A model generated the notes under the pieces. It was not told the DNA's origin. It saw nothing but the letters and a program-made list of their open reading frames with translations, and ran no database searches. From NCBI GenBank assembly GCA_001802565.1, contig MGYS01000009.1:80202-117098 (forward strand): a stretch of 36,897 nt of DNA. Direction: 5' to 3'. The translations under genes were made by a program, and so were the position numbers. This DNA comes from Gammaproteobacteria bacterium RIFCSPLOWO2_02_FULL_57_10 (GTDB taxonomy: Bacteria > Pseudomonadota > Gammaproteobacteria > Pseudomonadales > Pseudohongiellaceae). Of the stretch, positions 1 through 36,897 are shown in pieces. Numbering within the stretch: the stretch's first letter is position 1; every line of letters begins with the position of its first letter.

Positions 1-13
1 CCCGCTCCCACAG
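1..13. repeat. Partial REP palindrome at window edge
   Basis: The first bases read CCCGCTCCCACAG, the right-hand end of the REP palindromes seen complete at 3271-3336 and 29621-29704. Only the outer half of one arm lies in the window. Confidence 0.55.
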
Positions 14-95
14 GGGCATTGCAATCCGTGAAATCATTGGCAGTTCAGGGCGGCGGGCTATGCACCTCATCGCCTCATTGGGTACACTGGCTGCC

Positions 96-2171
96 ATGAA
101 AAAACTCATCAAGGTTCTGCTACTCACCATCGGCTCCGTCGTTGTTTTTGCGGCGGTGGCGCTCGCCCTGCTGTTTCTGGTCATCAGCCCCAATCGCTAC
201 AAACCCGCCATCGAATCGGTGTTTGCGCAGCAGACCGGCCTGCAACTGAGCATTGCGGGAGACATCAGCTGGGCCTTCAGCCCCGTCTTTGGTTTGAGCA
301 TGCAGGATCTGCGCGTGACCAAAGAAGGGGTGCGCATGGAGCTCGCATCCCTTTCCGAAGTGGCTGTTCGCATCGAGCCCTGGGCGCTGCTGGATGGACG
401 TCTGGAAATGCAGGAATTCCTGGCGACGAACCTGCACATCAACTGGCTGGTCGATGCGAACGGCGTGAGCAATTGGCAAACTGCCGACGGTGCCGGGACT
501 CCGGCAACTCCCGCAGCTACCACCTCGACAGAGGGCACCGAGATTGCCGCGGCCATCGAACAGATCACCGTCACCAATGCCAGCCTGTCGATTCAGGACG
601 CCCAGCGCGGCATCAATACGACTTTCAGTGACCTGCAGCTGACCAGTCAGAATACCAATCTCGAGAACCGCCCCTTCCCCTTCGAATTGTCCTTTACCGT
701 GGCGGACAACACGGCGGGGCAGACAGCCAACGTCAGTCTCGCCAGCACCGCCACCGTCGACTTTGCGGCAGGCAATGCCCGTTTCGATGATCTGACGTTG
801 AAGCTCAACCCGCTGCAGCTGTCAGGGAGTCTGGTGGCGCAGGACTTCCACAACAACCCGTCCTGGAACGGCTCGCTCGCCAGCAATACCTTCCCGCTGA
901 GCGACTTCCTGGATCTCTACATACGCGAGCCGGCCGATCCTGCACTCACCGTACCTGGTGACTTCAGCGCCGACACCGATCAGTTCAGCATGCGAGTGGA
1001 GTTCAATGGCAACGATCAGCAGATCAATGTCCCCGCGCTGGTCCTGTCGCTGGACGACATGCAGTTGAACGCCGATCTGGCATACATCGCCGCCTCGGGA
1101 AATGCGCCCGCGAATCTGCGCTACAACATCGCCTCTGACGCGCTCGATCTGAATCGCTACACCAGCGATCCTGCCCCGGTCCCAGAACCGACGGCAGCAC
1201 CGGCAGAACAGACACCCGCTGATGAAGAAGCGCCTGTTTCCGCCGCCGTTGCGACGGCCTCAGCCGAAGACACGCCGCTCCCCATAGAACTGCTGAACAG
1301 CATGAATGTGCAGGGCACCCACCGCATCGACTCGCTCATGGTCGCGGGACTCACCATGACCAACATCAATGTGGCACTGACGGTGCAGGACGGGCTGCTG
1401 AATCTGGACGTGCCACCACTCGGTTTCTACAACGGTCAGATCACCAGCAACATCAAGCTGGATGCCCGTCAGAACCCGCCCGCCTTGAATGCGCTCAGCT
1501 CGGTGCAGAACGTCAACGTCGCGCAACTGGGGCAGGCGCTGCCCGCTGCCCGCTTTGCGGAGGGTCGTCTGAATCTCGAATCCCTGCATACCGCGCGCGG
1601 CAGAACGGTGAATGAACTGCTCAACAGCATCAGCGGGACTGCCAGCTTCAGTCTCGCCGACAACGCGATCGATATCGGCATCATCAAGCAGGTGTTCTCG
1701 TCAGTCTCCGTGCTCAGTCCCGCGGGCACCGGTGACCTCGCGCAGCAGTGGCCCGACGTGGTTCGCTTCAGTACGCTCGAGGGCCATCTCATTCTTGCCG
1801 ACGGCATCGCCGAGAATCAGCAGTTGAAAGTCGTCATGGACAACTTCGAGATCACTGCGACCGGCGGCGTCGATCTTCCCGCCGAGAGCTTCAACTACGA
1901 CGTCGTGCTGACCGCCTTCGGCGAACCCGCAGTGCAGACGGTTCCCGTGGCCCCTCTCTATCAGGGCGTCGGCTGGCCGGTGGTTTGTAATGCCACATTT
2001 GCCAGCGAAGTGAGTCAATACTGCGGCCCGGACTTCGGCAAGGTGCGCGATCTGTTCGTGCAGATCTCCCGCAACGAAGTGCAGCGCAGGGTGCAGGATG
2101 CGGTGACCGAGCAGGTACCCCAGGACCTGCAGGACGCGGCGCGTGGATTGCTTGATCGCATATTGCGCTGA
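96..2171 (+). CDS. asmA: AsmA family protein
   Basis: This encodes a 691-residue AsmA-like protein, a family of inner-membrane-anchored, largely periplasmic proteins linked to outer-membrane lipid and protein homeostasis. One transmembrane helix (about residues 7-30) is followed by the conserved family start around SPNRYKPAIE, a long beta-rich region, a low-complexity Pro/Ala/Thr/Glu linker near residues 360-405, and the C-terminal AsmA domain with a GTASFSLADNAIDIG stretch. An ATG at 60 would add 12 residues before the basic MKKLIK start; I prefer the ATG at 96 because it gives a normal N-terminal anchor. It sits directly upstream of mutY with 39 bases between, the same order as in pseudomonads, so it is backbone and likely co-transcribed with mutY. 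Confidence 0.88.
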   Translation: MKKLIKVLLLTIGSVVVFAAVALALLFLVISPNRYKPAIESVFAQQTGLQLSIAGDISWAFSPVFGLSMQDLRVTKEGVRMELASLSEVAVRIEPWALLDGRLEMQEFLATNLHINWLVDANGVSNWQTADGAGTPATPAATTSTEGTEIAAAIEQITVTNASLSIQDAQRGINTTFSDLQLTSQNTNLENRPFPFELSFTVADNTAGQTANVSLASTATVDFAAGNARFDDLTLKLNPLQLSGSLVAQDFHNNPSWNGSLASNTFPLSDFLDLYIREPADPALTVPGDFSADTDQFSMRVEFNGNDQQINVPALVLSLDDMQLNADLAYIAASGNAPANLRYNIASDALDLNRYTSDPAPVPEPTAAPAEQTPADEEAPVSAAVATASAEDTPLPIELLNSMNVQGTHRIDSLMVAGLTMTNINVALTVQDGLLNLDVPPLGFYNGQITSNIKLDARQNPPALNALSSVQNVNVAQLGQALPAARFAEGRLNLESLHTARGRTVNELLNSISGTASFSLADNAIDIGIIKQVFSSVSVLSPAGTGDLAQQWPDVVRFSTLEGHLILADGIAENQQLKVVMDNFEITATGGVDLPAESFNYDVVLTAFGEPAVQTVPVAPLYQGVGWPVVCNATFASEVSQYCGPDFGKVRDLFVQISRNEVQRRVQDAVTEQVPQDLQDAARGLLDRILR

Positions 2172-2210
2172 AGGAACCGCAATGAAAGCCTGTGTCGACC
2201 CGCTTCACTC

Positions 2211-3260
2211 ATGAACAGCCCCGCCTTCTCCCGCGCCGTCCTCGACTGGTTTGCCCACAGCGGTCGCCATCACCTCCCCTGGCAGGAACAACCCAACCCG
2301 TATCGGGTATGGGTGTCCGAGATCATGCTGCAGCAGACACAGGTCAGCACCGTCATTCCCTACTTCCAGAAATTCATGCAGCACTATCCCGATGTGCATG
2401 CGCTGGCCTCGGCGCCGATCGATGAGGTGCTGCATCTGTGGACGGGCCTGGGCTACTACGCGCGGGCAAGAAACCTGCACCGCAGTGCCGGCATCGTCAG
2501 CCGGGACCTGGGTGGCGAGTTTCCCCGCACGGTGGAAGGCCTGTGCGCACTGCCGGGCATCGGTCGCTCCACCGCAGGCGCGATTCTCTCGCTCGGAGCT
2601 GGCATCCGCGCACCGATCCTCGACGGCAATGTGAAGCGTGTTCTGTGTCGCTATCACGCGATCCCCGGCTGGCCGGACCAGCCCGCAGTGCAGAAGAAAT
2701 TGTGGGTGATCGCGGAGGAGGCCACGCCAGAACAGGACTTTGCAGCCTACACTCAGGCCATGATGGATCTCGGAGCGACCGTATGCACCCGCAGTAAACC
2801 AGCGTGCACGAGCTGCCCGCTGCAAAAAGGCTGTCAGGCTCTGGCACAAGGCGCCACCAAGGAGTTCCCGCATCGCAAACCCGCCAAGGCGATCCCGACC
2901 AGAACCACCCACATGTTGATGTGCTGCACAGCCAGCGGCAGCGTGCTGTTGGAGAAGAGACCGCCGAGTGGCATCTGGGGAGGGCTGTGGAGCTTTCCTG
3001 AGTTCGCCGACAAGCAGCAGATCGAGGAGTTCTGCCAGCAGTGGCTGGGCATGCAGAAACTGCAGCTCGAGAGCTGGCCGCTCGTGAAGCACACATTCAG
3101 TCACTTCCACTTGCAGATCACACCGGTGCACATCGTCACCCAGGCCCAAACAGATGGGGTCATGGAGGCCGAGCGCTGGCTCTGGTACCCTCTGGATCAA
3201 ACCGTCCCGGTCGGCCTCGCCGCGCCGGTCAAGGAACTGCTGCGAAGGCTGCAGGAATGA
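2211..3260 (+). CDS. mutY: A/G-specific adenine DNA glycosylase MutY
   Basis: MutY removes adenine mispaired with 8-oxoguanine in cytoplasmic base-excision repair. The 349-residue protein keeps E. coli numbering for the key residues: Glu37 in VSEIMLQQTQV, the helix-hairpin-helix LPGIGRSTAGAI at 114-125, catalytic Asp138 in ILDGNVKR, and four [4Fe-4S] cysteines at 192, 199, 202 and 208 (spacing C-x6-C-x2-C-x5-C). The C-terminal third is the NUDIX-like domain that reads 8-oxoG (GGLWSFPEF near 256-264). The start ATG overlaps the stop of a ten-codon reading frame at 2182-2214 that has its own AAGGA sequence, so translation may be coupled. The gene lies between asmA and yggX, the usual gammaproteobacterial arrangement. 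Confidence 0.96.
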   Translation: MNSPAFSRAVLDWFAHSGRHHLPWQEQPNPYRVWVSEIMLQQTQVSTVIPYFQKFMQHYPDVHALASAPIDEVLHLWTGLGYYARARNLHRSAGIVSRDLGGEFPRTVEGLCALPGIGRSTAGAILSLGAGIRAPILDGNVKRVLCRYHAIPGWPDQPAVQKKLWVIAEEATPEQDFAAYTQAMMDLGATVCTRSKPACTSCPLQKGCQALAQGATKEFPHRKPAKAIPTRTTHMLMCCTASGSVLLEKRPPSGIWGGLWSFPEFADKQQIEEFCQQWLGMQKLQLESWPLVKHTFSHFHLQITPVHIVTQAQTDGVMEAERWLWYPLDQTVPVGLAAPVKELLRRLQE

Positions 3261-3270
3261 AAACGCTCCA

Positions 3271-3336
3271 TGTGGGAGCGAGCCTGCTCGCGAAAAATGA
3301 GTAGAGATGCAATCGCGAGCAGGGCTCGCTCCCACA
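3271..3336. repeat. REP palindrome between mutY and yggX
   Basis: A near-perfect inverted repeat has arms at 3271-3293 (TGTGGGAGCGAGCCTGCTCGCGA) read in two parts: TGTGGGAGCG then AGCCTGCTCGCGA, and at 3313-3336 in reverse complement, separated by about 19 bases. It belongs to the Pseudomonas-type REP class. Related copies lie at both window ends and at 29621-29704. It could form an mRNA stem-loop after mutY. Confidence 0.85.
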
Positions 3337-3359
3337 GGAAGCCTTAACAAGGAAATCTC

Positions 3360-3632
3360 ATGTCCAACACCGTATTCTGCCGCAAATATCAGAAGGAACT
3401 GCCTGCCCTGAAGGCCCCGCCCTACCCCGGCGCGAAGGGCCGCGAGATATTCGAGAACGTCTCCCAGCAGGCCTGGACGGAATGGCAGAAGCAGCAGACG
3501 ATGCTGATCAACGAGAAGCAGCTCAGCATGATGAATGCCGACCATCGCCGCTATCTGCTGGAAGAGATGGACAAGTTCTTCGCGAACGAGCAGCACGACG
3601 TAGCCGAGGGTTATGTGCCCCCGGAGTCCTGA
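3360..3632 (+). CDS. yggX: Probable Fe(2+)-trafficking protein YggX
   Basis: This is a complete 90-residue member of the YggX family, small cytoplasmic proteins that protect iron-sulfur clusters and labile iron from oxidative damage. Family marks are the N-terminal [11 protein letters not shown] with the conserved Cys near residue 7, the [16 protein letters not shown] block, and the helical [17 protein letters not shown] segment. AAGGAAA lies just upstream of the ATG. It follows mutY, whose own [4Fe-4S] cluster makes the pairing sensible; the two genes are adjacent in many gammaproteobacteria. A REP palindrome separates them here. Confidence 0.95.
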
Positions 3633-3675
3633 CAGCACCTCCCGGATGAACTCGATCATGGAGCCTTTCTCGCGC

Positions 3676-3705
3676 TTGACTCGGAGAGGGCTCTCCGGGT
3701 TTAAT
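3676..3705 (+). promoter_or_regulatory. Likely sigma-70 promoter of tRNA-Phe
   Basis: TTGACT at 3676-3681 and TTTAAT at 3700-3705 are separated by 18 bases, followed by a G+C-rich discriminator (ACGCGCC) of the kind found at stringently controlled stable-RNA promoters. The tRNA begins about 50 bases downstream. It is inferred from sequence only. Confidence 0.55.
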
Positions 3706-3755
3706 ACGCGCCTTGCCAAAAATGGCAGCCTTGCAAGACCGCAGCACCCCCCAAT

Positions 3756-3831
3756 GCCCAGATAGCTCAGTCGGTAGAGCAGAGGATTGAAAATCCTCGT
3801 GTCGGTGGTTCAATTCCGCCTCTGGGCACCA
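3756..3831 (+). tRNA. tRNA-Phe (anticodon GAA)
   Basis: This 76-nt tRNA has acceptor arms GCCCAGA/TCTGGGC, D arm TAGCTCAGTCGGTAGAGC, anticodon stem GAGGA/TCCTC with loop TTGAAAA (anticodon GAA at 3789-3791), T loop TTCAATT and an encoded CCA end. Its last 19 bases are repeated with one mismatch at 29556-29574, so the gene is probably the insertion site of the island that follows. Confidence 0.97.
3813..3831 (+). repeat. Left att-type direct repeat (tRNA 3' end)
   Basis: The sequence ATTCCGCCTCTGGGCACCA is the T-arm/acceptor/CCA end of tRNA-Phe. It matches 29556-29574 except for one base (T3821 against A29564). Tyrosine-recombinase islands typically duplicate the 3' end of the tRNA they enter. 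Confidence 0.75.
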
Positions 3832-3969
3832 CTTTTCCCCTCCATATCAAAAAGTTACAATTACCGCCCTTCTCGCAATTCCATAGCACACTCGTAATGG
3901 GGGAAGTCCAGAATTGTCTTTTATCGAGATGTCCAATTCAATTAGACCAGAACCGCGCGATGACTGACG

Positions 3970-4212
3970 TTATACAGGTTTACTATGACTGCCGTCACAG
4001 AGCGGTTGCGATGCGGTAATTTTACAGCCACAGAAATATACTTTTTTTGATTCCGTCGCCTGAAATCTCACTGGCACAAATTCGCTCCCTTTGTGAGAGC
4101 CATCACAAAAAGGTTGTTTTTGGCTGAGGCCGCATGAACACCAGAAATAGGATTTTCCCGATTCAACTTCAATTCCAAAGGGTGTATCTGCCGCTCTTTT
4201 AGGATTACTCAT
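3970..4212 (-). CDS. Tandem CDGSH iron-sulfur domain protein
   Basis: This 80-residue protein has two CDGSH (mitoNEET-like) motifs, each able to bind a [2Fe-2S] cluster through three Cys and one His: Cys25, Cys27, Cys36, His40 and Cys61, Cys63, Cys72, His76. The second half of each reads CDGSH exactly. No signal peptide is visible, so it is probably cytoplasmic. Bacterial proteins of this type are thought to act in electron transfer or cluster handling; the partner is unknown. GGAAATTAGAGT precedes the ATG. It is the first gene inside the island, reads towards the tRNA, and is divergent from the guanidine operon. Its link to that operon, if any, is not shown by the sequence. Confidence 0.88.
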   Translation of the reverse strand: MSNPKRAADTPFGIEVESGKSYFWCSCGLSQKQPFCDGSHKGSEFVPVRFQATESKKVYFCGCKITASQPLCDGSHSKPV

Positions 4213-4588
4213 ACTCTAATTTCCTTACTTGATATTTTAAAAACACCTCAAACTATAGAAATGACACATGACACGTGTCTTGTCTTTGCTTCTTTTGATT
4301 GTCATATGTCTGATCGATCTCAATCATTGAGCATGTTCGAGCATTAATGGCGTAGGTTTTGCCCAGTCTCTGTATGCAAGAAGCATACTCACTCTTATCT
4401 TTTGTTCGAAAAAACTTTTGACCTGGTTAGCACTGGTCGTTCAGTGGCTATAGCCCAGCTTGTCTTTTGGTCTTCAATCGCTGTGGAAAATGGAATCACT
4501 TTAATGATTGTAAACAACAGTCGTCATCTCTGCTTCTAATTCAAAAAAGCACCAATACCTGACAGCCTCGCTCCGATTTTGTGCGCGC
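4213..4588. other. Intergenic, A+T-rich, no gene seen
   Basis: There is no convincing reading frame here. The leader of the CDGSH gene (minus strand) holds a possible -10 TATAGT near 4251-4256 and a perfect 10-bp palindrome GACACGTGTC at 4270-4279 that could be an operator. The remainder is A+T-rich spacer leading into the control region of the guanidine operon. Confidence 0.5.
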
Positions 4589-4603
4589 GCACCAACCCGG
4601 TGC
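4589..4603 (+). promoter_or_regulatory. NtrC-type enhancer site
   Basis: GCACC-AACCC-GGTGC is a perfect dyad matching the core GCAC/GTGC halves and spacing of NtrC (NRI) binding sites. It lies about 75 bases upstream of a -24/-12 element, a normal distance for a sigma-54 enhancer. Binding is inferred, not shown. Confidence 0.7.
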
Positions 4604-4678
4604 AATCTGAAGTGTGCAAAGAGACGGGAATCAATCTCAGTTCCCGATATAAGGTTACTATCTACGGAATCCAGCAGC

Positions 4679-4694
4679 TGGCACGGAGCGTGCA
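4679..4694 (+). promoter_or_regulatory. Sigma-54 promoter of guanidine operon
   Basis: TGGCAC-GGAGC-GTGCA fits the -24/-12 consensus TGGCAC-N5-TTGCA with one mismatch and with the GG and GC pairs at the required spacing. Transcription would start near 4705, about 100 bases before the riboswitch and 295 bases before the first gene. Confidence 0.72.
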
Positions 4695-4805
4695 TCGGTG
4701 ACTGTCGCCGAGCATGCCTCTCGGCAAAGTGCAGAGTAATTCCGGCTTTGCCTGAGGGGTGTAAACAATCCACTTAAAGATGATGACTACGATAAAAATG
4801 GAGTA

Positions 4806-4940
4806 CTAGGGTTCCGGCATTGTAGAAGATGCGACTGGTCCGAGAGTACTCGACCTTTCAAGCTGGGTTCTCTCAGAGTAAACGAACTTCAGTATTAATC
4901 TTTTGTAAGGTTACACGGCGGGACAAAAGCCCGGGAGGAT
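4806..4940 (+). promoter_or_regulatory. Guanidine-I (ykkC subtype 1) riboswitch
   Basis: The hallmark blocks of the ykkC class appear in order: CTAGGGTTCCG (4806-4816), ACTGGTCCGAGAG (4834-4846), a variable stem (about 4850-4910), then ACACGGCGGGAC (4913-4924) and AAAAGCCCGGGAGG (4925-4938). This aptamer class binds guanidinium and normally turns genes on. It sits 61 bases upstream of the first operon gene. A small hairpin CTGACA/TGTCAG follows at 4944-4963 and could be part of the expression platform, but it lacks a long U-tract, so the switching mechanism is unclear. Confidence 0.95.
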
Positions 4941-5000
4941 TAGCTGACAGCGGTTAGTGTCAGTATTTCAATACGTGAATAACATACCAGGAGACATGAA

Positions 5001-6053
5001 ATGAGACGAAACCTACCAAAGAGCCTTATCACCCTTTTATTTGTAACCGCTGCGACGTTTGTCTCGCCAGCTACTTTTGCGCAGGATCGCTTCAGCCTAT
5101 GTTGGTCAATCTATGTCGGATGGATGCCGTGGGAGTATGGCGATGCTACCGGCATTATTGATAAATGGGCCAATAAATACGGCATAGAGATTGATGTCGT
5201 GCAAATCAACGATTACGTCGAATCCATTAACCAGTACACGGCAGGCCAGTTTGACGCCTGCTCCATGACCAACATGGATGCACTGACGATTCCCGCTGCC
5301 GGAGGTGTGGATTCTACAGCCCTTATTGTTGGCGACTTTTCCAACGGCAATGACGCGATCATCCTGAAAGAAGGGTCGACTTTAGGCGATATAAAAGGTC
5401 AGCGCGTGAATCTGGTTGAATTGAGCGTATCCCACTATCTTTTGGCGCGGGCCCTGGAATCCATAGGTTTGAGCGAGCGTGATGTCACTGTCGTCAATAC
5501 ATCAGATGCCGACATGGTCGCAGCATTCTCGACGCGTGATGTTACTGCGGTAACAACCTGGAATCCGCTTGTTAATGAAATACTGAAAGTGCCGGGGGCT
5601 ACAAAAGTTTTCGATAGCTCTCAGATTCCCGGCGAGATCGTTGATACCTTGATGGTCAAGACTGAAGTTCTCGAAGCTAATCCTGACTTCGGCAAAGCCC
5701 TTGTGGGTGCCTGGTATGAAATCATGTCTGCGATGGAGAGCCGCCCGGAAGTTCTTGCCCACATGGGCGAGGCTTCGGGTACTGACCAGGCTGGATACGA
5801 AGCACAATTGGCATCAACCCAGATGTTCTATTCGGCAAGCGATGCAGTTGCCTTTGTGAATAGCGACAAGCTGATGACAACCATGGAATATGTTGCCAAC
5901 TTTTCATTTGATCACGGTTTGTTGGGGGAAGGTGCTGCCGACGCTGGATTCATTGGTATTGAAACCCCTACAGGTGTCTTCGGCAACAGCCGCAATATTA
6001 AACTGCGCTTTGATCCTTCTTATATGGAAATGGCGGCCGAAGGCAGCCTGTAA
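5001..6053 (+). CDS. ABC transporter substrate-binding protein (guanidine/urea carboxylase region)
   Basis: This 350-residue periplasmic binding protein is of the NitT/TauT-like type found beside 'urea carboxylase' operons. It begins with a signal peptide (basic MRRNLPK, hydrophobic core, cleavage near FAQ28-D). The mature part opens with FSLCWSIYVGWMPWEYGDATG and contains the two-lobe fold with QFDACSMTNMDAL near 92-104. It should capture the substrate in the periplasm and deliver it to the permease/ATPase encoded next. AGGAG lies 7 bases before the ATG. The riboswitch upstream suggests guanidinium as ligand; this is inference, because family annotation says urea. A stem-loop directly after its stop may set higher expression of the binding protein than of the membrane parts. 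Confidence 0.9.
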   Translation: MRRNLPKSLITLLFVTAATFVSPATFAQDRFSLCWSIYVGWMPWEYGDATGIIDKWANKYGIEIDVVQINDYVESINQYTAGQFDACSMTNMDALTIPAAGGVDSTALIVGDFSNGNDAIILKEGSTLGDIKGQRVNLVELSVSHYLLARALESIGLSERDVTVVNTSDADMVAAFSTRDVTAVTTWNPLVNEILKVPGATKVFDSSQIPGEIVDTLMVKTEVLEANPDFGKALVGAWYEIMSAMESRPEVLAHMGEASGTDQAGYEAQLASTQMFYSASDAVAFVNSDKLMTTMEYVANFSFDHGLLGEGAADAGFIGIETPTGVFGNSRNIKLRFDPSYMEMAAEGSL

Positions 6054-6087
6054 TGTCACAAGTCGAGCATTCCGTCCTCGTGACATT
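6052..6087 (+). other. Stem-loop after the binding-protein gene
   Basis: AATGTCAC (6052-6059) pairs with GTGACATT (6080-6087) around a 20-base loop, starting at the stop codon of the binding-protein gene. There is no strong U-tract. Such hairpins after binding-protein genes often stabilise the upstream mRNA or reduce downstream expression. Confidence 0.55.
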
Positions 6088-6104
6088 TTAAGAAGGGTAT
6101 CTCC

Positions 6105-6920
6105 ATGCGCAGACTTATCAATTTACAACCAAATCGCGCTCTCAAAATCGCGCTTGGCATCATTCCTTTTCTTCTCATTCTGCTGGTTTACCAGATCAGC
6201 TCTGATATCCGCAAAGCCGAGAATGAGCAAGACAAACTGTTGCCAAGCTTTACTGAAATCGCGGCCGGCATAAATCGAATGGCGTTTGAACCCAGCCAGC
6301 GCACCGGTGAATATGAATTTTGGGAGGACACAAAAAGTAGTGTCAAGCGCCTGTCGATGGGGATCGCTATTTCGGCTGCTATAGGTTTAGTTGTTGGTCT
6401 GGCGGCAGGGGCAATCCCTGTAATCGCAGCGCCATTGAGCCCCCTGATTACCGCCATATCCTTGATTCCTCCCATGGCCATCCTGCCCGTGCTGTTTATA
6501 GTTTTTGGTTTGGGTGAGTTGTCCAAGGTAATGCTGATTGTGATCGGGGTTTCTCCTTTCCTGATCCGTGACATTCTACAGCGTACCCAGGAGCTGCCAC
6601 GGGAACAACTGGTCAAGGCGCAGACCCTGGGCGGTAACAGTTGGCAAATAGTTCTTCGGGTGATTTTTCCACAGATCGTTCCTCGCCTGCTTGATGCCGT
6701 TCGACTCAGTCTGGGTGCCGCATGGCTGTTTTTGATTGCCGCCGAAGCCATCGCCGCTACAGACGGACTTGGGTACCGGATATTTCTGGTAAGGCGTTAC
6801 ATGTCGATGGATATCATCCTGCCTTATGTCGTCTGGATTACTTTCCTGGCGTTCACATTAGACTGGTGTCTGCTGAAGTTCAGTCGGGTGGTATTTCCCT
6901 GGTACCACGCAGAGAAGTAG
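6105..6920 (+). CDS. ABC transporter permease (guanidine/urea carboxylase region)
   Basis: This 271-residue inner-membrane permease belongs to the BPD_transp_1 superfamily. About six hydrophobic helices are visible, starting with residues 12-30. The cytoplasmic EAA loop that docks on the ATPase is seen as AQTLGGNSWQIVLRVIFPQ (near 171-189). An unusual charged periplasmic segment of about 55 residues (DIRKAENEQDK onward) follows the first helix, as in relatives from these operons. AAGAAGG lies before the ATG. It stands between its binding protein and ATPase genes, with 8 bases separating it from the latter, so the three form one importer. Confidence 0.92.
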   Translation: MRRLINLQPNRALKIALGIIPFLLILLVYQISSDIRKAENEQDKLLPSFTEIAAGINRMAFEPSQRTGEYEFWEDTKSSVKRLSMGIAISAAIGLVVGLAAGAIPVIAAPLSPLITAISLIPPMAILPVLFIVFGLGELSKVMLIVIGVSPFLIRDILQRTQELPREQLVKAQTLGGNSWQIVLRVIFPQIVPRLLDAVRLSLGAAWLFLIAAEAIAATDGLGYRIFLVRRYMSMDIILPYVVWITFLAFTLDWCLLKFSRVVFPWYHAEK

Positions 6921-6928
6921 GAAACGGT

Positions 6929-7714
6929 ATGAGTGCATTCATTCAATTAGACCATCTGTCAAAGCACTACCGCGATAATGTGGTGCTCGAAAACTTGAGC
7001 TGCAAAGTTGCTGAAGGCGAATTCGTTACCCTTGTTGGCGCATCCGGCTGCGGCAAAAGCACCTTTCTCAGGTTGCTACTGGGCACGGAAAGCGTCAGCT
7101 CAGGACAACTGTTGATGGCTGGAAAACCGATAGAACAGGAGCCCAGTCCCGATCGCGGCATCGTGTTTCAGAGGTATTCAGTCTTTCCACATTTGAACGT
7201 CCGTGAAAATGTCGTGCTAGGGATCGAGTTTGTAGAGAGCGCATGGCTGGGGCGCCTGTTTGGGCAGCGTCGCAAAGCAGCTCTGGCAAAGGCTGATGAA
7301 TTATTAGCCGCAGTTGGGCTTGAGCAGGCACGATATAAATATCCTCACGAGTTATCCGGCGGCATGCAGCAACGACTCGCATTAGCGCAGGCGCTCATCA
7401 AGAAACCGAAGGTGCTGCTTTTGGACGAGCCTTTTGGTGCTCTGGATCCAGGTATTCGCAAAGAAATGCATGATCTGGTATTGGGGCTTTGGCGTCAGTA
7501 CGGGTTGACTATCTTCATGGTCACACATGACTTGAAGGAAGGCTTCCATCTTGGCACGCGTCTGTGGGTGTTCGATAAAGTCCGTCACGACCCGCATGCA
7601 CCGAACCGCTTCGGGAGCACAATCACCTATGACTTATCGCTTCAATCCAAAGATAAAGCGTCCACAATTGCCGCTATAGATGAAATCAACGCCCAACTAC
7701 AAGCGGTGGAATAA
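6929..7714 (+). CDS. ABC transporter ATP-binding protein (guanidine/urea carboxylase region)
   Basis: This 261-residue cytoplasmic ATPase of the importer shows every nucleotide-binding motif: Walker A GASGCGKST at 37-45, Q-loop FQRYSVFPHLNV, signature LSGGMQQR, Walker B VLLLDEPFGALD and the H-loop MVTHD. I place the start at the ATG at 6929, preceded by GTAGGAAACGG; the reading frame stays open further upstream inside the permease gene, but that part is not ABC-like. A C-terminal extension of about 50 residues after the H-loop is typical of this subfamily. It is expected to energise guanidine import. Confidence 0.94.
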   Translation: MSAFIQLDHLSKHYRDNVVLENLSCKVAEGEFVTLVGASGCGKSTFLRLLLGTESVSSGQLLMAGKPIEQEPSPDRGIVFQRYSVFPHLNVRENVVLGIEFVESAWLGRLFGQRRKAALAKADELLAAVGLEQARYKYPHELSGGMQQRLALAQALIKKPKVLLLDEPFGALDPGIRKEMHDLVLGLWRQYGLTIFMVTHDLKEGFHLGTRLWVFDKVRHDPHAPNRFGSTITYDLSLQSKDKASTIAAIDEINAQLQAVE

Positions 7715-7756
7715 ATTAATTGATTTGACACTGAGTTAACCCGGAATCCAGAAAAG

Positions 7757-8485
7757 ATGAAAAGCCAAGAAATTTTTCCCAGTGAATATAAAACCGTCAT
7801 CGCACCCGGCGCCCATTGGTCGTTGGTTGTACGCAAAGGAATAGAGATGACGCTGACGGATCTGGAAGGCGGTGCAAACGTCGGTATGCTTTTTTACAAC
7901 CCAAATCTGATGAGCGAGAAATACAACGCCCCAGACACCTTGAAATGCCAACACACATTCAAACTGACACGTGGGCACTGTCTGTATTCTGATATGGGGC
8001 GTGTTTTCGCTTCCATCACCCACGACTCGTTTGGGTGGCACGACACAATCTGTGGCAACTCTCACTCTCATCATATTGAAAGCCGCTGGGGCGAGAGAAG
8101 CTATCAAACCCAGCGCAATGCATGGTTGCAAAACGGCTTTGATGCTTTTTTGGTTGAACTTGCAAAGTATCGAATGAAGAAGCAGGACCTAGCGGCAAAC
8201 CTGAATTTATTTTCAGAAGTCTCTGCGGACGATGAAGGAAAGTTGCGCTTATCCCGGCAAAGTCAGGCGGGCGACACCATTACACTAAGATTTGAAATGG
8301 ACACACTGGTAGTCATGCACACCTGCCCACACCCGCTGAATACGGCTTCTGTCTATCCGCACAAACCTGTTGAGGTTTGTCTGGAAAAAGCCAGTCCCAT
8401 GCAGCCGGATGACTACTGTCTGAATCTCTGTGGCGAAAACCGCCGCGGGTTTCACAACAATGCGTTGTATCACCTGGGTATGTGA
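7757..8485 (+). CDS. DUF1989 protein, carboxyguanidine deiminase subunit (UAAP2 type)
   Basis: This 242-residue protein is of the type long annotated 'urea carboxylase-associated protein 2' (DUF1989). In published work two DUF1989 proteins encoded beside the carboxylase form a heteromeric carboxyguanidine deiminase that gives allophanate and ammonia. Candidate metal and active-site residues lie in GWHDTICGNSHSHH (near 93-106) and MHTCPHPLN (near 194-202). YNAPDTLKCQHTFKLTRGHCLYSDMGR, split here as YNAPDTLKCQHTF and KLTRGHCLYSDMGR, is characteristic of this member. It lies between the transporter and its partner gene (22 bases apart), as expected for a complex. No signal peptide is seen, so it is cytoplasmic. 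I do not assign cgdA or cgdB because I am unsure which name applies. Confidence 0.88.
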   Translation: MKSQEIFPSEYKTVIAPGAHWSLVVRKGIEMTLTDLEGGANVGMLFYNPNLMSEKYNAPDTLKCQHTFKLTRGHCLYSDMGRVFASITHDSFGWHDTICGNSHSHHIESRWGERSYQTQRNAWLQNGFDAFLVELAKYRMKKQDLAANLNLFSEVSADDEGKLRLSRQSQAGDTITLRFEMDTLVVMHTCPHPLNTASVYPHKPVEVCLEKASPMQPDDYCLNLCGENRRGFHNNALYHLGM

Positions 8486-8507
8486 AAGAGATATTTGAGG
8501 CATTAAC

Positions 8508-9152
8508 ATGATTAAAGAAAGCGACCTAGCCCTGGCTGACGCCAAATTCCGCACGAAGGTGGATGCCGGGAACTATTACATTCAGACCATCAAAGTGGGT
8601 GAAACCATCCGCATTATTGACCTGGAAGGCAACCAAGCAGCAGACACCCTGTTTTATAACGCTCAGGATCCAAGCGAACGTTACAGTGCCAGCGACACTA
8701 TCAGGGAAGCGGCGGCACTTTATCTCACCACGGGCTCCATTTTAAAAACCAACCTTAACAGGGATTTGCTTGAGATAGTGGCCGACACCTGTGGGCGACA
8801 CGATACCGTGGGCGGCGCCTGCTCAACAGAATCCAACACAGTGCGCTACGATCTGGAAAAGCGCTGCATGCACGCATGCCGCGACAGCTGGTTGCTGGCC
8901 ATCGCTGAACACCAGGAATACGGCCTGGCCAAGGAAGACATCGGCCACAATATAAATTTCTTCATGAATGTGCCTGTTACACAAGATGGGAAATTGCGAT
9001 TTGCCGATGGTGTATCGGGGCCGGGCAAGTATGTCGAGCTGACAGCAAAAATGGATACGATCGTTTTAATTTCGAATTGCCCGCAATTGAACAATCCTTG
9101 TAATGCCTACAACCCTACACCAATTGAAGTTGCTGTATGGGCAGCGGCATAG
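8508..9152 (+). CDS. DUF1989 protein, carboxyguanidine deiminase subunit (UAAP1 type)
   Basis: This 214-residue partner of the preceding DUF1989 protein is the 'urea carboxylase-associated protein 1' type. Typical blocks are [58 protein letters not shown] with its Cys/His residues, and [19 protein letters not shown] near the C-terminus. It shares the DUF1989 fold with its neighbour, so the pair arose by an ancient duplication and should form the heteromeric deiminase acting on carboxyguanidine. It is cytoplasmic and directly precedes the carboxylase gene, with a 92-base gap that shows no convincing promoter. Confidence 0.9.
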
Positions 9153-9244
9153 GCCGCATAAGAATATAAGTTCAATAACGCGCAGGACGACCTGCTGGCG
9201 TTTTCAGTAATCCTGGGACGACCCACGTCAGACAGAGAGTAGTC

Positions 9245-12200
9245 ATGTTCAAACGAGTACTGGTTGCCAATCGTGGCGCTATCGCCACTCGCATTATTCG
9301 CACGCTTAAAAAGCTGAATATCGAATCTGTTGTTGTCTATCACGAAAAAGATCAGGACAGTTTGCATGTGCAGCATGCTGATATTTCGGTAAGCCTGGGC
9401 GGCGGCTCTGTTGCAGAGACCTACCTGAACCAGGAAAAAATCATCCAAATCGCCAAGGAAAATCAAGCCGAGGCAATACACCCCGGTTATGGCTTTCTCA
9501 GCGAAAACACAACATTTGTTGAAAAGTGTGAATCCCATGGACTTGTTTTCATCGGGCCGACACCGGACCAAATGAATGTTTTTGGCCTCAAGCATCTTGC
9601 GCGAGAAGCCGCACAAAATGCGGACGTACCCATGTTGCCGGGGTCACCGGTACTTGAAAGTATTGAAAGCGCTGTCACTTGGGCCGAAAAAGTCGGCTTT
9701 CCTGTCATGCTGAAAAGCAGCGCCGGGGGCGGCGGTATCGGTATGCAAGTCTGTCGCGATGTCAATGCCCTCAAAGGTGCTTGGGATAGCGTTAAACGCA
9801 TGAGTGCAAATTATTTTTCGAACGACACCGTGTTCCTCGAGAAATATATTGTCAATGCTCGCCACATTGAGGTGCAGATCTTTGGCGATGGCAGAGGTAA
9901 CGCTATCGCCCTCGGTGAACGTGATTGCTCCGCTCAACGCAGAAACCAGAAAGTAATAGAAGAGTGTCCGGCACCCAATTTAAGCCAGGACTTGCGCGAA
10001 GCCATGCATCGCACGGCCGAAACGTTGATGGCGTCTGTTCAGTATCGAAACGCTGGCACCGTTGAGTTCATTTTCGATATTGATGCGCAATCATTTTATT
10101 TTCTGGAGGTGAATACCCGTCTGCAGGTTGAGCATGGTGTCACCGAAGAAGTTTACGATGTTGACCTGGTAGAGTGGATGCTCAAGCTGGCTGCCAATGA
10201 AATGGAGCCTTTGGACTCCATTGCGCCGAACCTGACTCCCTCGGGTCACGCAATACAGGTACGTCTGTATGCAGAAGATACCACGCAGGACTTTCAACCG
10301 AGCGCCGGTTTGTTATCGGATGTGTTCTTTCCGAGTGCTGACTATTTGCGAGTGGACACGTGGGTGGAATCTGGCATTGAAGTCCCCTCCCTGTTTGATC
10401 CGATGCTGGGCAAGCTGATTGTTTTTAGCAGCACCCGCGAGGACGCATTGATCAAATTGATCGAGGTGCTCCAGCAATCGCGAGTGTACGGTATAGAAAC
10501 GAATCTGGCTTATGTCGCGTCAGTGCTGTCGACAGATCTGGCGCAGAAAGGTCTATTGCTGACAAAGACTCTGGCTTCCCATACTTTTCAATCTCACTCA
10601 TTGCGTGTCCTGAGCGCGGGCACTCAAACCACTATTCAAGACTACCCCGGCCGTCTGGGTTATTGGCATGTAGGCGTGCCGCCTTCAGGTCCCATGGACT
10701 CAGTGTCATTTCGTCTCGCTAACAGGCTGTTGAATAATCCGGCCGATGCCGCTGCTCTGGAAATGACATTGAGCGGGCCTACGTTACAGTTTCAATCCGA
10801 TACCGTTATTACGATCACCGGCGCTGACATGCAGGCTACGCTCGATGGGCTGCCGGTACCGCGCTATCAAACTGTACCCGTGTCTGCAGGTCAGGTCTTG
10901 GGCTTTGGTAAAGTGCTTGGCCAAGGTGCCAGATCATACCTTGCCATTGCTGGAGGGATTCAAGTTCCCACTTATCTGGAGTCAAAGGCCACTTTCACGC
11001 TCGGCCAGTTTGGCGGGCATGCTGGTCGCGCATTGAGAACAGGTGATGTACTGCACCTGTCTTCACCTGATGCTGTTGCCTCTGCTGCACTTGCGATTCC
11101 GGAAATTCCAGAGGTGATGGAGTTGCGCGTCATATATGGTCCACACGGCGCTCCGGACTTTTTCACTGATGCCGACATTAGTGAGTTCTTTGCCAGCGAA
11201 TGGAAGGTACATTACAACTCAAGCCGAACGGGTGTGCGCCTGATTGGTCCCAAGCCTGCCTGGGCCAGACCCTCCGGTGGCGAAGCCGGCATGCACCCTT
11301 CCAATATTCATGACAACGCCTATGCTTTTGGGACGGTCGATTTTACTGGCGATATGCCAGTGATACTCGGACCGGACGGGCCTTCTCTGGGCGGCTTTGT
11401 GTGTCCAGCCACGGTCATCACTGCAGACCTATGGAAACTCGGACAGCTTTCTGCCGGACAGCGCCTCAAATTCGTTCCTGTCAGCTATGAGGCAGCAGTG
11501 GCTGCAGAAGCTTCGCAAGCTGCAGCCATTGAGCAAAGGCGGCTTCCCCCCGCTGACACCGACCCTGAACCTGATGAACTTGGTACTCCCATTGTCAAAC
11601 GTATGCAATGGGAAGACGACGAACTGGTGTGCCGCCTGGCTGGTGATCATTTTCTGCTTATTGAAGTAGGCCCCATGGTGCTGGATATTCCGCGCCGCTT
11701 TCGCGTGCATGCCCTTATGCTGGCACTCGAAGAACTTGGTGTTTCCGGTGTCAGAGAGCTCACTCCCGGCATTAGATCTCTGCAAATCCATTACGACAGC
11801 CAGAAAATCCAGTTGTCTCAATTACTGGATATCATCGAAAAGACGGCCCAATCGCTGACCACTGGCGACCTGACAGTTCCCAGCCGCGTGGTTTATCTCC
11901 CTCTGAGCTGGGATGACGAAGCCTGCAAGTTGGCCATAAAAAAATACATGCAATCAGTGCGCGCTGATGCGCCATGGTGCCCGAGTAATCTGGAATTTAT
12001 CCGGCGCATGAATGGGTTAGATTCAATCGACGATGTGAAAGATATCGTCTTCAATGCCTCATACCTTGTTATGGGTCTTGGTGATGTTTACCTGGGTGCT
12101 CCCGTTGCAACTCCCGTTGACCCAAGACATCGATTGATTACAACCAAATACAATCCGGCCCGAACCTGGACAGCAGAAAATTCCGTCGGTATTGGTGGTG

Positions 12201-12844
12201 CCTACATGTGTGTGTACGGCATGGAAGGTCCGGGGGGCTATCAGTTTGTCGGCAGAACCTCGCAGATGTGGAATCGTTACAGAAAGACTGCCGAGTTCTC
12301 GGAGCCGTGGTTGCTGCGTTTCTTCGATCAGATTCGCTTCTACGAAGTCAGTGCTGATGAGCTCGCCGAGTTCCGGCGCGACCTACCCAAAGGCCAGGTC
12401 GCTCTGCGCATCGAAGAGTCCGAGTTTTCACTATCTCTTTACGAAAGCGGACTGACGGAGAACAAAGACAGCATTGCGACATTCATGGCAATGCGAGAAC
12501 AGGCTTTTGAGGAAGAGTTACAGCGTTGGCGCGATAACGGCCAGTTTACCTTCACTCCCCCGGAAACGAATGAAAGTAACGCCGATATTAGTGAAATCCC
12601 AGCAGGAGTATTACCGATAGATAGCTCAGTATCTGGCAATGTCTGGAAGGTTGAGGTGGAAGAGGGTGAGAGTGTCAGCGCAGGACAAACGCTGATGATC
12701 CTGGAGTCCATGAAGATGGAAATCGAGATTCATGCTCAACAAGCAGGAAAAATAACCAAGGTCCTGGTTGGCGAAGGACATGACGTCCAAGCTGGCCAGT
12801 GCCTGATATGGCTTGAACAACAGAAAGAGGCTAACGATGACTGA
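9245..12844 (+). CDS. Biotin-dependent guanidine (urea-type) carboxylase
   Basis: This 1,199-residue multidomain enzyme carboxylates its amide/guanidine substrate with ATP and bicarbonate. In order: biotin carboxylase (about 1-450; HPGYGFLSEN at 79-88, ATP-grasp loop KSSAGGGGIGMQ at 157-168); two carboxyltransferase halves homologous to KipA/KipI and 5-oxoprolinase subunits (about 455-765, opening LRVLSAGTQTTIQDYPGRLG; about 780-1010, with GLGDVYLGAP and GGAYMCVYGMEGPGGYQ); and a biotinyl domain (about 1125-1195) with ESMKM and biotinyl Lys near 1157. Its length matches bacterial urea carboxylases, without the allophanate hydrolase fusion seen in yeast. The guanidine-I riboswitch and DUF1989 pair point to guanidine as the physiological substrate; urea remains possible. 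The next gene starts 8 bases before this one ends. Confidence 0.93.
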   Translation: MFKRVLVANRGAIATRIIRTLKKLNIESVVVYHEKDQDSLHVQHADISVSLGGGSVAETYLNQEKIIQIAKENQAEAIHPGYGFLSENTTFVEKCESHGLVFIGPTPDQMNVFGLKHLAREAAQNADVPMLPGSPVLESIESAVTWAEKVGFPVMLKSSAGGGGIGMQVCRDVNALKGAWDSVKRMSANYFSNDTVFLEKYIVNARHIEVQIFGDGRGNAIALGERDCSAQRRNQKVIEECPAPNLSQDLREAMHRTAETLMASVQYRNAGTVEFIFDIDAQSFYFLEVNTRLQVEHGVTEEVYDVDLVEWMLKLAANEMEPLDSIAPNLTPSGHAIQVRLYAEDTTQDFQPSAGLLSDVFFPSADYLRVDTWVESGIEVPSLFDPMLGKLIVFSSTREDALIKLIEVLQQSRVYGIETNLAYVASVLSTDLAQKGLLLTKTLASHTFQSHSLRVLSAGTQTTIQDYPGRLGYWHVGVPPSGPMDSVSFRLANRLLNNPADAAALEMTLSGPTLQFQSDTVITITGADMQATLDGLPVPRYQTVPVSAGQVLGFGKVLGQGARSYLAIAGGIQVPTYLESKATFTLGQFGGHAGRALRTGDVLHLSSPDAVASAALAIPEIPEVMELRVIYGPHGAPDFFTDADISEFFASEWKVHYNSSRTGVRLIGPKPAWARPSGGEAGMHPSNIHDNAYAFGTVDFTGDMPVILGPDGPSLGGFVCPATVITADLWKLGQLSAGQRLKFVPVSYEAAVAAEASQAAAIEQRRLPPADTDPEPDELGTPIVKRMQWEDDELVCRLAGDHFLLIEVGPMVLDIPRRFRVHALMLALEELGVSGVRELTPGIRSLQIHYDSQKIQLSQLLDIIEKTAQSLTTGDLTVPSRVVYLPLSWDDEACKLAIKKYMQSVRADAPWCPSNLEFIRRMNGLDSIDDVKDIVFNASYLVMGLGDVYLGAPVATPVDPRHRLITTKYNPARTWTAENSVGIGGAYMCVYGMEGPGGYQFVGRTSQMWNRYRKTAEFSEPWLLRFFDQIRFYEVSADELAEFRRDLPKGQVALRIEESEFSLSLYESGLTENKDSIATFMAMREQAFEEELQRWRDNGQFTFTPPETNESNADISEIPAGVLPIDSSVSGNVWKVEVEEGESVSAGQTLMILESMKMEIEIHAQQAGKITKVLVGEGHDVQAGQCLIWLEQQKEANDD

Positions 12845-14651
12845 CATACTTGATTTGCGCATAGCAGAAGTACACGACGCTTATGCCAATGGACGGGAAA
12901 CGCCCGAATCCTTGATTGCCAAGCTTCGCACCCAGGCTCTGGCCCAAAGTCAGTTTAATGCATGGATCTACTTGTTAAGTGAACATGAGCTCCAGGTTTA
13001 CTTGGATGCCCTAAAGCTCAAGCCTTTTGAAGAATCTCCGCTTTGGGGCATCCCTTTTGCGATCAAGGATAATATCGATCTCAAAAATGTACCAACCAGT
13101 GCTGGCTGCGAAGCTTTTACTTACACACCCGGACGATCCGCAACGGTTGTTGAGCTGCTTATTGACGCCGGTGCCATACCACTGGGCAAAACCAACCTTG
13201 ATCAATTTGCTACCGGCCTTGTGGGCACTCGTTCTCCTTTTGGTGAAGGCAAGAACGTCTTTAACCCGGACTATATCAGTGGCGGCAGCAGTGCGGGTTC
13301 CGCCATCGCAACAGCGCTGGGTCAAGTCTCTTTTGCTCTTGGTACTGATACTGCTGGGTCAGGGCGAGTACCTGCTGCTTTTAACAATTTGATTGGTCAC
13401 AAACCGACTAAAGGCCTGCTGAGTACCAGCGGAGTGGTGCCTGCCTGTAAGTCTTTGGACTGTGTGTCCATTTTTGCGCTAACCACAGAAGACGCCGTGC
13501 GGGTTTTGGACGTCGCAACGCTCGCAGATGACAACGATCCCTACTCACGAAAAAACATCACATTCAATACGCAACCCTACTGGAGTGATAAAGCACCGGA
13601 AGCCTTTCGCTTCGGAATTCCTGATCAACTTGAGTTTGATGATGTGCGGGCAGAAGAATTGTTTCATATTGCTTGCCAGCAGCTTGAGGCGCTTGGAGGC
13701 CAATCCGTTACGATTTATTTTGAGCCTTTCATGAAGACAGCGCGTCTGCTCTATGAAGGTCCCTGGGTTGCAGAGCGTGCATGGGCAACACAAGATGTTA
13801 GCCCCAGTGCAATGTTGCCGATAATTCAGGACATTCTAGCGACAACAAAGAAATTTGGGGTGACCGATGTGTTTGATGCGCAGTATAAACTGCAAGCTTT
13901 AAAACGAATCTGCGATCGCGAACTGGATCAAGTTGACTTTGTAGTGACGCCAACAACCCCCACTTGCTATCTCAGGTCTGAGATAGCACAACAACCAGTT
14001 GCATTGAACTCCAGACTTGGCACCTACACGAATTTTATGAATCTGCTCGACTACGCTGCCACTGCAATCCCGGTTGGACGATTGAGTTCACAAGTCAGTT
14101 GGGGAGTGACTTTGTTCGGCAAAGCCTTTACCGATATTCGCTTATTGAGTTTTGCCGGAGCATTACAGAGGCAACTCAATCTGCCCTTAGGCGCCACGCC
14201 ACACACCTTGCCAGCACAATCGGTAAAACCTGCCCGTACTGCGCCTGCGGAGTCAGTTGCAGTTGTTGTGTGTGGTGCCCATTTATCGGGACAGCCGCTA
14301 AATTGGCAATTACAGGATCGCGGCGCCACACTCAAAATGAAAACCCGTACAACCCAGGCCTATGCCTTGTTCGCACTGCCGGACGGAAAGCGCCCCGCGC
14401 TTGTTCAAAAAGAAACCGGCTCTGCCATTGAAGTGGAAGTCTGGCAATTGCCGATGGCAGAGTTTGGCAGTTTTGTAGCGGGTATTCCGTCGCCACTTGG
14501 AATCGGCAAGGTAGCTCTGGAAACAGGAGAATGTCTTCCGGGTTTTATTTGTGAAGAAGGTGGGATTGCTGATGCTGAAGACATATCACATTTTGGTGGG
14601 TGGAGAGCCTATCTGGCGTTTTGCTCCACCCGGAAATTAAAAAAGGTGTGA
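12837..14651 (+). CDS. atzF: Allophanate hydrolase
   Basis: This 604-residue amidase-signature enzyme hydrolyses allophanate to ammonia and CO2, the final step of the pathway. The Ser-cisSer-Lys triad is visible: Lys77 in PFAIKDNID, cis-Ser151 in the GGSSAGSA motif, and nucleophile Ser175 in TDTAGSGRVPA. After the amidase domain (about 1-440) comes the AtzF C-terminal domain (about 470-604) typical of full-length enzymes. The ATG at 12837 overlaps the carboxylase stop by 8 bases and is preceded by AAAGAGG, so the two genes are translationally coupled. A frame-compatible ATG at 12813 is less likely. An exact 10-bp inverted repeat with a 4-base loop lies inside the gene at 13965-13988. Confidence 0.95.
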   Translation: MTDILDLRIAEVHDAYANGRETPESLIAKLRTQALAQSQFNAWIYLLSEHELQVYLDALKLKPFEESPLWGIPFAIKDNIDLKNVPTSAGCEAFTYTPGRSATVVELLIDAGAIPLGKTNLDQFATGLVGTRSPFGEGKNVFNPDYISGGSSAGSAIATALGQVSFALGTDTAGSGRVPAAFNNLIGHKPTKGLLSTSGVVPACKSLDCVSIFALTTEDAVRVLDVATLADDNDPYSRKNITFNTQPYWSDKAPEAFRFGIPDQLEFDDVRAEELFHIACQQLEALGGQSVTIYFEPFMKTARLLYEGPWVAERAWATQDVSPSAMLPIIQDILATTKKFGVTDVFDAQYKLQALKRICDRELDQVDFVVTPTTPTCYLRSEIAQQPVALNSRLGTYTNFMNLLDYAATAIPVGRLSSQVSWGVTLFGKAFTDIRLLSFAGALQRQLNLPLGATPHTLPAQSVKPARTAPAESVAVVVCGAHLSGQPLNWQLQDRGATLKMKTRTTQAYALFALPDGKRPALVQKETGSAIEVEVWQLPMAEFGSFVAGIPSPLGIGKVALETGECLPGFICEEGGIADAEDISHFGGWRAYLAFCSTRKLKKV

Positions 14652-14691
14652 TCTTCAGGTTTCGAGTTAAATTGTGAAAAAGGAGCAATCA

Positions 14692-15603
14692 ATGATTCAA
14701 GCGGTAAGGAGAATATTTCGGTCATCAACAGCAGTCAGATTTTCTTCACTGACCGCTTTGCTTCTCTTTGCACAGGGGTGTTATGCCCAAGCCGCCACCG
14801 ATCTCACTAATGTCCAGTGGATCCACGGGGCGCAGGACTGCGAAGCGGCGCGGAAAGAGCCAGGTTATGTACAGTGGCAGCAGATCCGCTACCAGACCAA
14901 TACCATCATTTTCCGCCAGAACAAGTGCTCCAACTACGAAGCACCATTCGTCTATCTATTTACAGGTGCTGAAAGGTCGCTGCTGATAGACACTGGTGCC
15001 ACCGAAGAGGGTGGTGCCAGCTTACTTGCTGCTGTCAGAGAGATCACCGACTTGCCCCTTATTGTTGCCCACTCCCATGGTCACGGTGATCATGTCAGGG
15101 GAGATTCAGCCTTTTCGGGCCAGGAAGACACGATTGTTGTCGGTGTGGGCGCTGATGCCGTGCAGGCATTCTTCGGTTTTGAAAACTGGCCGGAGGAGCA
15201 GGCCGAGCTTGAACTGGGGGGCCGCACAATAATGCTTTTGCCGATCCCCGGTCATACAGACGATGACCTGGCCTATTACGATCCGGTATCCCAGTTTGCC
15301 GTTACTGGCGACACCCTTTACCCGGGGAGGTTATATGTCAGAAATTGGTCAGCCTATCGAGCCAGCATTGCCAGGCTGAACGCCTGGATACAGGAAAAGC
15401 CGGTGTCTCACGTCTTGGGAACACATATTGAAATGACCGCAGAGGCAAACGTCGACTATCCAATTAGAACGACCTACCAGCCAGATGAGCACCCATTACC
15501 TCTGGCACCTTCTGATATCCTCAAGTTGCATGAAACTCTCATGTCGCTGGAGGCCCCCGAAAGAACCTACCTGGGCAGCTTCATCATCTGGCCAGTGGAT
15601 TGA
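14692..15603 (+). CDS. Secreted MBL-fold metallo-hydrolase
   Basis: This 303-residue metallo-beta-lactamase-fold protein has a signal peptide (cleavage likely after the Ala in CYAQA near residue 34), so it is probably periplasmic. Metal ligands are intact: HSHGHGDH at 127-134, the later His in PIPGHTDDD, the bridging Asp in VTGDTLY and a final His in LGTHIEMT. It is homologous over its full length to the two proteins encoded at 27496-29475, sharing WIHG near the start, EAPFVYLF and HIEMT. The start at 14692 is chosen over a GTG at 14674 because AGGAG lies 8 bases upstream. It follows atzF by 40 bases and may be the last gene of the guanidine operon. The substrate is unknown. Confidence 0.82.
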   Translation: MIQAVRRIFRSSTAVRFSSLTALLLFAQGCYAQAATDLTNVQWIHGAQDCEAARKEPGYVQWQQIRYQTNTIIFRQNKCSNYEAPFVYLFTGAERSLLIDTGATEEGGASLLAAVREITDLPLIVAHSHGHGDHVRGDSAFSGQEDTIVVGVGADAVQAFFGFENWPEEQAELELGGRTIMLLPIPGHTDDDLAYYDPVSQFAVTGDTLYPGRLYVRNWSAYRASIARLNAWIQEKPVSHVLGTHIEMTAEANVDYPIRTTYQPDEHPLPLAPSDILKLHETLMSLEAPERTYLGSFIIWPVD

Positions 15604-15613
15604 AGATCAAGAG

Positions 15614-16717
15614 TCAGAGCTGGTCCCAGGTAGCCCAGTCGATAGCCCTTCCTGGATAGGCCACATTCGAAAATGGCCAGCTTTGCTCTATCCACATCTG
15701 TGTCCATTCGTAAAGTATCGCATCAAATCCTGCATCAAAATCGGCCTGCGTGACCCACATTGTAACCTCGGCGTCATATCCCGGTTTGCTGCTTGGCTTG
15801 ACGTAGACGCTGCCCATTTCTCGCTCGCCATCCTGTGTGAGTACACCGTAGGCGAAAGATTCACGGCGTTCGAAACGGCCTTGCTCATTCAACATGTCCT
15901 GCATAGCCTCTTCAGCAGTGATGCCTTCATGGGGCCAACTCCCAGTACGGGAAAAAGTCTTTTGTAGATGATCAATCGATGACATGTAAGCTGCGTAGTC
16001 GATATCCACTAGTTCCGGACCAAGGGGTACCAGCTTGAAACCCCAGCCCCCGACAAGTACCGAAGGCTCGAACGCTTCCGGAATAAACGCGTCATCAGCA
16101 GCCGCTTGTTCCTTCATGGTATCCAGGAACTGTTTGTACTGTCTGTAACCGTCAGTCATGGCCCGAGAACAGTCAAGGGGTGTATCACGCACACCATCGG
16201 TACGCTTGCACGGCCCCTCCATCACCTCAGGCATATTTTCCTGAACCCACACTCTGGCATCGCGGTAAATGGGTTGATCATTGGAGCTGGTATCGACATT
16301 AACAAGAACGCCATCTTCAAATGTCAGATGAAAGGTATCCGTAACATCGAACCCTGTCTCAAGAGCCTGCACCAGATCATCCTGCACGGTGATGGGACAG
16401 GCTATCGTGCCTCCTTCTTCAAGAGCACAAGGCGTACGAACCAGTACCTTGTAATTGAGCCCTTCAGCCGAGGACTGGTAGGCGAGGATACCCGCAGCGG
16501 AATCACCCGCCTCTCTGAGAAATGATTGCAACCTGGTCGCATCAAACGAATAGAACGCATCGATCATTCCTTCCGCCTTTTCAAGGTTTGCGGCCAGTTC
16601 TGTTTTTTCAGGTTCTGTTGCCATCTCCGTGGTCACCTCCGCATCATTGGAACAAGCGGCCAGACCAAACAAACATAATGTAGAAACTGCAGCTCGTTTC
16701 TTTAATGACCTGTACAT
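15614..16717 (-). CDS. Two-domain lipoprotein: NTF2-like plus possible GNAT-like domain
   Basis: This 367-residue predicted lipoprotein has a clear lipobox (FGLAAC, Cys22), so it is membrane-anchored and faces the periplasm. Residues about 45-190 look NTF2/SnoaL-like (MIDAFYSFDATRLQSFL; GFDVTDTFHLTFEDGVLV). Residues about 215-360 resemble a GNAT-type acetyltransferase fold (SFAYGVLTQDGEREMGSVYV, then a WV strand); I base this on pattern only and give it low weight. The gene is convergent with the MBL gene, 10 bases apart, and is preceded by GGAGAATTTTCC. A second, N-terminal-only homologue (21548-22159) and two broken fragments (18538-18626 and 22455-22692) of the same family lie on this island. 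Function unknown. Confidence 0.75.
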   Translation of the reverse strand: MYRSLKKRAAVSTLCLFGLAACSNDAEVTTEMATEPEKTELAANLEKAEGMIDAFYSFDATRLQSFLREAGDSAAGILAYQSSAEGLNYKVLVRTPCALEEGGTIACPITVQDDLVQALETGFDVTDTFHLTFEDGVLVNVDTSSNDQPIYRDARVWVQENMPEVMEGPCKRTDGVRDTPLDCSRAMTDGYRQYKQFLDTMKEQAAADDAFIPEAFEPSVLVGGWGFKLVPLGPELVDIDYAAYMSSIDHLQKTFSRTGSWPHEGITAEEAMQDMLNEQGRFERRESFAYGVLTQDGEREMGSVYVKPSSKPGYDAEVTMWVTQADFDAGFDAILYEWTQMWIEQSWPFSNVAYPGRAIDWATWDQL

Positions 16718-16793
16718 GGAAAATTCTCCGAATTAATTGATGGTTAGTTACGGCGTCATGCGTACCGAAAGTCAAAGTTGAGTAGTAAAACAT

Positions 16794-18305
16794 TTAAAAT
16801 GAGTCCGCAAAATCGTCCACTAGCTCCTGCAAGGAATCCGGGGAGAGTTGACCGATATCCTTGATCACTACCGCGCCAAGCTTATTCAGTTCTGAATCCA
16901 GCAACTGTTGCACCAAATCGGTACAGCCGCCGCAGCCTGTGGATGCCAAGGTCTGAGTCTTGATTTGGGCCAAAGTAGTTGCGCCATTTCTTACTGCACT
17001 TGTAATGACCAGCTTGCATACATCGTTACAGTAGCAAATCGTATCAGTGTCGGCGAAGTCATCGACAAAAGTTCCGTCACTTTTTGTGCCGGGCAAAATC
17101 ATTTCCTGAGGATCTTCCGGAAGCTCATTCCTATTCAGCACTATTTTCAGAAAATTTTCGTAGTCACCAACATCCCCGACAAGCACTGCGCCGAGCAAGG
17201 TTTTTCCATCCTCGGAAACCACCAGGCTTTTGTATATATCTCCCGAAATATCACTGTAGGAATACGTTTTTGCACCCGGCGTGCGGGCAATAGAATCGCC
17301 AATACTCGCCACATCCACACCCAGCAATTTAAGCTTGGTGCTCATGTCTGAACCTTTGAATTTAGCTTGTCCTCCAGTTATATGTGACACCGCCACTTTT
17401 GCCATTTGATATCCAGGGGCTACTAATCCAAAAATCCGGCCTTCCCAGACGGCGCACTCCCCAATGGCATAAATATTTTTCTCGGATGTTTGGCAATGAT
17501 CATCAATCGCAATTCCGCCACGATGACCCAGGCTTATTTCGCACTTTTTAGCTAACTCATCCTGAGGGCGAATTCCCGCAGAAAAAATAATCATATCGGT
17601 TTCAAGATGGGAGCCATCGGTGAAATTCAAGCGGTATCGGTAACGTTCTCCATCACTAATTTCCAGGGTGCTTTTCTGGGTGTGAACGTTCACGCCAAGC
17701 CTTTCAATTTTGTCACGTAAAAGCTTGGAGCCCCCGTCGTCCAGCTGCACTGACATCAGTTTTGGTGCAAACTCCACTACATGAGTTTCAAGGCCCATGC
17801 CTTTTATAGCGTAGGCTGCCTCCAGCCCTAGCAAGCCACCACCAAGCACTACCCCAACTTTGCTTTGACCGCCGGAGACCTTAATCTTCTGGAGATCTTC
17901 TATTGTTCTGTACACATGACAATGTTCCTGGTCATTACCTGGAACCGGGGGCACAAAAGGATAGGAACCGGTGGCTAACACCAGCTTGTCATAGGCTTTT
18001 AAACGACCACTTTGAGTAATAATCCATTTTTCTGACTTATTAATATCAACCACTTTATCGTCAAGAATGAAATTCACACCCTTGTTGCGATAATATTCTC
18101 TCTCGGCGAGTGCCAGATCGGCAGCAGTAGAACCTGAAAAATAGGTGCTGAGATGAACCCTGTCGTAGGCCAGCCTCGGCTCTTCCGAAAAGGTGGTAAT
18201 TTCATAATCATCAGCGTTGTCGCTAGCGAGAAGATATTCGATAAACTGGTGACCAACCATACCGTTTCCGATTACGACAACCTTTTGCTTTTCCTTTGTA
18301 TTCAT
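16794..18305 (-). CDS. NirB-like FAD/NAD(P)H oxidoreductase with BFD [2Fe-2S] domain
   Basis: This 503-residue flavoprotein matches the N-terminal half of assimilatory nitrite reductase NirB: an FAD-binding GNGMVGHQ at 13-20, a second dinucleotide fold with VVLGGGLLGLEAA, an FSAGIRPQ segment, and a BFD-type [2Fe-2S] domain with Cys424, Cys426, Cys458 and Cys461. It ends at a normal stop about 40 residues later and lacks the siroheme/[4Fe-4S] reductase half of NirB (about 850 residues); no siroheme domain is encoded nearby. It is therefore more likely a stand-alone electron-transfer reductase, for example for nitrite reductase components encoded elsewhere or a ferredoxin/rubredoxin. It has its own sigma-54 promoter, fitting a nitrogen role. 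GAGAG precedes the start. Confidence 0.85.
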   Translation of the reverse strand: MNTKEKQKVVVIGNGMVGHQFIEYLLASDNADDYEITTFSEEPRLAYDRVHLSTYFSGSTAADLALAEREYYRNKGVNFILDDKVVDINKSEKWIITQSGRLKAYDKLVLATGSYPFVPPVPGNDQEHCHVYRTIEDLQKIKVSGGQSKVGVVLGGGLLGLEAAYAIKGMGLETHVVEFAPKLMSVQLDDGGSKLLRDKIERLGVNVHTQKSTLEISDGERYRYRLNFTDGSHLETDMIIFSAGIRPQDELAKKCEISLGHRGGIAIDDHCQTSEKNIYAIGECAVWEGRIFGLVAPGYQMAKVAVSHITGGQAKFKGSDMSTKLKLLGVDVASIGDSIARTPGAKTYSYSDISGDIYKSLVVSEDGKTLLGAVLVGDVGDYENFLKIVLNRNELPEDPQEMILPGTKSDGTFVDDFADTDTICYCNDVCKLVITSAVRNGATTLAQIKTQTLASTGCGGCTDLVQQLLDSELNKLGAVVIKDIGQLSPDSLQELVDDFADSF

Positions 18306-18347
18306 TCGTCTCTCGCTGGATAGTTCATCTCAAAAGCCCTACTGGGT

Positions 18348-18363
18348 AGCAAGGAAAGTGCCA
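18348..18363 (-). promoter_or_regulatory. Sigma-54 promoter of NirB-like gene
   Basis: Read on the minus strand, TGGCAC-TTTCC-TTGCT is an exact -24/-12 match. Transcription should begin near 18336, leaving a leader of about 30 bases that contains the GAGAG ribosome site. No perfect NtrC dyad is seen upstream. Confidence 0.78.
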
Positions 18364-18537
18364 ATAGGAATGGGTTTAGTTAGATGGGCTTGAAAGCGTA
18401 TGATTACGTTTTTTTGAAACCATTCATGCTTTATTGACTGCACTATAAGAAATCAATACCCATACTTCGGATTCAATATGGTGCGATTTTGAAAATTGCT
18501 TTAATGAAGAATTCCAGCTTGTCAGCTTTATGAGTGA

Positions 18538-18626
18538 ACGACGCAGTGGGTGGAAGAAAACTGGCCGTTTGCAGAGGTAGCCTACCCAGGTCGATCCATT
18601 GAATGGACCGCCTGGGATCGGCTCCA
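18538..18626 (+). pseudogene. C-terminal fragment of the two-domain lipoprotein family
   Basis: After a stop codon at 18535-18537, the frame encodes QWVEENWPFAEVAYPGRS followed by IEWTAWDRL, closely matching the last 27 residues of the intact protein at 15614-16717 (WIEQSWPFSNVAYPGR then AIDWATWDQL). Nothing else of the gene is present, and the homology ends just before the 3' end of the convergent desaturase gene. It is a remnant left by duplication and deletion. Confidence 0.85.
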
Positions 18627-18635
18627 GTTGATTAC

Positions 18636-19673
18636 CTACAAACTCTTGAGGCGTTTGTCGGAATAGAAGGCCAGCATAAGCTGGTCTTTGATGGAAAGGC
18701 GAACGCCTTTGCCAGCGCCAGCGGGTCCCACCTCAGCATCGCCGCAGTAAGTGCCGAAGACGCGGTCCCAGAAAATGATGTCACAACCGTAGTTGGAATC
18801 TGCCTGACGGCGCTCCTGTGCATGGTGGCAATGATGCTGCTGTGCGGTAGCAAAGAACCAGTCCCATACAGGCATTGAAACCATAGGCAGGTTGGCATGG
18901 TTGAATTTGCCGTTCCACATGCCGAAGGCTGCTGAAACGATGAAAACTTCATCGCTGGCACCCATCAGGGCCAAAGCCATTGGAGTGCCGAGGCCAAGCG
19001 CCAGATATTCGAATGGATGGGTACGGTTGCCGCGCATGGCGCTCATCTTGGTCAGGTGATGATGGGTCGCGTGCATACGCCACCAGAACAGTGACTCGTG
19101 CTGAATCCGATGCAGCCAGTAGTAGAAAAAGCTGGAAACGAATCGGATACACAGCGCGGCGGCAATCAGCCCGAGCACTGTAGTGGGTTGAAATTCGATC
19201 TGCAGCGGAGACATATCACGCAGGGCGAGGAAGCCGTCAGAAACTGGCGTGCGATACAGGTCGGAAATGATAGGACCCCAAAGCAGGGCCCCCGAAGCCA
19301 TCCAGAACACGTCTTCCAGCATTTCGTCGGGCTTGAGCAGCCAGGACTTTTTCTTGGCCCAAAAGCGTTCTGCGATCAGCAGAAGAGGCGTGGAAAGGAC
19401 CGCAACGAACAGTGCCCATACTCGGTAGTACTCCCCACCCCATTCGTTTACCACAATGGCGGCGACCAGAAGCATTGAGCCCATCACCAGAAGCGGCTGG
19501 GGCAGCGCCCAAAGAATTGCCTTCTTGTTCCACGTCACTTTGCTGCCTTCGGTGATTATCCCTTCTTCGGTGCGCACTATTGGCTTGCCGGAGGGGCCTA
19601 TCTCGGGTGATGAGCGGTCCACCGAGTCAATCGGGTTACCCATGTCGAGAGGGTTTAAGTATTGATCAGTCAT
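18636..19673 (-). CDS. Fatty acid hydroxylase/sterol desaturase family membrane protein
   Basis: This 345-residue integral membrane di-iron enzyme carries the histidine boxes of the superfamily: His188 and His192 (HRIQH), His201 with His204-206 (HATHHH), a lone His259 (FNHANLP) and His280, 281, 283, 284 (HHCHH). Hydrophobic segments lie near 58-76, 84-101, 123-137 and 164-187. Such proteins use O2 to hydroxylate or desaturate lipid chains or sterol-like substrates; the substrate here is unknown. A 50-residue soluble N-terminal tail precedes the first helix. CAGGAG lies before the ATG. It follows the pilin-like gene by 72 bases on the same strand and is probably co-transcribed with it. Its 3' end abuts a lipoprotein-gene fragment, a sign of local rearrangement. 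Confidence 0.9.
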   Translation of the reverse strand: MTDQYLNPLDMGNPIDSVDRSSPEIGPSGKPIVRTEEGIITEGSKVTWNKKAILWALPQPLLVMGSMLLVAAIVVNEWGGEYYRVWALFVAVLSTPLLLIAERFWAKKKSWLLKPDEMLEDVFWMASGALLWGPIISDLYRTPVSDGFLALRDMSPLQIEFQPTTVLGLIAAALCIRFVSSFFYYWLHRIQHESLFWWRMHATHHHLTKMSAMRGNRTHPFEYLALGLGTPMALALMGASDEVFIVSAAFGMWNGKFNHANLPMVSMPVWDWFFATAQQHHCHHAQERRQADSNYGCDIIFWDRVFGTYCGDAEVGPAGAGKGVRLSIKDQLMLAFYSDKRLKSL

Positions 19674-19745
19674 TACTGCTGCTCCTGAGTTTTTTGGCTG
19701 ATGGTTAGGTTGAATTGATTAGTCGTGCATTGCATTGTTGGTAAT

Positions 19746-20525
19746 CTAGCAGGCGTCTTTACCACCACAAGTCCCAGTGATTGCCCACTCAACTTCTCCG
19801 TCCTCGATCTTTGGGGTAAGAATATAGGTCACCCCATCCAGGTTGGACTCATCCTTCATCCATGTCGCAATGATCTGGCCGTCGATGACGGAAATGCCGT
19901 GGGCCTCTTCAGAAACAAGCACCTCATCGGGCAAACCTGCCTCTCCGCTATCGAGAGAATCCATGTCGACGGTGCTCCCGGATAGCAGAGCAGCCTCTAT
20001 CGTGTCTTGGATAGGCTCGACCATATCGACCAGTTCGCTATAGCGAAACTCAATGTTCAATTCTTCGTAACCGTCTACATTTCTCACCAGATAGATGACA
20101 ACTAATGCACCCAAAACACCCGCGAATGCGAGTAGGGCCAGCCGCTGCTGCTGATCTGGCTGAGTTTCACTCGCGTCCATTGAATGCTCGATTGAGTTGG
20201 AGTTTTCGGTAGATTCGGACACAGTGCCAGATGCAAAGGACTTATCGGCTGTGGAACTGCCCACTTTCTCGCCGACACCGTCACCCAGACCCAAAGCGCC
20301 CAACTGGGCAACGCCCCAGGCCATCAGGATAACGACCAGCGCACCGATGAGTTTGTTATCGCCTTCGAATTCCAGGTAGCCCCAGATGGGAATGCAGATA
20401 ACGATCAATGCAAAGCCCGTAACCAACGGAGGAAATTCTCTCCCGGCAATTTTCACAGTACTTTCCATCTTGATCTTCGTTAACAGGAGATCAAACTTAT
20501 CGACCAGATTGTTCCAAGTTTCCAT
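19746..20525 (-). CDS. Multi-helix membrane protein with pilin-like C-terminal domain
   Basis: This 259-residue protein has three hydrophobic helices (about 36-55, 60-80 and 127-144), with an acidic Ser/Glu-rich stretch before the last. The C-terminal 100 residues resemble the globular domain of type IV pilin PilA: a helix ending MVEPIQDTIEAALLSG, a strand pair ISVIDGQIIATW, VTYILTPKI, then VEWAITGTCGGKDAC with two Cys able to form the pilin C-terminal disulfide loop. Lacking a prepilin leader, it is more likely a membrane-tethered relative or assembly partner than a fibre subunit. I start at 20525: an upstream ATG at 20642 would fall inside the sigma-54 promoter. Another pilin-like gene is divergent from it. 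Function unknown. Confidence 0.7.
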   Translation of the reverse strand: METWNNLVDKFDLLLTKIKMESTVKIAGREFPPLVTGFALIVICIPIWGYLEFEGDNKLIGALVVILMAWGVAQLGALGLGDGVGEKVGSSTADKSFASGTVSESTENSNSIEHSMDASETQPDQQQRLALLAFAGVLGALVVIYLVRNVDGYEELNIEFRYSELVDMVEPIQDTIEAALLSGSTVDMDSLDSGEAGLPDEVLVSEEAHGISVIDGQIIATWMKDESNLDGVTYILTPKIEDGEVEWAITGTCGGKDAC

Positions 20526-20637
20526 ATCAGCCCCCGCCTCTTTTTGAGACAAAAAACAGAAGAATGCTCCGAATCTGTGCGATTTGGCGCTATACACCGC
20601 CAAAAGCATCCAGAAACAGTCAGATGTAGATTTATAT

Positions 20638-20653
20638 AGCAATTACTGTGCCT
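20638..20653 (-). promoter_or_regulatory. Sigma-54 promoter of pilin-like/desaturase unit
   Basis: On the minus strand AGGCAC-AGTAA-TTGCT matches the -24/-12 consensus except its first base. The start would be near 20626, about 100 bases before the ATG at 20525. In Pseudomonas, major pilin genes are sigma-54/PilR-controlled, so the type of promoter suits a pilin-like gene. Confidence 0.65.
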
Positions 20654-20664
20654 AGCTTAGCTAG
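20652..20664. repeat. 13-bp palindrome at the -24 box
   Basis: CTAGCT-T-AGCTAG is a perfect dyad that ends exactly at the -24 element of the minus-strand sigma-54 promoter. A protein bound here would compete with polymerase. The regulator is unknown. Confidence 0.5.
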
Positions 20665-20793
20665 TGGCGCTTGGTGCCAGCCCCGTCAGCATTCCTGCAG
20701 GACCTGCTCATAGGCAGCAATGAAGTCTGAAGTCCTTTCGAAGAAAGCCATCGGCTCTGAACAGAAAGCCCGACAGAAAATTAATCGGCGCTC

Positions 20794-20809
20794 GGGTGCG
20801 AAAATTGCA
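20794..20809 (+). promoter_or_regulatory. Possible weak sigma-54 promoter of pilin-like gene
   Basis: GGGTGC-GAAAA-TTGCA keeps the essential GG and GC pairs at correct spacing but differs from TGGCAC at three positions. It points at the pilin-like gene starting at 20871. It is weaker than the other three and may be chance. Confidence 0.35.
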
Positions 20810-20870
20810 TCTTGATGTGCGTCTGCAATAGTGCAGGACATCACCATCTACAGAATTGGAGTTCAGCTCG

Positions 20871-21425
20871 ATGAAAAAACCGCAAACACGGAACCGGCAG
20901 TGGGGGCTCACAACCTCCGAGATGATTGTCTATCCCATGATAGTAGTAGTGCTTATAGGAGTTGCCTTTGGTTTTTTCCACAACTCCAGAATCGACGACG
21001 CAGTGTCCGCTGCCGTTGATCTGGGGCTGGAGCAGCAGGCAATTATTGAAGAGTACTTTGATACCTACGGCGAGATGCCGCAGTCAGAAGCGGACATCAA
21101 CCTGAGCTCTTTCATTCCGGAAGGCATTCTTATCGGTATGGACTACCGGGCAGGCGAGTTGGGAGTACCTGCTGCCGACAAATTACGCATCGGAACGCTC
21201 AGGGCCCTGGTAGATATGACAGAATTTGGTACACGATTTGAAGACATTGAATCTGGCTTCCTGCTCATTGCGCGAGCCCAGGACGACGACACCATCAAAT
21301 GGGACTGCGTGGCGGACGTGGTCACAGTAGACGCCTTAGGCAGGCGCTACTTGCCAGAGACCTGTAGCCGCGCGGACGGCGACGGAGATGAGGAAGGGGA
21401 TGGCGAAGAACTGGAAGAAGAGTAA
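20871..21425 (+). CDS. Type IV pilin-like protein
   Basis: This 184-residue protein has a type IV prepilin-like N-terminus: a short basic leader MKKPQTRNRQWG, then LTTSEMIVYPMIVVVLIGVAF, written in two parts as LTTSEMIVYP and MIVVVLIGVAF, with Gly at -1 and Glu at +5 as the prepilin peptidase and assembly machinery require. The globular part ends with two Cys (WDC and PETC) that could close a disulfide loop, then a strongly acidic tail (DGDGDEEGDGEELEEE). GGAG lies about 10 bases before the ATG. Residues 131-148 are encoded again, 54 of 56 bases identical, in a fragment beside the right att site (29497-29552). No pilus assembly genes are nearby, so it would rely on machinery encoded elsewhere. 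Confidence 0.75.
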   Translation: MKKPQTRNRQWGLTTSEMIVYPMIVVVLIGVAFGFFHNSRIDDAVSAAVDLGLEQQAIIEEYFDTYGEMPQSEADINLSSFIPEGILIGMDYRAGELGVPAADKLRIGTLRALVDMTEFGTRFEDIESGFLLIARAQDDDTIKWDCVADVVTVDALGRRYLPETCSRADGDGDEEGDGEELEEE

Positions 21426-21547
21426 AGGTGATGGACACCTTACAACCCTCTCAGGGACTTACCCAGCCACCCTGGCAGCACGCCAATCAGGAACACGCAA
21501 TTGTATTTTTACACTAACCCCATTTATTCCCTGTACTCGGAGATACT

Positions 21548-22159
21548 ATGAACACTTTTCGCCGCTCGATCACGATCACCTCTGTGGCCTGCCTCGCCGC
21601 CTGGCTAGGCGTCTGCTCGGCGAACGCGCAGCCCGAAGCCGCCGCCGATCCAGATCTGGTAATCGCGGAGTCCTTTATCGACGCCTTCTACTCCTTTGAA
21701 CCCGACCGTCTAGCGCCGATCATGGCGGCGGCGCCGGAGACCGCACCGCGTCTGCTCTACTACCAGGGCTCGGCGAAGGGCGGGAACTACGAGGTGCTGC
21801 TGCGCACGCCGTGCGCCCGGGACGAAGAGGGGATCGTGAACTGCCCCGTGAAGGTCAAGGACGATCGCGTGCAGGCGCTTGGCACGGGCTTCGATGTCAC
21901 CGACACCTTCCACCTCACCTTCGATGACGGTGTGCTCATCAAGGTCACGACCAGTTCGAACGATCAGGACATCTATCGCGAGGCCGCGGTGTGGGTGCGC
22001 GAAAACATGCCTGAGGTGGCGGAAGGCCCCTGCAAGAACCGGGGGACGATGGAGGGCACGCCCGTGGAGTGCTCGCGCGCCATGACCGCCGGTTACAACG
22101 CCTTCGTCGCAAGCCCGGACTTCCCCGGCGTGCCGCCGCTTCCGGAGGAGGCTCAGTGA
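21548..22159 (+). CDS. Secreted single-domain NTF2-like relative of the lipoprotein at 15614
   Basis: This 203-residue exported protein (signal peptide with cleavage near ANAQ28) is homologous to the first half of the two-domain lipoprotein at 15614-16717: SFIDAFYSFEPDRLAPIM, LLRTPCARDEEGIVNCPVKV and GFDVTDTFHLTFDDGVLIKV all align. It ends where the second domain would start (a Pro-rich PDFPGVPPLPEEAQ tail) and has no lipobox. Its coding sequence is much richer in G+C than neighbouring island genes and it is followed by two strong G+C-rich hairpins, which suggests a separate, more recent origin. Function unknown. Confidence 0.75.
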   Translation: MNTFRRSITITSVACLAAWLGVCSANAQPEAAADPDLVIAESFIDAFYSFEPDRLAPIMAAAPETAPRLLYYQGSAKGGNYEVLLRTPCARDEEGIVNCPVKVKDDRVQALGTGFDVTDTFHLTFDDGVLIKVTTSSNDQDIYREAAVWVRENMPEVAEGPCKNRGTMEGTPVECSRAMTAGYNAFVASPDFPGVPPLPEEAQ

Positions 22160-22224
22160 TCAGGCCGACTTCCGCGGCCTGATCACGATCGGGACCGGAG
22201 CGACCCCGGCCGATGCCGGGGTCG
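22156..22224 (+). terminator. Two consecutive strong hairpins after the NTF2-like gene
   Basis: GTGATCAGGCC/GGCCTGATCAC (22156-22166 with 22176-22186) overlaps the stop codon, and CGACCCCGGC/GCCGGGGTCG (22201-22210 with 22215-22224, loop CGAT) follows. Both stems are perfect, 11 and 10 bp. Neither has a U-tract, so they may be transcript-stabilising or Rho-associated rather than true intrinsic terminators. Confidence 0.6.
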
Positions 22225-22454
22225 TGCGCTTCAGGCCAGCGTGAAGGCGATCATCGAGGATGATGAATACCAGGGGACAGGTACAACATTCGTTAACTGG
22301 GTTTCAGATATATCGCAGTAACTACATATTATCTTTGTAAGCTTGTCTGGACCCCAGCCCTGATTACTCCTAAATGAACTTCGCTTGACCTCCAGTTCAT
22401 CATGCGAAAGAGCACTGACTACAAACTCGCTACTACCAAGTATCCTCTCATCGC

Positions 22455-22692
22455 CTAAACATCGTTACCAGGTTTGTCACTTGGTCTGGCATACACGCAG
22501 CCAAATTCACGCGAGCCGTCTTTAGTAAGCACAGCATAAGCAAAGGATTCGCGCTCGTTAGAACGCTTTTCCTCGTTCACCATATTCTGCATGGCATGCT
22601 CATCAGTGATATTTGCGTGGGGCCAAGTGGCACCAGATTAAAGTCATCAGTCTCTACCAACATCGGTGGTTCGAATTCTGAAGGAACAAAGC
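22455..22692 (-). pseudogene. Broken fragment of the two-domain lipoprotein family
   Basis: On the minus strand the segment encodes SFVPSEFEPPMLVETDDFNLVPL, aligned as SFVPSEFEPPMLV then ETDDFNLVPL, with the intact protein (AFIPEAFEPSVLVGGWGFKLVPL region). After a deletion and frame change it continues WPHANITDEHAMQNMVNEE and RESFAYAVLTKDGSREFG, matching WPHEGITAEEAMQDMLNEQ and RESFAYGVLTQDGEREMG. It stops at GNDV where the intact protein reads GYDAEV. The internal deletion appears to have joined at a shared TTGGCCCCA-like sequence. Confidence 0.85.
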
Positions 22693-22759
22693 TGCAAAGA
22701 TAATTAAAGACAGAGTAGATCCATAGAAAATGTGATGGTCAAAGTAAAAATCAAAATAG

Positions 22760-22781
22760 CGAAGTAAGTTTCCTAACTTCG
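22760..22781. repeat. Inverted repeat, possible enhancer for the receptor operon
   Basis: CGAAGTAAG (22760-22768) and CTAACTTCG (22773-22781) form a dyad with one mismatch and a 4-base centre. It lies about 165 bases upstream of the -24 element at 22946, a usual place for a sigma-54 activator site. Confidence 0.45.
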
Positions 22782-22852
22782 ATCGATCAAAGTTTGGTAG
22801 AGCACAACAATTGCTTATACCGCTTGCCCTAAAAAGATTCTCCAGGCTCCAT

Positions 22853-22911
22853 TTTAGCGCAGCATAACCTACCTCTTTGCTGCCTTTTAGCGCAGCCACC
22901 AGCCTTTAGCG
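22853..22911 (+). repeat. Three direct repeats of TTTAGCGC
   Basis: TTTAGCGC occurs at 22853, 22886 and 22906 (approximate starts), the first two extended to TTTAGCGCAGC. They lie 35-95 bases upstream of the sigma-54 promoter of the receptor gene and may bind a regulator. Confidence 0.45.
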
Positions 22912-22945
22912 CCATTTTTTTGCAGCGTCGACGTAAAAATTTGTC

Positions 22946-22961
22946 TGGCATTGTTATTGCA
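22946..22961 (+). promoter_or_regulatory. Sigma-54 promoter of TonB receptor operon
   Basis: TGGCAT-TGTTA-TTGCA matches the -24/-12 consensus at all but the sixth base, with correct spacing. Transcription would start near 22973, giving a leader of about 115 bases before the ATG at 23090. Confidence 0.72.
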
Positions 22962-23089
22962 TCGTGATTGCCAAGTGCAATCCTCCGCACGCTAGAAATT
23001 TGAGCAGGCGTGGCGGATAGAGCGTTGAACATAAACCGGTAATCTGCAATGAGGGGTACAAAATGACATTTTACTACAAGGGAAACACC

Positions 23090-26000
23090 ATGAAGAAAAA
23101 GCTATTAGTTCGAGCTATAGGTGCAATCTGCGCCACCACACTGCTCGGCACCGAGGCAATGGCACAATCTGAAGCAATTGAAGAGGTGCTGGTTACCGGT
23201 TCGCGCATCTCCAGAAACAGTGCAACTGAAGCGGCTAGCCCAATTGCCGTTATCGGCGGCGAAAGCATTCGCACTGCCGGTCAGGCTGACCTGGGCGAAC
23301 TGCTTCGCGAATCGCCAGCACTGAACAACTCGCTTCCGGCCAGCTTCTCCGCTATTAGCGATGCTGGCACAACTGATGTCGACGTCGGTCTGGGTCTGCT
23401 CGACCTGCGTGGACTGGGTGCCCAGCGAACCTTGACTCTGGTTAACGGCCGCCGCCACGTGGCTGGTGGTCAAGGCACCGCGGCTGTAGACGTAAACTCC
23501 ATTCCCACAGTGATGGTGCAGCGGGTTGAAACCCTGACCGGCGGCGCTTCTGCGGTATACGGTGCCGACGCCGTATCCGGTGTTGTCAACTTCGAGTTGC
23601 GGGAAGGCGGTGACTTCGACGGTATCGAAATAACTGCCCAAACTGGTCTGTCCAGCCAAGATGACGCTAACGAAAAATATGTTGCTGCAGCGACCGGTTT
23701 CGAATTTGCTGACGGCCGGGGCGAAATGGTATTTGCCGTTGAGGGGCAATCAAACGATGCAGTTCGCTCCAGAGACCGTGCGTCATTTGCTGGACCTTAC
23801 GAGGGTAATGACATCAATCAGACTGATCAGATTGCCGCGCTTACCGGCACTAATCCGGCTGCAACCCGTGCCTTCGTGCGCCCCACAACGAATCCGATTT
23901 CCTCACCTTATGGCGTGTTCAATCTGTCCTCTGCTGACGGCTTCGGCGCGGTGCTTGACGCTGCCAATAATGCCCGTGACGGCTTGCCACAGCAGTATAT
24001 TCCCGGCACCAATGTTCCTCTGGTGCAGGTGATAACAACGCCTATCAATGGTATCCCGCGACCTTATAACCCGGGCTTCGTGTCCAACGTAAACCAGGCC
24101 TACGGTATCGGTGACGGCTTGCAGAACGTGAAGGCAGCCATCCTGCCGAAGCAGGAACGATACAACATCAACCTGAACGGCAGCTTCGATGTCAGTGAAT
24201 CGCTTACATTCTTTGTTGAATCAAAGTACGCCTACTCGAACAACGTTGACGACCTCGCCGGCGTGGACTTCAACGACGCTATTCCAATTCAGTATGACAA
24301 CCCGTACATCCCGCCCGCGCTGCGGCTACAGATTAACGAACTGGCTGCTGTAGGCGTAATTCCTGCAAGCAACCCCAACGACGGCAGCTTCTGGGGCTTT
24401 GGGTCAAGCCGCGACAGTAACGACGATATCGTGCTTACCGGCAACGACGTTGACCGGGAAACCATCCGTATTGTGGTTGGTATTGAAGGCGAGTTGGATA
24501 TAGGCAGCGGTGTCGACTATGAACTGTCTTATAATTACGGTGAGACAACGGTCGAGAACCTGAACCTCAACAAGCGTATCGAAGACCGCTTCTACGCTGC
24601 TATGGACGCGGTGGTTGATCCTGCAACCGGGGATATCGTCTGTCGCTCTACCCTGGACCCCACCGCCCAACCACCGCTGGCCACAAACATAAGCCGCGGG
24701 CGTCTGCGTACACAAACCTACCCGGTGCCTGAGTTCACTGCGACGAATGCCACCGGTAACGGACGATACGTGGGAATTTCTTCGTTCACGCCTGGTGCGG
24801 GTAGCCCCTGCGCACCGTTCAACCCATTCGGTTCGAACTCAACCTCGCAGGCCAACGCCGACTTTGTTTACCCGGACCTGCTCGATATTTCTGAGCTGGA
24901 GCAAAACATTATCTTCGGCAACATCTCTGGCGACACGGACAGCTTCTTCGAACTGCCTGGCGGCCCAATCGGTTGGTCTGCTGGCGCGGAATACAGGGAA
25001 GAGAAGAGTGCATTCATCGTGAATCAGCTCGACCTTGACCTGGTTACATGGGACGCCTCCAACGGTAACGCGAACCTGCCGATCGCTGGCGAATTCGACG
25101 TGTTCGAATACTTCTTCGAAGTCCAGGCCCCGATTATTGCCAATGAGCCTGGCATCGAATTGCTGGAAGTTACCGGTGCGATGCGGTTTGCGGATTACAG
25201 CACCGTGGGCAACAACGAGGCCTGGTCAACCGGCCTGCGCTACTCACCGGGCTTCGGTTTGACTATTCGTGGAACCTTCGGTGAAGCGGTACGTGCACCG
25301 AACATCACCGAGCTGTTCTCACCCCAGCAGCCTTCGTCCTACGGATTCCAGAACGATCCATGCTCCGTCGACAACATCAACAACGGCACATCGAATCGTC
25401 CGGGTAACTGTGCGGCTATCGGTGTCCCAGCTGGCTACGATGTGAACGACTACATCACAGCTGGTATTCCGGGTGTGACGGGTGGTAACCCCGACCTGAA
25501 CCAGGAAGAGGCAACAACGTTTACAGCTGGTATCGTCTATGAGCCTGCCTTCGTCGAAAACCTGACCTTTATCGTTGACTACTACTCAATCGAGATCGAA
25601 GGTGCGATCGATAGCTTGTCCTCGGTGGCTATTTCAGAGCTCTGTGTTGACCTGCCGTCCGTCAATAACGATTACTGCGGGCTAATCCAGCGTGCGCCTG
25701 AAGGTTTCATTACCTATCACCAGTCTGGTCAGGTAAACCTGGCTGCGTTCGAATTGGAAGGTATCGACTTCGGTGTTGATTATGGCTTCGAGCTGTCTTC
25801 TCTGGGTCTGGATGACTGGGGCGGTATGGACTTCAGCTTGCAAGGTACTCACATGCTTGGCTTCGATGAGTTTCAGGATCCTCTGGATCCCTCTATCTTC
25901 GAGAGCCGCATGGGTGAATTTTCCTATCCCGAGTGGATCGTTAACGCCCGTGCCAGCTGGACACTCGGTGATCTGAGCCTGAGCTGGGCTGGTCGTTGGG

Positions 26001-26248
26001 AGGAAAGTCAGCTTCTGTCTGGTATCTCCAACCAGCAGATCAATGCAAACCCGCTGTTCGTCGATCCTTCGCAGACTGGCGATTCATGGGTGCATGACAT
26101 CAACTTCGCCTACATCTTCAGCGAAAGCATCAATATCTACGGTGGTCTGAACAACGCCTTCGACGAGGAACCCTACCTGGGCACGCTGTCTCGCCCAGCC
26201 GGTCCTCGCGGTCGCTTCGGCTTCGTAGCAGTGAACTTCAAAATCTAA
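23090..26248 (+). CDS. TonB-dependent outer-membrane receptor
   Basis: This 1,052-residue outer-membrane transporter has a signal peptide (MKKKLLVRAIG, cleavage after AMAQ), a TonB-box-like EEVLVTGSR at 31-39, a plug domain with DLRGLGAQRTLTLVNGRR and GGASAVYGADAVSGVVNF, and a large beta-barrel ending in the aromatic-rich GRFGFVAVNFKI typical of outer-membrane sorting. The start at 23090 is preferred over 23063 because it gives a regular signal peptide. It resembles the large plug-and-barrel receptors common in marine and soil gammaproteobacteria; the ligand cannot be predicted. It is led by a sigma-54 promoter and followed by a strong terminator, then HupE/UreJ and two MBL-fold genes on the same strand, with which it may act in uptake. 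Confidence 0.93.
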   Translation: MKKKLLVRAIGAICATTLLGTEAMAQSEAIEEVLVTGSRISRNSATEAASPIAVIGGESIRTAGQADLGELLRESPALNNSLPASFSAISDAGTTDVDVGLGLLDLRGLGAQRTLTLVNGRRHVAGGQGTAAVDVNSIPTVMVQRVETLTGGASAVYGADAVSGVVNFELREGGDFDGIEITAQTGLSSQDDANEKYVAAATGFEFADGRGEMVFAVEGQSNDAVRSRDRASFAGPYEGNDINQTDQIAALTGTNPAATRAFVRPTTNPISSPYGVFNLSSADGFGAVLDAANNARDGLPQQYIPGTNVPLVQVITTPINGIPRPYNPGFVSNVNQAYGIGDGLQNVKAAILPKQERYNINLNGSFDVSESLTFFVESKYAYSNNVDDLAGVDFNDAIPIQYDNPYIPPALRLQINELAAVGVIPASNPNDGSFWGFGSSRDSNDDIVLTGNDVDRETIRIVVGIEGELDIGSGVDYELSYNYGETTVENLNLNKRIEDRFYAAMDAVVDPATGDIVCRSTLDPTAQPPLATNISRGRLRTQTYPVPEFTATNATGNGRYVGISSFTPGAGSPCAPFNPFGSNSTSQANADFVYPDLLDISELEQNIIFGNISGDTDSFFELPGGPIGWSAGAEYREEKSAFIVNQLDLDLVTWDASNGNANLPIAGEFDVFEYFFEVQAPIIANEPGIELLEVTGAMRFADYSTVGNNEAWSTGLRYSPGFGLTIRGTFGEAVRAPNITELFSPQQPSSYGFQNDPCSVDNINNGTSNRPGNCAAIGVPAGYDVNDYITAGIPGVTGGNPDLNQEEATTFTAGIVYEPAFVENLTFIVDYYSIEIEGAIDSLSSVAISELCVDLPSVNNDYCGLIQRAPEGFITYHQSGQVNLAAFELEGIDFGVDYGFELSSLGLDDWGGMDFSLQGTHMLGFDEFQDPLDPSIFESRMGEFSYPEWIVNARASWTLGDLSLSWAGRWEESQLLSGISNQQINANPLFVDPSQTGDSWVHDINFAYIFSESINIYGGLNNAFDEEPYLGTLSRPAGPRGRFGFVAVNFKI

Positions 26249-26271
26249 GTCGATGTAGAAGATAGAAAACT

Positions 26272-26299
26272 AAAAGGGCGCTCTTCGGAGCGCCCTTTT
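26272..26299 (+). terminator. Intrinsic terminator after the receptor gene
   Basis: AAAAGGGCGCTC (26272-26283), tetraloop TTCG, then GAGCGCCCTTTT (26288-26299): a 12-bp perfect stem with a UUCG loop, ending in a short T run. It lies 23 bases after the receptor stop. Since no promoter is seen between it and the next gene 30 bases on, readthrough must occur or expression of the next genes is attenuated. Confidence 0.88.
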
Positions 26300-26329
26300 C
26301 CACAGTCTTGGTTTTCCAGGAAAGCAGGA

Positions 26330-27496
26330 ATGAGGCTATACAAAGTTATCTGCGGGTTATGTTTGTTGTTTATAACAACCGTTGCCCAAGCTCACCTCCT
26401 GAACATGACAGACCTGCACCTGGATACTACAAATCCAGAAGCAGTTACCTTGCGAGTCAAAATAGACTTGGGACAGTCTTTGTTATCACCGCAAGAATAC
26501 TGGCGTACGGTGAATATGGACTCCCGTGAACAGTTGGTAAACCTTGAGCCCGCGGTCAATAAATTGCTGGATGGTCTCGGCATTTTCGTTAACGGTGTGA
26601 CAGCTGCCGCCACCCTGGAAACCTGGAGCCTAACTGCGGCATCGCTTGAAGCCATTGAAAACCCTCTCTCTCCTCAAATGGCAGAGCTTACATTCAACTT
26701 TGGCAACTTGGGATTGGAGTCCTCAACTGCGCTAGCCAATGCATCAATCGAACTGCGCATTGCCGACTGGCTGGAGGTTCCTTGGCCAGCCTTACTGCGC
26801 ATCGATTCCGCCTCACGCCAGCTACCCGTATCTCGACTGCTAACAAGTAGTGATCGCAGCAGTCGATCAGTGCCACTAAGCGCGGATTCTGCGGTAGCTG
26901 GTTCGTCGTTTGCGGCGAAGCTGGCAACGGCATTTCAGAGTTGGATACCGGGCTTGAGTTGGTTGGCAATCGGATTTCAGCACATCATTCCGTGGGGCTT
27001 GGATCATATCGTGTTTGTTTTGGGCTTGTTCTTTCTGTCTACACGGTTGTCGACACTATTCTATCAAGTTAGCTGTTTTACCGTTGCGCATTCACTGTCG
27101 CTTGGACTTGCCACTCTGGGCATGGTGTCAGTGCCGGCAAGCATCGTAGAACCTCTTATTGCAGCCTCGATTATCTATATTGCAGTTGACAACCTTTACA
27201 GCAATTTTTTAGCGCGCTGGCGATTAGTCGTAGTGACACTGTTTGGACTGCTACATGGTTTAGGCTTTGCTTCGGCGCTGTCTGAACTCATGTTGCCCGC
27301 AGAAAACTTTTACACAGCCCTGTTGATGTTCAACCTTGGGGTTGAAGCAGGTCAGATTGCAGTGTTGGTATTGGCTTTTGCAGCAGTTGGCTGGCTGCGT
27401 AGCTGGACTGCTTACACTGAACGCGTCGCTCGTCCGGCTACTGTCACGATTGCTGGTGTGGGTACTTATTGGTTATTAAAGCGAGTACTATTTTAA
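26330..27496 (+). CDS. HupE/UreJ family membrane protein
   Basis: This 388-residue protein has a signal peptide (cleavage near AQAH22), a periplasmic domain of about 180 residues, then six or so C-terminal helices of the HupE/UreJ_2 type. Family marks are GFQHIIPWGLDHIVFVLGLFFL, read as GFQHIIPWGLDH then IVFVLGLFFL, FTVAHSLSL, VEPLIAASIIYIAVDN, FGLLHGLGFASAL and FNLGVEAGQ, with conserved His, Asp and Glu that could bind a metal. Classical HupE/UreJ proteins are nickel permeases, but no urease or hydrogenase gene is present here, so the metal and role are open. AGGAAAGCAGGA precedes the ATG. Its stop overlaps the next start by one base (TAATG), so it is translated with the MBL gene. Confidence 0.88.
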   Translation: MRLYKVICGLCLLFITTVAQAHLLNMTDLHLDTTNPEAVTLRVKIDLGQSLLSPQEYWRTVNMDSREQLVNLEPAVNKLLDGLGIFVNGVTAAATLETWSLTAASLEAIENPLSPQMAELTFNFGNLGLESSTALANASIELRIADWLEVPWPALLRIDSASRQLPVSRLLTSSDRSSRSVPLSADSAVAGSSFAAKLATAFQSWIPGLSWLAIGFQHIIPWGLDHIVFVLGLFFLSTRLSTLFYQVSCFTVAHSLSLGLATLGMVSVPASIVEPLIAASIIYIAVDNLYSNFLARWRLVVVTLFGLLHGLGFASALSELMLPAENFYTALLMFNLGVEAGQIAVLVLAFAAVGWLRSWTAYTERVARPATVTIAGVGTYWLLKRVLF

Positions 27497-28485
27497 TGGG
27501 TCTAATTAAACACTCTGAAAAACTACGCGCCATCGCAGGTATTGCGACGGTTGCCTCCTTGTTACTGGTTTTTGACGTGGCGTTTTCAGCCATGGCGCCA
27601 CCACGCTTGGCTTTCCCTCTCGATGAGCGAGCACCTGGTGAATTTCCCGATAGCTGGATACATGGCTCCAAGTCAGCAATGGACAACGATGATCCAGCAG
27701 TCCAAGTGCATGCTTATAACGAACACACCTATATTCTCCGCGAGAACAAGGCGATAAATTACGAGGGTGCATTCATGTACCTGTTTTTTGGCAATGAGGT
27801 AGCCATGCTGATTGATCAGGGCTCTACTTCTTCGCCTGCGCTATTTCCTCTTCGCGAAGTAGTCGATGAAATCATTGATGGTTGGGAAGAGCGTAACGGC
27901 CAAGAGAATATTGAGTTGATTGTTGCCAACAGTCATTTGCATGGTGACCACTACGCTGCATGGAATCAGTTTGTCGATCGGCCCAATACAGTCATGGTTG
28001 GATTGACCCATGAAGAGGTGATGGCATTTTGGGGGATTGATAATTACCCGCAGCAAATTGTTAACTTTAATCTTGGCGGAAGGGAGTTGGTAGTAACAGG
28101 AACCCCGGGACATCAGGGGTCAGAGTTGGCGATTTATGATGGCTGGACCGATCTCCTATATACGGGCGATATGTTCTATCGCGGTCGCCTCTATATTGAG
28201 GACTGGAATGCATGGGCTGCAAGCATTCAAAAACTGCGCAGTATTGCGGATCAAAACCCTGTCGTACATCTGGTAAATAATCATATAGAAATGACCACAG
28301 AACCTGGGGTCGACTATCCAGTTGGCACAACTTGGCAGCCCAGCGAACCGCCTATGCAGATGACTCTTGAGATGCTTGATCAAGCCGTTGAAGCAAGCTT
28401 CGAAATTGAAGAACCTGGCATATATACCTACGATGATTTTCTGATTTATAACCAGGTGCCCTGGTCATACACAACGGACCAATAG
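27496..28485 (+). CDS. MBL-fold metallo-hydrolase with intact metal site
   Basis: This 329-residue protein carries an N-terminal signal or anchor segment (about 12-32), so it is exported. Metal ligands are intact: HLHGDH with His147, His149, Asp151, His152, then His206 (TPGHQGSE), Asp225 (YTGDMFY) and His263 (NNHIEMT). It is homologous to the MBL proteins at 14692-15603 and 28495-29475, sharing WIHG, YNEHTYILR and HIEMT. The ATG overlaps the HupE/UreJ stop by one base, so I use 27496 rather than the frame-compatible 27469. It is part of the HupE-MBL-MBL transcription unit. The substrate is unknown; the fold covers lactamases, lactonases and other hydrolases. Confidence 0.86.
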   Translation: MGLIKHSEKLRAIAGIATVASLLLVFDVAFSAMAPPRLAFPLDERAPGEFPDSWIHGSKSAMDNDDPAVQVHAYNEHTYILRENKAINYEGAFMYLFFGNEVAMLIDQGSTSSPALFPLREVVDEIIDGWEERNGQENIELIVANSHLHGDHYAAWNQFVDRPNTVMVGLTHEEVMAFWGIDNYPQQIVNFNLGGRELVVTGTPGHQGSELAIYDGWTDLLYTGDMFYRGRLYIEDWNAWAASIQKLRSIADQNPVVHLVNNHIEMTTEPGVDYPVGTTWQPSEPPMQMTLEMLDQAVEASFEIEEPGIYTYDDFLIYNQVPWSYTTDQ

Positions 28486-28494
28486 AGGCTAGCA

Positions 28495-29475
28495 ATGAAA
28501 AAATTATTTCTCGTCCTGGCCATCGTGCTAGTCAATGTTCAAAGCCAAGCTCAAATTTCATTCGACAGAGAAACGGCAGCGCCTGGCAATCTCCGGTTCA
28601 CTTGGATCCACGGCAGTCTGTCTGCTAAAGCTAATACTGATGTGCGTATCCAGGTACACCGATATAACGAGCATACCTACATTCTCAGACAAAACCCTGC
28701 GATTCACTGGGAAGCGCCTTTTATGTACCTCCTCATGGGTAACGAGCGTGCCTTGCTGCTCGATACAGGCGCGACCGAAGAAGCCGAGTACTTCCCACTG
28801 CGTGAGGTCGTGGATCAGGTATTAACCAGGTGGTCAGATGCGCAAGGAATTGAAATGCCTGAGCTTCTTGTATTGCCACTTGGTTCTGATCAGTCGCAGC
28901 TAGGCGCACTTGGCCAATTCAATGGTCGACCCAACACCGTGATAATACCGCCTACGGAAGAGTCACGAGATCAGCTTTTTGGTGAGGGATGGCATGAAGG
29001 CGGCCAACTTGACTTAGGTGGGCGCCTGTTGGAAGTTTTGCCAACCCCAGGTTTAGACACTGCTGCCATGAGTCTCTATGACCCTTGGGCCCAGCTTATG
29101 TTCACTGGCAATGCCTTCTATCCTGGTCGGCTGGTAATTAGAGATTTTAAGGACTACCGCCAATCACTCAGAGCTCTAGTCAAACTTGCTGATACCAAGC
29201 CCGTTTCCATGATCCTTGGTGGGCGTATCGAAATGACAAGTCAGCCTGGCATGGATTACCGGCTACGGACGAATTTTCGACCCAATGAACATTCATTGCA
29301 ATTGAGTGTGAGACATCTGGAGACAGCATTACAGGCAGTAACTCTGATCAATGGCACAACAGATATCCGAGTTCTGAACGATTTGATTCTCATGCATGGG
29401 GTAGGCCGTGGCGCACGCGACTCTGGTTCTCCGGTGTTCATACCGGAGCAGTTTAGAGCGCCCAATACCCGCTAG
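28495..29475 (+). CDS. MBL-fold pseudoenzyme (all metal ligands replaced)
   Basis: This 326-residue secreted protein (signal peptide, cleavage near SQAQ20) follows its paralogue by 9 bases and is alignable over its whole length. All expected ligands are lost: the HLHGDH block is GSDQSQ (130-135), the later His is Leu187 (TPGLDTA), the bridging Asp is Asn206 (FTGNAFY) and the last His is Arg244 (GGRIEMT). The rest of the fold, including WIHG, YNEHTYILR and the RIEMT tail, is kept and the frame is open, so it looks like a selected non-catalytic partner or binding protein rather than a decaying gene. A regulatory or complex-forming role with the active paralogue is inference. Confidence 0.85.
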   Translation: MKKLFLVLAIVLVNVQSQAQISFDRETAAPGNLRFTWIHGSLSAKANTDVRIQVHRYNEHTYILRQNPAIHWEAPFMYLLMGNERALLLDTGATEEAEYFPLREVVDQVLTRWSDAQGIEMPELLVLPLGSDQSQLGALGQFNGRPNTVIIPPTEESRDQLFGEGWHEGGQLDLGGRLLEVLPTPGLDTAAMSLYDPWAQLMFTGNAFYPGRLVIRDFKDYRQSLRALVKLADTKPVSMILGGRIEMTSQPGMDYRLRTNFRPNEHSLQLSVRHLETALQAVTLINGTTDIRVLNDLILMHGVGRGARDSGSPVFIPEQFRAPNTR

Positions 29476-29496
29476 ACCTGTCCCTGAGGTGAACGG

Positions 29497-29552
29497 CTGC
29501 TCATTGCGCTAGCCCAGGGCGACGACACCATCAAATGGGACTGCGTGGCGGA
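29497..29552 (+). pseudogene. 56-bp fragment of the pilin-like gene beside att
   Basis: This stretch is 54/56 identical to 21261-21316 inside the pilin-like gene and encodes LLIALAQGDDTIKWDCVA against LLIARAQDDDTIKWDCVA. Homology stops at the edge of the right tRNA-like repeat, and the frame runs on through that repeat to a TAA. It is a remnant of a second copy of the gene. Confidence 0.9.
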
Positions 29553-29555
29553 TCG

Positions 29556-29574
29556 ATTCCGCCACTGGGCACCA
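29556..29574 (+). repeat. Right att-type direct repeat
   Basis: ATTCCGCCACTGGGCACCA is an 18/19 copy of the 3' end of tRNA-Phe (3813-3831) in the same orientation. It has no tRNA body upstream, so it is not a second tRNA gene. Confidence 0.75.
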
Positions 29575-29620
29575 TAACCATCTGTTTCCCTTGGCCTTTA
29601 TTTTTTGCCTTAGCCACATC

Positions 29621-29704
29621 CCTGACTGCGGGAGCGGGCCTTGCCCGCGATTGTTCATCGCCTGAGTCAAATGATCGCGGGCAAGGCCCGCTCCCACAGT
29701 CAGG
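29621..29704. repeat. REP palindrome at the backbone junction
   Basis: The arms 29621-29650 and 29675-29704 are 30 bp, complementary with one mismatch, and separated by 24 bases. They contain GGGAGCGGGCC and its complement, the same class as at 3271-3336. This marks the return to backbone DNA 47 bases after the right att repeat. Confidence 0.85.
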
Positions 29705-29770
29705 AACACTCCCCCCTTTGCATGCAGTTCACGAACGACGTCAATCTGACATCTGCGGACGGCTTGCCAG

Positions 29771-29782
29771 CTTGTATACAAG
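29771..29782. promoter_or_regulatory. 12-bp palindrome, possible GntR-type operator
   Basis: CTTGTATACAAG is a perfect palindrome of the TTGTATACAA type bound by several GntR-family regulators. It lies 114 bases upstream of the DUF6445-like gene. A TAGAAT (29799-29804) further on could be a -10, but no good -35 pairs with it. No GntR gene is in the window. Confidence 0.35.
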
Positions 29783-29895
29783 TGCAAATTGCATGGCTTA
29801 GAATGGCTTCGGCCTCAATTCTCCCATAACAATTAAAATAGCCCCTCACTTCGCAACCACCTGCGGTTTACTGATCGGCTACGAGCACTACAAGA

Positions 29896-30504
29896 ATGAT
29901 TAATCGATACATAGTAGTAGATGATTTTTACAGCAATCCCGATGAATTGGTTCGCGTCGCCTTGAGCTCACTCAAACCCGAAGAGTCACCAACGGGAAAC
30001 TATGCCGGCGTGATGACCACCGATTACTTTCTGGGAGCAGAGAGCAGAGAAGTCTTTCAAAAACTGACATTGGAACCTTCCGTGAATTCTTCGACCAATG
30101 CGAACGGAAGACTGCGATTCACGAAGGCAAACGACCCATTCAAATTCCATATCCATTACGATGTGGACGTGGGGACCAAGTGGGCAGGCGTTGTCTATCT
30201 TTCCAAGGATCATCCGAAGACAGATGGCACGAATTTCTGGAGACATCTGCGCACAGGCCTGGAAGTGGCACCGAACACGCCCGAAGGTTTTGCAAAATAC
30301 GGATGGAAATCCTTTCATGACTTGAAGGCATTTCTGGAGACAGAAGGCCTCGATGAATCGCTGTGGGAAAAGACGTTCACCATTCCCTACAAATACAACA
30401 GGCTGGTGCTGTTCAGACCCTGGCTGCTGCACTCTCCAGGACCTGCGTTCGGAGATACGCTGGAATCTTCCAGAATAGTGCAGACACTGTTCCTGGGTAA
30501 CTAG
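29896..30504 (+). CDS. DUF6445-like 2-oxoglutarate/Fe(II) oxygenase-fold protein
   Basis: This 202-residue cytoplasmic protein has the pattern of a prolyl-hydroxylase-like double-stranded beta-helix: His87-x-Asp89 (FHIHYDVD), a distal His179 (WLLHSPG) that would complete the iron facial triad, and Arg193 (SSRIVQTLFL) suited to 2-oxoglutarate. The opening YIVVDDFYSNPDELVRVAL is typical of this group. I recognise it as DUF6445-like from overall pattern, not a search. Related proteins are sometimes found with tryptophan halogenases, but none is here. It is convergent with the beta-propeller gene, 4 bases apart. The substrate is unknown. Confidence 0.7.
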   Translation: MINRYIVVDDFYSNPDELVRVALSSLKPEESPTGNYAGVMTTDYFLGAESREVFQKLTLEPSVNSSTNANGRLRFTKANDPFKFHIHYDVDVGTKWAGVVYLSKDHPKTDGTNFWRHLRTGLEVAPNTPEGFAKYGWKSFHDLKAFLETEGLDESLWEKTFTIPYKYNRLVLFRPWLLHSPGPAFGDTLESSRIVQTLFLGN

Positions 30505-30508
30505 CAGC

Positions 30509-31924
30509 TCAGTCGAGCTGCATCATGACGGTACCCACGCGTTTGGGCGTCTGCCCCACCGGCACCTTGGCCACTACCGTCAGTGAAGCCGTATCGACCA
30601 CGTATGTCGCATTATCCCCCGCAGCACCGATGTAGGCGTAGCGCCCATCCGGAGTGAACGCAATCCACTCCGGATGCTGGCCGACAAAAACGCGCCCGAC
30701 CTCTTTCAGATCCGGCAGTGAATGAACATAGGCGTGGCTGTAGACCTTGCTGGTGGACCACAAGGTCCTGCCGTCGGGAGAGACTCCCAGCCCATGCGCG
30801 GGTGCGGCCTGCAGACCATCGAGATGTGCTTCCTCTCCTTCTACCGGTGGATGCTCGATGCGAGCGATCTCTTCCCTGGTATTGAAATCTATCACAGCGA
30901 ATCCATGGAAGTTCGACAACTGCACATAGATGTTGCGGGTGGAGCCATCCGGATGCGTATCGAAGATCATCGGTCTGATGCCCGCATCCATCTCCTTGGT
31001 CCAGACGATTTCATCTGTGCGCGTATCAATGACATTGATGGTGCTGCGCTGAATCGAACCGCCGACAGCATAGCGACCATCAGGCGTGACATAGACGTTA
31101 TGAATTGCACCGACTGTCGGAACGCTCTTGATCCGGGCCATGCTGGCAGTATCAATCACATCAATGGCGCCAGGTGCCTCCATGATGGCGACGTAGACCT
31201 TGCTGCCATCCGGCGTAGTGGCGACATTGTTGGGACGATCCGTCAAGGGAATGCGGCGCTTCACGCGCAGGGTTCTGCTGTCCACCACATCGAGCGTATG
31301 CATGGCTTCGTTGGAAATGTAGACGACGCTGCCATCGGGTGAGCCGGAAACGCCGTGGGGGATTTCGATATCGCCGATGACTCCGACAACCTGATTGGTG
31401 TCCGGATCAATGACACTGGAATCGTCACCGGCCGCATTGGTCTGGATGATTCTCACGACGGTCTCGCGCGGCGGACGCCTTGATGTGGCACCTGCCACCC
31501 AATCCGCCATGATGCGCCACTCGGGATCACTCTGATTGAGGAAATGCTTGCCGCCACCGTGAAAGGCATCGCCTCCTGCGGAAGCATCCAGGGGATGCGT
31601 AAGGAAGCGGCTTTGCAGGGGATGTTCACCAGGTCGAATGAAGGCACGCGCGGATTCGAAATTCATGCGCGACTGCTCTTCGTTCCAGAACAGCGCGCCG
31701 TCACTCAGAGGCTGCAAGCGAAAAGCGCTGCTGCGGGTATGACATTGAATGCAGCGCACATTACCTTCACGCTTGGCCAGGAAAATCGGCTGCACCTCAT
31801 TCCTGAAAAACTCGAAGTCCGGCTCGACCGCAGACTGAGCCTGCAACGGGCCTGATAGTGAAGTGGACAAAAGCGACGCCAGCAGTACCAACCAGAGATA
31901 TTGACAGACCTTGCGTGTTGCCAT
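30509..31924 (-). CDS. Exported cytochrome c/YVTN beta-propeller protein
   Basis: This 471-residue periplasmic protein has a signal peptide (cleavage near LQAQ30), a c-type heme domain with CIQCH at 58-62 (single CxxCH), and from about 190 onward repeated beta-propeller blades with the YVTN-like pattern (VSPDGRTLWSTSKV, FTPDGRYAYIGAAG, VTPDGRYAVGG). Heme-plus-propeller proteins resemble nitrite reductase NirN/cd1-like and surface-layer-type propellers, but no d1-heme ligand can be assigned, so I make no enzyme call. I start at 31924 because GGGGG precedes the ATG and a clean signal peptide follows; a frame-compatible ATG at 32011 would overlap the upstream Sel1 gene. Confidence 0.78.
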   Translation of the reverse strand: MATRKVCQYLWLVLLASLLSTSLSGPLQAQSAVEPDFEFFRNEVQPIFLAKREGNVRCIQCHTRSSAFRLQPLSDGALFWNEEQSRMNFESARAFIRPGEHPLQSRFLTHPLDASAGGDAFHGGGKHFLNQSDPEWRIMADWVAGATSRRPPRETVVRIIQTNAAGDDSSVIDPDTNQVVGVIGDIEIPHGVSGSPDGSVVYISNEAMHTLDVVDSRTLRVKRRIPLTDRPNNVATTPDGSKVYVAIMEAPGAIDVIDTASMARIKSVPTVGAIHNVYVTPDGRYAVGGSIQRSTINVIDTRTDEIVWTKEMDAGIRPMIFDTHPDGSTRNIYVQLSNFHGFAVIDFNTREEIARIEHPPVEGEEAHLDGLQAAPAHGLGVSPDGRTLWSTSKVYSHAYVHSLPDLKEVGRVFVGQHPEWIAFTPDGRYAYIGAAGDNATYVVDTASLTVVAKVPVGQTPKRVGTVMMQLD

Positions 31925-31976
31925 GACAAGCCCCCATTTCTTCTTGTTGTTGTCCGGACCATCTGTCAGGTTTGGA

Positions 31977-32990
31977 TCAGTTCGAATCGCAAGTGCTGTA
32001 ATTGGATTCAATGCACTGATCCGCCAGCCGCTGTGCCTCAGCCGCCTGCTCTTCGGTCAGCGTCGCTATCAGATTGTCGCGGTTCTGCTGAATCTGCTCT
32101 CGTTGCTCGCCGAACGCAAGCTTCGCGGCGACATTCAACCACATGCCCGCCCGCAACGGATTCCGCTCCACACCCTGGCCATTGCCATAAAGAATGCCGA
32201 GATTGTTCTGCGCATTGAAGTAACCCTGCCCTGCCGCTTCGCGATACCAGCGCGCGGCCTGGGCGTAGTCCTGCGGCACTCCCTGACCTTCTTCGTACAT
32301 CACACCCAGGCTGTACATGGCAGAGAAGTGCCCCTGATCGGCGGCACGTGCGAACAGCGCGGCGGCTTCATCGCCATCCTCAGCGACCCCCTGACCGGAG
32401 AGATGCATCGTCGCCAGACTGTACTGCGCAGCGGCATCGCCCTGATCGGCGGCCAGGCGGTACCACTTGCCTGCCTGCTCGAAATCCTGGGGAATGCCCT
32501 GACCGAGGAAATACATCTCGGCCAGATACAATTGCGAATTCAGGTCACCCTGCTCGGCCGCCATGGCGTACCACTTGGCTGCTGCGACCATGTCCTGCGG
32601 CACGCCCTGCCCGTTGGCGTAGATCATGCCCAGATTGGCCTGCGCCACCATCAGCCCCTGTTCACCCGCGAGCTCGAACCATTTCACCGCTGCCGCGTAA
32701 TCCTGCTGCAGACCCATGCCGAAGTTGTACATCATGCCCAGATTCAACTGCGCCATGGCATGACCCTGCTCGGCCGCCAGCGTGTACCAGCGCACGGCCT
32801 CGGTGACGTCCGGAGCCACGCCCTGCCCCATCTGATACATCACCCCGACGGCCTGCTGGGCGTCGGCATTGCCCTGCTCGGCGCGCTGCATTACTTCGGC
32901 GAAGTTCGTGGCGCCCTGAGCCCAACCGGGCAGGGACAGAAACGTGAAAAGGATTGCGACGACAAATGAGCCGATTCTTGATACAGACAT
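31977..32990 (-). CDS. Secreted Sel1-like repeat protein
   Basis: This 337-residue periplasmic protein has a signal peptide (MSVSRIGSFVVAILF..., cleavage near WAQG) and seven consecutive Sel1/TPR-like repeats of 36 residues, each with the LGxMYxxGxGVxQDxxxAxxWYxxAAEQG pattern. Such alpha-solenoids bind other proteins. A C-terminal helical tail (LAFGEQREQIQQNRDNLIA) and a final Cys-containing segment follow. The start at 32990 has GGGTAGAG upstream and is preferred over 33035. It is 52 bases upstream of the cytochrome/propeller gene on the same strand, so the two may form an operon and a periplasmic complex. The partner is unknown. Confidence 0.88.
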   Translation of the reverse strand: MSVSRIGSFVVAILFTFLSLPGWAQGATNFAEVMQRAEQGNADAQQAVGVMYQMGQGVAPDVTEAVRWYTLAAEQGHAMAQLNLGMMYNFGMGLQQDYAAAVKWFELAGEQGLMVAQANLGMIYANGQGVPQDMVAAAKWYAMAAEQGDLNSQLYLAEMYFLGQGIPQDFEQAGKWYRLAADQGDAAAQYSLATMHLSGQGVAEDGDEAAALFARAADQGHFSAMYSLGVMYEEGQGVPQDYAQAARWYREAAGQGYFNAQNNLGILYGNGQGVERNPLRAGMWLNVAAKLAFGEQREQIQQNRDNLIATLTEEQAAEAQRLADQCIESNYSTCDSN

Positions 32991-33122
32991 GATCTCTACC
33001 CTTGATCGGACGCTGCTGTCAGCGCCGATATTCATGTTGATTTTCGAGAGCTGAATGCTAGTCCCTATGACGTGAAAAGGAAAGTTTGGCCCGGTGTACG
33101 CCGTGGTTTATGATGCCAGTCC

Positions 33123-34385
33123 ATGACAACTCTCCCGCGCACCTCATTGGTTCTTTCTCTCACCCTGACCAGCCTGTTGCTGACGCAGTGCCAATCGGCC
33201 GCCGGCAGCGACAGCGGGCAGGACCTGGTCGGCGCATTCCTTTCTGCGAGCTCTCTGCAGGAACGCGAAGCGGCGGCGACGCAGCTGCAGACCACAACAG
33301 CAGACATCGAGACACTCTATGAAGTGCTCAAACGCGGCCCGGCCTACTCCGCAGAGGTACCACGCGGCGAATTGCAGCTCTCACGCATCGGGTCGGATCG
33401 CCAGGAGTATCCCTATGTCGTACTGGTGCCGGACAACTACAATCCGCGCCGCGCCTATCCAGTCGAGTTCAATCTGCATGGCGGAGTGGGCCGCCCGAAA
33501 CCGCTGCCCGGAGAGCCTCTGTGGCGCCAGGGCTATGATGCGCTGAAGGCCGATGATCGCATCATCGTTATCCCCGCTGCGTGGGACGATGCGTTCTGGT
33601 GGTTCGAGAATCAGGCCGAGAGCCTCCCTGCCATCCTGCGCAGCCTCAAGCGCACCTACCATGTGGACGACAACCGCGTCTTCATGACAGGCGTTTCCGA
33701 TGGCGGCACCGGCAGCTATTTCTTTGCGTTCATGCAGCCGACCGAGTGGGCCGCATTCCTGCCCTACATCGGCAATCCGGGTGTGCTGCGCAATCCTGCG
33801 GGCGTGGTGACCTATGCGTTGTCGTTCGAGAATCTGCTCGGCAAACCACTGTACATCGTCAACGGTGAGAACGATCCCCTCTACCCTGCCCGGGCCGTGC
33901 AACCTTACATCGATTACATGGAACAGTCTGGTGTCGATTACACCTTCACGATGATTCCCGGCGGTGGCCACGACACGCGCTGGCTGCCGGAAAAGCGTTC
34001 CGAGATCGAAGCGTTCAAGAGAGAGAATACACGCGACCCCTTGCCGGACAGCGTGCGCTGGGTGACCGATCGCACCGACAGCTACAATCGCAATCACTGG
34101 CTGCGCATTGATGAGTTGCAGACAGATGGCGAGCCAGGACGAGTCATCGCCACGCGTGACGACAACACGATTGACGTCCAGGCATTTCGTGTGCGCACAT
34201 TCACGCTGTTGTTGAATCCGGAAGAGATCGACTTCAGCCGTCCGCTGACAGTGCGGATCAACGGCACTGTCGTGCATGAGGGCATGGCACAGCAGAGTGC
34301 CGATACTCTGCTGGAATGGTTTGCGCGCGATCAGGATCGCGCGATGTTGTTTACTGCTGAGTTGAATCTGCAGGTGCCGGAGTAA
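33123..34385 (+). CDS. Secreted alpha/beta hydrolase (esterase/depolymerase-like)
   Basis: This 420-residue exported hydrolase has an N-terminal hydrophobic segment ending LLLTQCQS, similar to a lipobox but with Gln before the Cys, so lipidation is doubtful. The triad is visible: Ser192 in GVSDGG, Asp251 in NGENDPLYP and His283 in GGGHDTRW. NLHGGVG near 117-123 would form the oxyanion hole. The layout is that of PHB-depolymerase/phospholipase-like family members, with a C-terminal beta-sandwich-like domain (about 310-420). The substrate is unknown. Its last 35 bases overlap the 3' end of cysQ, which is convergent. Confidence 0.82.
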   Translation: MTTLPRTSLVLSLTLTSLLLTQCQSAAGSDSGQDLVGAFLSASSLQEREAAATQLQTTTADIETLYEVLKRGPAYSAEVPRGELQLSRIGSDRQEYPYVVLVPDNYNPRRAYPVEFNLHGGVGRPKPLPGEPLWRQGYDALKADDRIIVIPAAWDDAFWWFENQAESLPAILRSLKRTYHVDDNRVFMTGVSDGGTGSYFFAFMQPTEWAAFLPYIGNPGVLRNPAGVVTYALSFENLLGKPLYIVNGENDPLYPARAVQPYIDYMEQSGVDYTFTMIPGGGHDTRWLPEKRSEIEAFKRENTRDPLPDSVRWVTDRTDSYNRNHWLRIDELQTDGEPGRVIATRDDNTIDVQAFRVRTFTLLLNPEEIDFSRPLTVRINGTVVHEGMAQQSADTLLEWFARDQDRAMLFTAELNLQVPE

Positions 34386-35229
34386 GATCCAGCACTTTCT
34401 GCCAAGCGAATGTCATATCACCCAGCGCGATGAATGAAGGGTTCAGCACTGACTCCTTGCTGTTGTAGCGCAGAGGCGCAAAATCCAGCGTACAGATCAT
34501 GCCGCCCGCAGCACACAGTACCGCCTGTGCCGCTGCCGTGTCCCACTCGCTCGTGGGAGCCAGACGCGGATAGATATCCGCCCCTCCTTCCGCGATGATG
34601 CAGATCTTCAACGAGCTGCCCATGTTCACGAGTTCCACTTCCTTGAAACGCAGCGCCAGCGTGTCCAGCATGCCCTGCAATTGTTCACCACCATGACGCC
34701 GACTCGCGACCACCATGACGGAAGATGACTCGATCTCCACAGGCATCTTCACACTGTGAATTATTTGCGGGACATCGGCCCCCTCCTGACGCCACGCACC
34801 CTCACCCTTCATTCCGGACCAGGTGCGGGCCAGCGCCGGGGCATGCACCACTCCCATGACCGGCTCGCCTGCACGCACCAGGGCGATATTGACGGTGAAC
34901 TCGTCGTTGCGGTTGATGAACTCCTTGGTGCCGTCGAGCGGGTCGATCAACCAGTACTCCACCCACTGGCTGCGAACATCCCAGGGCAGCACCGCCGACT
35001 CTTCAGACAACACCGGAATGTCCGGCGTCAGCCGCTTCAGCTCGCTGACGATGACATCGTTGGCACGAGTATCGGCTTCCGTCAGAGGAGAGTCATCACC
35101 CTTGGTCTGGGCAGCAATGCCGCCATCCCGGCGATAGACATCCAGAATTTCTTCACCAGCAAGTTTGGCAATGCGGACGACGGCTTCCAGCAGATTCTGT
35201 TGATCGGGGGTCATGGAGGGTTCAACCAT
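34351..35229 (-). CDS. cysQ: 3'(2'),5'-bisphosphate nucleotidase CysQ
   Basis: This 292-residue member of the inositol monophosphatase superfamily recycles 3'-phosphoadenosine 5'-phosphate produced in sulfate assimilation. The metal- and substrate-binding motifs are KGDDSPLTEADTRAND, LSEESAV, DPLDGTKEFI and SEWDTAAAQAVL, all in the usual order. The start is uncertain: ATGs at 35229 and 35214 are in frame and neither has a clear ribosome site. It ends 35 bases inside the convergent hydrolase gene. In related genomes cysQ lies near yrfG, which is encoded about 1 kb further right here with a VOC gene between; nudE, often present between them, is absent from the window. Confidence 0.93.
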   Translation of the reverse strand: MVEPSMTPDQQNLLEAVVRIAKLAGEEILDVYRRDGGIAAQTKGDDSPLTEADTRANDVIVSELKRLTPDIPVLSEESAVLPWDVRSQWVEYWLIDPLDGTKEFINRNDEFTVNIALVRAGEPVMGVVHAPALARTWSGMKGEGAWRQEGADVPQIIHSVKMPVEIESSSVMVVASRRHGGEQLQGMLDTLALRFKEVELVNMGSSLKICIIAEGGADIYPRLAPTSEWDTAAAQAVLCAAGGMICTLDFAPLRYNSKESVLNPSFIALGDMTFAWQKVLDLTPAPADSTQQ

Positions 35230-35369
35230 TTGCAGTTCGACGAGAGTCAGGCGCGAATGCTAGCATGATTCCGTTGCTGCACTGTTTGGAAGTTCCTGCT
35301 CACAAGTTCTCGAAAGCCGCACGCCCGACGAGTTCATAACAATAATTAACAAGAACAAGGAGATTCACC

Positions 35370-36170
35370 ATGCGTTTTCTATCGGCCCTGATGCTGCTCT
35401 GCGCCATTGCAGGCCCCGCCCATGCCCAGTTGGCAGTACCGAATGAGGCGGGCCTGACTTACGGGCACGTGCACCTGAACGTCAGCGACATCGAATTACA
35501 CAAGCAACTGTGGGTGGAGCACTTCGGCGGCACTGTCGTACAGAAGGGCTCACTGACGGCCATTCGCATGCCGAACATGGCGATTGTCCTGACCGCGCGC
35601 GAACCGACCGGTGGTTCCCAGGGGACAGTGATGGATCACTTCGGCTTCAAGGTGCGCAACATCGCGACCTTCCTCGCCAAGTGGCGTGCCGCCGGACTGC
35701 CAGTGGGCCGCGAATTCATCGGTGCCGAAGGTCAACCCAACGCCTACGTGATGATGCCGGACGATGTCTATGTGGAATTGCAGGAAGATCAGGCCCTGCC
35801 CCTTGAAGTCGAGCCTTACCACATCCACTTCTTCACACCACGCTTTGAAGAACTGCTGGCCTGGTATACCGATCTGCTGAATATTGAAGTGCGCCCACGT
35901 GGCTCTATCACCACCACGACCAATGTGCCGGGCATGAACCTGAGCTTCGGCAATTCGACTGAGGAACGCCTGCCGACGCGCGGTCGCTCCATCGATCACA
36001 TCGGTTTCGAAGTCGAGAATCTGGAAGAGTTCTGCAAGCTGCTGGAAGCCAAGGGAATTGCCTTCGACGTGGCATACAGAGAGATCGAGTCGATCGAACT
36101 GAAAATCGCGTTCATCACCGACCCGACTGGTGTCTACATCGAGTTCACGGAAGGGCTGGACGAGTACTGA
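35370..36170 (+). CDS. Secreted tandem VOC (glyoxalase-fold) protein
   Basis: This 266-residue exported protein has a signal peptide (cleavage after PAHAQ20) and two vicinal-oxygen-chelate domains, about 30-145 and 148-262. Each opens with a His-containing strand (YGHVHLNVSD; PYHIHFFTPR) and ends with a Glu-containing strand (DVYVELQED; GVYIEFTEG), giving a candidate metal site of His and Glu. Secretion is unusual for VOC proteins, which are mostly cytoplasmic. AAGGAGATTCACC precedes the ATG. The reaction is unknown. The yrfG gene follows by 25 bases, so the two may be co-transcribed. Confidence 0.85.
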   Translation: MRFLSALMLLCAIAGPAHAQLAVPNEAGLTYGHVHLNVSDIELHKQLWVEHFGGTVVQKGSLTAIRMPNMAIVLTAREPTGGSQGTVMDHFGFKVRNIATFLAKWRAAGLPVGREFIGAEGQPNAYVMMPDDVYVELQEDQALPLEVEPYHIHFFTPRFEELLAWYTDLLNIEVRPRGSITTTTNVPGMNLSFGNSTEERLPTRGRSIDHIGFEVENLEEFCKLLEAKGIAFDVAYREIESIELKIAFITDPTGVYIEFTEGLDEY

Positions 36171-36195
36171 ACCTCATGATGCAAACGAGAGCCTG

Positions 36196-36864
36196 ATGAT
36201 TGATTGGAAGACCATCGACACGGTGTTGTTCGATATGGACGGCACCGTGCTTGATCTGCACTTTGACAACTACTTCTGGGAAGACCTGGTGCCCGCCCGC
36301 TACGGCGAGCGCCACGGCCTGAGCACCGCCGAAGCCTCCGCCCTCCTGCGCAAACGCTACGAGAGCGTCAAAGGCACTCTCGACTGGTATTGTCTAGACT
36401 TCTGGTCACAGAGTCTCGCCATGGATATTCCGCGCCTGAAAGAAGACATCCGGCACAAGATCACCCTGCGTCCCCACGCTCTGGACTTCGTGCAGCAACT
36501 TCGTGCCAGCGGCAGGCAGGTCATGCTGGTGACCAATGCCCATCCCGGCAGTCTGGATCTGAAGATGCGTCACACCGGCATCGCTCCTCACTTCGATCAC
36601 ATGATCAGCTCCCATACGCTCAAGCTCGCCAAGGAAAATGCGGGCTTCTGGAGTGCGCTGCGTGAGCGTCACGACTACGACCCGCGACGCACTCTGCTCA
36701 TCGATGACAGCCTGCCCGTGTTGCGGCAGGCAGAAAAAGAAGGCATCCGGCACCTGCGCGCCATCCATCAGCCGGACAGCCAGAGAGCGCCGCTGCACCC
36801 GGAAGAGTTCGTGCAGATCGAACACTTCACGGATGTCATGTCCGGCCTGGACCCGCGCGAATGA
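36196..36864 (+). CDS. yrfG: GMP/IMP nucleotidase YrfG (HAD family)
   Basis: This 222-residue haloacid-dehalogenase-type phosphatase releases phosphate from GMP and IMP. Motif I is FDMDGTVLDL with nucleophile Asp13 and acid Asp15, motif II lies at LVTNAHPGS, and motif IV is LLIDDSLPVL. The cap region opens DNYFWEDLVPARYGERHG, a signature of the YrfG group. The start at 36196 gives the family's normal N-terminus; an upstream ATG at 36130 would overlap the VOC gene. It is a backbone gene of the cysQ-nudE-yrfG neighbourhood. Confidence 0.93.
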   Translation: MIDWKTIDTVLFDMDGTVLDLHFDNYFWEDLVPARYGERHGLSTAEASALLRKRYESVKGTLDWYCLDFWSQSLAMDIPRLKEDIRHKITLRPHALDFVQQLRASGRQVMLVTNAHPGSLDLKMRHTGIAPHFDHMISSHTLKLAKENAGFWSALRERHDYDPRRTLLIDDSLPVLRQAEKEGIRHLRAIHQPDSQRAPLHPEEFVQIEHFTDVMSGLDPRE

Positions 36865-36877
36865 ACCTGTTGTGCTG

Positions 36878-36897
36878 TGTGGGAGCGTGCCCTGCTC
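36878..36897. repeat. Partial REP palindrome at window end
   Basis: TGTGGGAGCGTGCCCTGCTC begins one base or so earlier at 36877 and matches the left arm of the REP at 3271-3293 with small differences. The other arm lies outside the window. Confidence 0.6.

Follow-up and report, generated by a model that had tools for sequence, protein, structure and literature searches.

Conserved putative sigma-54 promoters in a guanidine-linked gene cluster of a Pseudohongiellaceae bacterium, with probable ties to nitrogen control

Introduction

Both urea carboxylase and nitrite reductase genes have been connected with sigma-54. In Burkholderia cenocepacia H111, expression of the urea carboxylase gene BCAS0272 falls in an ntrC mutant, and the NtrC/RpoN regulon of this strain includes neighbouring genes encoding a urea-carboxylase-related transporter and an aminomethyltransferase (PMC5491218). 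In a genome-wide prediction arranged by COG, sigma-54 targets of Pseudomonadota include the NAD(P)H-nitrite reductase group COG1251 and also COG3665, with 102 genes of which 59% bear the name urea carboxylase (PMC12316311). The guanidine carboxylase pathway has been described as being under guanidine riboswitches (PMC12508155, PMC12186494).

We analyzed a 36,897-nucleotide stretch of DNA (the window) from a member of the Pseudohongiellaceae. Neither its TonB receptor-HupE-metallo-beta-lactamase-fold (MBL) unit nor its pilin-like/hydroxylase unit was found in the available part of the description of the B. cenocepacia H111 regulon, a paper from which the word guanidine is absent (PMC5491218), and the cluster was not found in the available part of the COG-based prediction (PMC12316311). 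The two papers on the guanidine pathway do not mention NtrC/sigma-54 control (PMC12508155, PMC12186494), whereas here a predicted sigma-54 promoter and NtrC-type dyads lie upstream of the aptamer; a literature search found no paper joining guanidine to NtrC, carboxylase, and riboswitch. Earlier reports cover NtrC control of the urea/guanidine carboxylase as well as nirB promoters of the sigma-54 type; the receptor-HupE-MBL and pilin-like/hydroxylase units, together with the repeated linkage to guanidine genes, appear to be new, no description of them having been found in the literature search. We found here no role in nitrogen metabolism for the outer-membrane receptor, the HupE-type protein, the pair of metallo-hydrolase-fold proteins, the membrane hydroxylase, or the pilin-derived protein. 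The cluster ties them to a probable nitrogen regulon and to guanidine use, a tie that offers a concrete handle on the function of the receptor, HupE-MBL, hydroxylase, and pilin-like genes.

Materials and methods

Sigma-54 sites were scored with an approximate matrix based on the sigma-54 consensus, and genes were called approximately with a simple gene caller. The genome is a draft of 100 contigs, and its background was taken from an 800 kb sample and from whole-genome pattern counts. Orthologues were taken from 137 genomes of the same family, and their upstream regions were scanned for sigma-54 sites; L114 and L155, apparently one genome, were counted once. The NtrC matrix was trained on five dyads from the genome itself (two at glnA, one at glnK, one at the nitrate-type operon, and one between glnA and ntrC) and on eight guanidine-operon sites; in upstream windows of 220 bp, 95% of its background scores fall at or below 9.2.

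Results and discussion

Gene units and placement of the sigma-54 sites

The original prediction had placed -24/-12 elements ahead of four gene units, and all four were recovered at the same coordinates and on the same strands (Table 1). Each carries GG at -24 and GC at -12 with the fixed 10-bp spacing, on the correct strand and upstream of a start. The distance to the start codon is 101 bp for the receptor-unit site (ATG at 23063) and about 110 bp for the pilin-like site, whose gene probably starts at an ATG near 20525 and not at the TTG at 20642; the guanidine-operon site is as far as 306 bp from its ATG because a Guanidine-I riboswitch intervenes. RpoN itself is encoded in the genome (PF04552, E 7.9e-71).

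The guanidine-type operon encodes an ABC transporter (TIGR03427 substrate-binding protein, permease, and ATPase), UAAP1, UAAP2, urea/guanidine carboxylase, and allophanate hydrolase, and has the combination of carboxylase, allophanate hydrolase, UAAP1/2, and guanidine riboswitch that marks a guanidine carboxylase operon. The NirB-like protein comprises FAD/NAD(P) oxidoreductase, rubredoxin-reductase C-terminal, and BFD [2Fe-2S] domains, the remainder of NirB being absent. The sequence of the pilin-like protein contains no GFTLIE-type prepilin motif, and its match to Pfam Pilin is below the cut-off. The hydroxylase/desaturase gene presumably belongs to the same unit as the pilin-like gene, and in the relatives examined the two are adjacent and co-directional.

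Table 1. Coding units, predicted promoter elements, and candidate NtrC sites in the window
Feature	Position	Strand	Sequence or evidence
Second, weaker NtrC-type dyad, guanidine operon	4569-4585	+	CGCTCCGATTTTGTGCG; 19 bp further upstream; PWM score 14.1
NtrC-type dyad, guanidine operon	4588-4604	+	CGCACCAACCCGGTGCA; 91 bp upstream of -24 (start to start)
Sigma-54 -24/-12 element, guanidine operon	4679-4694	+	TGGCACGGAGCGTGCA; one mismatch
Guanidine-I riboswitch in leader	4795-4939	+	Rfam RF00442, 85.3 bits
Guanidine-type operon	5001-14651	+	NCBIfam above cut-off: TIGR03427, TIGR03425, TIGR03424, TIGR02712, TIGR02713
NirB-like protein, 503 aa	16794-18305	-	Pfam; TIGR02374, 584.6 bits over 1-492 of 794 positions
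Sigma-54 -24/-12 element, NirB-like gene	18348-18363	-	TGGCACTTTCCTTGCT; exact match; 42 bp from ATG
Two half-conserved NtrC-like sites upstream of NirB-like promoter	18439-18485	-	CGCACCATATTGAATCC, TGATTTCTTATAGTGCA; 30 bp apart
Fatty-acid hydroxylase/desaturase superfamily protein	18636-19673	-	PF04116, E 2.6e-26
Membrane protein, C-terminal half a type IV pilin-like domain	19746-20525	-	30-35% identity to short GFTLIE-bearing pilins
NtrC-type dyad in pilin-like leader, downstream of promoter	20565-20581	-	CGCACAGATTCGGAGCA
Sigma-54 -24/-12 element, pilin-like/hydroxylase unit	20638-20653	-	AGGCACAGTAATTGCT; one mismatch
NtrC-type dyad, receptor unit	22845-22861	+	GGCTCCATTTTAGCGCA; 101 bp upstream of -24
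Second, weaker NtrC-like site, receptor unit	22878-22894	+	TGCTGCCTTTTAGCGCA; 33 bp downstream of first; score 7.2
Sigma-54 -24/-12 element, TonB receptor-HupE-MBL-MBL unit	22946-22961	+	TGGCATTGTTATTGCA; one mismatch
TonB-dependent receptor, HupE/UreJ-type membrane protein, two metallo-beta-lactamase-fold proteins	23063-29475	+	Pfam PF07715/PF00593, PF13795, PF00753

Site frequency, conservation, and gene order

Matches to a short -24/-12 pattern may arise by chance, inflated by the many positions searched, and the bare count agrees with this explanation: the window holds five matches with at most one mismatch (one of them intragenic) against 2.26 expected, and five of 100 shuffles reach five. 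Such a count is weak evidence, only mildly unusual. Intragenic matches are also numerous across the genome, where 167 matches at the same stringency compare with 99 for the reversed pattern. Promoter-placed sites scoring at least 14 number six in 85.8 kb of promoter DNA from the 800 kb genome sample, which predicts 0.2 for the window; three were seen in its 2.8 kb of promoter DNA, or four if the guanidine site, placed further from its gene by the riboswitch leader, is included. The Poisson probabilities are about 1e-3 for three sites and 5e-5 to 8e-5 for four at a threshold set after the sites had been seen.

The sites are set apart from chance by their conservation in orthologues. A well-placed sigma-54 site precedes 10/10 orthologous guanidine operons (80-100% identity), and such sites are found at all six NirB-like orthologues with at least 65% identity and sufficient upstream sequence, at 17/17 pilin-like orthologues, and at all 14 receptor orthologues with at least 65% identity, counts that come from related genomes of one family and are not independent trials. 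For no unit was the observed mean equalled by any of 2000 column-permuted matrices.

The order of the units varies among relatives, and the arrangement of the HupE-MBL-MBL genes provides the best test of the proposed sigma-54 control. These genes stand behind the receptor in the window and behind the NirB-like gene and R367 in G047; in seven genomes they are divergent from the receptor, and there they have a sigma-54 site of their own in 7/7 cases. Where they are read from the promoter of another unit, no sigma-54 site above the cut-off occurs within 260 bp (four of four genomes). The predicted promoter class is retained despite the changed gene order. Contradicted by orthologue conservation, the permutation control, and the rearrangement test, chance is a barely credible explanation, and the same three lines of evidence give good support to the proposal that each unit is sigma-54 controlled. 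The earlier argument that four matches are unlikely to be accidental holds through conservation; as a bare count it is weak.

Another explanation is that the conserved blocks bind some other regulator and merely resemble sigma-54 promoters, given that the binding protein is assigned from sequence and that the spacer of the pilin-like orthologues is nearly invariant as well. We consider this very unlikely: only the -24/-12 elements at the right spacing are common to the units, the receptor orthologues keep TGGCA-T/C and TTGCA constant (GG and GC included) while the spacer bases vary, and the matrix that detected these sites also recovers glnA and glnK-amtB. All of the evidence is computational, and the blocks are treated below as putative sigma-54 promoters.

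NtrC-type dyads and the nitrogen trigger

L116 is assigned to NtrC by NCBIfam (752.7 against a cut-off of 620); its gene shares a contig with the window, from which it is separated by about 40 kb, and lies next to glnA. The NtrC consensus occurs with at most three mismatches at 32 places genome-wide, compared with 11 for the reversed control, and the same scan finds sigma-54 sites and NtrC dyads at glnA, glnK-amtB, and a nitrate-type ABC operon. The arrangement at glnA and glnK-amtB is like that in the window, with NtrC dyads placed roughly 90-120 bp ahead of a sigma-54 element (at glnA, two dyads 30 bp apart); compared with these, the receptor-unit dyads are weaker, and the pilin-like dyad is downstream.

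Nitrogen (NtrC) control of the guanidine operon is strongly supported. Its dyad is kept in 10/10 orthologous operons at 79-102 bp, mostly 90-91 bp (p<=0.005 each), a result that is partly circular because eight of the sites are in the training set; the untrained consensus finds dyads in 9/10 orthologous operons, and the second site, 19 bp upstream, scores at least 8.8 in nine of ten orthologues. This suggests a double gate on guanidine operons, with nitrogen status acting through the promoter and guanidine through the riboswitch.

For the TonB receptor unit, a nitrogen trigger is moderately supported. Its dyad is among just the 32 places mentioned above, and the upstream site, independent of matrix training, has p=0.010 in the genome itself and p<=0.05 in 12/14 orthologues; two orthologues have no upstream NtrC site at p<=0.05, and L158, one of the two, is short on upstream sequence. 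For the NirB-like gene, such a trigger is only weakly supported: its half-sites are kept in four close relatives and are individually weak (p ~0.05-0.2), and the orthologue in L126 has a better site (p=0.008). Ahead of the pilin-like promoter, the window shows no NtrC dyad (p=0.504). The dyad in the pilin-like leader is the best leader site in 17/17 orthologues, with scores of 10.2-15.4, and its position downstream of the promoter leaves the activator of this unit uncertain; a literature search found no paper on enhancer proteins binding downstream. Of the common nitrogen trigger originally proposed, the guanidine part stands firmly and the receptor part moderately, the NirB-like part is weak, and the pilin-like part is uncertain given the position of its dyad.

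It is probable, in our judgement, that the units each have their own RpoN promoter and form a guanidine-linked cluster in which NtrC most likely acts at the guanidine and receptor units under nitrogen limitation. The conserved promoter sites and dyads come from comparison of genomes, and from them we infer transcription, NtrC binding, and the nitrogen trigger. Under nitrogen limitation, NtrB-NtrC would most likely bind the dyads upstream of the guanidine and TonB receptor promoters and open the RpoN holoenzyme there; the guanidine operon would additionally require guanidine, via its riboswitches. The NirB-like unit would probably also be driven by NtrC via its weak half-sites, and the pilin-like/hydroxylase unit would be RpoN-driven, activated either by NtrC at the downstream leader dyad or by another protein such as PilR. 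Because every unit examined has a conserved sigma-54 promoter and two have NtrC sites, these unrelated-looking genes of a marine-type bacterium are probably switched on together under nitrogen shortage.

The pilin-like unit and linkage of the cluster

RpoN in common is not proof of one trigger, because six full-scoring enhancer-binding proteins are encoded in the genome. One of them, L118, is PilR-like by sequence, though with no NCBIfam equivalog above the cut-off, and pilin genes can be RpoN/PilR-dependent, as for Xylella pilA1, which depends on RpoN, probably through PilR (PMC3224663). The units may therefore share RpoN and not the trigger, the guanidine and receptor units answering to NtrC and the pilin-like unit, which has no upstream NtrC dyad, to PilR or another enhancer-binding protein, with the cluster kept for other reasons. 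We regard this as possible, if somewhat doubtful. The majority of bona fide pilin genes examined across the family and order have no sigma-54 site, and a promoter simply inherited from pilA was rejected on this ground; the consistent presence of the NtrC-type leader dyad and the company of the guanidine operon also speak against a separate trigger.

A nitrogen-scavenging module with a single NtrC/RpoN trigger would go further than the preferred reading of NtrC at the guanidine and receptor units. In it, the receptor, HupE-type protein, metallo-hydrolases, and membrane hydroxylase would import and degrade a larger guanidino or ureido compound to supply the guanidine carboxylase pathway, and the pilin-like unit would be activated from its downstream NtrC site; we think this unlikely.

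The units are linked in their distribution. Twelve genomes carry both the pilin-like and the receptor gene (p=4.5e-11), and the pilin-like gene accompanies the guanidine operon in 9/10 genomes (p=6e-9), p-values that are optimistic because the genomes are related. Pilin-like and guanidine genes lie on one contig within about 20 kb of each other in G025, G126, G086, G044, G047, and G076.

Riboswitches and gene families of the carboxylase operons

The guanidine operon of the window combines riboswitches of two classes, Guanidine-I and Guanidine-II, in a single operon, with the carboxylase gene located immediately 3' of the latter. The same pair is present in relatives L234 and L236, and relative L229 has Guanidine-II only. 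A second type of carboxylase operon, found at loci L240 and L248, has a sigma-54-like site of its own; its Guanidine-I riboswitch is internal and lies between the transporter and UAAP1 genes.

The window carries one full and one shortened copy of a lipoprotein-like family of unknown function, with apparent remnants between them, and in relatives this family again adjoins carboxylase operons. Paralogues of the fatty-acid hydroxylase family (58-63% identity) also repeatedly adjoin such operons (L230, L232, L238, L242, and L248).

NirB-like gene and sigma-54 sites elsewhere in the genome

The NirB-like protein (window 16794-18305) is without the remaining part of NirB; a second NirB, with an open frame of 855 aa, is encoded in the source genome at C41. 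The intragenic NtrC-like dyad of the NirB-like gene is kept in two relatives with small changes. Elsewhere in the source genome (C85), the sigma-54 consensus sites near a GlrR-like activator gene fall in a 1.6 kb stretch just downstream of it.

Coordinates of the additional features
Feature	Location	Remark
Guanidine-I riboswitch	window 4795-4939	
Guanidine-II riboswitch	window 9179-9226	score exactly equal to its gathering score
Second carboxylase operon type	L240 18-7251; L248 11349-19972	57-59% identity
Three exact sigma-54 consensus sites and GlrR-like activator gene	C85 17228-19850	L005-L007, L117
Lipoprotein-like family, copies and apparent remnants	window 15614-16717, 21548-22159, 18530-18630, 22450-22660	
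NtrC-like dyad TGCACCAAATCGGTACA	window 16909-16925	inside NirB-like gene

Follow-up and report, generated by a model that had tools for sequence, protein, structure and literature searches.

An envelope gene set with a paired active-type and dead metallo-beta-lactamase-fold protein is associated with guanidine carboxylase genes in three bacterial lineages

According to a 2025 review, where guanidine comes from in nature is 'a major gap' in its biology (PMC12186494). In Vreelandella boliviensis, a guanidine carboxylase operon is extended by a hydroxylase, MgdH, and a lyase, MgdL, which free guanidine from methylguanidine (PMC12508155); this extension is a precedent for the reading we favor below. 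The locus studied here, within a 36,897-nucleotide stretch of DNA (the window), resembles that system in having a riboswitch-controlled guanidine carboxylase operon with extra genes, one of them for an oxygenase. However, MgdH is a 2-OG/Fe(II) dioxygenase encoded inside its operon, and we find no gene of this type between CgdB and the allophanate hydrolase. Instead, the extra genes encode an outer-membrane receptor, exported proteins of the metallo-beta-lactamase fold (MBLs), a HupE protein and an FA_hydroxylase-family protein, in separate transcripts. A 2-OG-like DUF6445 gene does lie at 29896-30504, but relatives do not keep it.

Several of these proteins have described relatives. HupE matches the family of the HupE/UreJ nickel-cobalt permeases (PF13795; PMC2667541) above the Pfam cut-off and keeps the family motifs, but it is linked to MBLs and guanidine genes rather than to hydrogenase, urease or B12 genes. 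The MBLs have the fold of the metallo-beta-lactamase superfamily (PF00753; glyoxalase II, SoxH-related), and MBL1 and MBL3 its HxHxDH...H...D...H ligands, but they reach no NCBIfam cut-off and include a conserved pairing with a dead paralogue. The hydroxylase shares family and His-box motifs with the ornithine lipid hydroxylase OlsE, but scores 92.6 bits against the OlsE profile (NF052566, cut-off 475) and is tied to guanidine genes. Apparently, this set of envelope proteins beside guanidine genes has not been described before.

The guanidine operon and the genes that follow it have these coordinates:

4795-4939, + strand: guanidine-I riboswitch before the ABC importer (Rfam RF00442, 85.3 bits, cut-off 63)
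5001-7714, + strand: guanidine-type ABC importer (substrate-binding protein 5001-6053, permease 6105-6920, ATPase 6722-7714)
7757-9152, + strand: carboxyguanidine deiminase subunits (CgdA 7757-8485, CgdB 8508-9152)
9179-9226, + strand: guanidine-II riboswitch before the carboxylase (Rfam RF01068, 32 bits, exactly at the cut-off of 32)
9245-14651, + strand: guanidine carboxylase (9245-12844) and allophanate hydrolase (12813-14651)
14674-15603, + strand: MBL3, a third exported MBL, active-type, after the allophanate hydrolase
15614-16717, - strand: c7, an exported (lipobox-like) two-domain protein that recurs in islands
16794-18305, - strand: NAD(P)H/FAD and [2Fe-2S] reductase similar to the N-terminal region of NirB
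18349-18363, - strand: sigma-54 element of the reductase, TGGCACTTTCCTTGC, perfect, 43 bp upstream of it
18636-19673, - strand: FA_hydroxylase-family membrane protein, di-iron type (PF04116, 93 bits, cut-off 31)

The binding protein of the importer scores 551 bits against TIGR03427 (cut-off 334), and CgdA and CgdB exceed the cut-offs of TIGR03425 (309 bits) and TIGR03424 (318 bits); the allophanate hydrolase is labelled by gene position and annotated homologues. The carboxylase has Asp (VDFTGD) where the urea carboxylase of K. lactis has Asn (INFTGD), at a position we take to be K. lactis N1330. This Asp/Asn rule tells guanidine carboxylase from urea carboxylase (PMC12186494). The operon has the marks of a guanidine carboxylase operon that we tested for: the riboswitches, the Asp, CgdA and CgdB. 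In the hydroxylase, the boxes HxxxH, HxxHH and HxxHH (H188, H192, H201, H204, H205, H280, H283 and H284) are invariant across 14 sequences. For c7, we found no Pfam match above cut-off, with weak GNAT matches in 3 of 12 relatives.

The envelope genes lie further along the same stretch:

22946-22960, + strand: sigma-54 -24/-12 element TGGCATTGTTATTGC, upstream of the receptor
23063-26248, + strand: TonB-dependent receptor ORF, likely start 23090 (PF00593 and PF07715 above cut-off)
26272-26299, + strand: terminator- or attenuator-like hairpin between receptor and HupE
26330-27496, + strand: HupE_UreJ_2 membrane protein with exported N-terminal domain (PF13795, 152 bits, cut-off 24.5)
27496-28485, + strand: MBL1, exported metallo-hydrolase with a complete ligand set (PF00753)
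28495-29475, + strand: MBL2, exported pseudo-MBL paired with MBL1

ORFs and Pfam matches agree with the original prediction of four genes in line and of a third MBL paralogue 3' of the guanidine operon, and the predicted one-base overlap is there, the HupE stop and the MBL1 ATG having one base in common (TAATG, 27494-27498). All four proteins have N-termini that look export-like by eye, and the receptor start at 23090 is consistent with a signal peptide. The four genes had also been placed under one sigma-54 promoter. Taken alone, TGGCATTGTTATTGC would be weak evidence for a promoter; the window has two matches to the sigma-54 pattern, against 0.44 expected. Every receptor orthologue scanned has an element with a score of 12-14 out of 14 on its 5' side, at a distance of 8-138 bp (mostly 90-138), which bears out nitrogen-type sigma-54 control, and the reductase element is kept in two relatives (L022 and L025). 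A single promoter for all four genes is not demonstrated, because a conserved terminator-like hairpin (12-bp stem, UUCG loop, short T-tail, -20.5 kcal/mol; kept in the close relatives L022, L004 and L023) splits the receptor from HupE. In other genomes, the receptor is frequently divergent, and HupE, where separate from it, carries its own sigma-54 element. Given the hairpin and these arrangements, we did not accept the predicted single transcript or a reading of the whole set as one operon. No guanidine riboswitch reaches the Rfam gathering score directly 5' of HupE, the MBLs or the receptor.

The ligand positions of the two adjacent MBLs differ completely. MBL1 has H147, H149, D151, H152, H206, D225 and H263 (HxHxDH, the His after PG, the bridging Asp and the last His); at these positions MBL2 has G, D, S, Q, L, N and R, and HxHxDH is lost. 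All 19 members of the MBL1 clade have 7/7 ligands, and an intact HxHxDH is missing from all 16 members of the MBL2 clade. Judged by its metal ligands, then, MBL1 is active-type and MBL2 a pseudo-enzyme, in line with what had been predicted. The active and the dead MBLs fall into two distinct clades, each spanning Gammaproteobacteria, sphingomonads and Acidobacteria, so that the dead member of this conserved pair is kept in all three lineages, and distances within one clade track those within the other (r 0.96, Mantel p 2e-4). MBL1 scores below the cut-offs for SoxH-related PQQ-linked zinc hydrolases (TIGR04558, 28 of 300 bits; TIGR04559, 25 of 280), and neither profiles built on the MBL set (E <= 1e-8) nor those of c7 found a relative of solved structure.

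Lack of co-occurrence was a refutation test set by the original prediction, which came through it: HupE-MBL1-MBL2 is kept in 22/22 gammaproteobacterial relatives, counting one (L027) in which HupE is a contig-truncated fragment, with the order MBL1-MBL2 in all 22 loci. The receptor is close by in 14/22, within the flanking DNA examined. Guanidine-operon genes lie within about 10 kb of HupE-MBL1-MBL2 in 10/22, and in L065 and L089 the whole set fits inside 20 kb. As further linkage in favor of a role in uptake of guanidino compounds, a type-2 ABC importer on the same strand starts at most 25 bp after MBL2 in L034 and L037, and one starts within about 90 bp of it in L038. By Fisher tests, all of which count related genomes as independent, a full-length guanidine carboxylase is present in 18/22 gammaproteobacterial genomes with MBL1, versus 10/44 relatives of the order without it (p 1e-5), and within family f1 in 3/4 versus 5/67 (p 0.004). 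The FA_hydroxylase of family f1 occurs in the same eight genomes as the carboxylase, plus one (p 8e-10). The four-gene set as predicted was incomplete: the FA_hydroxylase-family protein and c7 are also part of the island in Gammaproteobacteria. MBL3 is linked to the guanidine operon in four genomes (G007, G016, G045 and G063) and in Acidobacteria. The MBL family is rare: class-wide sampling of 369 genomes gave one further genome, with a distant MBL.

The predicted guanidine link recurs, by linkage and co-occurrence, in three separate lineages. Sphingomonad plasmids carry the guanidine operon with a different TonB receptor, an MBL and the FA_hydroxylase-family membrane protein, and twice with the active/dead MBL pair; the operon is divergent from receptor and MBL in 6/6 MBL-bearing sphingomonad records examined. 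The FA_hydroxylase is on only 8 of 72,556 plasmids, all 8 with the sphingomonad guanidine operon, and these are the 8 carrying sphingomonad CgdA at at least 79% identity. In Acidobacteria, the CgdA marker is found in 7/8 genomes with MBL1 versus 26/112 without (p 5e-4), and in 14/24 with MBL3-like proteins versus 12/88 without (p 2e-5). An acidobacterial DUF1549/DUF1553-DUF1501 pair was set aside as a specific partner, being too widespread in that group to be informative on its own.

The sequences show which genes are present, how they are conserved and linked, the state of the MBL ligands and the promoter footprints; from these we infer a substrate class, a partner role for MBL2 and a series of biochemical steps. 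On balance, we favor a model in which the four genes are part of an envelope module, regulated by nitrogen, that imports and cleaves a guanidino compound and so feeds the guanidine carboxylase pathway in the cytoplasm. Under nitrogen limitation, sigma-54 RNA polymerase would transcribe the receptor and HupE-MBL1-MBL2, and a guanidino compound, scarce or bulky, would reach the periplasm through the receptor. MBL1, as a metal-dependent hydrolase, would cleave it, with the catalytically dead MBL2 as partner (heterodimer, allosteric or substrate-binding subunit) and with metal perhaps supplied or recovered by HupE. In many genomes, the membrane di-iron FA_hydroxylase would oxidize the compound, possibly at the carbon beside the guanidino nitrogen. 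Guanidine, or a small guanidino product, would then be taken up by the neighboring ABC importer, and guanidine carboxylase, CgdAB and allophanate hydrolase would break it down. Release of guanidine from a larger natural compound by envelope proteins is probable; the complete new route from outer membrane to cytoplasm, with TonB import, guanidine freed by an active/dead MBL heterodimer and a di-iron hydroxylase, and assimilation by the carboxylase pathway, we put forward tentatively, as somewhat short of probable.

Several observations count against this model. Four gammaproteobacterial genomes with MBL1 have no full-length carboxylase (completeness not reported), and members of family f1 such as G028 lack MBL1 although they have both hydroxylase and carboxylase. 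Two Streptomyces plasmids carry MBL1 homologues, and Bradyrhizobium an MBL3-like one, in unrelated contexts. The module might instead handle another organic nitrogen compound in a nitrogen-scavenging island, where the guanidine operon adjoins through shared sigma-54 regulation and co-transfer. Sigma-54 control could explain the clustering, in Acidobacteria the MBL1-MBL2 pair lies far from the guanidine operon, and the type-2 ABC importer has a binding protein that scores 146 bits against TIGR03427, under the cut-off of 334. We consider this alternative unlikely, though more probable than the two that follow, as the association holds in three lineages with different receptors, sphingomonad versions have no clear sigma-54 sites, and the genome-level association in Acidobacteria persists even unlinked.

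A second alternative, which we regard as improbable, is metal acquisition: receptor and HupE would import Ni, Co or Zn, perhaps chelated, and the MBL pair would store the metal, act as its chaperone or cleave the chelate. Some HupE/UreJ members transport Ni or Co (PMC2667541), an alignment shows an invariant His at the predicted mature N-terminus of HupE alongside the family motifs, and in L039, L041 and L048 a CobW-like GTPase is encoded close to HupE. However, control is by sigma-54 and not of a metal type, the island route uses a biotin carboxylase rather than a Ni-dependent guanidinase (PMC12186494), and HupE was not found in sphingomonad or acidobacterial versions, which does not support a view of it as a necessary part. 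Profile cut-offs also ruled out a B12 or siderophore receptor (58.5 bits against BtuB, cut-off 599.7).

Least probable, in our judgment, is a response to guanidine stress in which envelope lipids or an antibiotic are modified by the FA_hydroxylase and MBLs, with nothing fed into the pathway. The resemblance of the hydroxylase to OlsE points this way, as does a sulfotransferase alongside it on three sphingomonad plasmids. Nevertheless, the TonB and ABC importers and the regulation by sigma-54 are consistent with uptake, and the MBLs fall far under the class B beta-lactamase profile NF012229 (no match for MBL1 or MBL2; 25 bits for MBL3, cut-off 100).

The guanidino-compound model gains interest from the fact that a module linked with guanidine assimilation across three lineages includes an outer-membrane receptor, whose ligand would thus point to a natural guanidino compound used by bacteria; if the model is true, the module would reveal a natural guanidine source. 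In N. humi, acyl-CoA carboxylase genes follow FAH-MBL. They hint at an alkyl- or prenyl-guanidine (galegine-like) substrate, which is only a lead. The genes are carried by Aestuariibacter sp. A3R04, Novosphingobium sp. EMRT-2, N. resinovorum SA1 and Sphingobium sp. TomTYG65.

We examined a guanidine operon and a four-gene set downstream of it, which lie in the window as follows:

4795-4939, + strand: guanidine-I riboswitch, first of the operon elements
Between the two riboswitches, + strand: guanidine-type ABC importer and the carboxyguanidine deiminase subunits CgdA and CgdB
9179-9226, + strand: guanidine-II riboswitch, after CgdB and before the guanidine carboxylase
After the guanidine-II riboswitch, + strand: guanidine carboxylase, allophanate hydrolase and MBL3, in that order
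After MBL3, - strand: c7 (an exported two-domain protein), NirB-like reductase, FA_hydroxylase-family membrane protein and an uncharacterised protein, in that order
After the uncharacterised protein, + strand: TonB receptor, HupE, MBL1 and MBL2, in that order

At the site occupied by Asn in the urea carboxylase of K. lactis, the window carboxylase carries Asp, which is the reported state in guanidine carboxylases (PMC12186494). Given this residue and the operon's gene content (riboswitches, importer, CgdA/CgdB, carboxylase and allophanate hydrolase), the original prediction of a guanidine operon was correct. The sequence likewise confirmed the coordinates it gave for the four genes, the overlap of HupE and MBL1 by one base, and the third MBL. 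Beside intact c7 (15614-16717) are decayed copies of c7-type genes, at 18526-18624 (+) and 22461-22696 (-), as fragments 64-75% identical. The reductase, which resembles the NirB N-terminus, is preceded at a distance of 43 bp by a perfect sigma-54 element that loci L022 and L025 keep (16794-18363 for gene and element together); it is possibly an electron donor or a nitrogen-assimilation enzyme. Downstream of MBL2 are a REP-like inverted repeat (29634-29700; GCGGGCCTTGCCCGC ... GCGGGCAAGGCCCGC) and a DUF6445 protein (29896-30504) whose HxD...H...R pattern resembles, by eye, 2-OG/Fe(II) dioxygenases; the latter is not conserved in related islands.

Scanning about 85,000 genomes with a protein pattern returned 27 loci. 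The expected co-occurrence held in Gammaproteobacteria, where HupE precedes MBL1 and MBL2 follows it in 22/22 loci, counting L027, whose contig is truncated and which has HupE as a fragment only. Within the DNA compared, the receptor is present in 14 of these 22, upstream, downstream or divergent, and 10 of the 22 have genes of the guanidine operon no more than about 10 kb away. L065 and L089 pack both MBLs, HupE, the receptor, c7, the hydroxylase and the guanidine operon into 20 kb. The K189A-type genomes (L039, L041, L048) share a conserved CobW-like metallochaperone GTPase gene, located a few kb upstream of HupE.

Full-length guanidine carboxylase is encoded by 18 of the 22 MBL1-positive gammaproteobacterial genomes and by 5/5 MBL1-positive Acidobacteria. 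In tests that count genomes without regard to relatedness, the gammaproteobacterial figure compares with 10/44 order relatives lacking MBL1 (p 1e-5), and within the family 3/4 genomes with MBL1 compare with 5/67 without (p 0.004); in an acidobacterial order sampled with 120 genomes, 7/8 genomes that have an MBL1 orthologue also have CgdA, versus 26/112 of the others (p 5e-4), and MBL3-like genes track CgdA (14/24 versus 12/88, p 2e-5). Within the family to which the window belongs, all 8 guanidine-carboxylase genomes and one more have the FA_hydroxylase protein (at least 57% identity).

Sphingomonad plasmids are an independent view of the module from a third lineage. Novosphingobium sp. EMRT-2 has TonB receptor-MBL(dead)-MBL(active) divergent from the guanidine operon; N. 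resinovorum SA1 has the order MBL(dead)-MBL(active)-FA_hydroxylase-receptor; in N. humi the arrangement is receptor-FA_hydroxylase-MBL, with a 4-nt overlap between the FA_hydroxylase and MBL genes; and in Sphingobium sp. TomTYG65 and Novosphingobium sp. PP1Y a receptor and single MBL adjoin the guanidine operon. Only 8 of 72,556 plasmids carry this FA_hydroxylase protein (E <= 1e-30), and they are the 8 whose CgdA is at least 79% identical to that of EMRT-2; 7 of them also carry a member of the MBL family studied here. HupE was not found in the sphingomonad loci. Their receptors were probably recruited separately, as they cluster by themselves (51-56% identity with the EMRT-2 receptor) and were not matched by the window receptor as query. 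In N. humi, acyl-CoA dehydrogenase and acyl-CoA carboxylase subunits follow the FA_hydroxylase-MBL pair (L109, 12923-17512), a hint of an alkyl- or prenyl-guanidine substrate. In Novosphingobium pentaromativorans US6-1 (L115, 2649-8591), an APC permease, an N,N-dimethylformamidase-beta-domain protein, another MBL, DUF3830 and succinate-semialdehyde dehydrogenase precede the guanidine operon, with a TonB receptor downstream; this is possibly another guanidine-releasing module.

All seven metal ligands are present in MBL1 and none in MBL2. In a tree of 49 MBLs, the active and dead forms make separate clades, each with gammaproteobacterial, acidobacterial and sphingomonad members; the ligands are kept in 19/19 of the MBL1 clade, and HxHxDH is intact in 0/16 of the MBL2 clade. 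Pairwise partner distances correlate (r 0.96, 16 pairs, Mantel p 2e-4), as expected for two proteins inherited together. Clades shared across lineages, ligand states and mirrored distances argue that MBL2 still has a function, the simplest candidate being that of a partner to MBL1. The N-termini of the four proteins resemble export signals by eye, and twin-arginine-like leaders open two sphingomonad MBL1 relatives and one acidobacterial MBL2 relative.

On balance, we lean towards a module in which hydrolysis by MBL1 in the envelope supplies guanidine or a guanidino product to the guanidine pathway. With a receptor and exported MBLs, the envelope would be where the first steps occur. The MBL product might next be taken up by a second ABC importer, which starts at most 25 bp past MBL2 in L034 and L037 and no more than about 90 bp past it in L038. 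The FA_hydroxylase protein, which keeps every family histidine, could, by analogy with methylguanidine hydroxylase (PMC12508155), hydroxylate a carbon next to the guanidino nitrogen to give guanidine and an aldehyde. HupE is the least certain part: it surely belongs to its family, but that it handles metal for MBL1 is a guess, and because other versions lack it, it is not essential to the theme.

All receptor orthologues scanned have a sigma-54 element ahead of them (12-14 of 14 versus consensus); in ten gammaproteobacterial loci, mostly where HupE is not behind the receptor, HupE too is preceded by one (13-14). The window HupE has no such element of its own, the nearest being the receptor's; between the two is a conserved hairpin ending in a short T-tail, which may be a leaky terminator that keeps HupE and the MBLs at a lower expression level than the receptor. 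The L025 HupE instead lies behind c7 and the sigma-54-preceded reductase. The genome has 22 matches to the motif TGGCAYN5TTGC, 2 of them in the island, versus 4 for the reversed control. From sigma-54 elements and gene content, we infer nitrogen control of the module.

The open-access papers searched describe guanidine carboxylase operons, and none of these papers ties such operons to FA_hydroxylase proteins, HupE, TonB receptors or this MBL family; the module would be a peripheral part of guanidine assimilation whose composition is undescribed in that searchable literature. Acidobacterial guanidine islands (L091-L098, L086, L087) encode an Oar-like receptor, a DUF1501 protein and a DUF1549/DUF1553 cytochrome, often with an MBL as well; in many genomes, 63-100% orthologues of this cytochrome are found close to CgdA. 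A YncE-like beta-propeller gene is common to sphingomonad and acidobacterial islands (L084-L087, L094, L098, L112-L114). The wider MBL family has other contexts, as on a Bradyrhizobium plasmid (L107, 4299-14958), where an MBL3-like gene clusters with radical SAM, tryptophan halogenase and LodA/GoxA-type oxidase genes.
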